Part shown: piece after piece, positions 1-64,000 of the stretch
Numbering within the stretch: position 1 is the stretch's first letter
Layout of the letters: the number at the start of each line of letters is the position of its first letter
DNA from: Lepraria neglecta
Taxonomy: Eukaryota; Ascomycota; Lecanoromycetes; Lecanorales; Stereocaulaceae
NCBI GenBank assembly: GCA_033220425.1
Contig: CM065648.1
Location: 3,844,001-3,908,000, forward strand
Reading direction: 5' to 3'
Length of the DNA: 64,000 nucleotides
Position numbers and translations under genes: made by a program
The notes under the pieces: model-generated
What the model was told of the DNA's origin: nothing
The model's input: the letters and a program-made list of their open reading frames with translations, nothing else
Database searches by the model: none

Positions 1-1808
1 AGAAGTAATTAGGGATTACTATAACAACCCTTTATAAGGTTACCTAGGAGTATCTAAAATAGTAGAACTCCTAGGACGAGGATACGCGGCGCCGAAGCTT
101 CGAGCGCGTGTTAAATAATATATTAAAGAATATATCGAGTACTAGTAGAATAAGGCTATACGATACGCTAAGTACGGACAAATATAGTTTACTTCTATAC
201 TAGAGTTACTATAGGATAATATTATAATAGACTTCGTAGTTAAACTACTACCTTTAAAAGATCCAGCTACGTAGGATACCTTCAACTCGATTATAGTTAT
301 TATAGATAAACTTATAAAATATATAATTATAATACCTTTCAAGGAGATATATAAGGTAGACTAGTTAGCCTTTATACTACTCGATAAGCTAATAAGGGAT
401 TATAGTATACTAAAGTCGATAATATCCGATAGAGATAAACTATTTACTTCTAACTACTAGAGAACGCTAATAGTAGTAATTAGAACTAAACTTCGGATAT
501 TAATAGTATATTACCTATAGACTAATAGATAGACAGAACGTGCAAATCAAACAATAGAAGTATACCTAAGATATTATATGAACCGGAAGTAGGATAACTA
601 GGTTTTACTACTTCTAATAGTATAACTAGCGTATAATAATAAGCGGTTAGATATAACCGGACTAACCCTATTCTTTACTAACTATAGAAAGAATATAAAT
701 ATATTTCTATAACTAAGGGAGGGACCTAATATAGAAAGAGCCTTAGTTAAGGTAGAAGAGCTAAAGAATTTATATAGGGATATACAAAGGTCTATTAAGA
801 GCTCTAATAAGAAGTTAAAGGGATAGATTAATAAGAAAAGAAAGAATATTCCTTAGCTAAAAGAGGGGGATAAAGTATACCTCCTAATAAAAAATATAAG
901 GATAATAAGACTAAGTAAGAAACTAGATTATATTAAGGTTAGACTATTCTTGATTAAACGGTTAAAAGGACCAGTTAACTATAAACTCTAATTACTACCT
1001 GACGCCAAAGTATATCCGGTATTCTATATCTTACTCTTAGAGCTAGCGGACTCTAATATACCTCTCTAAGAAATATTTTACTATAACGTTAAGGAAGAAA
1101 TAGAGTTCGAGGTTAAAAGGATTCTAAATCAGGTTGATTAGAAATATCTAGTTAAATAGAAAGGGTACGACGATACCGAAAACACCTGGGAACCCCTTAA
1201 GAACCTCCGGAACTACCAGGACCTTCTATAGAAGTTCCGGGAACGATCGGGAAGGAGGACCAATCGGTTCCGGCTAGGAAGCCAAATTGTTCGGACGAGA
1301 CGTTAAATATCCAATTATTAGGAATACTTGGGATAGACCGCTAGTCTTCTTCTAACTCCTTAATATTCTATATCTCTTAGTCTATAATCTTCCGCTTTTT
1401 ATTTTCAAGATATTTATACTATATCTAAAGGCGTATTAGCATAGTCTAAAGACATATAGATTCCTCTATTAATTTTCGTATATAATCCTCGAGCTCTTCG
1501 CGCGTGTTTTTTAACTATAACTATACTTCCTTTTATTCCGTCTTAATATAATATATTTTAAGGGGTAATACTATAAGGTCGTATTTCCTACTGCTGCCTA
1601 TATAGTTAGAATACCTATCGGACTCTGTACCTATCAGGTACTATTTGCCGCTGGCAATATATTAGGAGTATAGCCGTATAACAACTTCGTTTAGCTTACT
1701 AGCCAATACTGTTCAGCGGACGGTCGGTTTATCTAAACGTTTAGTACGTCGGGGTGGTATAAAGGATGGATAGTTTCTCGGGACGAGAAATCTGGGAGAG
1801 GGAGCTAA

Positions 1809-2317
1809 TGTTACGATCAGGAAACATGATTAGGGATACGCTTATGGAGCGTAGCGCCTATTATGGTTCGAGTTAACGAGTCGGTGTCCGACTCGGACAG
1901 ACCCTGAAGGCTTGGCATGTTAAGCGATGAGTGTAGTGGTTACAATGAGCGCAGATGCGATTAGTGCGATCAGTGCGATCAGGAAGGCTTGGCATATTAA
2001 GCGATAAGCGCAGTAGTCGTAATGAGCGTAGATGCGATCAGTGCGATCAGTGCGATCAAGAATGCTTGGCATGGATTTCGTATGTCTATATATGCGGAGC
2101 ACTGCTCACCACTTGGAGCATCGTGCTCAACTTGCTATTCAATTGTCTACTACATGCGATAGATCTCTTAGGCTAGGCACTAAACATATATCATCTAATT
2201 ATATACCAGACCCGCTTAGCATCACTTGAAGCCTGCTTCATACTCTTGTTAGGTTGCACCTCCATCCCTATTGAGAATCAATCCATAGAACTACCGCACG
2301 CAACGTGGTTCGTAACA
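1809..2317 (+). repeat. LTR of the Ty3/gypsy relic (509 bp)
   Basis: Starts TGTTACGATC and ends TTCGTAACA, the TG...CA ends of an LTR. Related copies lie at 3566-4030 and 4208-4634 in the opposite orientation. Flanking bases (GCTAA on the left, CTTAG on the right) do not form a target-site duplication, so this is not a simple solo LTR. It contains a 77-bp tandem repeat. Confidence 0.8.
1909..2072. repeat. 77-bp tandem repeat inside the LTR, about 2.1 copies
   Basis: Two units, 1909-1985 and 1986-2062, each begin GGCTTGGCAT and end with runs of a 9-bp motif (AGTGCGATC). A third start follows at 2063. The units differ mainly by C/T and G/A transitions. The short open frames here are low-complexity products of the repeat, not genes. 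Confidence 0.8.
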
Positions 2318-3565
2318 CTTAGCTTCTAATATACTAAGGGCTTCTTCCTACTCTAGATCTATTTTATCCTCTTCCTAATCCTATTTAGATTCTTCTTCTT
2401 AAGCCTTACTAGTATCTTTAGTATTTAGGTCTTCCTTATATTATTCCCTGATATATATATTAAATTTCCTTATAAAATTATTATCGCCGTTTTCGGATTC
2501 TTTATTAAGTTCTTCTTATATTATCCTATTATACTAGGAACTAATATCTTCTTCAACTTTATCCTATACTAGTAGAATCTCCTTAGGCGTACCGTCTATA
2601 TTATTCTAGGTTTATACCTTCTCTAGTATATTTAGTTATAGTTAATATACTATATTTTTTAACTTATAATCTCTAGTAAAGTAGCCCGGTTTACTATAGC
2701 TATAATACTTTAGTATTTTCTTGCCCCCTTACTACTTCTTGCCCCTAGCTAGCCCTCTAAAGGCCTATCTACCTTTCTTCTCCGTAAAGTCTAATTCTAT
2801 TAGTATATATCTATAAGGGTCGCGTTCCTTATATCCTAGGTAGTAACTCTTCGATTTAGTAAAAAAGCTTAAGCGTCCTATTCCGCCGACTCCTCTATTA
2901 TACCTTTTTTCTATAGTCCTTTCGAATAGCTTATTATTAATTTTAATTACTTCTTCGATTAACTTATTAAGGGTATTAATAATAATCTCTAACTTTATAA
3001 GCTTATCTTTAATATTATCCTTAAGACCTCTTTAGTATATAGTTATTAATATATTATCGTCCTAGTTAGTCTTTACTATATATTACTAAAATTAAGTTAA
3101 GTATTCTAATATAGATTTCTTCTAGGTTATATACTAGATAGTTTATATTACTATATTGACTTCGTTTAACGGACTAAATATATAATAGATTTCGAGTCTA
3201 AATATAGCTATACTCTCTATCTATTACTTGATTTCGCTATCCTTATTATTATCTTCTATATACTTCTTTAGGAATAGATTAACCTACTTTTAGGCTCTTC
3301 TATATAAGTAAGTAATAGTAAAGGTAGGATATCGTTATATAGATATAAGATCCCCCTAGAACTTCAGATATAATAATACCTAGGATAGCTATCCCTCGAG
3401 CTTATCTCTTTCTCTATAGTATAAGTCGGGCTAGGCTATCTTAATATATCTACTAAGTCCTTTGTTAATAGTTAGGCGTTATTATCTACTTCCTCCTCCT
3501 AAGGAGCTTAGGGTAGGTACTCTCGAGTCTCTTAGTATAGTACTTATCCTTAAGGGTACTTAAAG
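2318..3565 (-). mobile_element. Ty3/gypsy gag remnant, inverted relative to the left relic
   Basis: Fossil. Read on the minus strand, this AT-rich block keeps a gag-like layout, including a decayed CCHC zinc-knuckle near 2660-2700 (Lys-Pro-Gly core). The 5' leader side faces the LTR at 3566-4030. The block is broken many times. It abuts the LTR of the left relic at 2317, so two copies are joined tail to tail, probably by nested insertion or rearrangement. Confidence 0.65.
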
Positions 3566-4030
3566 TATTACGAACTACGTTACGTATAGTAGTCGTAGTA
3601 TAGATTAATTCTTACTAGAATAGGGGTATAATAGAGTAAGAGTATAAAGTAGGCTTTAAGTAATACTAAGCGGGTCTAGTATATAATCAGATGATATATA
3701 TTCAGTGCCTAGCCTAAGAGATCTATCGTATATAGTAGATACTAGATGAAAATAGAAGTAAGTTAAGCACGGTGCTCCAGGTGGTGAGCAAGTGCTCCTA
3801 TATATAGCAATAGGAAATCCCGCCAAGTATTCCATGATTGCATTAATCGTACTGCTATTATTACTATTATTATTCTTGATCGTATTGATCGTACTACTAT
3901 TATTACTATTATCGCTTAGTATACTAAGCCTTCAGGGTCTATCTGAGTCGGATACTAATTCGTCGACTCAAACTATAACGGGCGCTACGCTCCTTGAGCG
4001 CATCTCTAATCATGTTTCCTAATCGTAATA
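3566..4030 (-). repeat. Decayed gypsy LTR, inverted relative to 1809-2317
   Basis: Reads TATTACGAAC at the left and TAATCGTAATA at the right, the ends of the 1809-2317 LTR with transition changes, in the opposite orientation. It serves as the 5' LTR of the gag remnant to its left. Confidence 0.75.
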
Positions 4031-4634
4031 CTATCCTTCGAGCTTATCTCTCTCTCTATAGTATAAGTTAGGCTAGGCTATCTTAATATACCTACTGAGT
4101 CCTTCGTTAATAGTTGGGCGTTGTTATCCGCTTCCTCCTCCTAAGGAGCTTGGGGTAGGTGCCCTGGGGTCTCTTAGTATAGTATTTATCCTTGAGGGTG
4201 CTCAAAGTATTACGAACCGTGCGTACCGGTATCGTATATAGATTGATTCTTACTAGGATAGAGGTATAACCAACAAGAGTATAAAGTAGGCTTTAAGTGA
4301 TGCTAAGCGGGTCTGGTATATAATCAGATGATATATGTTTAGTGCCTAGCCTAAGAAATCTATCGTATATAGTACACAATGAATAGGAAGTTGAGCACGA
4401 TGCTCCGTACATATATAGCAATAGGAAATCTATACCAAGCCTTCATATTCAAACGAGTCGAATATCGATTCGTCTAAACCATGTCCGAGTCGAACGAGTC
4501 GAACATCGATTCGTCTGAACCATGTCCGAGTCGAACGAGTCGAACATCGATTCGTCTGAACCAGACCCTGCCAAGCTCATGCCCCCTCATGCGCCTGCAG
4601 CGCGTTCCTCCTGGCATGTTCTTGGCTCGTAACA
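4031..4634 (-). mobile_element. Third gypsy LTR (4208-4634) with a leader fragment (4031-4207)
   Basis: 4031-4207 repeats the leader seen at about 3386-3565 (shared CTCCTCCTAAGGAGCTT and GTCTCTTAGTATAGTA blocks). 4208-4634 is an LTR of a related subfamily, ending CTCGTAACA. The order leader-LTR-leader-LTR on one strand is a tandem copy, from unequal exchange or a nested insertion. Damage is milder than in the copy to its left, so it may be younger. Confidence 0.7.
4451..4563. repeat. 41-bp tandem repeat in the third LTR, about 2.7 copies
   Basis: The unit starts GAACGAGTCGAACATCGATT. Copies lie at 4451-4491, 4492-4532 and 4533-4563 (partial). This subfamily carries a 41-bp minisatellite where the 1809-2317 LTR carries a 77-bp one. 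Confidence 0.85.
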
Positions 4635-5057
4635 CTTGCCAGGAGCTTTTCTATCCGCTACCATTAAGGCTTTCCTCTACGCCGGTTATGCCACTATTAC
4701 GGCTGTCCCTCGCTCTAGAGTACCCTTCCGCCCTCCGCCAACCTTATAGCTAGGCTCCCATACGCTGTAGAACCATATATTAGCCTATAGCGTTGGTGGA
4801 TTAGTCTCGTCGACCTCGTCTTGGTAGCCTATAAGAATTCGGTATAGATCACGTGACTTTCATATATAGTAGCTAGTCCGCCGTATTAGGGTTTTTAGCT
4901 ATATTGGGTAAAGCGTTAGGGCTTTTTACGCTTGTCACCCTGGGCGGGCACGCCCTAGTACATATTAATATCCCCGCTAATATCTCACCAACATTTCATG
5001 TCCACGGTGCCAATTACTACACACCTGCTAAACCCGGCCATCGCCTGTCCAAAAGCC
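4635..5057. other. Intergenic, promoter side of the NLR gene
   Basis: No gene seen. The sequence returns from AT-rich relic to normal composition by about 4900. It must hold the promoter of the NLR gene that starts at 5058; no convincing TATA box was found. Confidence 0.5.
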
Positions 5058-8000
5058 ATGTAAGATAAACTCACGATGAGATAGTATAAAGTACTGATCG
5101 CATTCATAAGGTCAACTACGAATCTAGACGCAGCTCTGGATGAGTTTCATCAAAACCTATCTTCAGAACAGAAGATTGAATTTGAATCAGCTGCAAATCA
5201 GGCTCCATCTACGGAAGCGGTTGTGCTCCTCACTGACGAGATCATCAAGAAAAGTTCGACCCGCAAAAGCCATGTTCTTGCAGGTCGAATGCGCGTGGTG
5301 TTGGAGGCTGTCCAACAGTATAGTGCAATTGGAGACACTGTATCTTCAGTCAATCCAATAGCAGCGCTTGTTTGGAGTAGTGTCAAGATTGTGGTTCAGG
5401 TGATGGCTCCCTGAGTCTCCCGTATCGTCACTATTAATACATACCGTTCAGGCGGCCCTGAACTTCGCAAGTTATTTCGAGAAATTGTCCGAACGCTTCG
5501 CGCAATTGAGTACTTACTGTCCTCGGCTGAGCGCGTATGAGAAGCTGTTCAAGGAATCGATACGGCTTCAAACCTCGCTATCCGATTTCTATGCTGTTGT
5601 TGTCAAGTTTTGTACCAAAGCGCTGGAAGTTGTACAGGAGAAAGGTGCGAAGAGTATTATTGAGCGGATCCAAGGCCAAAGACTAAGACTCTATCTTCAC
5701 TGTAGGCATGAAACGATTTGTCAAGTCTCTCTGGAAAGATTTCAAGGGTGATTTTGGACAGCTGGAAGAGAATATTAGCGCGGCAAAAGGAGAAGTTGAC
5801 GAGGAGATACAGCTCGCATCTGAACAAAAGATACAACGAATTCACGAGCAGCTACAGATTGAATCCAAGCAGGCTCATATCCAACGCTCGCAGCAATTGA
5901 CTGAGATAAAGGAGAGCAGAGTTTTCCGCTCTCAGCAGACGCTTGCCCTAGCGGAAACCAAGGAGCTTCGGATCCAAAAGATCATCAAGGAAGAAGGTAT
6001 GACAAAACCAAACATTGTTGCTGGCCAGGCGTAGCTAATTGATTTCTATTCGTTCGTTGCAGATCGTACAAGAGTACGTTTGCGTCATCAGGTCTTCAGC
6101 TATGACTATACTCGAAGTCAAAGCAAGGCATGTAGGACGCGCTGCCAAGGCACTGCCGTCTGGCTCTTTGAGAGAGCAGAGTTCAAAGAATGGAATGAAG
6201 AGACGCTACCAATGTGCCTTTGGTGTTCGGGAACTAGTGGGTAGAATCCTTGCTGAACGCTGTCCCCGTTGCGTATTTCTGCCTGAGTAAGGCTGACTGG
6301 ATCACAGCTGGGTGTGGAAAGACAATCCTGACGTAAGGACACACGTTTATTGCGTTTTTGCGTCCCTCTCGTTCAGGATACCAAAGAGCCTTGCTAACAG
6401 CTAGCTTACATCAGAGGCCATGTGGTAGAGCAGGTGACGAAGAATCTGGCCGGCAAAAGAGACAAAGTCATCGCCTATTATTTCTTTGACTCTGCCCAAA
6501 AGGAATCCCTATCGCCCTGTACCTTTCTGCGGAGCATCTTACACCAGGTACTCCGCCCTGAATCACTAAATCCAACACTACAGCGACGCCTCGAAGCGAT
6601 CTTCATTGGGCCAAACGGTAGCAGAGAACCTGAGATTGACGAGTTGGAGACACTGGTTTTCGAGCTGTGTAATACACTGCAAAAAGTGATCATTCTTGTT
6701 GACGGCATAAACGAAATGGAGCAAGACGATCGAAGGCTGGTCTTGCGCTTCTTGAAGGCCATTCAACAAAGTCAAGCCGTCATCAAGCTGTTTGTTACCA
6801 GTCGACCTGAAGTGGATGTTCCCATTTTCTTCTGTGATGGCCAACTTACGCATGTCAACATTCGAGTTCATGATACTCGACTCGAGATTGACGATTTCAT
6901 CAATTCACGCGTGGAAAAGGAAGCAAAAGATGGCTCTCTTGTTGTCTGTGGGCCAGCTGTGATCGACAAAATCAAAACGGCTCTAAAAATGAAGGCTAGA
7001 GGAATGTACGATACCCATCTCATAGATCTTGCAAAATCTTCCAACAAATGAACTGACTGAGCCCACTAGGTTCCTTTGGATAGATCTGCAGGTCAAAGCA
7101 ATCTGCGACACTTGCGAGGACGATGAGACATCCGATCGAGTCCCAGAGGTGCTTGAAAAGCTTCCAGAGGGTATTATAGATATCTACTCGCAAGCTCTAC
7201 AAAGAGTGCTTCAGAAGCCTGATGAGCAGGTCGAAAGTGTTAAGAAGATATTCAAATGGGTTGTCTGCGCAAGACGGCCAATGACTATTAACGAGCTGCA
7301 TGACGCCTTAACAATCACAACAGGTCAGAAGTCCTGGAAGGAGCCTTCGCAGAAATTCCGCCCGTCAACAGTGAGCAAGCTATGTGGTAACCTTATCGTC
7401 TTCGATGATTTCGACAGCACATTTTCGCTAGCACACCACACTGTCCAAGCGTTCCTCAAGTCACCCCCGAAAACGCCCTCACTTGCCGAATTCAGTATGC
7501 AAGCCTGCAAAGCGGATCACTATTTGGGTGAGATATGTGTTACATATCTCGGTTTCACTGACTTTCAAAAGTCGCTCACAACCACTGGCGATTCTATGAA
7601 CCTACAATATCTGAACCGTCCAGTACTTTTGACCGCACACATGTTACCGGGGCTCAATTTTCTCAGGCTACAAAATTGGAACGAGCGCTTAAAGCGTCAT
7701 ACAGGCGGCCATAATTTCAACGCCGAGAATCAGCTAAGAACGATCAGAAGTACAGTTAATTCACCTACTATCAACTCCTCCTTTCAACTTCTAGAATACT
7801 GCAAGACTAATTGGTACCATCACTGCCACGCTTTTCCCTCTGAGGACACCAAGAGTGTACACAGTCTTAAGCAACTCTTGAAACAGCCATCGCTGCCTTT
7901 CTTATGGCAACCGTGGGGTTTATCCGATGATTTAGATCCGTTCCCTCACTGGCCAATGTTTACGTGGGCAGTACGCCAGGTTCATATACCTGTTTTACGG

Positions 8001-10241
8001 ATCTGGCAAGAACTCATCACAAAAAATGAAGCCGACGGTTCTTGGAAGCGTCTATGGTTTACCAGTGGGGACTCCTTGTTTTCCTCTGCTTGTACTATAG
8101 CAAATACCACGCAAATCGACCTTTTCTGTAACGGTCTGATAGGAGTGAGGCCAGCAATTGGACCATCACAACAACAATTACTGGATGGGATGGCAAGCGC
8201 CGCTGCTTTAGGGCATATAACAGTAATAGAGAGATTGCTCCAACAAAAGGCCGATGTCAATGCTGGTGCTGGATCTAATGGCAGAACGGCGCTTCAAGCA
8301 GCGGCTGGGGGTGGTCACCTAGCTGTAGTCGAAAGGCTGCTCCAACAAAAGGCCGATGTCAATGCTGCTGCTGAATATGATGGCAGAACGGCGCTTCAAG
8401 CGGCGGCTGGGGGTGGTCACCTAGCTGTAGTCGAAAGGCTGCTCCAACAAAAGGCCAATGTCAATGCTGCTGCTGGATCTCATGGCAGAACGGCGCTTCA
8501 AGCATCGGCGGGGGGTGGTCACCTAGCTGTAGTCGAAAGGCTGCTCCAACAAAAGGCCGATGTCAATGCTGCTGCTAGTGAATATCATGGCAGAACGGCG
8601 CTTCAAGCAGCGGCTGGGGGTGGTCATCTAGCTGTAGTCGAAAGGCTGCTCCAACAAAAGGCCGATGTCAATGCTGCTGCTGCTGCTGGATCTTATGGCA
8701 GAACGGTGCTTCAAGCAGCGGCGGGGGGTGGTCATCTAGCTGTAGTCGAAAGGCTGCTCCAACAAAAGGCCGATGTCAATGCTGCTGCTGCTAGATCTAA
8801 TGGCAGAACGGCGCTTCAGGCAGCGGCTGAGGGTGATCACCTAGCTGTAGTCGAAAGGCTGCTCCAACAAAAGGCCGATGTCAATGCTGCTGCTAGTGAA
8901 TATCATGGCAGAACGGCGCTTCAAGCGGCGGCTGGGGGTGGTCACCTAGCTGTAGTCGAAAGGCTGCTCCAACAAAAGGCCAATGTCAATGCTGCTGCTG
9001 CTGCTGGACCTAATGGCAGAACGGCGCTTCAAGCAGCGGCTAGGGGTGGTCATCTAGCTGTAGTCGAAAGGCTGCTCCAACAAAAGGCCGATGTCAATAC
9101 TGCTGCTGGACTTGATGGCAGAACGGCGCTTCAAGCAGCGGCTGAGGGTGGTCACCTAGCTGTAGTCGAAAGGCTGCTCCAACAAAAGGCCGATGTCAAT
9201 GCTGGTGCTGGGTCTAATGGCAGAACGGCGCTTCAAGCGGCGGCTGGGGGTGGTCATCTAGCTGTAGTCGAAAGGCTGCTCCAACAAAAGGCCAATGTCA
9301 ATGCTGCTGCTGGATATGATGGCAGAACGGCGCTTCAAGCAGCGGCTGAGGGTGGTCACCTAGCTGTAGTCGAAAGGCTGCTCCAACAAAAGGCCGATGT
9401 CAATGCTGCTGCTAGTGAATATCATGGCAGAACGGCGCTTCAAGCGGCGGCTGGGGGTGGTCACCTAGCTGTAGTCGAAAGGCTGCTCCAACAAAAGGCC
9501 GATGTCAATGCTGCTGCTAGTGAATATGATGGCAGAACGGCGCTTCAAGCAGCGGCTGGGGGTGGTCATCTAGCTGTAGTCGAAAGGCTGCTCCAACAAA
9601 AGGCCAATGTCAATGCTGCTGCTGCTGCTGGACCTAATGGCAGAACGGCGCTTCAAGCAGCGGCTGAGGGTGGTCATCTAGCTGTAGTCGAAAGGCTGCT
9701 CCAACAAAAGCCCGATGTCAATACTGCTGCTGGACTTGATGGCAGAACGGCGCTTCAAGCGGCGGCTGAGGGTGGTCATCTAGCTGTAGTCGAAAGGCTG
9801 CTCCAACAAAAGGCCGATGTCAATACTGCTGCTGGATCTTTTTATGGCGGAACGGCGCTTCAAGCAGCGGCTAGGGGTGGTCATCTAGCTGTAGTCGAAA
9901 GGCTGCTCCAACAAAAGGCCGATGTCAATGCTGCTGCTGGATCTAATGGCAGAACGGCGCTTCAAGCAGCGGCTGAGGGTGGTCACCTAGCTGTAGTCGA
10001 AAGGCTACTCCAACAAAAGGCCGATGTCAATGCTGCTGCTAGTGAATATGATGGCAGAACGGCGCTTCAAGCAGCGGCTGGGGGTGGTCATCTAGCTGTA
10101 GTCGAAAGGCTGCTCCAACAAAAGGCCAATGTCAATGCTGCTGCTGCTGCTGGATCTTATGGCAGAACGGCGCTTCAGGCAGCGGCTGAGGGTGGTCACC
10201 TAGCTGTAGTCGAGAGGCTCCGTATTGCAAGTGCTAGATAG
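5058..10241 (+). CDS. NACHT NLR with a homogenised ankyrin-repeat array
   Basis: Predicted 1578-residue STAND/NLR protein, the class used by fungi for non-self recognition and heterokaryon incompatibility. My exons are 5058-5059, 5111-5399, 5452-5644, 5706-5996, 6063-6236, 6308-6332, 6415-7005 and 7070-10241; all phases agree. Residues about 25-230 resemble the fungal DUF7708 N-terminal domain (AALVWSSVK; FVKSLWKDFKGDF). The NACHT Walker A (SGTTGCGKTIL, about 314-324) is built across an intron. Walker B is VIILVDGINEM and FVTSRP follows. A winged-helix-like region (FLWIDLQ onward) precedes an ankyrin array from about residue 928 to the end. The start codon is split by intron 1 (AT|G); otherwise there is no in-frame ATG near the N-terminal domain. 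The frame is open throughout, so the gene looks functional. The trigger and output are unknown. Confidence 0.85.
8286..10220 (+). repeat. Ankyrin-coding tandem array: 18 full units plus one truncated unit
   Basis: Units of 102-108 bp (34-36 residues) share the invariant core HLAVVERLLQQKA. They vary at a few sites: residue 8 (Gly/Glu/Arg), the Asp/Asn of xVN, and the hairpin linker (AGSNGR, AEYDGR, SEYHGR, AAAGPNGR, AGLDGR and others). A degenerate unit precedes the array. The last unit stops after HLAVVERL and the protein ends eight codons later including the stop. A three-unit block recurs: linkers SEYHGR, AAAGPNGR, AGLDGR in units 6-8 and SEYDGR, AAAGPNGR, AGLDGR in units 12-14, which points to block duplication. 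Confidence 0.95.
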
Positions 10242-11301
10242 TCGCTTGAAGAAGTTTGATATTTATAATCAGCTCCGACTTATTCACGATAGGTACATAC
10301 CTTAGCAACCCAGGAATCTGTCTATCAAAGCTAATTTAGAGCTCGTCGGAGCTAGAACAATATTTTTATATACTAACGTATATGTAAAGAGACTATCTCT
10401 ACTTACGAAATAAGATTCAGTAGAGGTATAGTGCTAGCAAAAGCTAAAGAAGTATTTTCCACTTCTAAATTAAGGCTAGATCTAGTAACCTTTATACCAA
10501 GATAAATAGATTATTATAGTTGTAAAATAAGAATCTTATCTTTTGCCACCGTCGTAACACTGAGGCAATCCCATACGCCAAAGCTCCCATCACCACCGGT
10601 CGCATAAGCTGGTGTAGCTACCCCACCGCCAGCAGCGCCAGCAGCGCCAGTATAGCCACTACGTCCCCGCCCCCGTCCTCAGTGTGTAGATCCACCTCTT
10701 GCTGTAGCTGCGCGCGAGCGCCCACCGCGGCCAGCGGGGGCGATTGCGCTAACCGAATTAGGTTTTAGGGCTAGGGTTTTGGCCCCCCGGAGCCGCCCCC
10801 GGGAGATTGTCGTTAGGGGGGTGCTACCAGGGTAGTCTTGGCAGCGCTAAGCCTACTTTAGGGGGGTGCATGCATAAAGTTGGGGGTGTGCGGGCATCAA
10901 ATAGCGGTGTGCATTGATCCTTTGCCTTGATAAAATCTCCATTTGTGGTATCCCTCTATGGTGGTTGCCTAGTGCAAGGCAACAGCCGAGACTACTGGCC
11001 CCGCCTACGGATTGACGAATTTATTTACATGAGAGAGCAAACTGCCCTAATTCTTTAAATCGCCCAGTTTCTCCCTCCTGCGCATTATGGCAGTATGGAA
11101 GCATACCAAAAAGGCCCAGCAACAGATTTCCCAATACTTTGTCTCTTATTTTGGATATCTCCGTTTGAGAACAACCAACACGAACCATATCCTTAATCTC
11201 GAAAGATCGAGGCTGACTCCTTTGGAGAAATAACTCCGCCGGTACTAGAAAGTATGAGTAGGCGGATCTGTAGGTGTTGGATGGTTTTAGCTCACCACTG
11301 T
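10242..11301. other. Intergenic
   Basis: 10242-10550 is AT-rich and without an open frame. 10560-10840 is an abrupt GC-rich island. Read on the minus strand it gives Arg-Gly and Gly-Ala-rich text (GRGRGRSGYTGAAGAAGG), which could be the relic of an RGG-type or gag-like frame, but it is too short to name. 10850-11300 shows no gene. Confidence 0.4.
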
Positions 11302-11655
11302 CTAAATATTAGCCTTGGCCTCCTTCTCCAGCTTATCCAAGACTCTTCGGGCCTCGGCCTCAGGATCCGCAGCCGCAGTATCGAAAGAGGCAGTGGCAAG
11401 TTTGGCATGAGTTCCCTGTTTCTTGAGCCAATCCTTCAAGGCGGTGCTCTTGGCCTGGGTGTTGACTTGTAGTACAACGTTGCGCTTAGTTTTAACTAAC
11501 TCGCCAGCGTCAATGCGCAGCTCATAGTCGGCATCGTTCTTCTGTGTGCGCGATGGCAGTATGCGGCCACCTGATGTATGCGAGGATTTGAATTTAGTTG
11601 CCACTTCGAAGTTGTTCTTGACCTTGGAGAAGAATTCCTGGAGGGCCTTGGACAT
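11302..11655 (-). CDS. Small conserved-looking basic protein, function unknown
   Basis: A single uninterrupted frame of 117 residues starting at an ATG at 11655. The product is hydrophilic and Lys-rich (MSKALQEFFSKVKNNFEV at the start), with no signal peptide or membrane segment and a helical Ala/Glu-rich C-terminus (EARRVLDKLEKEAKANI). I do not recognise a family. Balanced third-codon use and lack of low complexity favour a real gene. It sits downstream of the NLR in convergent orientation and 403 bp from the divergent kinase gene at 12059. Confidence 0.55.
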   Translation of the reverse strand: MSKALQEFFSKVKNNFEVATKFKSSHTSGGRILPSRTQKNDADYELRIDAGELVKTKRNVVLQVNTQAKSTALKDWLKKQGTHAKLATASFDTAAADPEAEARRVLDKLEKEAKANI

Positions 11656-12058
11656 TGTTGCACTTGCTGATAGCCGGGTAGTCGCTTTTTAGAAGATACG
11701 GATAAGGTTCTGGAGGGCTTACAGGTGGAAAGGCTGTTTTATGATGAGTAAGGATGAGGGTAGTCTACTTGAGATTGGGAATATCCAGAGCATAAGAGAA
11801 AGATGGAGGCTTTTGTAGGATTTACGGAAGGCTAGCCAAAATGATCAGCATTTAACCAGACCAATAGGAGGATATCTCGTTCTTAGGCAGCCGCTATGCC
11901 TACGGCTCAACGGGAGCTAGCAAGTTAGAGTGCCAACCCACAATTTGTGTTGCCGCTAAGGACTCACAAAACGCCTAACATCCCGCAACCTCCTTCTATT
12001 TAAGCTCCGCAATCCCTATCGAAGTGCGCCAAAAGGAAGCGTAATTCATAGCCTATCA
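11656..12058. other. Intergenic between divergent genes
   Basis: Probable shared promoter region of the small gene (minus) and the APH-like kinase (plus). No distinct element recognised. Confidence 0.4.
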
Positions 12059-14034
12059 ATGTGCGAGCGAGGTACCGGACGACTTTGGTCTTGGGCGCAA
12101 TACGCGGGAACAGCCCGACATCTCAGCTTCCGTAGGCTAACCATACGGCACTCATCGTTCGACGTGGGTGGAAAAGCAAGATCGACGACGCTCACAACTC
12201 CTGAGATGCCAGTGGGCGAGCAATATGTGCCTATCTGTTCACCGGCCGTAGAGATAAAGCTATCACCAATTGATTGTAAGCAAAGCCCTGCTTTTCACTC
12301 CATTTATCCGTTCGAGAGCTAATGCCTGTAACACGACTTTAGCACTGGATCCTTATACATACACGAGCGGGCGATGGTTAAATCAAGACAAACTAGAGCG
12401 CGAGTCACGCTATATCCAGTTTAACTTTGCAGCGCTTTGCAAGAAGGCCGTCGAGCTGTGCCCGGGAGCGGGGAGAGTAATCCGATATGAGAAGAAAGAA
12501 GGAGGATTCAACAGGTCCTTCGTTATCATCATGGATGATGGAACGAAGGTCGTGGCCAGATTGCCGACTAGTATCGCAGGCCCGCGACGATTGACAACGA
12601 ACTCCGAAGTGGCGACGATGACTTACTGTAAGCTCTATCTCCCACGCCGGCTAGAGATCCGTTGCAGCTGCTGATCGCTAGTCGCTATGACCAGTAAGGT
12701 CACATACCAGGCTCCCCGTGCCTAGAATCCTTGACTGGAGCGATGACAGGTTAAATCCTATCGGCGCGGAGTACATCATTATGGAGCATGTCGCGGGCGT
12801 CCGGCTGCATGAGAGATGGCCTACAATGAATGGACAACAACACATGCTGTGCGTCAAAGCGCTATCGATAATGATCAGCGAGATGGCGGCGATTGCGTTT
12901 CCAGGTTATGGGAGTCTGTACTTTTCAGATGCTCCGATGGACCCAAATTTGAAGTTGGACTTCGCTGATGGTTTCTGTCTTGGACCCCATTGTGGAGCGA
13001 CGTATTGGAACTGCAGTACGGATGAAGCTAGAATCTACGGCGACAGAAATCATAATCGGGGACCGTGTAAGTCAACTCTTCTCTCGCTTCGTCCAAAATC
13101 CTCCCTTGGTCATTGATGCTTATGGATTTCAAATCTAGGGCCAGATCTACCTTGCTATTGCTCCGGCCTCAATGACGCCGGAGTCACTCGAATTCCAAAG
13201 ACAATGGTCCATGCAGATGAGAGGCTACCCTACCAGGGGTCCATCGAAGAACATATCCGTCTGCTAAGTATCAGTCGAGAGGTCATCGGGAGGCTGATCG
13301 ATAATCCAGTGATCCAAAACGCAGCATCCCCAACCTTACTTCACGCGGACCTACATAAGAGAAACATTTATGTGTCGGACGATGACCCAACACTTGTCAC
13401 AGGCTTGATTGACTGGCAATCTACAAGTGTTGAACCAGCATTCGTTTACGCGAGCGAGACGCCTGACTTTGCCGCACTTCCCGACCATGATCCACTAGCC
13501 GACGACGGCCGAGAAACGCCGGCAGGGGAAAGAGAAATAGATGAAGACAAGAAATACAAGGACGCCTTACGCTGTAGCCAAACCTTTGATGTGTGCATGA
13601 AGGGTTTCGTTCCAAAACTACGTGCTGCTAGGGCACTCGACGACACACTATTAAGACCTTTCCGTTATTGTCACACTTCATGGAGAGACAGCGCAGCTGC
13701 AGTCCGGCAGGAGTTGATTGAAGTCTCCAAAAACTGGAAAGAGCTGGGGTTGGCGGGCTCATGTCCATACCTACCGAGTGAGGAGGAGTTGGCTGAGCAC
13801 AAGAAGCAATATGAAGATTTTGAGAATGTACAAAAACTGAAACTGTGGCTCATACGTGTCCTAGACACGAATTCTGATGGATGGGTCCCGGCTGACGCCT
13901 GGGAATGGTCGAAGATGGCGCATAGGGACGCCTTCGAAAAATGGATGCAGACAGCTAGGGATGCAGAGAGAATAGGCGACAACGAGATGACTGAAGAAAA
14001 GGCGAGAAGAATGTGGCCTTTTGATGAGAGATAA
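12059..14034 (+). CDS. Aminoglycoside-phosphotransferase-like (APH/choline kinase fold) protein
   Basis: Predicted 589-residue protein. Exons 12059-12275, 12343-12627, 12695-13066 and 13139-14034; phases agree and introns carry good GTAAG donors. A kinase-like N-lobe includes YEKKEGGFNRSF, then DDGTKVVARLP, LPVPRILDWSDD and GAEYIIMEHVAGVRLHE, the usual text of the large fungal APH family. The catalytic loop HADLHKRN lies near residues 358-366 and the metal-binding GLIDWQ near 377-382, so both key elements are present. The first 72 residues before the family start (DPYTYTSGRWL) are atypical; the true start could be nearer that motif. Substrate unknown: this family is vastly expanded in moulds and rarely confers drug resistance. 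There is no sign of disruption. Confidence 0.8.
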
Positions 14035-15464
14035 AAAGTAGGGGCTTTGCTCTTTAACAGCATCAAAGATCAAACGCCCAATGCTACTGTCACGAATGTG
14101 GTCGTCATTCATCTTGACGGTCTTGAGCAGTATCACCTAGTCTTAGTTCTTCACTTGCATCGACTGCTATCGAACGTTCCGGGGCCCGGAAGCATTACAG
14201 CGGCATCAGAAGTCTACGGATCACTGCTGATGCCGTGAATGCGATCTGGGGAACCATCCGCCTGTCTGCCAAAGGCACAGACCGCGACTTAGAAACGGGG
14301 GAGCTGGACAAACAGCTCAGGAATTCATTGTCTATGATATCCCTTCAACAAAAACGGACAAAAGATTCGAACTCGTGGTCCCACAGTCATGCGTCCCGGA
14401 GCTGCAGGAAGCTGTTGGCCTTCATCACACCTAACGACAGATGGATCCGAGGATATTAGACTCCGAAGAGGTGAATTGTGTTTGGTCTGCAAACGGCGAA
14501 AGAGAACGCTCGTTGCAACGAGTATTCGTTTCACTGTCGCCGTCTCAGTCCTCCCTCCGTACGACGGTAGTGCTTAAGAGAGACGGCCTAGATTTATCAA
14601 TGCTGCGGTTTTTAAGCGTCTGTCGTGGAGGAGAGATGAGAACCAGGTGTTGGTGATCTATCGTCGGCTTGAGCAATATGCAATTCTTTGGCTTTGACAA
14701 ATAGGGTGGGCAAAAATTCTATTTCTTAGAGGGTGTCCTCAGAACTCCGCAGTCACTTCTTGTCGCTGTCGCCGTCGGAATCTTCTTCTTGACCCACTAG
14801 GGTTTGTTGTATTCTCGCGGGGTTGGGGAGGCCGGTGAAAAGGATGCTTGAACCCAAGGCCGAGGAGCCGATCTTGTGGGTAGAAGGGCACGTCTATTCG
14901 ATTTCTTCGATGGACGGCGATCGTGGTGGGAGGTGTTACTCGCCCCATCGTCGGAGTCGTCGATCACGTTCAAGTCTTCGAGAAACCATTAGACGTGCAA
15001 CTCAGCGAGTGAGACATGCAAACCAACCTGCACGCTGGGCCTTCTTTAATTTGTACCCAGTTTCGCCACCCTCGTCCAAACCTGCAGTGTCCAATGTGCT
15101 CTTGGAAAAATCTGGAATGCCTGTGGCGCCTGTGGCAGTCATAGAATCATCGCCCGTCCGAGCCTCCTTATGCTCCCACTTATCTCGTGGTTCCCATCTC
15201 TGTGGTTCCCATCTCTGTGGTTCCCATCTCTTTTGTCGCGATCTCCTTTGCCGCGATCTCCTTTGTTCCCCTTCTCTTTTCCCTCACCGGCTGAGAGATG
15301 ACACTCAATGTTGAGGGCGCCGTCGCTTGACCCACAGGTTTTGCATACCGTGTGATGACGAGAGGAGAACTATATCAGGGCGTAGGGGGAAATCGGAGGT
15401 AGAATATTTTATCTTCTAGCGGAGGATAGGACATCTAGATAGGTGCAATCTGTCAGCGTTGAAA
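14035..15464. other. Intergenic, with a possible short pol-like relic
   Basis: No supported gene. About 14320-14451 (plus) reads a short stretch (KRFELVVPQS...LHH) resembling the zinc-binding start of a retroelement integrase; it is far too short to assign and would be a fossil at most. 15180-15265 carries two short imperfect tandem repeats (GGTTCCCATCTCTGT and CGCGATCTCCTTTG units), which explain the Cys/His-rich reading frame there. Confidence 0.35.
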
Positions 15465-15824
15465 TCAGCGAACTGGGGGTTTAATGGTCGCACCTAGCTT
15501 CTGAGCTTGCCACAGAAATGTGATGGATTGCTGACGGAGCAGTGCTTCCCACCGTGCCATCACTGCTCGAATGGATGCTACTACTGCTGTCGGCACCCCA
15601 AATAATTTTTCCGCTTTATCTCGGTCCAGAGGTCGGAGCGTTGCTGTAATCCTTTTTGTTTGGATCTTCAATAATGCCGTCATTTGGTGTTCAACGCTCG
15701 ATCCCGTTCGTTGCGCCTCTTGCGCTCCTCTAGCATCGAACAGCAGTTCTTCGAAGGATAGGAGGGTGCCGTCTTCTCCGTTAATGCGTCTTCTCCAAAC
15801 GTCTATATCGTCATCTCTGGGCAT
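15465..15824 (-). CDS. Hypothetical protein, uncertain
   Basis: A 119-residue frame from an ATG at 15824. The text looks protein-like (DDDIDVWRRRING; LFGVPTAVVASIRAVMARW) and is predicted helical. A second open stretch lies just upstream on the same strand (to about 16066), but I found no GT-AG pair joining the two in phase. It may be the 3' exon of a longer gene or a decayed gene. No family recognised. Confidence 0.35.
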   Translation of the reverse strand: MPRDDDIDVWRRRINGEDGTLLSFEELLFDARGAQEAQRTGSSVEHQMTALLKIQTKRITATLRPLDRDKAEKLFGVPTAVVASIRAVMARWEALLRQQSITFLWQAQKLGATIKPPVR

Positions 15825-16066
15825 CGTCGCCAATCGCCAAACCGAGCACGATCGATACTCGTTTGTCTCTCACTCTTGGCCATTTCAGCATCGTATTCAA
15901 TCCACGTTCCTTGCCGGCTGAGTCTTCGCTGTGCCCCACGGAGCTGCCCATTCCTCCTTCCTCGTCGGTTGCTGATGCCTGCATCTTCAAGCTGAGACTT
16001 CTGCAGCGGAATGGCGGCACTGCGCCCTCCCCGGTCCACGGCCAGAGACGAGATCGCCGTCACCAT

Positions 16067-17294
16067 GCCACGTCACCAGAAAGATGCCATTGCGGCATCT
16101 TTTTCGGCGCAGCTTGGCAGACACGCAAGTACCCCTGTCGATCGTATCGAGGCCCACAATCCTTTACTTCCATTTGGTGGCTCTGACTCAGTGCCGCTAC
16201 TTGGCGTCAATGCTCAGCCCACGGCTGAGGTGTGATCCCTGTCGACGTGGCCAGGCAAACAAGTGGAAAGCCCACACGGACGATGTTCGAGGCGGCGAAT
16301 GAGAGGACCTGTATGTATCGCTGGCCAAAGCCGAAGACAAAAGAATGAATTGTAGAGGGGAAATGCGTCTGGTTGAGCCTTTGTCTCAGCAAAACAATAA
16401 ATTCAGGAATACAATGAATCGCGATCGCAGTGGGACTCTCTTCGACTGGGTCGGTGGTGCTGAAGCTGCGTAGGGGTCCTCGCTCTTCCAGGTCGTAGGT
16501 TGACTTTCGAGCGGAAAAAATAGTAGGAGCCGATGGCAGAGAGATTCAGGCAACAAGAGTACGCCAGGCGAAAGAAAAGGATTGGTAGGAGAAGACGCAG
16601 GTACGGACGGTATTTCATGCGCTGCGGATAGCACAGCCTGGCAAATGCATCGCCTGATTGTGCCGCCTAGCCAAATTGATGGGCACGGCTCTGGGCACGG
16701 CTCAGGGCCGCTCACCCCCGGCTCACCTTAAAGCAGCCGCTGCGCACCCCCGAGGCTAGAAGCGGAAGGGGCAAAACTTTCTCGTGATCATGTCTAGAGA
16801 GGTAGGAAAGTCAGGTAACCTGATACGTTGATTCTCGTCGTATAGGATTGAGTAGCAGGTTAGTTCAACGATATAATAGGCATTTTCTCAAATTGAAATA
16901 GAAGTTGATATCCTGAACTGGCTTTGTTATTTTTGATACTGCGTGATAGTATAAACTACGGATCCTTTTCGCGCCGGATCGATAGTCGTATATACCAAGT
17001 CTTACCCAACCCCGATAATGTGGAATACCAGCACAAGGCAGTAGAATTGCTTAATATGATTATTTAATTGGTTAAAGACGATTTCGTAAATGCTCTGCTA
17101 GCGCTACCGCAGCTGTAACTATAGACCTGACGGGAAAGATGTTTATACCTGGGGACGAGACAAAAACCTCCCAGCTCTAACCTTGACCACAGTAGAAGGC
17201 AAGGAAAATCTGCACCACGAAAGTTTTCAAACAGCTACAGCAAAGTCTCGTTCCAATCCGGCCGAAGCTTGGCTCAAAGCCACTGTTCCTATCT
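16067..17294. other. Intergenic
   Basis: No supported gene. 16675-16750 is GC-rich with short repeats (GGGCACGGCT). 16790-17160 is AT-rich and lacks open frames. The 3' untranslated region of the WW-domain gene should lie at the right end. Confidence 0.4.
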
Positions 17295-19423
17295 CTAGTA
17301 ATCACCAGTGTCATAATCTGGTTCAGGTGCAAGGCTAGCGGGTGGGGACGGGCTGGCCGGCGGTAGAGGACTTGCTGAATACGCGGGACTCGCCGGGGGT
17401 TGATTATCATCGTCATCATCTGGTTGAGGCGCAAATGCAGAGCTTGCCGGCGCCGGAGGACTGGCTGACTGTGCAGGGCTCGGCGGGCCTTGATCGTTAC
17501 CAGGATCACTTTCAGCGGGAGGACTTGGTGGGCCTGAGTAACCGGCTGGGGGGCTTGGCGGCTGCCCGAAGGCGTAGGTTGTGTAGCCGGCGTCATCATC
17601 ACCATCGTCCGCTGGAAGGCTCGGTGGAGGCGAGCCATTGGGCGGACTTCCTGGTGCAGAGCCATTATCGAGATCGAGCTCTGGCGGGGGGCTAGATGGT
17701 CCGGATTCAACGTCAATGCCGAGTTCTGGGGGTGGGCTTGGTGGTGCAGAACCATCCTCTTCTGGCGGTGCGCTCGGTGGCGAACTACCTTGCCCTTCCT
17801 CATAATCGTTGTAAGCCATGGTACCCGCTGCACCAGCAACAGCCCCACCAACAGCACCCACTCCAGCTGCAGCTGCATCTTGCCCGACTTGCGAATTCTG
17901 CTGGCTTGGTGCAGCACCCCCAGCTGGTGTTCCGCTGCTCACAAAGTTTGCATATGAAGGCCCTCCATCGTCATAGTCAGTCCCATCGTAATAACTGCTT
18001 GCCAAGCCTTTCGATGCAGATTGTCCGGGAGCAGTCGACGCCGATGCAGCTGCAGGTGTTGGTATCGTTGACGAGGTTGTCTGAGCAGTCGGCGCCGATG
18101 CAGCTGCAGGTGTTGGTTTCGTTGACGAGGTTGTCTGAGCAGTCGGCGCCGATGCAGCTATAGGTGCTGGTTTCGTTGACGAGGCTGTCTGAGCAGTCGC
18201 TGGGGCTGCAGGAGCGCTTCCAACCCCCTTCTCGTCATTGATGCTGCTGCTGGTGCCCTCGTTTGCTGGCGGAGGCGGGCTCGCTGCACGCTTTTTGAAG
18301 GGTGATTTCCAGGACAACTTCGACGGTGCTTTTGGACGAGCCTCTTGGGCCACTGGCGTTGGCGCATGGTCTGGGGCTTTTGCTGCTGGATGATCTGCTG
18401 GAGCTGCTTTATGGGTCTCTGCAGGTGCTGTTTGCGCGGCTTCCTTGTGTGTAGCTTTTGTTGCATGGGCTGGAGCGTCATGATGGGCTCCGCCGGCAAC
18501 AGGACCCTTTACAACGGGTGTGTCATGTCCAGCAAGCTTCTCGAGGTAATCGCCTTTCTTTGCTTTCTCTATTGCCGAGTCTAAAACTTTCCGTCCCGCA
18601 TCCAGCGCGCCCAGCCAATTCTTTTTCTTGCTTTTGACTTCGACCGTGGCATGCTCAGAACCATGACCTGAAGCAACACCGCTGATTTGGTGACTACTTT
18701 CAACAACCGGTGCTGGTGTAGGTGGGTGGGCAGACGCAGTAGAAAATGCGATAGGGGGGTGAGGACTGCCAGAGACAGCAGTCTTGGTCTCCGAGTGGGC
18801 AGTGGGAGCGGGGGCGCTCTTGTTGTCTGGGGCCGCTGTCTTTGCTATGGGAGCGGCAGCTGCAGTTGCTGATTTTGGTGCAGGAGCTTTAGCATCTTTA
18901 CTGCTTCCAGCAACCGTGGTTGCCGCTATGTCTTGAGCATTTGACGTCGAAGGCTTGGCAGTCGTCTCTTTGCCAGAAACAGGTGTTGCTGAGCTAACAG
19001 CAGCTGTAGATTTGGGAGCAAGTTCCTTCGCAGGAGGCTTCGCCGGTGCGTTGGGGTTTGTCCATGATTTCTGCTTGGTTTCTTTGTTATACCAATACTT
19101 CTTGCCACTGGCTTCGTATTCCTTCCATGGCTGACTTGCTGCAGGGTCTTTACTAGGTGTGGCAGATTTTAAAGCGGCGGTTGCTGCGGGCTTTGATGTA
19201 GGGTCTTTGGCAGTGGATGTGGTCGGTGCGGTAGGATCTGTCCATGACTTCTGCTTCGTGTCCTTGTTGTACCAGTACTTTTTGCCTATGCTGGCTGTCA
19301 GAGCTTGATCGCTTTGAGGACCTAGCCTCGCCGTGGGAAATATTGCTCACCTGTTGATTCTAGCGTGTAGACTTTCCATGGTGAGCTTGCTGGTGCTGAA
19401 GTGTTCGCCAATTTTGAGGCCAT
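17295..19423 (-). CDS. Tandem WW-domain protein with long Pro/Ala/Ser-rich tail
   Basis: Predicted 687 residues, exons 19423-19351 and 19285-17295, with a 65-bp intron that splits the first WW domain. WW1 spans residues 16-42 (Trp16, Trp39, Pro42; GKKYWYNKDTKQKSWTDP). WW2 spans about 78-102 (Trp78, Trp99; GKKYWYNKETKQKSWTNP). Both keep the two Trp, the aromatic YWY patch and the final Pro, so both should bind Pro-rich ligands. The arrangement recalls Prp40-type splicing factors, but no FF domain follows. Instead comes a Lys-rich patch (KSKKKNWLGALDAGRKVLD) and about 350 residues of Pro/Ser/Asp-rich disorder with many SPPP motifs, which could be self-ligands for the WW domains. The gene is open throughout. 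Role unknown; scaffold or RNA-processing partner are guesses. Confidence 0.85.
18018..18200. repeat. 54-bp coding minisatellite in the WW-protein tail, about 3 copies
   Basis: Each unit encodes 18 residues (TAQTTSSTKPTPAAASAP and variants). The units are nearly identical at DNA level, so copy number is likely to vary between strains. Confidence 0.75.
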
Positions 19424-20267
19424 TTTCTCTTTAGCTTACTTAAGTAGCCGGAGTAAGTGTTCTTCAACCAAGTGGCAATAGCAAGCAGGATCGCGTGAGA
19501 GGAACAAGTAATCCCCCACTATATAATTTCGTGCAAGTCAGACGAGCAACCAGTCAAAAAGACGCAGGAAAGCTGGGTTTTTCAGCTGCGGCTGACGAAT
19601 CTCTCGAAACTAGATTAGCACATCAACAGCCGACACTGTGCCTTGCGCCATTCGCACCACTGGGGGCGGGCTGTACGTGATAGGGTTTCCCACCCTATCA
19701 CACGCTCGTCAATGCTGACGTGACATCGCTTGGCCAGACTCGCACGGTTTAACGCATTTCCTACATAGGATATAACTCTTGGGGCGGAACTTCTGCCCCT
19801 TGCACCACTGACCATGTCGAAAGGCAGCCGTACGGGCTTGTGCTTGAGTCACAGTGAGCTCCCCTCCGCATGTGGAAGCTTGAGTGGGGATTCCCTGGAT
19901 ATGGCTGTCAGGCGTCCAACTAAGCAATTTAGGGTGCACACTAGGGCGTTGGAAGGATCCCGGCAGATCTGGGAAAGCTTGTTTCTACATCGCCGAGAGA
20001 GCCTCGGCCGAGGAGAGACCTTGGTCGATTCTCACGTCTGTTCACTGTATGTACCTGCTAAGTGGTGTATGTTTTGAAACCGCTGTTTCGTGGATTGTAA
20101 GGGAGAAATAGTAGAGCACAGAACGCGTGTGGCCTCAAGAAACCCTAGGTCTAAGGCTAATTGTCCGAACGTCTCTAGCAAAGATCACCCTAAGCTCGCC
20201 TAAGGTTTCGTAACAACCCTTTACCACTGTGCCGTGACGAGCATTTAGAATGTATCAGCGTTGAAGT
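19424..20267. other. Intergenic, promoter of the WW-domain gene on its left
   Basis: No supported gene. A TATATAA-like box lies about 95 bp upstream of the WW gene start (near 19520, minus strand). The rest shows no coding signal. Confidence 0.4.
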
Positions 20268-20684
20268 TCATGACAGTGAGTATGGATTCGGTGATATTTG
20301 CATGACTAGATATCTAAAATTTCTATAAGACCAACCCCGCAAAAGATTCCGAGGTTCTTTTCCAGACTCGAGACCAGCGTATTTGGAGTTGTCGCGACGG
20401 TCATTGAGATGCTGGAACAACGATACATTAGCTAGGTCTAGCCTAGTCAGGGAGCAGTTTCGTACCATCGTTCCACCAGCCAGAGCACGAACGTCATTTG
20501 CAGCCGTGTCATTGGCCGTCTCTTGGTAACAGCCAATATGGGTGTATGCGGCAATACTGGGGACGATGGAGGCGAAGGACAGCGCATTGGCAGAGGGTGG
20601 CGGAGGGTTGGTCGTCGCAGTCATGATTTGCGCTAGTGCCACTGGCAAGGCAACAAGGAAATATAGCACGAATGATTTGGCCAT
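20268..20684 (-). CDS. Small secreted protein with degenerate WSC-like domain
   Basis: 138 residues from an ATG at 20684. The first 19 residues form a clear signal peptide (MAKSFVLYFLVALPVALAQ). A WSC-like start follows (YTHIGCYQE...RALAGG). Later text KYAGLESGKE matches the WSC core, but the cysteines expected around it are missing. WSC domains bind cell-wall glycans in fungi. Either the domain is degenerate or an intron I did not see restores it; the frame itself has no stop. Likely cell-wall or extracellular if expressed. Confidence 0.5.
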   Translation of the reverse strand: MAKSFVLYFLVALPVALAQIMTATTNPPPPSANALSFASIVPSIAAYTHIGCYQETANDTAANDVRALAGGTMVRNCSLTRLDLANVSLFQHLNDRRDNSKYAGLESGKEPRNLLRGWSYRNFRYLVMQISPNPYSLS

Positions 20685-21423
20685 CGCGAAGCAAGGTCAA
20701 TTTTACATGAGACTTTGCCTGTGCTGTGCTCTTGGCTTGAGGAAAGATTGACAGGCAGAAAAATGTTTTCCATCAAAGCCATAAGGGTCCAGAACAGCAT
20801 TCTGTGGTTTCCGCATCCGGACATCTGTCGTATGGGATGCTGGCATGCACACATGGTTGTAACAATGAAAAGCCAGAGGACAAAGAAGGGGCCTATAATC
20901 ATATATCCACGTCTGAAAAGTTTTTACGAGGGCGCTAGTCCATCACTTAGTCGACTTGCTTGCACGAGAGAGGCTTGGACTATGTATAATGTTCAAACAA
21001 GACCACTTCAACGCCTAAAAGCCACCTGTAAGAACGCCTCGCGCATGCTAACATCCTTTCCATTGCCCTGACGCTTGATGCATGGGGTTTTCCGTGGCCT
21101 AAACGCCGTTGCCATGCAACACAATCCATGCATGCTATTAGATGCACCCCTCATGAGAGCTGTACCAAGAGCCAAGATACCCATTGACCTCGTCAATGGT
21201 CGTGGGGATGTCGATGAAAAATATTTCACGGAGCTGGAGTGCCCATAGTGAAAGCTGAATTGCTGAAGCCCTCCTCGGGCTTCATAGTCCCGTTCAGCAT
21301 AGGACAGAGCCTGAGTAATAGTCACTTGAGTCAGCACGATTTCATCCCATAAAGGTGTAAAGAAAAGTCTTCCTAGTCGATGAAATGAGGGAGCAATGAA
21401 GAATAATGGAAAGGGAAAAATCA
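20685..21423. other. Intergenic, upstream of the WSC-like gene and downstream of TAF1
   Basis: No supported gene. It should contain the WSC-like gene promoter on the left and the TAF1 3' untranslated region on the right. Confidence 0.4.
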
Positions 21424-24400
21424 TCAAGAAATTGGGGGAGGGCACTTTTTGTTGGTTTTGATATGGCCAACTTGGCCACAATTTGCGCACTTGCGCTGCG
21501 TCCCGGCGGTCTTCGCTCCAGCCACGGGAGACGATGGGGAGCCCGCATCGTCAGTAGGACCATCGAAGTGGACTCCCTTTTGCTTGTCCCGAGCAATGCG
21601 ACGTTCTTTGTTGCGTTGTAGACGATCCAACTCTTTTTGCAGTCTGCAACATAGTTAGCGGTTTATTTTTCTCCAGGAGTGTTAGTAGGATATACTTCTG
21701 CTGTCTACGGCGATTTTGCTCCGGATCATCGGTGGGTACCAAGTCATGCACCCTGGAATACTTAGTGAAAAATCTACAAGAAGTCCAATAGGTCTTACCC
21801 TGTCGCCTCATCCTCCTTGGCGTGCCTTCGCCGTAGGTACTGCCGTATGACCTTTGGGTCTCGTATAATATCAACAATTGGCCTTGGGTTACCGTACTCG
21901 TCTGGAACGTTGCGAGTGATCCTGAGGATCTTGCCCGACTGACTGCCGGTACTATGTTGGGTGAACTGACTCATGGTTTCGTCGTCTCTTCGGCGTAATG
22001 TAGCAGGAGTTTGCGCTTCCGAGCGTGGAGTGGCTGCAGCTATTGCATTCTTTGAGGCCTCTTCGACCGGGTCCTCGTCCATGTCTGAGTCGGATTGCTC
22101 AACAGTCGCAGATAGACTTTGCTTTTGAGCTTCCCAGATGCGGCGGATTGACTCTTCGTAGGATTTCTGTTGTTCTTGAACATTGTAGGCATGGCCACCA
22201 GAGTCCTTCATATGTCTCGCATGCATTTTTTCCGACGCGCTTGCTCCGGCTGCCTTGAAACCTCCTTTCATAGAGGTCTTGATGAAGCTAAAGGCCTCGC
22301 CCCGGCCTGAAGGGTCGCCTTCACCATGCAGCGCCAGCATAGCTTTGCCCTGAGTGGCGTGCAAGAAGTTTCGGGATGTATACCAAGGAGCAAGTTGTTG
22401 TTCAATACTTTGGCCTTCTTTAGAGTCGTCTTCTTCGGAATTATCGTCTTCTTTATTGAAGCCTGCATCGTGGAGATGCTGTTGGCCAACCTGCATGGAC
22501 TCCAGTAGACACACATCTTCGGGCTTCACCATCGTTCTCACCGTCTCTTCGTCGGGAACAGTTTCTCCGGCATTCATTTGCCACTCCTTGTGCTCTTTGT
22601 TGAATTTCATAAATTCTTTCATCTTTTGTCGGTTTTGCATATCCGTGGTGTCTGCGAAGTGGCTGGTGACTTCGCTCACGCTTAGCCGGTGAGACTTGCT
22701 CCTTCGAATTAGCCGATAAGAGATCATCTTCAGGCGATTTTTGGCGGCAGTCGTGACTTTTCGAGAATGCGGCCCTGGTACGTCTACCGATGGAAATTCT
22801 TGACCCACGGCGTAGAGATGGTCAACGCCCCTTACGGACCAATTAGTGCCGTGCACTCCCGTGGTGGTTTTGATGATCATAAAATCCGTGTTCTTCGGCT
22901 CTTGTTTGAAGATGGGTGCTCTGTACATGCCATTGTAAAGAGCAGGTGTGGTCTGTCCTGGGTCGAAATGGCCAAACATGGAGAACGGGCTCTTGTCCTG
23001 AGGTAAAAGAACAGCCGTCTCCCCAATGTCAAGCTTCGGCCTGGATGTATCTTCCGTAGTCTTCCTTCGATAGTAATTGATCACACGATTGCCCATGCCA
23101 ACATTGGACATCATCGTTGGGTATTCCTCAGAGTACTCTAAGAGCAGAACGTTTGAATTGTCTGCCAATGTGAGATCTTTACTCCCGTGAAAGATACTCT
23201 GAGTGTTTCTTGCTTTCAGATGCTTTCTCTTGACGAACTGCGGTTTGGCCATGGTAATTTGTTCGTTTCTATTGACTTTCAATGTTGGTCGGTGGAACGA
23301 TCTAGCTTCATGCTTGTCCAGCTTGGTTTTGTACTTTGGAAAGTCAGCTTTCGCAAAACGTTCCACTGAGACGATGAGGTGCTTTTAACACTTACAAAGG
23401 GCCACTGCAATCTCACTGCAGGTAGACTGTGCTCGACCGGTATATTCCCAAGCATACTTCGGACCTTGCTCTGGTGATTCTCTTTGAGCTGTTCATATGC
23501 CTCATCGTTGGATATGTTATATCTCTGGCTCAAACCCTTTGCCAGCGCTCCACGTCCTGCCTTCTTGAGGTCAGACCGCCCGAATGCGTTTCTCGAGACG
23601 CTCGCTTGAACGTGATCCATCAGTAGCTGGGAATCATTAAGATCCAAGGTGATAGTTTTTGCGATCTTCGAAGTAGCATACTCGGGGTCTTGGAAAGAAG
23701 GGAATGAGAACTGAGGGGCCTGCATGAGGTCGACCTCAGAACGATCTAGCTTTCGTCTCTTGGGGCTTGATGTTAGTATTTTGCATGGGAAGTGGGATCT
23801 ATTTCGCTTACTTTTGCAGACGGCCATTCAACTCCACGATCTGGATCATCGTCGAAATCTCCAAACGCACGGCCGTTTACTGTCCTGTCATTACGAGACC
23901 TTGTTTCGTCAGAAGCAATAGAGTCGGCCATACTGCGAGTATCCCAGTCTTCACAAATGATCTGCAGGTCTTGCCACGAGACTCCCCCGACCGCCTCTTC
24001 TTCAAAGTCTGACTCCATGTCCACATTTTCTTCGTCCGTTTTCTCATCCACAGTCTCTTGCCGTATGTTTATGATTTCCAGCTCTTCAGTGTCCTCATGC
24101 GTTCGTTTGCTTGGTGCAGACGAGACCTTGAAACTTTTCTCTTGGTCCTGAGCTAGCTCGAGGCTGACTTTGGTAGGGTTGAGGGGCTTGGGCGGTTTGG
24201 GAATTGTTTTGCCAACATAGCGTGCTCTCTTGGGTGGAAGCAGATCCATGAATCTTGGGACTGTGTTTCGCTCGAATTTAGGCCACATTAACGCCATGAC
24301 TTCCTCTTGATTCACTGGTGGGGCGGGCGACACATCGAGCTGCCCCAGCCCTAATCTGGACTCAGCAAATAGCTGTTGTTGGAGCTGCTGCTCCTTTGAT

Positions 24401-24942
24401 AATGGGGCATCCTGAGGGCCAAGTGTCACAGGCTGAAATAAAGTCCGACTAGCACTCGCCTGTGATTCAGGTAGCTGCGACGCTGGCGGAGGCTGGGACT
24501 TTGCAGGCAGTGGCACACTATCGCCGAAATCGAAAAGGTCGTCCGCATCCTGCAGCTTCAGCTGTAGTTGCCCTGCAGCGTCCTTTGCGTCCCTTGGAGG
24601 CGAAGGGTGATCTCCGAAAAGATCGTCGAGGCCTTCATCCTCGTGGGCGTTACCAGATGTCAACCCCTGTAGACCCTCATCTCGCATGAAAGCGTCCAGA
24701 CCATTGGATGTTTGGTCGGCACCATCCTCATGCTGTCTCTGGAGATCCTGTCCATTCGTTGCGTCCTCATCATCGGCTAGGTCATCGTCACCAATGTCTT
24801 CGTAATCCTCGGCGTCGTCCGCCTTCTCGCCTGGTTCAAGGTCGCGGTTAAAGTCTAAAGGATTCTGGGCATCGAGAACCTGATCGATCAAGGCCTGGTC
24901 TTGGTCATCCTCAGCATTGTGAGGGGCTGTTGCGTGAGGCAT
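21424..24942 (-). CDS. taf1: TFIID subunit TAF1 (general transcription factor)
   Basis: Largest TFIID subunit, scaffold of the complex that recognises core promoters for RNA polymerase II. Exons 24942-23812, 23758-23396, 23333-21799, 21752-21696 and 21643-21424 give 1101 residues with all phases agreeing. The N-terminus is very acidic (residues about 15-60 and 300-330). The central TAF1 homology region (DUF3591) spans roughly 400-900, with landmarks RSFHRPTLK, NRVINYYRRK, VGQEFPSVDVPGP and PWYTSRNFL. A C-terminal zinc knuckle, CANCGQVGHIKTNKKC, ends the protein. There is no bromodomain, as is usual for fungal TAF1. The knuckle tail (KKCPPPIS) is a little shorter than in many orthologues. Neighbour TGS1 lies 436 bp upstream on the same strand. 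Confidence 0.95.
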
Positions 24943-25378
24943 GTTGCCCGCGCTTTGTTGATTCAGGTATTGTATCGCTCATTTCATGCTCCGGCGTTCG
25001 TGCTATCTCTTTGGCTTGCGACAGCAAAGTGTCGGGGTAGATATCCTCGAACACAGAGGAGGGTTCATTGTGTCGTGATGGACTGCGGGGTGTATTGGGG
25101 TAGGAGAGTCACCAGATTTATATTACGAGAACCCTCCCCCCCGAGGAATGTAATTTTGGTATGCCGCTAATAGATAATATCCGCTAGCGCGCTTGGCAAC
25201 CAAGAGCCTCAATCTCAATCCTCACATTCCTTTACACTTGCCTCAGATCATCGCTTCTGAGTCATACATTGACTCCCATGTCGACTGGAACATCGTGGGT
25301 TTGAAGCGTCACTCCTTGCACCAATCCTTCTCTCTACTCTAGATTGCCCATCTCATGAGTGGCAAAGCCGTGCAACGC
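24943..25378. other. Intergenic between TGS1 and TAF1
   Basis: Holds the TAF1 promoter and the TGS1 3' end. A CCCCCCC-rich patch occurs near 25135. No gene or firm element seen. Confidence 0.4.
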
Positions 25379-26373
25379 TCATCGGAAAGTGAAAGCTCCG
25401 AAGTATGCGCAAATTGCCTGTGGCTCTGTTAGCATTGTTACACGCTGCAGAGCATAGATCACCAAACCTACTTTACTCGCACCTTCCATACAGTAATGCA
25501 TTACCATTGTCTTACTACTTCCCCTAGACTGAGCTGCCAGCTGGCGCATGTCCGACGTCCGCGGTAGATACAAAACGACATTATTGGCAAGCTTTTGAAG
25601 AGGCTTTAGGAGATCGAGTAAGGTGTACGGCTGCATCCTGGTGAGATCAAAGACCGTATCTGAGCGATATCCTGGGCCTGCATCTGTCAGATACGTCGAA
25701 ACCCCATGAGTACCTAGCAGAATCCACTCACCACCCCATGGAGGACTAGCAAAGACGACACTGTGCTTTCCAAGATCCGCCAACTCATTTCGTAGTATTT
25801 TAAAGCAATCTCCTTCGTACCAAGATATCTGATCTCGGACGCCATAAATCTCAGCGTTGTGCTTCGCGCATGCGAGAGCCCTCGGGTCCTTCTCAATTGC
25901 GTAGACTCTTCTCCATCTGCCAGATCGGGCGAAGGCAATGACATTTCCACCAACGCCCGCAAAGCAATCTATCAAGATAGCTTTGCTCTCAGGCGCCGCT
26001 TCTGCGACGTGCTCTGCCACTTTCCTGAAAGCCTGTCAAACTAGTTGAACACTCGGTCCTATGGCTTTACTTCAGCTTACTTTGCAACTGGTTCCGGTGT
26101 CACTCCAAACCAGGCATCTTCGGTCATCCATATACCCTCATCATACTGTGAGAAGATGCTATAGCGTTGGTCGTAGTACCTGAATTACATTAGTAGGGGG
26201 TTAGAATAAGAAGCTGAGGGCATAGACTTCTGAATATCCCAGGGCATATCACTTAAATTCGCGTAGTGCTGACAACCTTTGGGTGGCGTGTTGGATTCGA
26301 ATTCATTGTCACCATCTTGGCTGTTTCTATCCATTCTTTTGGTTTGCTTGACTACCTTAGCAAGGTGCAACAT
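25379..26373 (-). CDS. tgs1: Trimethylguanosine synthase TGS1 (cap guanine-N2 methyltransferase)
   Basis: Converts the m7G cap of snRNAs and snoRNAs to the m2,2,7G cap, using S-adenosylmethionine, in nucleus/nucleolus. Exons 26373-26228, 26179-26081 and 26024-25379 give 296 residues. The family lead-in KYYDQRYSIFSQYDEGI is built across intron 1 and is followed by WFGVTPEPVAK. SAM motif I is ILIDCFAGVGGN (near residue 101) and the catalytic SPPWGG lies near 175-180, where the Trp stacks on the cap. A short basic N-terminus (about 45 residues) precedes the domain; the start could also be the Met fourteen codons later (MDRNSQ). The gene appears intact. Confidence 0.92.
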
Positions 26374-27901
26374 GAGGATAGAAAGAGGTTCAAGCCCCAG
26401 GCTTAAACTCGTGGTTGTTACAAGTTTGGGCTTCACCGTATTGGCCCAAGAATTTGCGCGGAGTTACAACGATGAGTCTTAGCCTTGTACTCGCTCAGTT
26501 TGGTCAATTTCTACCCAGTCGACCGAGGCCGTTTCTTTTCGAAGTATGGCGATGGGTGGCTTGCTAGGTTTCTAGCTCCCGGCTGCTTCGGGACTACCTC
26601 GGCTTATTACAAAGTGCCTACCGCAGTCGCAAACAATATTTGGGTTGCGCTTGAGAGTTCCCGTTCAAACTTTGGGACCCGAAAGTTGCCGATCTGTCGA
26701 TCCACCAGGGTCTTATGGGTTTTACTGGGGTCCCAGCTATCTGGTTTTGTGTTGTTTCCTGTGAGGTTTTAGGAGACTTTCCAAACATGGATACAACTGG
26801 CTCGCGGCCGACAAGCCTTGTGCCTACTGCCTATTCCATATCATTCGTACTCTCCGGTCTTCGAATTATAGAGTCACAATGGACCTTATATCCTCTGAGT
26901 TGTGGTGTCCCAGCTCCAAGTCAGTCCATAGGCTTACTGGATTCACAACTCATATGGTTGGCCCCCACACTTGCCACTCATCTTTCTGACGTAGGTATTG
27001 CCTCGGTACACGGATCAAGTTATATCTTAATTGAGTTTTTACATCGTGGTAAAGTGTCGATTGACTCGATGAATAATGAATTGAGAGGCACCAAGATTAA
27101 TCATATGGCATCGCAACCGCAGGGTATCGTGCATAAATATCCCACGACAAGGCTAATTGCGCATGCTGACCCCCGTAGTGCGACGGGCTTATTGCGTTCC
27201 ACGAAATTTTAACCCTCGTGTTTCAACACCGCCATCCCGCTTGCCTAGACTCACTTCAAGTTGCATGCAGATCGGGATATCGCAGTTGAACATTGCCTTA
27301 CGAAGCATGATCATGTCCCGCAAACCGGGTTCTCTTTACGATCACCTACCATCCGGGATTAGTGTGCGAAAATATAAAGAAGTGCATCATGGTTTATTTG
27401 TCTACAAGCGTAAATCATGCTACACGGAATTGGGGCCGAAATATCAGGTCAGGTCCAATGCACCCTTCTCACGACATCTCGCAGCATCCTTGGAGCACGT
27501 GCTGTTCTTTTATTGGTGGTGGTTGGTTCGGAGTAATTGACGCATCGTCCGGGCGCGTTTGTATTCAAGCGGTTGCCGTCCTATCTGTCATGAAACGGCC
27601 TGCCATCTAGGCGCAGCAAACATCTCGACTCGGAAAGCGCCTGTACCTGCGCTAGAGAGAGAATCCAGGTACGTAGATCATCCGAACGCATGTTAAAGAA
27701 CACGGTTTCCGTTTTGAGGCGTCGTGTATAGCAATGCTCCCGTCGATACAGAATTAAGACGTCGGATGTTGCGGACGATAACAGTACCGTCTTTCCCAGA
27801 GGTATAAATCTGCCAGTATACTTGTTGAAACTTGCTCGTTAACCATCATCTCTGCATCCATTCACTTGCTCGTCCACTGAAAATCTTCCAATAACGGCAC
27901 C
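26374..27901. other. Long intergenic stretch
   Basis: 1.5 kb with several chance open frames on the plus strand (about 26485-27600) that show no family signal, no consistent splice signals and poor codon character. I call no gene here. Confidence 0.4.
27803..27808 (+). promoter_or_regulatory. TATA box of the small secreted protein gene
   Basis: TATAAA 94 bp upstream of the ATG at 27902, followed by a pyrimidine-rich leader (CATCATCTCTGCATCC), a usual fungal core-promoter layout. Confidence 0.5.
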
Positions 27902-28636
27902 ATGATTTGCCTTCTACTGTCGTTCCTGTTTCTCCCATTCACAATTCTCGCGACGCCCATTACTCTAGGCGAAGTAGGAAACCTCACACTCACAGACCTC
28001 ACCAACAGTACGGGGGACCCCCAACTTCAAAAAACCTGTCCTGCCCCTCCCCCCGATTCAACACCTATCACTTTCGGATTTGACAAAATTGGTGTAAGTG
28101 GTACAGTGTACGCATGAAATACAATCTGCTTACGGCTCTTCGACACATAGTTCATTGGCTGGATCGAAACCGATTCTCTGACTATATGTCTTGATGTCAA
28201 CGCTATATTCCAACTCACCCACTGCTACGGCTCCCTCAGAAATAGTGAATCCGTGGAGTGCGGCTTCGACGAATGGCTAGCCAAGGGTGACATAAAGCTC
28301 TACATCAAGAACGAATATGAACTCTGGTTGCATCTTGAGGGAACCATCTTCAAAAAGAGTTGGAATAAGGACATTCATATCTTGAACATCCCACATAATC
28401 AGGGAGTCGGGACGGCGGCAGCCTCCAATAGTGGCTTGGTTTCGCCACCGATGGTGACAGCGTCTGCTTCGGCTCAAACGACCGTCCCGAATGGGATCAG
28501 TGGTGTTATGAGCGCTGTACCCGTTGCAACGTCGGTGGCTTTGGCGCAGATCCCTTCTCCGAGTGGCAGTGGTGGAGGAAATACTTTTCAGGTCTCGACG
28601 CAGCCTGACATGAATGGAGGAGCGGAAAGTTCTTGA
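27902..28636 (+). CDS. Small secreted protein, function unknown
   Basis: Predicted 225 residues, exons 27902-28093 and 28151-28636, with a 57-bp GTAAGT...CACATAG intron and agreeing phases. Residues 1-17 form a signal peptide (MICLLLSFLFLPFTILA). The mature part contains few cysteines (CPAPPP, TICLDV, THCYGS, VECGFDEW) and a region of alternating hydrophobic residues (IKLYIKNEYELWLHLEG), possibly a beta fold. The last 80 residues are Ser/Ala/Gly-rich. No hydrophobic C-terminal tail, so no GPI anchor. Could be an extracellular or effector-type protein; no family recognised. Confidence 0.65.
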
Positions 28637-29323
28637 CCGGTCTTATTTACAATGCATAGAAGGAGTTCAAGCCTGATATAGGATATGATGGCAGTTTGAC
28701 TGCCTTGATAAGCCTGATTTTTCTTCAGAGGCTCTTCTTTTCGTATCAATGTCGATTTGCGACCTTCTCTTTCCAAAAAATTTAAATATAATTGGTACAC
28801 ATTTTGTTGGCTCCACAGATATACCATATTCTGCTCTCCTAGAGTTGAGCGAGAGCTGGCGCAAGCTGGCAAAAGCTAACCCGAGCCCGCCCTGGGAAAG
28901 CCCCTGTACATGCGCGTATGCGCGATTTGGGATTTGCGGCTGGGTTCTAATTTGGATTCGTGGGGTGTACTCATAAGGGTTCCCGAGTGCTAAATCTGGG
29001 TCACAAGTCCACGGATCTTCACAATTGGAGATACTGTACTCCAATCATGATAGGCATAACATAGGCCATCGTTCGCCTCCGATGATGACTCAGATAGCAC
29101 ACTCATGTCTAGCTCTGCGCTCTGTCTCCGATTCGAACCAAAGATTGCAGGCTGAAGACTGTCCAGCAATATTTGGTAGCAACGTATAGAGAGTTAAGAA
29201 ATGTTCCATCGTTACAAATCTAAAATCGAGTGGCAGTTTCTCGCCACAGCTCAGTTGTTTAATGATTGAAATGGGCCCCATCTCATTCAATATCAAGCTC
29301 GTCGTTGCACTCTATAGGTCAAT
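28637..29323. other. Intergenic
   Basis: Nothing supported. 29260-29323 is the likely leader of the O-methyltransferase pseudogene. Confidence 0.4.
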
Positions 29324-30561
29324 ATGGCAGCCGCTCGTCAAAGCGATCTCCAGAGTCGGATCCAAGCTGTCGAAAAAGAGCTTGAAGCCCTGTTAGCAGA
29401 CGTGAGAAGTGACGACGATGCACGAAAGCAACTACTCGATATTGCCCACAAGGCAACAGCAATGGTGGAAGCCCATTCTGAGACTATCTGGCGTCTACTC
29501 TTCATCCCTCATGTCAATGTTTCAATCAGGACTGCCATTGAGATAGGACTATTCGAGACTCTCAACAAGAGTGATTAGCCTCAGACTAGTGCTGAGGTAG
29601 CGAGAATTACGGGTGGGGACAAGCTACTCACCGTCAGTATCCTAAGGCCACTAGCTGCCATGCACTTCGTGATCGAGACCGGTTTCCAAACCTACGTGGC
29701 AGGACCGGTCTCCAAGGCGCTCGCCATCCCAGGTCTCTTCAAGTTCATGCACGACGACGCAGTACACTCCTGCATCAAGGTACACGAATTCCTCGCTCAG
29801 AATGGCTTCAAGAACCCCGAAGGCCCAAACGGCCCCTTCCAACACGCCGAGAAGACGGACCTTCATATGTTCCCTTGGTTGATGCAATAGCCCGCCAAAC
29901 TTACCAATTTCCTCACTATGCTGGAGGGCTGGAGAGAGGAAAGAGTCTTTTGGTATGACTTCTTTCCCTGTCGAGGATCTCATTTTCAAGGATGCCAGAA
30001 CAGAGTTAGATGCCACGCTGCTGGTGGACGTGGCTGGTGGTCATGGCTATGATCTTCAGGCATTCAAGAATCGCTTCCCGGGCCACGGACCTCTCGTGCT
30101 GCAAGATCTGCTCCCTGTCATCGATGACATCAAGGAGCTGCACCCTGAAATTGTAAGAATGAAGTACGATTTTTTTACTCCACAACCCATCAAAGCTAAG
30201 ACAATCCTCGCTCTCCTTGTCTCTGTCTCCATTTTGAACAGCATTAGGCGCCAAAGTATACTACTTCCGCTCCATCTGCCACGATTGGCCAGACAGGAAG
30301 TGCCGCGAGCTGCTCAGCAACACCGTAGCCGCCATGGAACCTGGATATTCTAGGATCTTGATCAACGACTGGGTCATCCCTGATGCTGGCAGCCAATTAC
30401 TGCCAGCGTTGTTGGATATCCAGATAATGACTGTTTTGTCCGGGATGGAGCGAACTGTGTCGCAGTGGAAAGGGCTGTTGGACTCTGTGGGGTTGGAAGT
30501 TGTGAAGTTTTGGGATTCTGGTAAGGAGGTGGAGGGGCTGATTGAGGCTGTACGTAAATAG
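29324..30561 (+). pseudogene. O-methyltransferase (SAM-dependent, fungal plant-type OMT family), decayed
   Basis: The reading is of a mould O-methyltransferase of the kind found in polyketide and other metabolite clusters. It starts MAAARQSDLQSRIQ, has a winged-helix region (TAIEIGLFETL; SAEVARITGGDKLL), SAM motif LLVDVAGGHGYDLQAFK and a C-terminal YYFRSICHDWPD...ILINDWVIPD stretch with the catalytic His region. It ends at the TAG at 30561 after LIEAVRK. Disruptions: in-frame stops at about 29576 and 29888, a one-base frame change near 29960 (FFPVEDL), and the expected GT donor after QPIK (about 30198) reads CT. The rest of the family text is well kept, so decay is recent. Confidence 0.85.
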
Positions 30562-30713
30562 GCCTCTCTCGAAGAATGACGTTGTCTAAAACTGGGCTGT
30601 GATTTTTACATGATCAGGCCTTAATATTGCCGAAATGTGGCAAGAAACCAAGGGCAGTGGGTGGGATTGGGCTGAGTATATTCATTCTTTGTAAACCTGT
30701 ATCGACCTACAAG

Positions 30714-32165
30714 CTAGAAAGGTTCTCGAAACAGATGATCATACTTTGCCTCTACAGCCTCTTCGTCCTGCCATACTTTCTTCACCGCTTCATCTCGTTC
30801 TTGACATGCAGCAGCGCCGCCAGTTACGACTCTTCGGCTGCCTTGAGCTCTGGCACCATTGACCAATGCTGCAGTCCTTGGTTGTCTCTTTTCTGCAAAC
30901 AATTGAAAAATACGCGTTAATTCTTGCTTTGAGAGGGAGAAAGATTGTGAGTTGACCACTGGTAAGCGTATGCTCAAGTGGTAACAATCCTCTCTACGAC
31001 AGCATTAGCAGCTATCCCGAACACATGAGATGGGAGGCAGTTTGCACTTACAAAGCTTGGTTTGCTCCCTGCCCAAGGTGAGGACTGGTGGGATGAGCCG
31101 CGTCTCCCAGCAGAACACATCTTCCCGAGTGCCACTGTTCAGGCATCAACTCTTTCCGATCATATAAACCGAACTTAAGCATTCGTTCTGCCCCTTCTAT
31201 GAGCTCCGGCACTGGACTACTCCAATTGGCAAATTCTAGCAAAATATCGTTCTTGAGAGCCGCAATTTCTTCGGGTTTGTATAGACGCCAATTCTCCTGC
31301 GCTTCTGTTGTCTCCGGGAGCGTGATGGCCCACGAGGAGTGCGTATTTGAAATGGGATAGGTGATGAAATGAGCACCAAGTCCGTAGATGTTCAGTAAGC
31401 TAGGGCGACCTTCAATGGACAGGGGAGTTGGTGATATTCCGGAAGTCTGCGAAAACAAGTGGTCAGCACCTTTGACAATCCTGAGAGAGATAAGGTGGCT
31501 TTACTTGTGTTAATCCAGTATAAGCCGGCACTCCTTCGGCTATACCATTCCGCTTCATCAATAGGCCTCTCGAGACAGCTTTGATGCCATCACTTCCTAT
31601 CAAAAATGACCCTTCTGCTCTACGACCACCTTCGAAGCTAGCAATGACTTCGTCTTCCTTTTCTTCTATGTCTTCCAATTTCCAGCCCTCATGGATCTCA
31701 ATGCCGTTGTCAATTAGTAATTGCTTCAAAGCCAGATTGAGAGCGGTGCGTTTCACGCCGGCAGCCGGCTGACCGTATCTTTCCAACATGGTTGATGGAA
31801 TGTGAGACACCCCGAGCTTTGCGCCAGATGATGCCTGATCACGAAATTCACTGAGATGAGGTGCTGAATCCAGGAGTTGATTGGCGAGATCCACCAAGCC
31901 TAGGACTTTCAGACTGTTGGGACTCAGAAGTCAGCACTGATCTCTCTCCACGTCGCATTGTCGTTGAGATCCGGATTCAGGGAGGTTGGGGGAGAAATGT
32001 GAAACGTTGAGCCTACCCATTCGGCATGAGCATGAGCGAAGCACCAGCGTCCCCGAGCTCTTTGATCTTTTCAAAGACAATAGGCTTGTAACCCTTTCGT
32101 TTCAGTAGGATCGCGAGTACAGGGCCAGCGACACCGCAGCCAATGATGAGCACAATTGGTGACAT
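30714..32165 (-). CDS. FAD-dependent monooxygenase (salicylate-hydroxylase/PHBH-like)
   Basis: Predicted 410-residue flavoprotein monooxygenase. Exons 32165-32017, 31913-31505, 31446-31052 and 30993-30714; all phases agree. The N-terminal dinucleotide fold is IVLIIGCGVAGPV (GxGxxG at 9-14). The middle shows FLIGSDGIKAVSR (DG motif), and the second FAD motif VLLGDAAHP...GQGANQALED starts near residue 297 and runs across the last intron. Such enzymes hydroxylate aromatic or polyketide substrates using NAD(P)H and O2. It is the only clearly intact member of the 29-41 kb block and is convergent with the broken O-methyltransferase 152 bp away. Substrate unknown. Confidence 0.88.
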
Positions 32166-32874
32166 GGTAAGTGATTTCTTGAAGTTAGGAAGGCGTGAAC
32201 AGTAAATCTGTTCCTGCGTTGCACATGTATTAATGCTACAGTTTTCGCCTGTAAGAATGAATTAATTCAGGTCGAAGATACGATATACAGCTTTCTACAA
32301 CTTGTGTGGGAACTTTAAGCAAAAATGGTTCTTGACTGCGGTGTTATGGAAATAGAAATTGCACAGATCATCGTTGATTATCATGCAGGTCTGACTCTTA
32401 GCTGATGTAATCGTTAAATATATGGCCTGTCGAGATAGGACTAGCCCAGCATGCTGTCAGCATGCATACGGTGGGCTAACCCTTTTGATCTTTTACTTTC
32501 ACGAAGTTCTCTTCTCACAACATGACTGGAAAAGACTGATTAGCATCTAGGTAGCCTCTAGGACTATCATAAGCCTGTCTCGCCTCCCTCGCCGAGTTGT
32601 GACGGGTGCAACCCAGAAGAGTCAAGCTAGTCGCTGCGAAGATCAACTATGTCATTGCACTTGAGGCAATACAAAGCAACCAAGAAGCCTATCTTTATAT
32701 GGGTTACGACCATGCCTTTGGTATGCATTTGATGGTTTTATTCACCTTCATCACTTTATCTACCTTACACTGCAAAGTAGAAAATCTAGTATCAGAGCTT
32801 TGTAATGTATTCTATGGAAGCAACAGAGCTAAGTCACCTAAAGTCTGAGATGGGTTTCCTACGGACTCTCCCTC
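32166..32874. other. Intergenic
   Basis: Contains the promoter side of the FAD monooxygenase. A 12-base near-palindrome CAGCATGCTGTC/AGCATGC lies near 32449-32466. No gene seen. Confidence 0.35.
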
Positions 32875-34130
32875 TCATGCCTGGACAATCTCTCCTGTAC
32901 CAAAAGACTTCCAACTTGATGCGTTCACCATCGACGCCCCATCCTCGTAGCACATTCTACATGTCCGCCATGAACTTCTCTAGACCGCAAATGTAATACT
33001 CCGCCCTCGGCTCATGGATGAAGAGATCATGGTCTGCATAAAGTTTGTTCAAGCTCATGCTCCCCTTGAATCGATAATCAACACCTTCTCGATCTTCCTC
33101 AGAAGGCTCCTTATTGAAGACGTGAGTTTGTACGTTGTCATGCTCACTTGCGATTTGTTTGACATGGTTCCCGAACGCCTGGACACTGCAACTACTCGTC
33201 GCATGGACCCAGGAGATATTGCATTTCGAACACTTCCCGGTCAATGTGATAAGAATAGAGAGATTAGGCGTCAGCCCGACTCCTGCGCTTACGAGCACGA
33301 TGGGATACTCGGATGTTTCGTCCTGACGGGTGTCGAGGACAAACTCGCCTGCTGGATGAGAGTCTTGCAGAACGTCGCCAATGCACCTTTCATCGTGAAG
33401 GATATTAGAGACGTAGCCCAGGTGATCGTTTGCATTGGGGTGTCCGAGATTCAGGGCCGGCTCTTTCTTGACACTGATGCGGTAGTGGTCCGGTCGCGGC
33501 GCATCGCTGAGGGATTATTGCCGTGCTTGCAAGTAGTGGAAATCCGGGACAGGGGTGCGGATAGAAATGTATTGACCGGGAAGAAATTCTGGCAGGGACT
33601 GTTTGTCGAGCGGTGTGAGGTGGAAAGAGGTGATCTCTGAAGACTTTTGGACTTTTGCAGCTATCTGGAAGTCGCGCCAGTCTTTTTAGTTGTTTGATTC
33701 TTTGAGGAATTGCGCCTCATGATTGATCATCAGGTTTGCGAGGTGTTTTTATGCTGCGGCCCAGGCATCGTGGATTTCTTCAGTAAGAGCATCGCCAAGT
33801 ATTTCCTTCATCGCCTGTAGTAGGTAGATCCCAACGGTATCATATTGCCCCGGCTTCACGTAGAGCGAAGCGTGCTTTTGGCTTATGCGCTCCAAGGCAG
33901 GGCTCAAGGCACCAAGATCGTCAATGTGGATGGCATAAGCGCAGAGGCTTTTTGGCGAGAGCATCAGCTTGATAGCCGTTGATCTGGTTGGTTTGGTTGA
34001 AGACATTGTTGAGATCCGGAACTTCCTTCAGCATATCCTCGTAGATGCGAACCGTTATCTCATTGCCATGTTCTTGGACAACTGGCACTGTTGCCTTTAT
34101 TATCTTGACTTGTTCTGGAGTTAGAGACAT
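32875..34130 (-). pseudogene. Flavohaemoglobin / nitric oxide dioxygenase, decayed
   Basis: Intronless remnant of an NO dioxygenase, which oxidises NO to nitrate with NAD(P)H. The globin start (MSLTPEQVKIIKATVPVVQE) is followed by the distal-helix text NQINGYQADALA and, in another frame, IHIDDLGALSPALERISQKHASLYV containing the proximal His region. The FAD/NAD reductase half is recognisable (GQYISIRTPVPDF; IVLVSAGVGLTPNLSIL; AEYYICGLEKFMADM) and ends near VQA at 32875. About six lesions: frame changes in the globin part and near the C-terminus, and in-frame stops between. Length matches the usual ~415-residue family, so this was a full gene. Confidence 0.88.
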
Positions 34131-34950
34131 AGTGAAGTATTGATCAGTGGGACAACGTAGCAGTGCCCGTCTTTTGTGAAATGCTCAGCTTCTGCCTTTG
34201 GAGTTGCACGGACGCCCTTTTAGCGACTGGCAGGCCGCAAAAGGTCACGGGGAAGGACCGAGGAAGAAAGCAAATGGAGGACACTCCCGCAAATTCTCTC
34301 CAGCTAAGAAAAGCTGGAGGTGGAATTTTATTTTCTGGAGGCGACTTCGCTTCACTTCATTATGTCATAGCCTGGTTACACAAAGGAGCGGAGAATTGGA
34401 TGTGTAGATAGCCATTGCGGCCGCGCTGAAAGCGGAGAACCTTAAAATCTTCGAGTGTTACCTTGAATCGGACAGATACCGCTGTGAAGCTTGAAGAAAT
34501 ACCTTATAGCGTTGTTCTAGAGCAGCAATATTACTTTTTCAAGCCGTTATCTACATCATCCAAAGATCCTCCTCACCTTGCCGTTGGAATATTGGCTTCT
34601 TGGGCATTTGAACAGCGTGACACTGTTGTCAGCGCATGGAAGAAAGTGTGACATGAATGTAGATGCTGTGGTACTTGTTGGAAAATACTGATCGTTTGAG
34701 AGAAACATGAAGCTTTTAGGGGAAGCCTTCGGGAGCCGCTGAAGCTAAAGGAGCCTTGTGGCCCAAGCCCAAGGCATTTAGCCCCGGGTACTCGATTGGC
34801 CCATTTGGCAAGCGACCGTTACCAGATCTGGGGCTTCTAGCACCGAAAGCTCTGAGCACTGACTTAGGTCTCAGTACACAGGTTTAGCTAATGGTTCCTG
34901 CAGCCTGATCACCTTCGCTGCACACCTGCCCATTCCACCATCTCCACTCC
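34131..34950. other. Intergenic between two minus-strand genes
   Basis: Flavohaemoglobin promoter side at left. No supported gene. Confidence 0.35.
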
Positions 34951-35916
34951 CTACTCCATATAAACCGCAAAAAGCAGCCTCCTCATATCAGGATCCCCCC
35001 AATCCTTATTCTGCGCATACCCAAAATCGACCTCGTCCAAACTCGCTTCCACTCTCCACTTCGTCCCCGTCTTCGTCCCTACTTCCTCCCAGAAACGCTT
35101 GAACGTCTCCACATCATGCCGGTACTGCCACCGCCCATCCTCCATCACGTCGTACGGCCCTGGCTTCACACTGCCCAACTGCCTCCCTAATACCAGACTA
35201 CCCGGCCGGCGTTTGAGCAGATAGACGATGCGCGTGGCGGCAAGTATTTGGCGGTCCCAGTTGAAGAGGTGCAGGAAAGAGGAGGTCCATACAACGTCGA
35301 TTCTCCCCTTCACACTCTCCAACTCTTTCTCGCCGTCCGGGCCTAGCACGTCTACGGCAAGAAAAGTGCTTTTAAGACTGCTTTTGTCGAGGAACAACTC
35401 ATACCCCAAGTCGAGGAACTTTTGGTCGACGTCTACGCCGTAGAGGCGCTCCGAAGGTACGTCGTCTTGTACCAGTTGACGCAGGTCTTGAGCGAAACAG
35501 CACCCCAGATCGAGGAGGTCTCGCTGCCCTGGGTCAAGCGTTCAAGGAGCTGAGGATACGCGGGGTGGGTGCGGAGAGAGAGGTTTAGGAAACGGAGCTG
35601 GCCGATGCAGGCGTAAGGGAAGACTTGGAACGCACGGTCTCTCTGTATGCTTTGTTGGTAAATATTTAAGGAAATGGGGGATGAAAAGGAAGCAGAAACG
35701 GAGACACTTAGGGAAGCAAGCAACGGACGGGACAATATACGGATCACGTACCAGTCCGACGACATGTTCCACCGTTTCTTCAGCGGGGATATGGCTATAC
35801 TTGCCAAGTAGATCTCTAATGGGTTCGTTGACCTTTTTATCAATCTCAGCGGGGTCAGTAGTGAGAAATTTGGCCACCTTAGAGGCGTCGTGGTCGGACT
35901 TTTCCTTGGAATTCAT
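34951..35916 (-). pseudogene. SAM-dependent methyltransferase, one frame interruption
   Basis: Fungal class I methyltransferase of the small family often seen in metabolite clusters. Exon 1 is 35916-35752 (55 codons, [18 protein letters not shown]...), then a 109-bp intron, and exon 2 starts at 35642 with [22 protein letters not shown] motif I is [16 protein letters not shown], followed by [34 protein letters not shown] and a family end at LLFAVYME. Between ERLTQG and the motif I text the frame changes by one base at a CCC/GGG run near 35527-35533. The rest is clean, so this could be a real recent mutation or a sequence error. Confidence 0.75.
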
Positions 35917-36184
35917 TATTAATTACGAATATTGGGTGAAACCGTGGAGTTGAGGCGGGGTAGGTATGAAGGATTAAATAGGTCAGAGAGACAGTCTGAG
36001 CTGGCTAATAGGCGGGAATGAGCCGATCAAAGCGGGGCAGGCCGAGATGGCTGTGCAAAGCTCCGGGTGGGTTCCTTTACATGGATTTTGTAACTACACC
36101 GCCAGCGGTGAAATCCGAAATTCACCAGCCAAGTGTGAATTATATACCCATTTACTTCATTCAATATCTTTATTTCGTGTTATA

Positions 36185-37384
36185 TCAACAATAATCCTGC
36201 TCTTTCACCAATTCAGATGACCATGCCAAATCCCTACTGACTTTGATTCGATTGTTAGGCAGAGAATCCTCACTCATGCCACTCTCCCTTGGATCAGCCG
36301 AAGCCCCGTTCACCACCACGCTCTTCCAATTCGGCGCGTATACTTGCGTCCTCAGCGCCTCGTCCGAAACCTTACTATTCCCACCGTCCATTTTACTGGC
36401 CCAGCCTTCTTCACCAAACTCGCCGCTCTCGTCATCATTTCTGGTGTGGATGCTTCGACGGACGGAGTGTTCTCCAGGCCATGTGTGAGTTGCCGTCAAT
36501 GGGAGATCCTTAGTTCGCTTGCTGCCAGTAGTCTGGTAACCAGCTCTGGATCTCTTGAAGGACAGTGAACGCCGAAGAGGTGCCATGCAAGGTATGCAAG
36601 CACAGATGACGCCGACGCAGCATTCGACTGGAGTCCATACCAGTGTTTCGGCATCTTCATAGGTTGGATCACCTGATCTCTTGTCAGTTGTTGGAGCAAA
36701 CGCCGTTACTATGTGGCATGGTACGCACCTGAGTTCTCGTCCAACCAAATGAATCGAAGCCGGATTATACTTGCCACAAGCACGCTGAGAGCACTACGTC
36801 AGCCTAATACTTCTTCCATTGTATGGCCTCTAGACTTACAATATCCCAAGTCCAAAGATCGCGGTGATTTCAAGTTTGCGCCTGAGGTTCATTTGCAGTC
36901 TCCAGAGTACCGGGAAAGGAAGGAGTAATAACACCGCATCGCCAACGCAGTTCAAGAGCGCAGGTGGTACCTGGCTCGGACGCGTTACGAGGCACTTGCC
37001 TGTGTCCGGCGGCTTCAAGTCGTAGAATGCATAGGCTTGGTTCCAGAAGAAAGGCACCGGGAGACACTGTACGATCACAATGATGAAAGTAGCCACGCCC
37101 CAGAGTACTGCGTATATCAAGGTAAGCCAAAACGCCCATCGGAACCAGCGTCGGTTGCCTGTGAATATACGTCGGTAGAATAGTAGGATTGCAATCTTGA
37201 CAAGTGGTATATCCAACGCCCAAAGGAAACCTTCGGCCCAAATTGCCTGCAGCATGTGTTAGTATTCGACCATTCTCATGCACATGGCGGCGGTTTACTT
37301 TGAACAAGTTTACCAACTTGTCTGGCGGAGATGGGTCCGTCTTGACAGCTCTGATTAGATGCTTGCCAATTCCGTAATGGACGC
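36185..37384 (-). pseudogene. Rhodopsin-domain (PTH11-like) integral membrane protein, 5' end not found
   Basis: Fungal seven-helix rhodopsin-domain protein. Exons read: 37384-37299 (GVHYGIGKHLI), 37246-36840, 36784-36729 and 36672-36185; phases agree. Helices seen include DIPLVKIAILLFYRRIF, YAVLWGVATFIIVIVQCLPV (then PFFWN), LLNCVGDAVLLLLPFPVLW and WTPVECCVGVICACIPCMAPL. A long cytosolic tail with Ser/Arg-rich text follows. The first exon(s), which should encode the first two helices before GVHYG, are not recognisable upstream on the minus strand to 37700. I therefore call it truncated at the 5' end, or the first exon has decayed. Ligand unknown; the family is linked to surface sensing. Confidence 0.7.
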
Positions 37385-37801
37385 CTGCCATCAATCAGAA
37401 AAACATTCGACGTCTAAATATGACAATTTTGTGCGCACATATTATAGTGTTTGCACAAAGCCCAAGACAAAGCACCTGAAAAAATTAGAAGACGAGAGCG
37501 CAGTCCAAAGATTGCATCCAACTCGTTACTGTGGAGGTGGAGTGATTCTGGATTCCGAAGATGATGACATCGGACAACGCAGTTGATTTCATTGGATTAG
37601 GCAAAATTGCGGCCGTTGTAGAATACTGCAATGTTTGAGATTCCTGAATAGTAATGAGATACAGACCAGCCTTATGGTAGGATCTGATCTAGCTTCGCGG
37701 CAGGATTTCTCGACGACGTTTGGCACTTTCTGGTAACGGCACCAGCTTCATTGACCATGCTACAACAAAGAAAACCTTGCATGTGCAATAACAGAGTGAG
37801 C
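37385..37801. other. Between divergent rhodopsin-domain and GMC genes
   Basis: AT-rich, without a convincing reading frame. This is where the missing 5' exon of the rhodopsin-domain gene should lie. Confidence 0.35.
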
Positions 37802-39898
37802 ATGGGTGCTTTTGACTTCATTGTCGTAGGAGGTACGTTGCTGGAGTTTTTTTGAAAGGAGGATTCTGACAGGCTCTCGCAGGTGGGGCCGCTGGCTGTT
37901 TATTAGCATCGCGAATTGCTAGAGCACTGGAGTCACGGAAAGTCCTGTTAATCGACGCTGGTGGCAGAAATGCCGATGCTGAGCATCAGAGCTATGGCGA
38001 AAGACATTGGACACTTAGAGCTCCGAGCTACAACTGGTGTTACAAGACGGTTCCACAACAACAGCTTCAAGGAAGGGAAATCGATTGTAGTAGAGGCAAG
38101 AGCTTGGGATGGAGCACCGCCATCAACTTTTGTGTTTACACAATGGGACCAAGCGCAGATTATGACAACTGGGCGGAGCTGGTAGATGATGCCGCTTGGA
38201 GCTGGACAAATGCTCAGAGGCGTTTCCAGAAGGTAGTTGTTAGACGCAGGTCTTCGGCTTTATCTCAAGCCGTGAGCTGGGGCTAATGCCCTCCCAACCG
38301 AAACCTTTCACCAACTGTCCGAAGACTATAAACCCTTTCTTGCTGCATCCGCTAGCAGACAAGGCTCTCATAGGTATGTCAAAGATACCCATCTGTTATT
38401 GTATCCATCGAACTCAGGAGTTGACGTGTCAGACCCGTCAACGTGGGTCTTCCAGATGCCTAGGAGCCTAGATTTGGAGAATTCCTTAACAAGCTTTACG
38501 CACATCACCCCAAAAACCTTGATCACAGTTCTGGAAACCTACTTGGTATAAGTATATGCCAAGTCAGTGCCCTGAACGGACGACGTGTAACAGCTGCTGG
38601 TGCCTACCTTTCTGACAATCCTCCAAATCTTACGATCATGACCGATGCTGCTGTTGAGAGAGTCTTGTTTGAGGGCCACAAGGCCGTGGGTGTGGCTTTG
38701 CCCGGCAAGAAGAGTAAGCTAGTACCCCCAATCATTGCGCATCAGACGAGGTTGGCTTACTCTCCATTCTAGTTTACGCAAACAAGGAAGTTATACTATC
38801 AGCGGGAGCACTCGATACGCCCAAATTGTTGCTGCTTTCTGGAATCGAACCAAAAGATGAGCTTTCTAGAATATTCCGATTGTCCACGAGCTTCCAGGGG
38901 TGGGAAGGACTTTGTACGACCGCCTGTTTCTCCAGCTAGTGACGACGCAAGAACCAGGAGCCCATCATCGCACATCCTATATTGATACACCACAAGCATT
39001 AGAAGAAGCAAGGAAGCAGTGGATGGTTGATGGGACTGGGCATCTAGCCGGCTGTTACCTGCCTCAAATGATTAGCTATTTCAAAAGTGATAGCATCATC
39101 AGCTTCAAAGAATTTCGAGAGCTTGACAATGCTGCTCAAAGAGCCCTTCAGGCAGAACCAATGCCTAGTTACGAGATACTGTCAGTGGGTGATAACTTCG
39201 TTTTCCATTCTATCATTGTACTCACATACGCGATTATTGCCCTCCAACTTCTATTCTCTGAACGGTATGATTCATTGGATAATGTACATATACTCATGTC
39301 CCGTGGTCTTTCTCCACTGTTTCGATCATGATCCCTCTTGCTGTTGCAGACTAAAACATTCTCCAGTACAGTCCCAGCGCCAGCGTAAAGGCGCCAGAAC
39401 AGTGTCTCGCAATAGCAGTAGCCTTCATGGGTGCTCAAGGAACTAATTCGGTATCTCTTCGGTCACCAAACCCTAAAGATCCTCCGCTGATCGATCCTCA
39501 ATTCCTTACCCATCCTTTCGATTGACGCGTTGCAATCGAATCAGTACGTGAAGCACTCAAGCTCTTGAATCTAGAAGCCCTCGCAAAGATCGAATCCGTC
39601 TTGCTGCTGGACCGAGAGGGGATAGCGACGAAGATATTCCGGTATGAGGTCCATCCCTTCCTCGATCCTAATTACTTGTATCTTGAGATTTCTGGGAGCT
39701 GTAAGGTGGAGAAGCTGACAGAATGTAACGTTGCTAGGAGCATGTGCGCAATGCGGCAATTAGTATGCGGCACATGTGTGGGACAGTCAAGATGGGAAAG
39801 CCTGGAGAACCGGACACGTGCGTCGACAAAGACTTTCGAGTAGCTGGATTGCAGGGGCTAAGAGTGGTGGATATAGTGTTGCGCCTTTTCTGCCAAGG
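37802..39898 (+). pseudogene. GMC oxidoreductase (FAD, choline dehydrogenase/aryl-alcohol oxidase type), decayed
   Basis: Starts MGAFDFIVVGG with an intron in the FAD-binding motif (GGAAGCLLASRIA). Landmarks follow in order: VLLIDAGG, YNWCYKTVPQ, GREIDCSRGKSLG, INFCVYTMG, YDNWAELVDD. Next come LDHSSGN, VTAAGAYLS, the GMC signature [33 protein letters not shown] and the C-terminal MRHMCGTVKMG with the active-site His region, then GLQGLRVVD. The order and length fit a full gene of about 560-600 residues, but at least three frame changes and one or more in-frame stops occur (for example near 38459 and 38870). Such oxidases often tailor metabolites or supply H2O2. Confidence 0.82.
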
Positions 39899-40600
39899 TG
39901 AGTGCTACAACTCACTTTTTTGAATCACTCGTTGTGCTGATTAGTATGGTGTCTTGTTGAAGTGCGCATACGCAAGCCGTGGCCTACCTTGTAGGTGAAA
40001 CAGCCGCTGAAAAGATTACTACTGAGTACAGTTGATGGTGTCAGAGTATCATTTTCGAGGCTTTGCATGTCTTTTAGAACCATTCTCATCATCGGAGGTA
40101 TCCACGCCGCGGTCTCGGCATAATCATGAGCCCATTTGGTGATTGCGCTTTGTGCTTGTGTAAGCACCCTTCGAGTTTAACTTCTCTAAGAGATGTCAAC
40201 TTTAGCTCGAGCAATTTGTTGTTCACTTCTGGGTAAATTTTCTACGCTTAAGTGATTAAGTCACCAAAATTATGAGGTGGAAAAACATGTTTAGTGATCC
40301 AGACAACAGTAACCCGCCAAGCTCCGTGTGAAATGCATTGTCAGCGTCGGCTGACTACCCAAAACCCTTGTTGAGCCAATTGCGTGCGATCACTCTGCAG
40401 AAGTGAAGCCGAGTAATTGTAATCATGGCTTGCAGTGCTCCTGTGACTTGGAAAGGGGGGAAAGAATATAAAGGAGCCCGAATTGACAAGTTGAAGGGGA
40501 TATGTACCATCGTTGCTTTCGTGGGTCTACATCCATCAGCCAAAGAGAAACACAGTACCTAGACATTACTTCGTGAACAGATCTTTAGAACCTCAATCAA
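39899..40600. other. Intergenic
   Basis: No gene seen; upstream region of the NAD(P)-binding reductase. A CCTCAATCAA leader precedes its ATG. Confidence 0.35.
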
Positions 40601-41725
40601 ATGGCGTCGATGCTTTTTTTAGGTGCTTCTGGGCAGACTGGAGGTACGAATTGAATCCCTATTTGTCAACGCCCTGCGTTTAGAAGCTAATAGCCGTATA
40701 GGAGCATTCCTTACAGTATTCCGCAAACAATATCCTAATATACTCATCACAGCCTTTTTGCGGTCCACCGAGCTCGATACTGCCCTCCAATCACTAGGAA
40801 AGGTCACTATCATCCACGGCACATTCGACGAATACGACAAAGTCGAAGAACTAGCAGCCACCCACGAAATTATAATCAACTGCGCGGTATCCTTCAATCC
40901 GCCGTTAACGGAAGTAATCATCAAAGGAATTCACGCAACAAAAACCTCCAAGAAACCGATCCTGCTCCATCTCAGCGGCACAGGCAATTTCGTCGACGGC
41001 AGCAAGACAGGCAACTACATCCCCCAAGAGCGTCCCTTCAACGACGCCAATCCCGACCAAGTCCGCAAAATTGACGCATCATATCCACCCAACGGCGCCA
41101 CAGATGAGTTGATTCTCAAAGCAGCCGCATCGGGCTACACCAATGCTTTATTCGTCTGTCCAGCCGGTATTTACGGCACAAGTAAAAACCATATTGGCCG
41201 CTCCGTAGGCGCAAAGTCTGCTTTCGCCCCTGGAGTCTGGGTAAGTTGGAGTTTGGAAAATGTGACGGAGCTTGGCTTTTCTCCGTATATTGGGGACGGC
41301 ACTGCTATTTACCGGTCCGTGCATGTGGATGATGTGGTCGAGCTTATGATGCTAGTATTTCAGAAAGCATTAGATACGTGGGATTCGTACAAGCCGGAGG
41401 ATATTTATAAACATTTTTACGTTGCGGTGGATGAGGTGCATACTACTAAGCCGGTGGCGGAGGCTTTTGGGCGGTTGCTCTATCGGAGGGGGGAAGATCG
41501 CTTCGCCGGCTGCGAAGAAAGTCCCGTATAAGGAAGCTGGGAAAGTGGCAGGGTGAGTGATCCATATCAACCGACAGTTGGATAAGGCCGTGTACAAAGT
41601 CTAATCTTGGCTATAGGTACATTGGAGGGAACATGCTTGTCGAAAATGACAATGCGAAGTCTTTGGGGTGGAAACCTCGAGGTCCGGGTTTGATAGAGAC
41701 GTTGAGAGAAACAGAGGCTGTTTAG
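40601..41725 (+). CDS. NAD(P)-binding Rossmann-fold reductase/epimerase-like protein, one frame problem
   Basis: Atypical short-chain/NmrA-epimerase-type protein of about 350 residues. Exons 40601-40643, 40702-41552 and 41617-41725. The start MASMLFLGASGQTGG carries the GxxGxxG nucleotide loop, split by intron 1. INCAVSFNPPL, LLHLSGTGNF, FVCPAGIYG and YRSVHVDDVVELMM follow the fungal nucleoside-sugar-epimerase-like pattern. The end reads YIGGNMLVENDNAKSLGWKP. At a run of six G (41488-41493) the frame slips: before it RLLYRRG, after it KIASPAAKKVPYKEAG only in the next frame. A homopolymer sequence error is as likely as real decay. It closes the 29-41 kb accessory block. Confidence 0.72.
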
Positions 41726-42522
41726 CATGCTTGAGTGTTTTTGGGAGGCCTGTCAGGTCAGCGGATAATGAGCAGCGGTTTACGAAGTTGCGGACCTATT
41801 GTAGCCTACGTGTGTCATGCAGCACTATTACGATACTCCAATGGTTTATGCTTCGCTCCATAACTCTCGTAGCTGTGCCTTGTTGACTGCTTTAGTCCCG
41901 AAAACTCGGCTCATACCTTTTATTAGACGTAAAACTTGCATCTCGACTCTCTTCAAGTACAAATTGAGGATGACCCCTGCCAACGACTTTGATCTGGTCT
42001 GCGAGTGCGGTAGGGATACCTTAGATTCCCAGCGAACTCAAAAATGAACTCTAGTGGCTCTTTAATATGCTGGTGATGCGATTGTAGTTTTTAATTTGGC
42101 CGTGATCTCGTGGCTAGGATATCGCAAGATGAGTGTTGTTACTTTCTGTTGAAGAATGCCTCATTGCAAGAATGTAAGCCGGCGGTTTGGAGGTTTCGAT
42201 GTACAAGAATTCCACACGACTTAAGGCGCCTAAATAAAGACTGAATGTTATTGATTTGAAACAATTATCCAAATGACGAAGCAGGAGCCTTGTGTGTTTG
42301 ACATAGAGATTCGTTCGATCGTTATGTACTAGAATCGATATAAATTATAGTGAATTACAAAATGTTGTAAGGACCGTCCTCCCAGAGTTCATTGAACAAT
42401 AGGAGAAATGAAAAGGCCCGGCCCATAGTACTTGGTAGAAGGAATGACACGCACACACACACAAAGTCGTAAGGTAATTGGACAAGATTAGAGAAATAGA
42501 AAACCGTGCAGCGAGTGATCCA
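41726..42522. other. Intergenic, convergent 3' ends
   Basis: No supported gene. A CA microsatellite lies at 42448-42463. Confidence 0.4.
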
Positions 42523-44972
42523 TCAACGGTTGCCGGAGGCCCGTCTCCCGAGCGCCACAGCATACTCCTCTGAACTCATCTTATTCAATTTTTCCACATA
42601 CCCAGCGTACTCCCTCCCAACCTTCATGACCTGCTCCAAATGCTCTGCATTCATGTGCTGCTTACTCAGCTGTGCTAAGGCGAGTGCTGTCCTTACTGAA
42701 TTGCGGATTTGGCGTCCATTGAGACGATCCCCAGCGAACTTGTCCGTGACATACTTGAGCAGCGCGCGCTTCTCTTCGTCGGAGATACTGAGGTCCTTTA
42801 TGAAAATTGTCCAAATTTTGCGCTGCTCTTCCTTATTCAGCTGTTCAAGTCCTAGTGTGATATGGATGCGAGATACAAATGCTTCATCGATGTCCCCGGG
42901 GCGGTTTGTGGTAAGCTGTTACGATGTCTGTCAGCGAGACCTTATGTTGTAGGGGAGGAGATTCACGAACGAAAAGAATCCCATCGAAGTATTCAAGTTC
43001 ACGCAGAAAGATCGAGACGAGTGCATTTCGTTTGACATCATGCACGTCTCGCTCTTGGAGGAAAATATCGGCCTCATCGAGTAAGAGTATGGCTTTCCAG
43101 GTAACCGCATATTGGAATACTTCCTTGAGCTTAATCTCAAGTTGGTCAGGTTCGGTGCCTAGATCTCCGCAGCTGATGGTGAAAAGAGGACGTTGCTGAT
43201 GCTCAGCCACGCACTCTGGACATTGTCAGCAGTGTATCATACGTTGGGAGAAGATCAATTCACTGACCAGCTGTGAGTGTTTTACCTGTGCCTGGAGGGC
43301 CATGAAGCAAAATGGCGAGGCCTCGACCTTTACCACTCACAATGTCACTGAAGCCTGGTGTGTCTAGCATATACGCCTGAACCATAGCTTTGATGATTTT
43401 CTTATATTCGTCCTTGATAACCAGCCTTCTGAAGGCCTTCTCGCGGAATTTGACCGGCTTGAGATCATCGACTTTGACTAAAGCTGGAGAATAGATTAGA
43501 CTGTGCTTCAACATCTATCTTTTTCTTGACTTACCCCACTCCTTATCACGCAGAGAGAAAACGCCAACCTCAGGGAAGCACCGTAGAAGAGTGTCCTCAG
43601 AAGGTGTTCCCTTATGGTCAACAAGTTCTTCCTCACCTTCCGGAAACCCATAGTCTTGTGAAGGGCCCTCATTGATAGTTCCGCTTGCAGGGTGCTTTCG
43701 CCAGTATGTCGTTTCGTCGACAACGACCCTTACTGGCTCCTATTCACTTACATTAGCATGATGACAAGTTCGGCCTCTAGACGCAATGCTCACGTCTTTA
43801 TAGACTCGAGGAAATTCAATGCCGTAGTAGTCCTGTAGCGATGTCACCTTGTTGAGTTCAAAGTAACGCTGACCTCGCGTAACGAGTTTGTCGTGTAACT
43901 CCGTCTCGTTCCGCATATATTGTACTGGCACAAGCTCAAGATTGCTGACATTCTTTTCGCCAGCATACGGTTCTAGAGTCCACTCTGCAAAGTCCCGTTT
44001 GAAGACTCCTTGTTCGAAGGTTACCTCCCAGCACCAAAGCTTCATACTTCCGTTAGGTCCTTGAGTATTCCAAGTCGTGGCATCCCGCGAATATACTACG
44101 ATTTGCCGGACGTCCGCACCCTTGCAAGAATACACTGGAGTGTTTGGTGGATACAGCAGCCAAAGTTTGTCATATGAAATCTTTTTGCATCGGCCTTCTT
44201 CGATTTCTGTCAACTTTGCACTTGTCACTGGGTGCTCCATCTTAAGGAAGTCTAAGAGCATCTTCACATGGGTCTTTGCATCGTCTGGAAAGTCTCCTCG
44301 TAGACTCTGCACTAATTGCTTCCTGTAGGCGAAGAAGATCATGTATGGATTTGGGATGGCAACAGTGTCATCAGTGGAGTCTTTTCCGCTAAGAATGTCA
44401 AATTCGTCACCAGGGTAGAAAGTAATGACGCGCCGCAGAAGGTCCAGTAAGGGAGCCGAAGTGATCTCCAGGAAGACATGAGTCTTGTTACCTTCATGGT
44501 CATATTCATCATAAACACTGAGAACATAGCCGCCACTTCGTATCTCGCGCTCTCGCTTCCGGATATCCTCAATCTTCTCGCTCTCGTCGTAAATGTCAGA
44601 AGATCCATAGCGATTGTTCACCCTTTTCCATCTTTTGATTTCTGTCTTCCATTCCTTGTCGGTCTCTTCGAAATCCGCAGGTCCCTTGCGAGGACGCTCT
44701 TCTCCTCCGCCTCCGCTGAAATCCGACCTCCGTGGCTGTTTAAATCGGCCTCGATGCTTTCCCGGCTGTTGTCCCTCGCGGAGAGCTTTGATAGTCTCCT
44801 CTAGCTTATTAATGTAAGCCTCAACGCTGCCAGAGCTGCCAGAACCTTCTCTGTAATGGCTACCTTGAAGGATTTCTGCAGAATTAGTGCCATTCTGGAG
44901 GTCGGGCATATCGAATGTGCTTTTTGAGCCGCGTTGAGGAGAAATAGGGTCATCCGACTTCACGGAAGGCAT
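42523..44972 (-). CDS. AAA+ ATPase, fungal DUF7025-AAA family, with an unresolved exon junction
   Basis: Large cytosolic/organellar-type AAA ATPase (about 810 residues). Exons: 44972-43794, 43728-43535 (start uncertain), 43483-43268, 43215-42971 and 42915-42523. The N-terminal half has a coiled start (YINKLEETIKALREG) and the conserved region LLDLLRRVITFYPGDEFD...LWLLYPPNTPVYSC. The AAA core has Walker A LLHGPPGTGKTLTAE, Walker B AILLLDEADIFL, sensor-like LTTNRPGDIDEAFVSRIH and a C-terminal lid. The first junction is odd: the best intron (GTGAGC donor at 43793, GCTAAT branch) leaves the downstream family text DGRVVVD out of phase, and reading through meets TAG at 43742. So there is either a one-base change or a weak alternative donor (GTCTAG). 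Confidence 0.78.
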
Positions 44973-46264
44973 GTTGCTTGCTCTGGGCCTGAAAGCCAAG
45001 GCCAGGCAGTATTGACAAGATTAGTAGAAGCGATGAGGGATTATCCCAAGAGGCGTAATACTTCAGCAGGTACCGGGTATCTGGGGGTGCAAGGCACTTT
45101 CAAAAACGATGGAAAACGCCAATTGGTGGGGGCCGAATGCAAATTGACCGGCAGTAACAAATATTGAGATGATTACTGAAAGCAAATTTGGGAGAGTATA
45201 AGTATATGGCTTTCCTGAAAAGTTGAAGATTTAAAGCACTTTTTAGTAGAAAAAGAGAACGGGAAATGAGGCTAACAGGTAGCAGTCTGGAGAGCACGCA
45301 ACCATGTTCACCGGCGCGCGCTTACCCGTTTTCCATAAAACTGCCGATGGTGCGGGGTCTAGATCGTTGATTGTCGAGATAGCGAACATTGAGAAGCCTT
45401 GCAGGATTCGGCACTGAGGCAGCCATGGCGTGGTGGGGAGCCCCGCACTTCATTCAGCTCCTCCCTTCCATTACAATATCGGCCTTGATGGTCTGCCTTT
45501 TGCGATATTGACAACACAGCTGCCCGAAACCCAAGTCAGTGAATAGCACAGGTAAATGTGTTTTGGGACCATGTGCTCTGACTTCTGAGTAGAGCTTTAG
45601 GCTGAACACGACGCCGCACCAGGAACAGAGGACGTGAACATCAAGCGATGGACAAGGCATTGAATAAGCACTAGGGGAGTTGACGTGGCATGGCGAAAGT
45701 ACTAGCTTGACAGGTTCTGCATGAAGCTGATAGCATTTGATCGCCTTGATCGCCTTGATCGCCTCGTTTGCCTTGCTGCAGAGGGCCACAAGGCTGTTGT
45801 GGCTTGGGAGGGTCAGTGATCGGACTCCCATGCCATCTAGGCTTTGGAAGCCATCTTTGTGACAATTGTGTGAGGATGTTAAAGCGCATGAAGAATACAA
45901 AGTCGGAGAATCGCGAACTAAGTTCGTCCAGTGATGAAGAAGGAGAGTTGACATTATCCCCGAAATGGATCAAGGTCAGCAAGGGTCCTCGGCTCGCGCT
46001 TGGCAAAAAAGCACCCTTCGCGCGTCGCAAATCCACAGGTGCAGAATCCGGATTTTGCCACAGCTTCACTTCAAGCCAGACTACAGCAACGGAAACCGAG
46101 TCTCAGAACTTTCATGTCAAAGAAACGACCAAGTTGTTCCGTTCACACAGCAATACGTCCCAGCATGATTGCAAAGCGCAGTGGGCTACCGCCCTCGTTG
46201 CTCAGTAAGTGATGCGGCTTGGTTTTCTTGGAACTCTCCTTGCTGACTATCCACCAGAGAGCCG
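44973..46264. other. Intergenic between divergent genes
   Basis: No clear gene. An open plus-strand stretch (about 45768-46208, Ser-rich) might be a 5' exon or leader of the next gene, but no splice pair links it. A 9-bp microsatellite (GATCGCCTT x3) lies near 45739-45766. Confidence 0.35.
45739..45766. repeat. 9-bp microsatellite, three copies
   Basis: GATCGCCTT repeated three times, the last with one change. Similar 9-bp periodicity occurs in the gypsy LTR (AGTGCGATC), but the sequences are not clearly related. Confidence 0.6.
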
Positions 46265-49029
46265 ATGCAAAACTCCCTGACCAGCCTGCGAAGCGCCGTT
46301 GACGTATATGAGGCTCAAGCCAGCGCCCAAAAATGGGAAGATCTCTCTCTTGCCCAGGCAGATGTGACGGAGTTGAATAGGCTGGCCAAGGCTGCGTTGG
46401 AAAAGCAGCAGTCAAAGAGGGGCCCATTGCCGGGACTGGAGAGGTTCTCTACGGTTGCGCTGGAATACTCGAAGCTGCTTGATGTGATCATGAATCAATG
46501 TCCTGAGTACGTGAGCTTGGCTTGGGGAGTCACGAAACTCCTCCTTGTAGCCAACATCAACCACGCCAAGCTCAAGCAAAACGTGGAGACACATCTCATA
46601 TCTATTGGGGAGCGGCTCGGCTTGGTCAATCAACTCATATACTACTCGCCAACGGAGAAAGTTGTCGAGGCGGTGGCTTTGCTTTACGCGCACTTCTCCA
46701 AGTTTCTTGGAAAGGCCCTTCGATGTTACGCTAAAAGCAAGCTGGCTACAGTACTTGGCTCTTTTGTCTTCCCTTGGGAGTCCAAATTCCAAAACGTCGT
46801 TGATCGTATAGATGTGCAATTCCGACGGATACAGGACCTTGCCGGCGCCAGTCACTTTTCCGCGTAAGCACCCTTTCACGCTATCTCCGCGCCAAATGGA
46901 ACCTTTAAGGAGCATTTCAATCAACACAACGCCCACATAGCTGCCATCCAACCCCCTGAACTTGTCTTAGGACTTAATTGTTGACTTGATAAGGCGGACG
47001 CTGACTCGAAACCCTGCAGGACACTCCAAAATCAACACATCCTGCACTCAATCTGGCACTGCCAACAAGAAGATAGAGAGGTCGTTCAGCAAGAGCGCAC
47101 TGCTGAGCAGCTTCGCAACGAAATTAAAGAAGAAATGAAGCGCGAGATATTTGGTCTGTTGCAATCTTTCGACTCCAAGTGGGTGCAAAGATTCGACGAG
47201 TTCCTCTTGCAGCAAACCACACTTGTGAAGAGTAGGGACGAGACATGTGTATCAGAATTTGCTGACTCCTTCGCACAACTTGCTCTGCCCGTCTCGAAGC
47301 CAGACGTTTTTCTGGCAGACTTTGTTTCCAAACCGCAAGATCTTTCCGAGTTTCGCGATATCAACTTTCCCCAGCTTCGAAGCTTTGATGACAGGGAGAA
47401 GTACATCAGAGCAAGCGAGCGTCGTCTCAACGCTTCTGACTACCAACACAGCGTGACATTGCTTAGACATGCCGATATAAGAGCTTGGGTATGTAGGCTT
47501 CAGATTAATTCACTCCCAGTTGGCATCGTAAATGGAGTATTGGGAATGGGAAAAATGCTGAATCGGAGGTTTTACAGATGGATTCCGACGAATCAAGAAT
47601 GTTGTGGATCAATAGCCATCAATCCTCCCGAGCCGCAGATTGGACCTCTGTCTTAGCTACACACCTGATTGATCACTCGGCACACCTTGAGTATCTCACC
47701 AGGCTCCGCTGTTTTTGCCATGGACACTCGCCAGGAAACGCGGTCTCAACAGCGGCCATCGTCGTCCAAGCTCTTATCTTTCAGTCGCTGCTCCACCACC
47801 GTAAACGCTTCACGATGAGAAGCGTCAAATACACGCAGCGGCGCTTTCAGGAGGCAGAAGACGATGTAGAGGCCCTCTGGGCGTTGTTTCTGGAAATTTT
47901 GGCCACTGCGAAAGCTAAATGTCTCTGGATAATCATTGACCACGTCAACATGCTGCAGAAAGAATCAGGTCCTAGAGGACTAGAGGACGCGCTGACACTT
48001 TTGAAATTACTCAACGACCTGGCTGAAGCTCCTAACATGGTGGTGAAGATCCTTGTTACCGCTAGAGTTGGTGGACCAGCGGATTTTTCTACGGAAATTG
48101 CAGATACCTCAATACTGTCACCTCACCATTCTGTGATAAACGTTACTAGGGGTACGTATGTTTCCTAGAAGTACTCAGGCCGCCTCGGTACCGCAATCTA
48201 ACTCGCGTAATATGACTCGAGAGTAAAAAGCTTCCAATGTGTTGATTATTCAGTTCTTAATGTTGTCTTACGACTCGGAGTTTCTGTTGTTGAACCCTTA
48301 CTAACTTTGAATACACGATCAGGCCATCACCGATCCGAAGTTACGTGGTTAGCGAAATACTCAAGGAAACCCACTCGATTGCCTGACGCCGACCAGCATC
48401 TGGGTCTAGAAGCTACCCCTCTGGATGCTTCAGATATCGAAGCACTCCTCGCCGATTCTGATTCTGACGATGATGTTTTGGAAATGCAGGCTTCTAGCAA
48501 GCATTCTGAAAATAACGGAAATCAATCATCTGTTCTCATGCCAAAAGAGAAGAGGGGCGAATCTACGGATTCGGATTCCATGTCGTTCATGAATGAGGAT
48601 CCCTTGGAGAGTGACGACGACGAGCCGTGGGACTCGCCCTCAACGACGACAAAGAACACCCCCCATCAGCCCTGCTTCCTTGAGGACACACCGGATGACC
48701 CTGATAGCGATGAGGACTACTTCAATGTCAAACCAGGCGAAACCTTCAAGGAGAATATAGGCTGGAATCCGGACAACAGCTCGGAGGACGACTTTGACGA
48801 GAAGGCTGAGGAGGCTCCTCTGTCCCCACTTACACCTAGGATCGTGGTTGGTTCCTTCGATGATTCATTGACTTGCCACGCCGACAATTCGGCTTCCAGG
48901 GTAGAAGATGGTCCTAACAAAAGTGAAGAAGTGATGCCACAATCATCGTCGTCAACAGCTGTGACGGCAAAGATCCGTGTCAAGGACAATTTCCTAAGTG
49001 ATAGTGATAGCGACGGCGCTTTCATTTGA
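46265..49029 (+). CDS. DUF7708-like STAND-associated protein with acidic tail, no NACHT P-loop
   Basis: Predicted 782 residues; exons 46265-46863, 47020-47488, 47578-48151 and 48323-49029, with agreeing phases. Residues about 30-195 resemble the DUF7708 N-terminal domain of fungal NLR-type proteins (LLDVIMNQCPEYVSLAWGVTKLLL; VEAVALLYAHFSKFLGKAL). A coiled stretch follows (QQERTAEQLRNEIKEEMKRE), then a domain with AWMDSDESRMLWINSHQ, IVVQALIFQSLLHH and a Walker-B-like CLWIIIDHVNML, but no usable Walker A. The last 235 residues are acidic and disordered (DSDSDDD, ESDDDEPWDS, DSDSDGAF end). It may be a regulatory or degenerate relative of NLRs. The start at 46265 fits the family start; earlier exons cannot be excluded. 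Confidence 0.7.
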
Positions 49030-49360
49030 CATTTTCCTTCTTATTCTTTGTTCAAATTCTATAAGACAGTGGAGCCTAAGTCAGGCAGAAATACAAGATA
49101 TTGATATCAGGGTAGCCGCCCAATATATTTGTTCAAGAGCGTTCTAAATCTAGCAATGTTTAAATCAAGGAGGTTACTCTACAGATGGATCTCGTTGTTA
49201 GGTATTGATATTAGAATCCGCTGGCTAACAAATTTGCTAATTGACCTCATTGCTAGTCCTTATGCTCTGTACGAGTCATTAACGGAGATGGTCGTTGACG
49301 CAGCACATGGCCTCTACCATTCGAGCTTCTCCTCTATATTGCTTAGCTTGTCTCTATGTA
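49030..49360. other. Intergenic, convergent 3' ends
   Basis: 331 bp holding the 3' untranslated regions of the STAND-associated gene and of the transporter. No gene seen. Confidence 0.4.
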
Positions 49361-50980
49361 CTAGACGTTATAATCTTCAACATGTCTTCGAGCCATCCCA
49401 TCAGACTTCAAGTTCCGCTCCTCATCATCTCTCGCATCTCTCTCCTTGACGTGCGAGTGTGCTTGCAACTCCTTAGCCCTTGTTCGACTCGGAAGCGTAT
49501 CCCTCGTTGCACCGCGAACAATACCTCCTTGAAAAAGTAAATGCACGCTCTCCAGCGGTACATTTTTCGTCTCTGGGACGCAGAAGACTGTATAAACTAC
49601 CATTAGCACACAACATGAGCCAAACAAGAGGTATGTGCCGTAAGTGATATCAGCCAGCATGATAGGCGTAAGCTTAGCGATCACGAAATTGAAGAGCCAT
49701 TGGGTCATGAGCGCTGCAGCCAGGATGAGGCTTCGGATATGGTTAGGAGCGCACTCGGCACTCAAGACGAAGGGGATTGGACCCCAGCCGAAGGAATAGA
49801 ATACCACGAAGAGGTATACGCACACAATGGCAAAATACGAGGAGCCGGTGAGGCCAGCGTGCGGTACCACTGCGCCTTGAATGCCTATGTAATACATAGC
49901 AAAAGCCTGACCAGCGCCGCCAATGAGAAGAGACCACTTGCGGCCGAGCTGCTCCGTCGCGAAGGCGAGACCAAGAGCCGTGCAAACGACTTTGACCACA
50001 CCATAAATACCAGTGGCGAAGAGGCCTGCAGAAGTTGAGGTAAGACCAATGGACTCGAAGATCTGCGGAGAGTAGTAATTGATGCTATTTGTGCCGGTCC
50101 ACTGCTGCCAGAACATGAGGATGATGGCCATACTGAATTGGTAGAAAATCGGCTTTGAGGATGCCACGATGCGGAACTGCTGTACGAAAGAAAGGCGCTG
50201 GTGTATACGGAAATCTTCGATGATCTCTTGAAGCTCTTGAAGCAGGATTGGGTCATTCTCTGACTTAGCACGGACGCGGGAAAGGGCACGTTGAGCTTTC
50301 GGGATGTTGTCCTGCTCCACCAGCCAGCGAGGTGACTCATTCTGGAAGAGGAGTCCAATGAAGAGGAGGACGCCTGGAAGCATCTGGAGAGTGAAGGGGA
50401 TGCGCCATTGGAGAGCGCCAAGTGATTTGTGGCTGCTGATACCGTAGTTGACGAAGTAACTCAGCATGATGCCTGTTACATTGAAGAGCTGCATGGTGCC
50501 TATGCACCGGCCACGGACCTCCTTGTTGACGTTTTCCCCAATGTAGGAAGGAACGACTGCAGAAATGAGGCCCACGCCAAAGCCACCCACAACACGCCCC
50601 ACGTAAAGCAGGGACAGGCTTGTGGTCTTCAGACCGGAGCAGACTTGCAATATCGAGCCTATAATGAAGATCGCGTCTGCAATGAATAACGCGGTCCTCC
50701 GACCAGATTTCTCACTGATAAAGAAGGAAGACATTGCCCCGAAAAAGCATCCTGCTTGGAGGACGGAGACAATGTTTCCTTGAAGATTGCTGAAGTCCTT
50801 TGAGTTTTTATCTAAAGCGAATGATTTCTGGAAGGCTGGAAGTGTCAGGATGCCGCCGATCATGCCTGTGTCCCAGCCAAAGAGCATCCCACCGAAGGAT
50901 GTAACGGCTGTCAGGATATACGCTTTTCGATAACGCCGAATGTCGACGATCATGCCTTCGAAGTTAATACCAGGCGCCAT
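49361..50980 (-). CDS. MFS sugar/quinate-type transporter
   Basis: Single exon of 539 residues; start at MAPGINFEGM. Twelve hydrophobic segments are visible. Sugar-porter signatures are intact: FGWDTGMIGGILTLPAF after helix 1, SEKSGRRTALFIAD between helices 2 and 3, GRVVGGFGVGLISAVVPSYI in helix 4, NESPRWLVEQ before the central loop, QQWTGTNSINYYSPQIF in helix 7 and PETKNVPLE at the end. It is closest in feel to fungal hexose/quinate/inositol permeases of the plasma membrane, but the substrate cannot be told from sequence. The frame is clean. It does not sit with obvious catabolic genes. Confidence 0.93.
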   Translation of the reverse strand: MAPGINFEGMIVDIRRYRKAYILTAVTSFGGMLFGWDTGMIGGILTLPAFQKSFALDKNSKDFSNLQGNIVSVLQAGCFFGAMSSFFISEKSGRRTALFIADAIFIIGSILQVCSGLKTTSLSLLYVGRVVGGFGVGLISAVVPSYIGENVNKEVRGRCIGTMQLFNVTGIMLSYFVNYGISSHKSLGALQWRIPFTLQMLPGVLLFIGLLFQNESPRWLVEQDNIPKAQRALSRVRAKSENDPILLQELQEIIEDFRIHQRLSFVQQFRIVASSKPIFYQFSMAIILMFWQQWTGTNSINYYSPQIFESIGLTSTSAGLFATGIYGVVKVVCTALGLAFATEQLGRKWSLLIGGAGQAFAMYYIGIQGAVVPHAGLTGSSYFAIVCVYLFVVFYSFGWGPIPFVLSAECAPNHIRSLILAAALMTQWLFNFVIAKLTPIMLADITYGTYLLFGSCCVLMVVYTVFCVPETKNVPLESVHLLFQGGIVRGATRDTLPSRTRAKELQAHSHVKERDARDDEERNLKSDGMARRHVEDYNV

Positions 50981-51523
50981 CGCGTTGCAAGCTCTAGAGC
51001 ACAACAGTACTCATGAAGAAGGTACTCTGGTCTGATCGGCTACATTTGCTCATTACCGCTCCCGGGCTTCATGGCAATAGCCAATCGGGAAGTTTTACTG
51101 GATTTATTGGAGGATGATCACCAAGATGAGGTGATGCTTGTTGCTCTGGAATTGATCGCCAGAGGAAGAGAAGATGATAATGGAAAGAAGATTTGGTGTG
51201 CGAACGGGATGTATCGAAAGTGGGGTTGCTGATGAATACCTATCACGGTTAGCGCTGCCTTGATATACATCGAGCGCTTGAAAGCAAACTTAAAAGATGG
51301 GACATATATAGCCGTGAGATACCTTGATCATCAATAAGCCCTGACATAGTTGTCTATATGATCTAAGACTATCGTGAGGCCGTTTTCATCCAGAGGTCAG
51401 CAATCTTTGACTGTCAAAAACATCCCCCACAATCTTTCCATTTGAATATCCGCCTGTCGGCGCCTCCGCTGCAGCACTTTGGAAGTTGGTCAACAACTTC
51501 TGCTTCTTTTTGAGCAGCTTACT
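50981..51523. other. Intergenic, transporter promoter
   Basis: Upstream region of the transporter. No regulatory motif I can support. Confidence 0.35.
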
Positions 51524-53595
51524 CTATATTGCTGCCCTTTTTTGCATTCCTTGTGTTGCAATAGTCTCCCGCCACTCCAAGACCCTCTCCTCCTCTCCAG
51601 CAACGGATCTCTGCATATCTAGAGTGGCTTGCGCTCGAGTAGTAAGCAGAGCTGTACGTCGTTGTTCGTCCTCGATCTCTGCGAAACGAGTCGCCTCGGC
51701 GTTCTGTCTTTCGTGTCTCCTTTCTAACTCCTTCAAATGAAGGCGAGCTCTTTCGCGTCTGCCCTCTGCGAATTCAGTTTCACGCTGAGCTTGTAAAGCT
51801 GCTCGGCGGTTCTCCTCTTCCATTCGTACACTTTCTTCTTCGACTAGCTGCTTTCGCACCATTTCAGCTTGCTTCAGCTCTTCCATGATCGAATCAGGAT
51901 AGCCGCATGCTCCAAGCGGCTGGCTGCAGCCCGCTATTTCGTCCCAGTGATGATCACTGCAAGCGAATGCCTTTAGGAGACGCACTGGCGGTCGTGTAGG
52001 ACATGAATTTCTGTCTCGCACTTCAAAAAGCGCACATACATAGTAAGGCTGTAGCAGTACCCATTGTCCATTCTTAGAATATTGACATCGTAATTGATGG
52101 AAGCACGCATGATCGGGTGAACATGGAGCAGCGACCTTGTCATTCTGAGAGCGGACCCATTGTCCAAAACTAAAAGAAGAACAGATTTCCCGTGTACCTG
52201 GAATCCGAGGTCTGTTGAGGCATTGCACAATACCTCTAGTGCGAGCTTAAGGTAAGCAGGATTAGTATCCGGATCAGCATGGCGGCATAACTCCCCGAGA
52301 GCAGTCCTCCCTTCATAGAACGTGGTTCCTGACCAGTCAATGTCAGCGCTAGAGTCGAGCAGAAGCTGAAGAGCAGGAACATATAACAGCCTTGCGGCGA
52401 CATGAAGAGATTCATCGTTGAGTGGTACCTTCCGATCAATCAAGGACTTCATATTCTCCACGTTTCCCTTAGAAGCCACATAATTCAAGGGCGTGCGGGA
52501 AAAGCTGTCCTCGGTTCTGAGATCATTATCTCTGTTCACGCAATCTAACACTGTGTGCAGAGAAGGAGTGATAGCTGCAATCATCGCAGCAGTGGTATAG
52601 CTCAGCAGTGATTTTACTTTCACTTGCCACAATGTCTTAAAAGAATCCCTAGTGTGCGCTGGTCAACTTCTCTGTCGTCTTGACAAAGACACCAAATCAG
52701 AGGCGAGACGCTCTCCACTCTGCATGCTGATTTCAGCTCCCATTGAAAACATGGGTCTGTTGTCATACCATTCTCCAGTAGCGTACGAAGCAATTTGGGT
52801 TTATTAGCGTGGTTGTGTAGTGTTCGGTAAAGGGGACCATCCTGAGGATCTCCATGAACGAAGTACATATTCCTCCATTCTGGCAGATGGCTAAGGAATA
52901 GCTTCACCATTCCCACCAGAGATTCCTCAGAATCCTTCGATTCAAAGATGGACATGAACGCCGAAGACAAGCCTTTCTTGCTTGGCAGTTAACTAAAACT
53001 TTCACAAAAATTGATGCGATTATTGATTATTGCGGGATGTAAAGCTCTGCCATCATGAGAGTTGATGTTGATTGAAGCGGGCTCAGGAAGTGCGCATGCG
53101 AATTGATCTGCGATGTAGGCCTCATCGGAAGCAAAAGCTTCTATTAATGCTTGATCCACAGCTGGACCGCTAGCACCACCATTGAGCAAGACTTTTGCAA
53201 ATTCGAGGAACCCTCGTGGATTTTGCCACCTCTCGCGCTTGCTCGTAACCTTGGTGAAGGTTTTTGAGTAGACTTCAGGATTATGTATTCTCTTCGCCAG
53301 GAGCCGGAGGGAATCAATATCATAAAGGTCTTTAGCGACCAAGATTGCATCTCCATCACCAAATATGCTCCATGCTGAATGAGATGAGCTAAAAGCTCAT
53401 GGTCTTGCTCTTTGATGGCTTGAATGAAAGCCCCATCTCTTGATTGAGATACCTGCACGTCCGCATGAGTCAAAAGCTTGATCATAGGTAATCTCAGAAG
53501 AGCACTACTTCCATAATGAAGCTGTGGTAGTCGCATTGCATTCTTGAAAGCTGAAGGAGCAACGTGATGCATCCTAGCCTCTTCGTTGAGCAAGA

Positions 53596-53758
53596 TGTTG
53601 CAATCTGGTTGCCTGATTGCTCTTTATGCGATTCCATTGTCTTTCTCCGCTAGTCACAGGCAGGATTGTTAGCAAATAGACAGAGATGTCTATTAGTACT
53701 CCATAGATTCCTGTCTCTTAGCTAGCCAGTCAATTGAGTGTTTTCTGCCATTGCAACA
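53596..53758 (+). repeat. Copia 5' LTR, 163 bp
   Basis: TGTTGCAATC...GCCATTGCAACA, directly followed by the primer-binding site. The first 43 bp recur inverted at 54381-54423 with two mismatches. Confidence 0.85.
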
Positions 53759-53772
53759 GGTTATGAGCCCGG
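53759..53772 (+). other. Copia primer-binding site (initiator Met half-tRNA)
   Basis: GGTTATGAGCCCGG is complementary to the anticodon stem-loop of eukaryotic initiator tRNA-Met (GGGCTCATAACC with anticodon CAT). It starts at the base after the LTR. Confidence 0.75.
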
Positions 53773-55870
53773 GGTTTTGAAATAATCCACCTACTGCTTC
53801 CGCTGCACCCTTCAAAACACCATTATTTGACTCCTCCCACCACTCCGCCCCGCCCACCTCCCCATCATGGAGGAAGGACGTGGCTTGTTCGCCTTCGCCA
53901 AGCTCAAAGGCCCTGACAATTTTAAGACCTGGTGGCGCAACATGCAATTTGCTCTTGCTGATGCCCTCCTTCTTAAATATGTCGACGGCACTTATCCTCG
54001 CCCTGGCCTCGCTCCGGATGGGTCCTCTGAGGTTGTGAAGGCTGAGAGTCTAAGAGATCAGAACTCTTGGGATGCTCAGGACGGGCGGGCCTCTGCCCGA
54101 CTGGGTTATATGTGCTCTCAGGACGTCCAGCAGTTCTTGGATATTGAGACGTCGTCATCTCGGACGTCTGCTCAGACCTTGGAGTTTCTGAAGGAGAAAT
54201 TTACCCCCTCAGGACTCGCCGCTAAATGGGCGGCGTTTTCCAAATTATCGTCCATCTCCTACAAAGGCTCTATTACTAATATGTCAGCTGAGTTCAAGAC
54301 GGTCTGGACGGAAATGACTGACCTCAACGTTGAGTTGAAGGATGTTATCCTTCTGACACTTCTCAATAATCTAGGTCCTGAATGGAATCGCATAAAGAGC
54401 AATCAGACGACCAGATTGCAACACAAGATATCCAGCGTAGCCAGATATCCTTTTGGGACTGCTGAAGTGATCGCCCGACCACTGTCAAAATTCGCTGAAG
54501 CACCGTGTTGTAAGAGTAGTTGGATGATTGGACGAGCAAGGGGGGCCCTCAAGGACGGCATGTGCAAGAGCTGTATCAACTTCCGGACCATGTGCACCGC
54601 TCCCTAATAGCGAGATGAGAGCTTGTTGTCGGATGGGGTCCTGATTTTCCATGGACGAACGGATCTCAAAGCTTGCAGCTGTTGCAGCCTTCGAGGCGTC
54701 TGTTGCACCCAAGATAAGCTTCAGAAGGTCAAGGCGTGCAGGACTCAAGACGACAGTCCGCACTACTTCGCCGGAATTCGTGTTATGTCGGCTCCGTGTT
54801 CTACCAGCATTTTGATGAGGATCGTGTCATATTGAGTGGATCGGCAGGTCTCACGTATCAAGGTATCGAGCACTTCAGGTCCTTCTGCGCCTACTTGGAG
54901 AAGTAGAGCTACTGTACTACACTTTCACTTTCTCTCCGTTATTTGCATTGCCACAAGAATTTTCTGAGCCAAAAGACGAGGGTTTGGCGGGCTAGCAAGA
55001 AGCAACTGCAACAGCGCCGAATCCCCAGATTCAATTGCAAGATCTAGCGCTTTCCCGTGGTCATAGTCGCAGTTAGCTTTGTAGCGGAGCAGCATCTTCG
55101 CCATGTTATGGTCGATACTCTTTCCATTGCTCAATTCGTGGATCAAAGCCTTGTTTATACTCTCTTTGTCAATGCTGCCTTGGATGACCAACTCCGCCTT
55201 CTCCCGTCTTTCTTGAGTCGCAGGATTGAACACACATGGCAATGTAGCTAGATGACTTTGTTGATGTATTGCTTTGGTGATGATTGAGTGGACAATGTCT
55301 TTGGAGCAGAATTTTACGACGTTGGACAAGGCCTTTCCTCCTCTGTGGCCTGTCGATGCCTTGGCTTTGAGGAGCAATTGGATCAGAGCAACCTCGTCCG
55401 AACCCAGTCTAGTAGCATCAACTAAGGCTTGATCTACGTTCAAGCCGTAAGCGCCATGATCTAGAAGTAGGTTGATAATCTTGAGTTGTGTTGAAGATTG
55501 GGCAATCTTCATAGCTTCTGGGATTGCGGAGGGAATCGACGTCCGATCACCGTTATGGCGAATCAGCAGTTTCAGCAACTCCACGTTGGCAGATCTTGCA
55601 CTGTGTTGAATTCATTAGCCCCCAGCCATATTTACGTCAGCTCCAGCTTCAACAAGAAGCCTGACTCAGTTGTAGTCACTCCCCCGAAGCGGGAAATCCA
55701 AGACGTCTTTCAACGATCTCCCGAGTACTGTGGGTGAGAGCCAGGAAGATGTTTTTGCACTTAGTAAAGTCTTTGTCATGATGTACCTTAGTTCCTGGGG
55801 TGCCTTTGGCCATCAGATATGCCAGCCTTTGACCCGGTGGGATTGAGGGTTGAACACCATGAGTGTTTAC

Positions 55871-57879
55871 CGTAGCTGTTTCGAATGTACAAGGAATTAA
55901 GGACGATTCGCGATCTCTAGGATGAAGCGTCTGTAGTGCTGCATGTGGGTCGAAGGTGTCGTAGGGTCTTTCGACCTCTAGGCTTTGCTGACTTGCCTAG
56001 CTTGATGATGCCAGTTGACGTAGTGCTTTCTTGACCATTCTTCCCGTGTGCGCGCCTGACTACCATGTGGGTATGACGTAATTGCAGGCTATCGGCTGAA
56101 GAAGTTTATATTAGACATTGTGTTCTCGAAAGGCTTACGGCCAGTTCTGCCGGAAGTTGATGATTATCACTGGGATGAGAATGGACATTGGCCAGCCCGG
56201 CTTGAGCTTAGCTAAATCTTCTCCTTATCTTCTCCTCAGACGTCACATATGTCCCTGCAAATTGCTCTGCCATTTCATCCAGCTGAAGCCCCTCCATTTT
56301 TTGCAAGTTGTGCAAAGCCATAAATACTTCCAAGACTGTCCGTTCTCCAGTCGGCAGTCCATCTGCTTCCAGATCCTCTGGGCTGGACCAAACGTGTTCA
56401 AGATTCTCCATGGAAAACTGTGATTTAAAAAGAATCGTCTTGACTTGAGCATCTAGAAAGATCGTGAGCATCCCGATACGCTCCTTAAAGGCTCGTACGA
56501 TTATATACCTGTCAGGCCGCCCGCCATCTGGGTTCCAATATTGCTAGAGATTATTCGCTCATAGACCCGCCTTGCATCGGATTCGATGCTCTCCTTGCAC
56601 CCATCGCGATATGAGAAGGACGTGACTGCTCCGTTCGATTTGTTCCGCCTATCGGCCCAAGTCCTGAAGCCTGCGAACGAGGGGTCTTGTCCTGTAGGAA
56701 TTAGAAGAGCAAAGGGGAAGACTGCGACCCACTTTGAAGGACTGGGACATGGAGCTAGCAGAAGCACCCAAACACTGTGGCCGTTGTGCAAGAATCTTCA
56801 AGGCGCTTCGGGTACCCGTACCACATACAAAGCCAGTCTTTCGCCTACCTTGTCCTTCCTCAAAGTCTTTGAGGCTCTGAGTTGTGCACGTGACAGCGCC
56901 CATTCCTTGGCAGCATGAGACCAATGCACCGAGTAGTGGTGCCTAATAGTTGCTGTTACACTGACCCTTCGAGACTCGCCTGCGACGTTATCCACGGTCT
57001 CTGAATGTAGGATCTCAGCCTCGATAACAAGTACCCCTCACACTACCCGTCTCATATGTCTGAATATGGTCATATTGGCACTTTGCACTACGCTGCACCT
57101 ACAACAGAACTTCCCGAACCATCCGGGCATCCCAAGCTCGAACTGGGCCATAGATGACGAGAACAATAAGAGTTGTAATACGTTGACATGACCACCCCAT
57201 AAACACCCTTGGTGAGGGAGGGCGGGGGCGACACGAGGACCCTCCCCGGAGTCACCCCCGGAAGGCATGGCTAGGTTCGGGTTAAAGGTTATGTGATTAG
57301 GGTTAGATGCGGGGGAGCATGCCTAAAGCTTGCCCCAAGGGTCCCTAACAGGAGACTGTTGTCAATGTACCGAAAAGTGTGTCAACGTATTAGGACTCAA
57401 GATACCTTTACCTATCGATGTGGAAGGAGATCAATGTGTGTCCCTTCATTCTCCTCACACTTGAAAAACACGACTTGGCAAAAGGCGACAGCCTTCATCC
57501 CATCCTAAAGTGCAGAAGAAACGCTAATGAGCTCGCACACTCCCACTCAATTGAGGTGAACAAGAAGCGAGATTTGTTCTTCAATGGTAGTTGTTTTGAT
57601 GCTGTGATTTTGATACTAAGATACGCAGTTCTCTTTAGTCCTAAGCCGTTGCGGATCCAGTCATTCGGAAATGTCCTTTGCCACCTTACTATCAATTTTC
57701 ATCAAGACAAGCTGAGCGATGCCCTCAGTACTACTAGACATATTCTGCCTTAACGGAGTCATACCGAACTCCCTTGTGCTCCAATGTATACCTTGTTGAG
57801 GCTTAGTAATTGGTCATCTCGAGGTTGATGTCGTAATAGTAATGCATATTGCCATCCGCGTTGTTGCGCCGCTCAATAG
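55871..57879. other. Gene-poor stretch with unassigned open text
   Basis: On the minus strand, 56208-56515 reads protein-like text (RAFKERIGMLTIFLDAQVK; DLEADGLPTGERTVLEVF). An adjacent stretch to about 56690 reads FAGFRTWADRRNKSNGAV in another frame. This may be a decayed gene; no family recognised. 57170-57310 is a GC-rich patch (GGGAGGGCGGGGGCG). The rest shows nothing. Confidence 0.35.
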
Positions 57880-59870
57880 TGCATATTGGGATGCAGCTCA
57901 CGTCAGCAGTGAGTTTGACGAGTTTTGTGACATCTATCCAATATCAGTGCTCTCTCACAAAGCCGTATAAAAGGGGTAGCTATACTGTTGTCGCGATACA
58001 CCGGCGCAACTTTGTTCTGTGGGTCGGTACAACAACAGAGCTTGATGTAAAGCTCGTTGAATGGGCCATCCCTTACGAGGCTTGACATAAAGTAGTTGAA
58101 CCTTGCTGGTTCATCTTCTTTCAATGGATTGCCCTGGACACGCAGTAAGCCTAGAAAAAATGATTATGGAGCGAAAGCGAATACCTTTTTAATGTACCAG
58201 TCCATTGCCACTATATTGTATTGGCCAAGAAAACTGTCCCATGTTCTATCATGGTGGTGTCAATTCCAGATCTATTGCCATTAATGATGCTTTGAAACCT
58301 TTTTGTTATAGGATCAATGCCAGAGTCGAACCGCGTTGAGATTTCCGCGCCATAATGTTTCCGTGCAGACCTGGAATTGATTTTGACTAGTTGCAGCGCT
58401 GGTGCTGATCGTGCAAGACCCTTCATCAACGCTCCCCTTACAACGGCTGTCCACCTAGAAGTAAGAATGTAAGTAAGAGAGGACAGCGAGAGCTTGGTGT
58501 TGCTAACCCATAAGGTGGTACCATGACCTTGATGTGGCCCCCGATTAATTATACCTCTTCGATGACCTCGTTGTCTTAGCCAATACTTGAGCTGCATCTA
58601 TTGGAGAGATATTCCTTGAACCGTTGGTTGAGGAATGTGCTCCCATAAAGCTTACCGCTGCCTGGGGCGGCCTCATCGACCTTCAAGATCGGTTTCAGCG
58701 ATAACAGTGTGCGAGATTAGATCAACGGTTCCGCCTCCAGCGTCGCACAAGACGAAAGTATCGCCAACTTGAACGTCATGCGGATCCATAGCATCGAGAA
58801 CGTACGTAGCTGCAGCCTCGGGCTCGGAGATAATTTGCAAGGCATCGTCTTGGCCCATACCAGCCTTCTCTGCGGCTGACCTGGTTTTGACTTTCGCTCT
58901 GTCCGACCATACCGCGGGTGTCCTGTATTAATCCCTATCTGTAAGGTTTATCTCTGGAGCTATTCATTCAGAGAAATTGACATACGTGATAATGTATTCA
59001 ATTTTAGTCGACCACAGAGCGGTCTCAGGCACTTTGTACTTGAGGTACCGTTCAGTATGTTTTCTGAGAGCGGTAAGATAGTCGGTGACTAGCTTCTCCG
59101 CATCGTAGCCTGGGGCGAGAGCGTTGTGGGCTGGATATTGGCAAGCTAGACCTGAGGTACCACGAGTCTGAGAAGGGACAAGTTCGAGCTTGAACCACTG
59201 GTGACGAAGTTCTTCGTCACCGATCTAGAGGCCCCACTCATATCCTGATTCAGGGTAGCGATCTCTCTACAAGGGTACAGTCAGTCAATGCTATACAGCT
59301 TATCTGAAGATTCAGCACTGTACGTTGGTACTTTGTCGCTGAAGACTCCCTCTAAGTTTTAGGATATTGCATCTGGCCACTAGGTAATCGTGTTCCGGGT
59401 ATTCGTCTGTAGAGAATCAGCGTCACTGGGTCGTCTCGGTATATGACGGTCATACATCACGTGTTTGCACCCAAGCTAGACGGGAGAATGTAGTGCCCTA
59501 CAAGACATGAATATGAGGTCCTATGCTAAGAATTTATTCATGTCCGGTGCCTTACAAAATCAACCGCGACAAGGGTCTTGCGATCAGAAGCTCTCAGATC
59601 CAATCTCAAAGAGCCGAAGTTCAAATTGGATGAGTTCATGTCGATACTGTACTTAGCCCCCGTTGCTCATAAGTACTTGCAAATTTTGAGATCGATGACT
59701 GAAGTCAAGGTATTGCAGCAAACGACCCTAGAAAACACTCCACGATAGTTCTCAACCTTGAAGTCATCTGGGGTGCCAAGGTAGTCACGATAGTCGTAAG
59801 GCAAGATTTGGAGCGAAAGAGCCTGGACCCGAGGGACTGAATATACGCTGCCAAGAGAAGAGGTGTTCAT
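57880..59870 (-). pseudogene. HSPA12-like Hsp70-family ATPase, decayed
   Basis: Reads as the large fungal Hsp70/HSPA12-like family (actin-fold ATPase). In order on the minus strand: LRHQWFKLELVPS (59200), EKLVTDYLTALRKHTERYLK (59080), a TxAVW-like region (58910), IISEPEAAATYVLDAM and the phosphate loop FVLCDAGGGTVDLISHTV (58700-58830). Then GKLYGSTFLNQRFKEYL, TAVVRGALMKGLAR, SRSARKHYGAEISTRFD and FNYFMSSLVRDGPFNELYIK near the end. Several stops and frame changes separate these pieces, so it is not functional as read. Fungi carry many such genes; they often sit next to NLR-type genes. The 5' end (59667-59870) is poorly conserved. Confidence 0.78.
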
Positions 59871-60180
59871 GCACGCAGGAGTGTTAGCATCTGGAAAGTC
59901 TGACTATTGGCCAGCAAGAAAGACACATGATAAATAGGCATGGTCGTTGCTGCCCAATCTAGCCTTCTAGTGCGATAGGCAAAGGTCTAGAGCGCAGAGT
60001 GGGGGTTCGGCATTGGCTGAAACAGTATAAGGCTACATGGCCAAAGCAACTCAAAGCAAAGCCGCTAAGCTCCACATTCAAGAAGCCTGGAGTCCGTCCC
60101 CAGAATTAAGTCTCCACACCACTATCAAGAGGCAAATCGATATAGACATTCCTCGACACAGTCGCGGTTTGTGAAGAGTA
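59871..60180. other. Intergenic between divergent pseudogenes
   Basis: No feature seen. Confidence 0.35.
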
Positions 60181-61728
60181 ATGGACGAGAACGTAGAAAT
60201 GAAGGACGCAGTAAGTAAACTCATCCTCACAAAATTATTTTCACTCACAAGGGCAAGCCCCCGACAGATCTCGAGAACGATGTCCCAGCGCAGTCATCAA
60301 TTGGTAAACAGGCCGAGAAGGACACGATTTAGTCGAAAACGTCGCAGACACCTGAAGAAGCTACTGCTGAGTTAGTTTGGTCAGCGTCAGAGGATGTGAC
60401 AAATGAACTCCGCAATAAGCTGGACAAGGCTGCAACGGCACAAAAAGAGTCAGAGGATAAGGCAAAGAAACTCCGCCGAGAGCTTCATAAAGCTGCAACG
60501 ACACAAAGGGAATTGCGAAACATTGTTTCAGGCCTAGAAAGCGACAACCGAGAACTTAGAGCAGTCTAGACACGCATCCTAGGCGAAGCGAACAAGAAAT
60601 ACCAGAGCGACAACACAGCTAGAGCAGGTGCGCCAAGAAAATATTGGAGTAGAAGATGCAAAGAGGGCATGGAAGTCAAAAGCACAAAATTTTGAGAGTG
60701 AGCTGAACACGTGCAAAGATGTGCTCTTTAAGTTGCAGCCTCCGGATCAAGTGGCAGATTCTCAAGTAATTGGTGAATGGGACACAATATGCCAGCAAAT
60801 CGACCGGTGGATTGACGATGATGCTCGGGGTATAAAGAACCTTCGATCTAGATTGATCAACTTGAAAGACAATAATCTGTCAAACAATTCAATCGGGTAC
60901 TATTGGAGCCCAGATAGGGAGACACTGGCTACCAAGTTTTCAGAATACCCGGAAATGCTCGACAATCTTATTCGATACAGCATCCACGAGCTTTTGTACA
61001 CAAAGGTCTTCGATGACGACGAAGACATGGTGGGTCTTATCCTAGAGGAGGCGAGCGTACTTCACTCAATCGAAAAGGGGTTGGCAGGTCTCAAGCCGCA
61101 AAGAGGTAGAGCCTCCTTTTAGGCGACGCGATGAATTTGAGTTAACCGTATGAACATAGATCCCATAAGTATCAATCTCTGGAGGTCCGAGGCCTTGAAT
61201 GCCTTAAGCGTTAGCGAGAAGTTCGCCAGCCATCAGATTGAAGCTACTGTTCGGATTACTAAAGAAGCAGAAGCATTTCTTAAACCTCTGCTTCCAGATA
61301 TGACCGAAGGGGGGATGAAGGTATTCCACCAAGACATCACCGAAGCTGCAGTTAGCCTTGCCTCCATTATACGTTGTTCAACTACCAGCTGCTACCTCAG
61401 CTTTGCGACCTATCGCGATCCTGATACCACGGATGGACCCTCGTTCCTCACGGACGCACAGGGCGATTGGCTCCATAGAAGTGATCTTGACAGATTTTAA
61501 ATCCGGGATATCAGATCCAGGAAACCCCTGGAGCCTGATCCGGGGTTGAAAGTAATGGGAGAGAACGTCATTGGCGAGCAGATTTTGCTTGTACAACCCG
61601 GTCTCTACCGTCGCCGAAGAGGAGCTGAGGATATCATGCTCAAAAAGCCCGTCATTCTGGCCGAGATACCCGACAACCCCGTTCCACGCCGTAGCATGAT
61701 GGGAAAGCTGAAAGACGCAGTGTGTTGA
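60181..61728 (+). pseudogene. Coiled-coil protein of unknown function, decayed
   Basis: Starts MDENVEMKDA, with a GTAAGT...CACAAG intron, then GKPPTDLENDVPAQSSIGKQ. A long charged coiled coil follows (TNELRNKLDKAATAQKESED; KLRRELHKAATTQRELRN), then VRQENIGVEDAKRAWKSK, the globular-looking GEWDTICQQIDRWIDDDARG and FSEYPEMLDNLIRYSIHELL. The C-terminal part reads KEAEAFLKPLLPDMT and later ILTDFKSGISDPGNPW. Two in-frame stops near the start of the coil (about 60331 and 60567) and one or more frame changes show decay. The order is coherent, so this was one gene of about 480 residues. Family not recognised. Confidence 0.65.
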
Positions 61729-62345
61729 GCATCGGGAAGCATTTCGGCCTGTGGAATAAGCGGTCTTTCTGACCAAACTTTCCCTAGCAATAGCAGCAGC
61801 TTACAGCCATTCATATTCCCAACCTAGCTCTTCAATCTTCCCCTAATCCAGGCTAGAGGCTTAGCACGGCGGCCTAGCACCACCCCGATCCTTGTATCAG
61901 ATATTTCCATTGTCCTGGTAGTGTTCCCAGTGTTCCCTATCAGCCATTGACGCAGCCTCCTCTTTTGGAACCCTCACCCTTTCCTCGTACCTCCTTCGTG
62001 GCGTAGACCAGTCCGTATTCACTGCTTGCCAGGTTATGCGTGTGATCGTTGTAGAAGTTGACTTGAATTAGATTAACTCAACTCGAGTTGTGTAAATGAC
62101 ATCAGCTACCGCCAGCGCTAAGACGTACATTTACCCCGTACTTACGAGGACTCTTTCTCGCCATTGAAGGAAGAACGCTACAGAGTATTGAGTATAGGGT
62201 GCCCGAGAACAGACTGTGATGACATCTCAATTGAGCTTGCTCCATTGTGTTGCTCTACGTAGATGCAACAGTGATGACCCAAGTCCATTTCTCGTACAAC
62301 AGCTATCTAATACGAAAACCGCTTGGTAATCTTACACGCTCTATT
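61729..62345. other. Intergenic
   Basis: No gene seen. It holds the OST3 3' end. Confidence 0.35.
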
Positions 62346-63520
62346 CTAGAAAGGTGGGAGGTGAAATGGATAGCCTCCGTTCTTGATCCTGAACACGCTC
62401 AGGAGGAAGCTGTACATGCCCAGCATTATGCCCCCCCAAACGAACACCGCCAATTGCTGCTTTTTAGGATCTGACATTCGAGGAACTTTGAGTGCAAGAG
62501 CGATGGTTGCGAAGGATAGCGTGCCATCTAGATGAAAGCATTAGTGGAGGTATGGTTTGAGGTGCCGGCTCTGGTTAGGAATGCTTACACATAGCAGCTA
62601 CAATCTGTGTTTCCATCCCAAACTGGTTGGAGAATCCACCAGCAAAATAGGAGATACCACCCTTGCCATCTCCAGCAACGTAGGGCACCTTTCGTATATG
62701 ATTGAACATGTGACCGCTTGTGAATAGCAAAATGGTGATGAGACTGATTGCAGCCCACAGATTCCTGTTCTGAATGACCGGTAGTATGTAAGGATAGGCG
62801 ACGCTAATGAAGGTTACGATGCCCAGAAGAGTTGTCGTAATGGTAATAATGCGGAAGTAATTGAGGGGTCGTTGTATGGCAGGTTTCGGACCTTCTGGCA
62901 AATGTCGAGTGATCCAGCCAACGACTGACTCGGCGGATTGAGGACTACAGAGCACCAAGAGTCAGTCGAGCCCAGTAAAGTGTTATTTCTCAGCGAACTC
63001 ACCCTGCAGTGAAATCGAATCGGACGGGCTGGCCGTCTGGTTTTGCGTTTTGTCCAGAAGTTGGTGGGAACAGGAGCATTATAGGAGCGGTTTGTAACAT
63101 AAGCTGGTAGGAGACATTAGCTCAATTCTCCAGGGAATTACTTGTAGCATTCATTCTAGAGGGATAGAATACCTTTCGAAATGTCTCCTTCCCCTCTGCA
63201 AAATCCAGAGTCCCAAGCAAGATTCTCGACTCTCCATTTCGATCCCCCTTTGCCCAGCTATTGCCTAGTAGGTCCCATTCCGGCTGGAAATCCCGGCATA
63301 GCTGACATCCAAAGCGTGCTTCCAGTGCGGTAAGAAGGACTACCACTGAATGGTTTCGGGGGGCTGCAGTTATTTGGTCGTAAGAGGCATCGTCAAGGCG
63401 TAGAGGTGCGGATGATTGTGACCTGGCATGAAATTCTTCAAACCTTCCCCCAGAGGCCTTCTGTGCCCCAAGGCATAGTAAAGGCAACAATGCCAAAGCA
63501 AGTAAACCGGAACACTTCAT
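62346..63520 (-). CDS. ost3: Oligosaccharyltransferase subunit OST3/OST6
   Basis: ER-membrane subunit of the N-glycosylation complex, with a lumenal thioredoxin-like domain that holds acceptor proteins. Exons 63520-63173, 63103-63003, 62944-62589 and 62527-62346 give 328 residues in phase. Residues 1-19 form a signal peptide (MKCSGLLALALLPLLCLGA). The redox motif is CQLC (72-75). Four membrane helices follow: IITITTTLLGIVTFISVAYP, LWAAISLITILLFTSGHMFN, LSFATIALAL, and FVWGGIMLGMYSFLLSVFRI. The C-terminal GGYPFHLPPF is the family ending. Intron 1 shows a textbook CTAATG branch site. It is intact and is the right-hand housekeeping anchor of the window. Confidence 0.95.
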
Positions 63521-63773
63521 TTTAGCTTGTTCAATACCTCTGGAGTGCCTGAAGAACGAAGCCAAGAGCTTGAATTGAAAGTCTGTCCCTTTCGGTTGCC
63601 GGGTTTATCCGTCGGCGCGCTAAAATCGCTAGCTTTGTGTACAGCTTTCTTCCCGTTGTGCGCGTCCCCTTCTATCTCTGTACCCTTCAATTCCAAATAT
63701 TCTATCCTAACACATGATATGCGAAACATCCTAGGTTGACAAGAATTCTCTAATCTGTGCTGGGGCGACCAAC
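63521..63773. promoter_or_regulatory. Shared promoter region of OST3 and the divergent coiled-coil gene
   Basis: 253 bp between two divergent start codons. No TATA box is obvious; a CT-rich tract (TTCCCGTTG...CCCCTTCTATCTC) lies near 63646-63680. Confidence 0.4.
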
Positions 63774-64000
63774 ATGGAGCTCACAAATGACGTTTGCGCA
63801 GAGGTATGCCAAGACCTGATTTACTAGGAAACTCTCATTCTAATCGGGGTCACTACAGTTGCAACAGTCCCTCGAGTCTCGTAGACTGGAGATAGCTTAT
63901 ATCAAGGCATGCCATGAGGTCGAAACCGTTTGCGAGGCGGAGAAAGTGAGGCAACTTCGGGTTCAATTATTGCTGCTGGCGGATGACAACGACGAGCTAG
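63774..64000 (+). CDS. Coiled-coil protein, 5' end only (runs off the window)
   Basis: Exon 1 is 63774-63803 (MELTNDVCAE), then an intron, and exon 2 begins at 63868 or, with an in-frame acceptor 9 bp earlier, at 63859. Exon 2 reads SLESRRLEIAYIKACHEVET and VRQLRVQLLLLADDNDEL, a heptad-patterned coiled coil, and is still open at 64000. The two acceptors (CTACAG and GCAACAG) would add or drop Leu-Gln-Gln. The Leu-rich DDNDEL ending suggests a conserved fungal coiled-coil family, but I cannot name it. Confidence 0.6.

What the first reader, a model, noticed from the sequence alone, without database searches (positions are those of the whole stretch)
8286..10220. NLR with a highly homogenised ankyrin array
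Eighteen full units of 34-36 residues share a nearly invariant core and differ only at a few sites: residue 8, the Asp/Asn before VN, and the hairpin linker. Normal ankyrin proteins diverge between repeats, as the ankyrin pseudogene at 51.5-55.9 kb does. High internal conservation with clustered variable sites is the hallmark of fungal allorecognition NLRs, best known from the WD repeats of Podospora HET-E/D/R. This gene is a good candidate for a polymorphic recognition receptor using ankyrin fingers.
Basis: partly seen in the sequence, partly recalled or inferred. Interest (0 to 1): 0.85.

Follow-up and report, generated by a model that had tools for sequence, protein, structure and literature searches.

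The report
Fungal immune receptor with near-identical repeats
A fungal immune-type receptor gene carries eighteen almost identical ankyrin repeats that vary mainly at likely contact points, a kind already described in fungi, but a block of the same repeats also sits inside a gene of a different kind on another chromosome.

Summary
The window gene has 18 full ankyrin units of 34-36 residues plus a cut 19th (8280-10238); cores average 96% DNA identity. My 8-exon model (4998-10241) encodes DUF7708, NACHT (NPHP3_N) and a winged helix, then ankyrin repeats: a fungal NLR. NLRs with internally conserved ankyrin repeats are a published kind (Dyrka 2014, PMC4986451), so this is a new member. It is not exceptional at home: 9 of 15 other ankyrin loci fetched carry homogenised 99-102 bp arrays. 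Variation is concentrated: pN is 0.36 in the last three finger codons and 0.30 at codon 10, against a core pS of 0.06. Codon 10 (ankyrin position 13) is among the three most variable core columns in 8 of 9 arrays compared. New here: a 7.7-unit block, about 91% identical, lies in frame in a C7 gene with no detectable NACHT. The shared DNA ends inside units on both sides, so a multi-unit block was probably copied between unrelated genes. Allelic polymorphism and an allorecognition role could not be tested; no relative genome is held.

The parts
4998..10241 (+). NLR gene, my model: exons 4998-5059, 5111-5399, 5452-5644, 5706-5996, 6063-6236, 6308-6332, 6415-7005, 7070-10241; 1598 codons plus stop
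   Evidence: GT..AG introns of 51-82 nt, one open frame after joining; no transcript evidence
5301..5830 (+). DUF7708 domain (residues 85-223), likely N-terminal effector or signalling part
   Evidence: Pfam PF24809 E 1.1e-15; effector role inferred
6149..6805 (+). NACHT-type NTPase (NPHP3_N, residues 308-475); P-loop GTTGCGKT at about 6230-6324 is split by an intron
   Evidence: PF24883 E 1.8e-31, PF05729 NACHT E 1.8e-7; exon model
7239..7460 (+). winged helix domain (GPIID_WHD, residues 599-672)
   Evidence: PF22939 E 4.9e-12
7796..8189 (+). pre-ankyrin region, also found degraded at C1:4633.8k, C5:2289.1k and C7:475.6k
8190..8279 (+). degenerate N-terminal ankyrin unit and first finger
   Evidence: sequence
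8280..10160 (+). 18 full ankyrin units of 34-36 residues; variable at codons 10, 26 and 29 and in the finger
10161..10241 (+). truncated 19th unit running into the stop
1..4000 (.). A+T-rich flank with RIP-like dinucleotide skew, upstream of the gene
   Evidence: composite RIP index 0.77-1.53 per kb against -1.13 to -1.28 in the array

Best explanation
The gene is a fungal NLR (STAND NTPase) whose C-terminal ankyrin solenoid is a recognition surface under concerted evolution. Shown by sequence: DUF7708-NACHT-WHD-ankyrin architecture; near-identical unit cores; non-synonymous variation concentrated at one inner-helix position and in the finger loops; mixed combinations of sites among units; a block of the same units in a second gene in which no NACHT is detected. 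Inferred: units are gained, lost and reassorted by unequal crossing-over or gene conversion, and finger length also changes by slippage of GCT runs; purifying selection and exchange keep the core alike while contact residues diversify; ligand binding to the concave face and fingers lets the NACHT module oligomerise and engages the DUF7708 domain in a defence or cell-death response. A block of about seven units was copied ectopically between this NLR and the C7 gene. Whether the ligand is self-type (allorecognition) or foreign is open.
For: Architecture. Core identity 0.962. pN 0.359 (own pS 0.107) in the last three finger codons and pN 0.301 at codon 10, against core pS 0.059; core without codons 10, 26, 29: pN 0.010, pS 0.065; finger pN minus core pS 0.281, bootstrap interval 0.215-0.344. 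Position 13 is in the top three of 27 core columns in 8 of 9 homogenised arrays with different consensus. Four-gamete pattern in 9 of 21 site pairs. Second array about 91% identical in a gene without detectable NACHT. Same behaviour published for Podospora ankyrin NLRs.
Against: Over the whole core pN is below pS (0.031 against 0.059). Codons 10, 26 and 29 were chosen after seeing the data and the bootstrap ignores descent. Over all 27 columns the window's variability does not correlate with seven other arrays (Spearman -0.04, p 0.86). Slippage may inflate finger variation. No allelic data, expression or binding evidence; the exon model is mine.
Confidence: 0.7

Rival explanations
1. Recent neutral tandem amplification: the array expanded recently from one unit, so the cores are alike because they are young, and the variable sites are unconstrained surface positions plus a slippage-prone GCT tract, with no diversifying selection and no recognition role.
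For: All 25 full C3 and C7 cores lack the synonymous GTG seen at one valine codon in the three degraded tail remnants (sequences), which fits one common ancestor unit; core pN is below pS overall; fingers start with GCT runs.
Against: pN at codon 10 (0.301) and in the finger end (0.359) is several times the core pS (0.059), more than relaxed constraint alone should give. The same position is hypervariable in other arrays with different consensus. No two of the 18 full units are identical.
Confidence: 0.2
2. The two arrays became alike by repeated gene conversion between two genes that each had ankyrin repeats already, rather than by copying a block once into the C7 gene.
For: One distant relative of the C7 gene (L062) has divergent ankyrin repeats about 100 residues upstream of the shared domain. 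No fixed core differences and five polymorphic sites shared between the arrays.
Against: Similarity begins and ends inside units and nothing outside L042 4942-5761 matches. The two other relatives read (L063, L064) show no ankyrin match in the pieces scanned. Units group weakly by array (permutation p 0.037).
Confidence: 0.3
3. Assembly artefact: unit number or order is wrong, or the C7 array is a misjoin.
For: Arrays of this kind are not correctly rebuilt from Illumina assemblies (abstract passage of PMC12222747); the read type behind this assembly is unknown.
Against: All 18 full units are distinct and lie in one open frame. The C7 copy has private variants (LLEQK, HRAVV) and unrelated flanks in an open frame of 1367 aa. 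Both contigs are chromosome-sized, 5.3 and 4.7 Mb.
Confidence: 0.05

Closest known systems
Podospora anserina NACHT-ANK NLRs with high internal conservation (Pa_3_8560, Pa_2_8180; Dyrka et al. 2014, PMC4986451; abstract, passages and section 17 seen)
   Same: NACHT followed by internally conserved ankyrin repeats; variable sites in inner helices and hairpin/loop; 7 to more than 16 units there, 18 here
   Different: N-terminal domain there is PNP_UDP, here DUF7708; repeat-number polymorphism shown there, untestable here; [quoted passage not shown]
Podospora HNWD family, het-d/het-e/het-r (PMC1805685, PMC2873952, PMC12222747; passages seen)
   Same: NACHT protein with near-identical repeats, hypervariable codons at the interaction surface, exchange of repeats within and between family members, RIP-mutated pseudogene members
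   Different: WD40 repeats and proven incompatibility function; exchange reported among members of one NLR family
Tuber melanosporum NACHT-ANK superfamily with 3-bp mini-exons (known to me here only from a passage of PMC9815663)
   Same: NACHT-ANK NLRs with a special way to diversify the repeat domain
   Different: alternative splicing of mini-exons there; array turnover here
Designed ankyrin repeat proteins (DARPins)
   Same: near-identical consensus repeats with variation confined to a paratope (passages of PMC8683736); DARPin constructs are among the best PDB sequence matches
   Different: engineered, 33-residue unit; here 34-36 with longer fingers. The exact list of randomised DARPin positions is recalled, not from a call

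Membership tests
Fungal NLR (STAND) protein | central NACHT or NB-ARC NTPase with P-loop | tested here: met
   NPHP3_N E 1.8e-31, NACHT E 1.8e-7, P-loop GTTGCGKT
Fungal NLR (STAND) protein | C-terminal superstructure-forming repeats (ANK, TPR or WD) | tested here: met
   Ank E 7.7e-130, 18 stretches
Fungal NLR (STAND) protein | N-terminal effector domain | tested here: inconclusive
   DUF7708 E 1.1e-15; its function is unknown; a NACHT_N match of exon 2 is far below cut-off (E 0.025)
NLR with high internal conservation (Dyrka 2014) | repeats over 85% identical over at least 100 aa | tested here: met
   mean amino-acid identity 0.93 over 27-residue cores of 18 units; threshold. The fingers are less alike and are outside that figure
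NLR with high internal conservation (Dyrka 2014) | positive selection at concave-surface positions | tested here: inconclusive
   pN above pS at codon 10 and finger end, but post hoc and no codon model; surface placement by alignment only
NLR with high internal conservation (Dyrka 2014) | repeat-number polymorphism between strains | not testable with these tools
   the genome has no relatives in the collection
HNWD (het-d/e/r) family | WD40 repeats | tested here: not met
   the repeats are ankyrin; no WD40 family among the matches
Fungal allorecognition (het) gene | alleles that trigger incompatibility between strains | not testable with these tools
   needs strains and crosses
C7 array host gene as an NLR | NACHT, NB-ARC or NPHP3_N domain | tested here: not met
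   no NTPase family in the two scanned ORFs or after the array; nearest NPHP3_N match on C7 lies 19 kb downstream among the 150 candidates scored of 197

The most novel reading that the evidence does not exclude
Ankyrin arrays of fungal NLRs can behave as transferable recognition cassettes: a ready-made, already diversified multi-unit block is copied in frame into a gene outside the NLR class, so that two otherwise unrelated proteins share one evolving binding surface. The C7 protein could be a decoy, co-receptor or second sensor for the same ligands. That a block is shared between genes of different architecture is well supported here; that both copies work and share ligands is untested.
Probability: 0.25. 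Interest if true: 0.75.

Novelty: new member of a known kind. Interest (0 to 1): 0.5.

Why it matters
The gene adds a DUF7708-NACHT-ANK receptor to the fungal NLRs that seem to evolve by repeat shuffling, and its main variable core position matches that of other ankyrin arrays in the same genome. The shared C7 block is the more useful result: in what I read on Podospora, exchange of repeats is reported or suggested among loci of the same kind, while here a block appears in a gene with no detectable NTPase. That makes it testable whether recognition specificities spread between genes as cassettes. A genome with at least 11 homogenised ankyrin arrays, many homogenised TPR arrays and RIP-like scars is also a good place to ask how such arrays escape RIP.

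Tried and rejected
Tried without result: single-sequence AlphaFold of 593 residues (pLDDT 53.2, mostly spurious strands) was discarded. A second model of 204 residues from a shifted self-alignment of the window's own units shows the helix pairs expected of ankyrin repeats but only pLDDT 60.7, so no surface was mapped on it and no fold search was run. tRNA and Rfam scans of the window were empty. The scripts printed nothing because of a wrong pattern; the pattern found only 16 of the 18 window units, so its unit counts are not used. The script stopped after its first result (permutation p 0.037); the rest was redone. Similarity by lag gave no strong higher-order peak (0.81-0.88, mean 0.85), although TRF also fits a 420-bp period.

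Rejected: RIP as the main source of variation inside the array. Of 8 C>T or G>A minor alleles in the cores, 3 lie in CpA/TpG context, and the array is not depleted in RIP targets. Rejected: the tail remnants as proof that the ancestor had only two units. They share a segment that also carries the end of a TPR array, so they are probably copies of one another, and they lack most of a finger, so the short state may be derived. Rejected: a TPR-ankyrin fusion gene there; at C1 and C7:475k the TPR frame ends in a stop about 150-340 bp before the ankyrin-tail remnant. Not used as support: the whole-column Spearman test, which was negative for the window.

Full report
Observation. The array is real. 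ORF 7026-10241 holds 18 full ankyrin units at 8280-10160, typically GRTALQAAA-x-GGHLAVVERLLQQKADVNA followed by a finger of 5-7 residues, and a cut 19th unit that runs into the stop. TRF gives 19 copies of period 102 at 90% matches, score 3094. Over 29-codon cores the mean DNA identity is 0.962, the minimum 0.931. All 18 full units differ at the DNA level; the longest exact internal repeats are 147 and 145 bp at lags of 522 and 519 bp, about five units.

Gene. Joining exons at GT..AG introns of 51-82 nt gives an 8-exon CDS at 4998-10241, 1598 codons plus stop. Its first 700 residues match NPHP3_N (E 1.8e-31), DUF7708 (1.1e-15), the GPIID winged helix (4.9e-12) and NACHT (1.8e-7). The last exon matches ankyrin families (Ank E 7.7e-130). 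The P-loop is split by an intron. By its parts this is a fungal NLR. No transcript supports the model.

Variation. In the 18 cores pN is 0.031 and pS 0.059, so most of the core is conserved. Difference is concentrated. Codon 10 (G 10, E 6, R 2) has pN 0.301 and pS 0. The last three finger codons have pN 0.359 and pS 0.107. The core outside codons 10, 26 and 29 has pN 0.010 and pS 0.065. Codons 26 and 29 vary D/N (13/5) and A/T (15/3). Codons 10, 26 and 29 were picked after looking at the data, and the bootstrap over units ignores descent, so this supports diversifying selection without proving it. Nine of 21 pairs of core sites with a minor allele in two or more units show all four combinations, which points to exchange between units or recurrent mutation. 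Fingers start with GCT (Ala) codons in nearly all units and differ in length by whole codons; slippage is an inference.

Is the variable site special? By alignment to DARPins codon 10 is the first x of the ankyrin motif AAxxGH, position 13 in the usual numbering (numbering recalled). I compared 9 homogenised arrays of this genome (L051 and L052, whose frames hold stops, were left out). Two of the nine, the window and L042, share a consensus; the other seven differ. Position 13 was the most variable of 27 core columns in 5 of 9 arrays and in the top three in 8 of 9; the exception was L055. Against this, over all 27 columns the window's profile does not correlate with the mean of the seven other arrays (Spearman -0.04, p 0.86; for L042 0.31, p 0.12). 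Dyrka et al. report inner-helix and hairpin/loop locations, with one exception, for ankyrin NLRs of Podospora, and the same for one Chaetomium protein (section 17).

Genome context. The window lies in contig C3 of a 42-Mb, 11-contig assembly. That it is a fungus is my inference from gene structure and families; the assembly is unnamed. Of the 15 further ankyrin loci that I fetched (L047-L061, picked from the strong matches), 9 carry 99-102 bp arrays that TRF detects (L047, L049, L050, L051, L052, L054, L055, L057, L061), and L048 has longer-period repeats. With L042 and the window that makes 11 arrays. The choice was biased to strong matches, so 9 of 15 is not a genome rate. Comparing coordinates, an NPHP3_N match lies within about 3 kb upstream on the same strand for 8 of those 9; L054 has none among the matches found. 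The NPHP3_N search returned 150 matches, 150 of 197 candidates having been scored, split exons and broken copies included, so the NLR repertoire is large. TPR arrays of 126-bp period are homogenised at several loci too.

The shared block. A DNA search of the genome with four units of the array found, besides the window array and short pieces, a second array at C7:1989441-1990258, in three pieces 90-94% identical. blastn of the gene region (4500-11500) against the locus gives 87-92.5% by register, and matches only within L042 4942-5761; the best-scoring pairing is 90.9% over 823 bp. It holds 7 full units plus partial ends inside an ORF of 1367 aa. That ORF and the ORF before it match no NTPase family, and the 994 aa after the array match no Pfam family at E 0.01. 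The 3' part has distant relatives in the genome. Of the three that I read, L062 carries divergent ankyrin repeats and C2H2-like motifs by eye, L064 has C2H2-like motifs by eye and no Pfam match, and L063 is broken and its scanned piece has no match. The N-terminal exon has two relatives. So the array sits in frame in another kind of gene. The shared DNA begins inside helix 2 of one unit and ends inside helix 1 of another.

Relation of the two arrays. Core identity is 0.962 within C3, 0.954 within C7 and 0.953 between. There is no fixed core difference. Of 14 polymorphic sites in C3 and 9 in C7, five are shared for the same bases, including GGG, GAG and AGG at codon 10 (hypergeometric p 0.005; recurrent mutation is not excluded). 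No core is identical between the arrays, units group weakly by array (permutation p 0.037), and C7 has private variants (LLEQK, HRAVV). The simplest reading is that a block of several already different units was copied between the genes, with or without later conversion. Direction is not settled; the native C-terminal unit in the NLR-tail remnants suggests NLR to C7.

Remnants and RIP. The window's pre-ankyrin region and first ankyrin parts recur, degraded, at C1:4633.8k, C5:2289.1k and C7:475.6k. All three lack most of the first finger (15 nt), and in the C1 and C7 copies the unit runs into a C-terminus like that of the window gene. Those on C1 and C7 lie behind a homogenised TPR array, and the C5 copy shares 1151 bp of that segment with C7. 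The C7:475k copy shows RIP-type change (C>T at CpA 11 of 20; G>A after T 11 of 17), the C5 copy less (6 of 18; 9 of 18), the C1 copy little (3 of 10; 3 of 9) and no excess of C>T and G>A over the reverse changes (19 against 22). The flank 1-4000 has composite RIP indices of 0.77-1.53, the array -1.13 to -1.28. DNA methylase (PF00145) matches lie at four places, so the usual enzyme class is present; I did not identify a RID gene. RIP-like decay has acted in this genome but not visibly on this array.

What it does. I read it as an intracellular receptor whose ankyrin solenoid is a shuffled binding surface. Ligand binding, oligomerisation and DUF7708 signalling are inferred from the family. Whether the ligand is conspecific cannot be told from one genome.

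Literature. Dyrka 2014, PMC4986451 (abstract, passages, outline, section 17) describes the kind: 10% of annotated ANK repeats of fungal NLRs show high internal conservation. Only passages were seen of PMC12222747, PMC9815663, PMC2873952, PMC12258605 (one irrelevant passage), PMC8683736 and PMC1805685. The listings (titles and abstract starts) show no paper on an ankyrin array shared between an NLR and a gene without NACHT; most subscription papers are not in that library.

Noticed in passing
window 46247-48165 (+): A second NLR-like gene: DUF7708 (E 7.3e-40) in ORF 46247-46867 and NPHP3_N (E 1.4e-8) in ORF 47509-48168.
   Followed up: partly
window 51973-55611 (-) and 53831-54607 (+): Ankyrin matches in two minus-strand ORFs with a copia-type gag ORF on the plus strand between them: an ankyrin gene remnant, perhaps split by a retroelement.
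   Followed up: partly
window 1906-2072 and 4452-4563: Two short tandem repeats (77 bp and 41 bp) in or beside the A+T-rich RIP-like flank.
   Followed up: no
window 18029-18199: 54-bp tandem repeat (3.2 copies) overlapping an ORF with a WW domain at 17295-19346 (-).
   Followed up: no
L045 120-2736, L043 1874-3636 and further G000 loci: Homogenised TPR arrays of 126-bp period (20.8 and 14.0 copies); a DNA search with two units finds repeated matches at several other places on C1, C4, C5, C6, C7 and C8.
   Followed up: partly
L051 (C7:22.5k) and L052 (C9:21k): Two ankyrin arrays of 41 and 51 copies, 86.8% identical over 6.4 kb including flanks, with stops in the frames: a duplicated, decayed NLR near the contig start of C7 and on the small contig C9.
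   Followed up: partly
L054 (C1:3951k): A 14-copy homogenised ankyrin array (93% matches) with no NPHP3_N match nearby among those found; possibly another array outside the NLR class.
   Followed up: no
L046 (C8:2594.9k): A broken fragment 92% identical to window 7295-7577, a different part of the NLR body from that kept by the other remnants.
   Followed up: no
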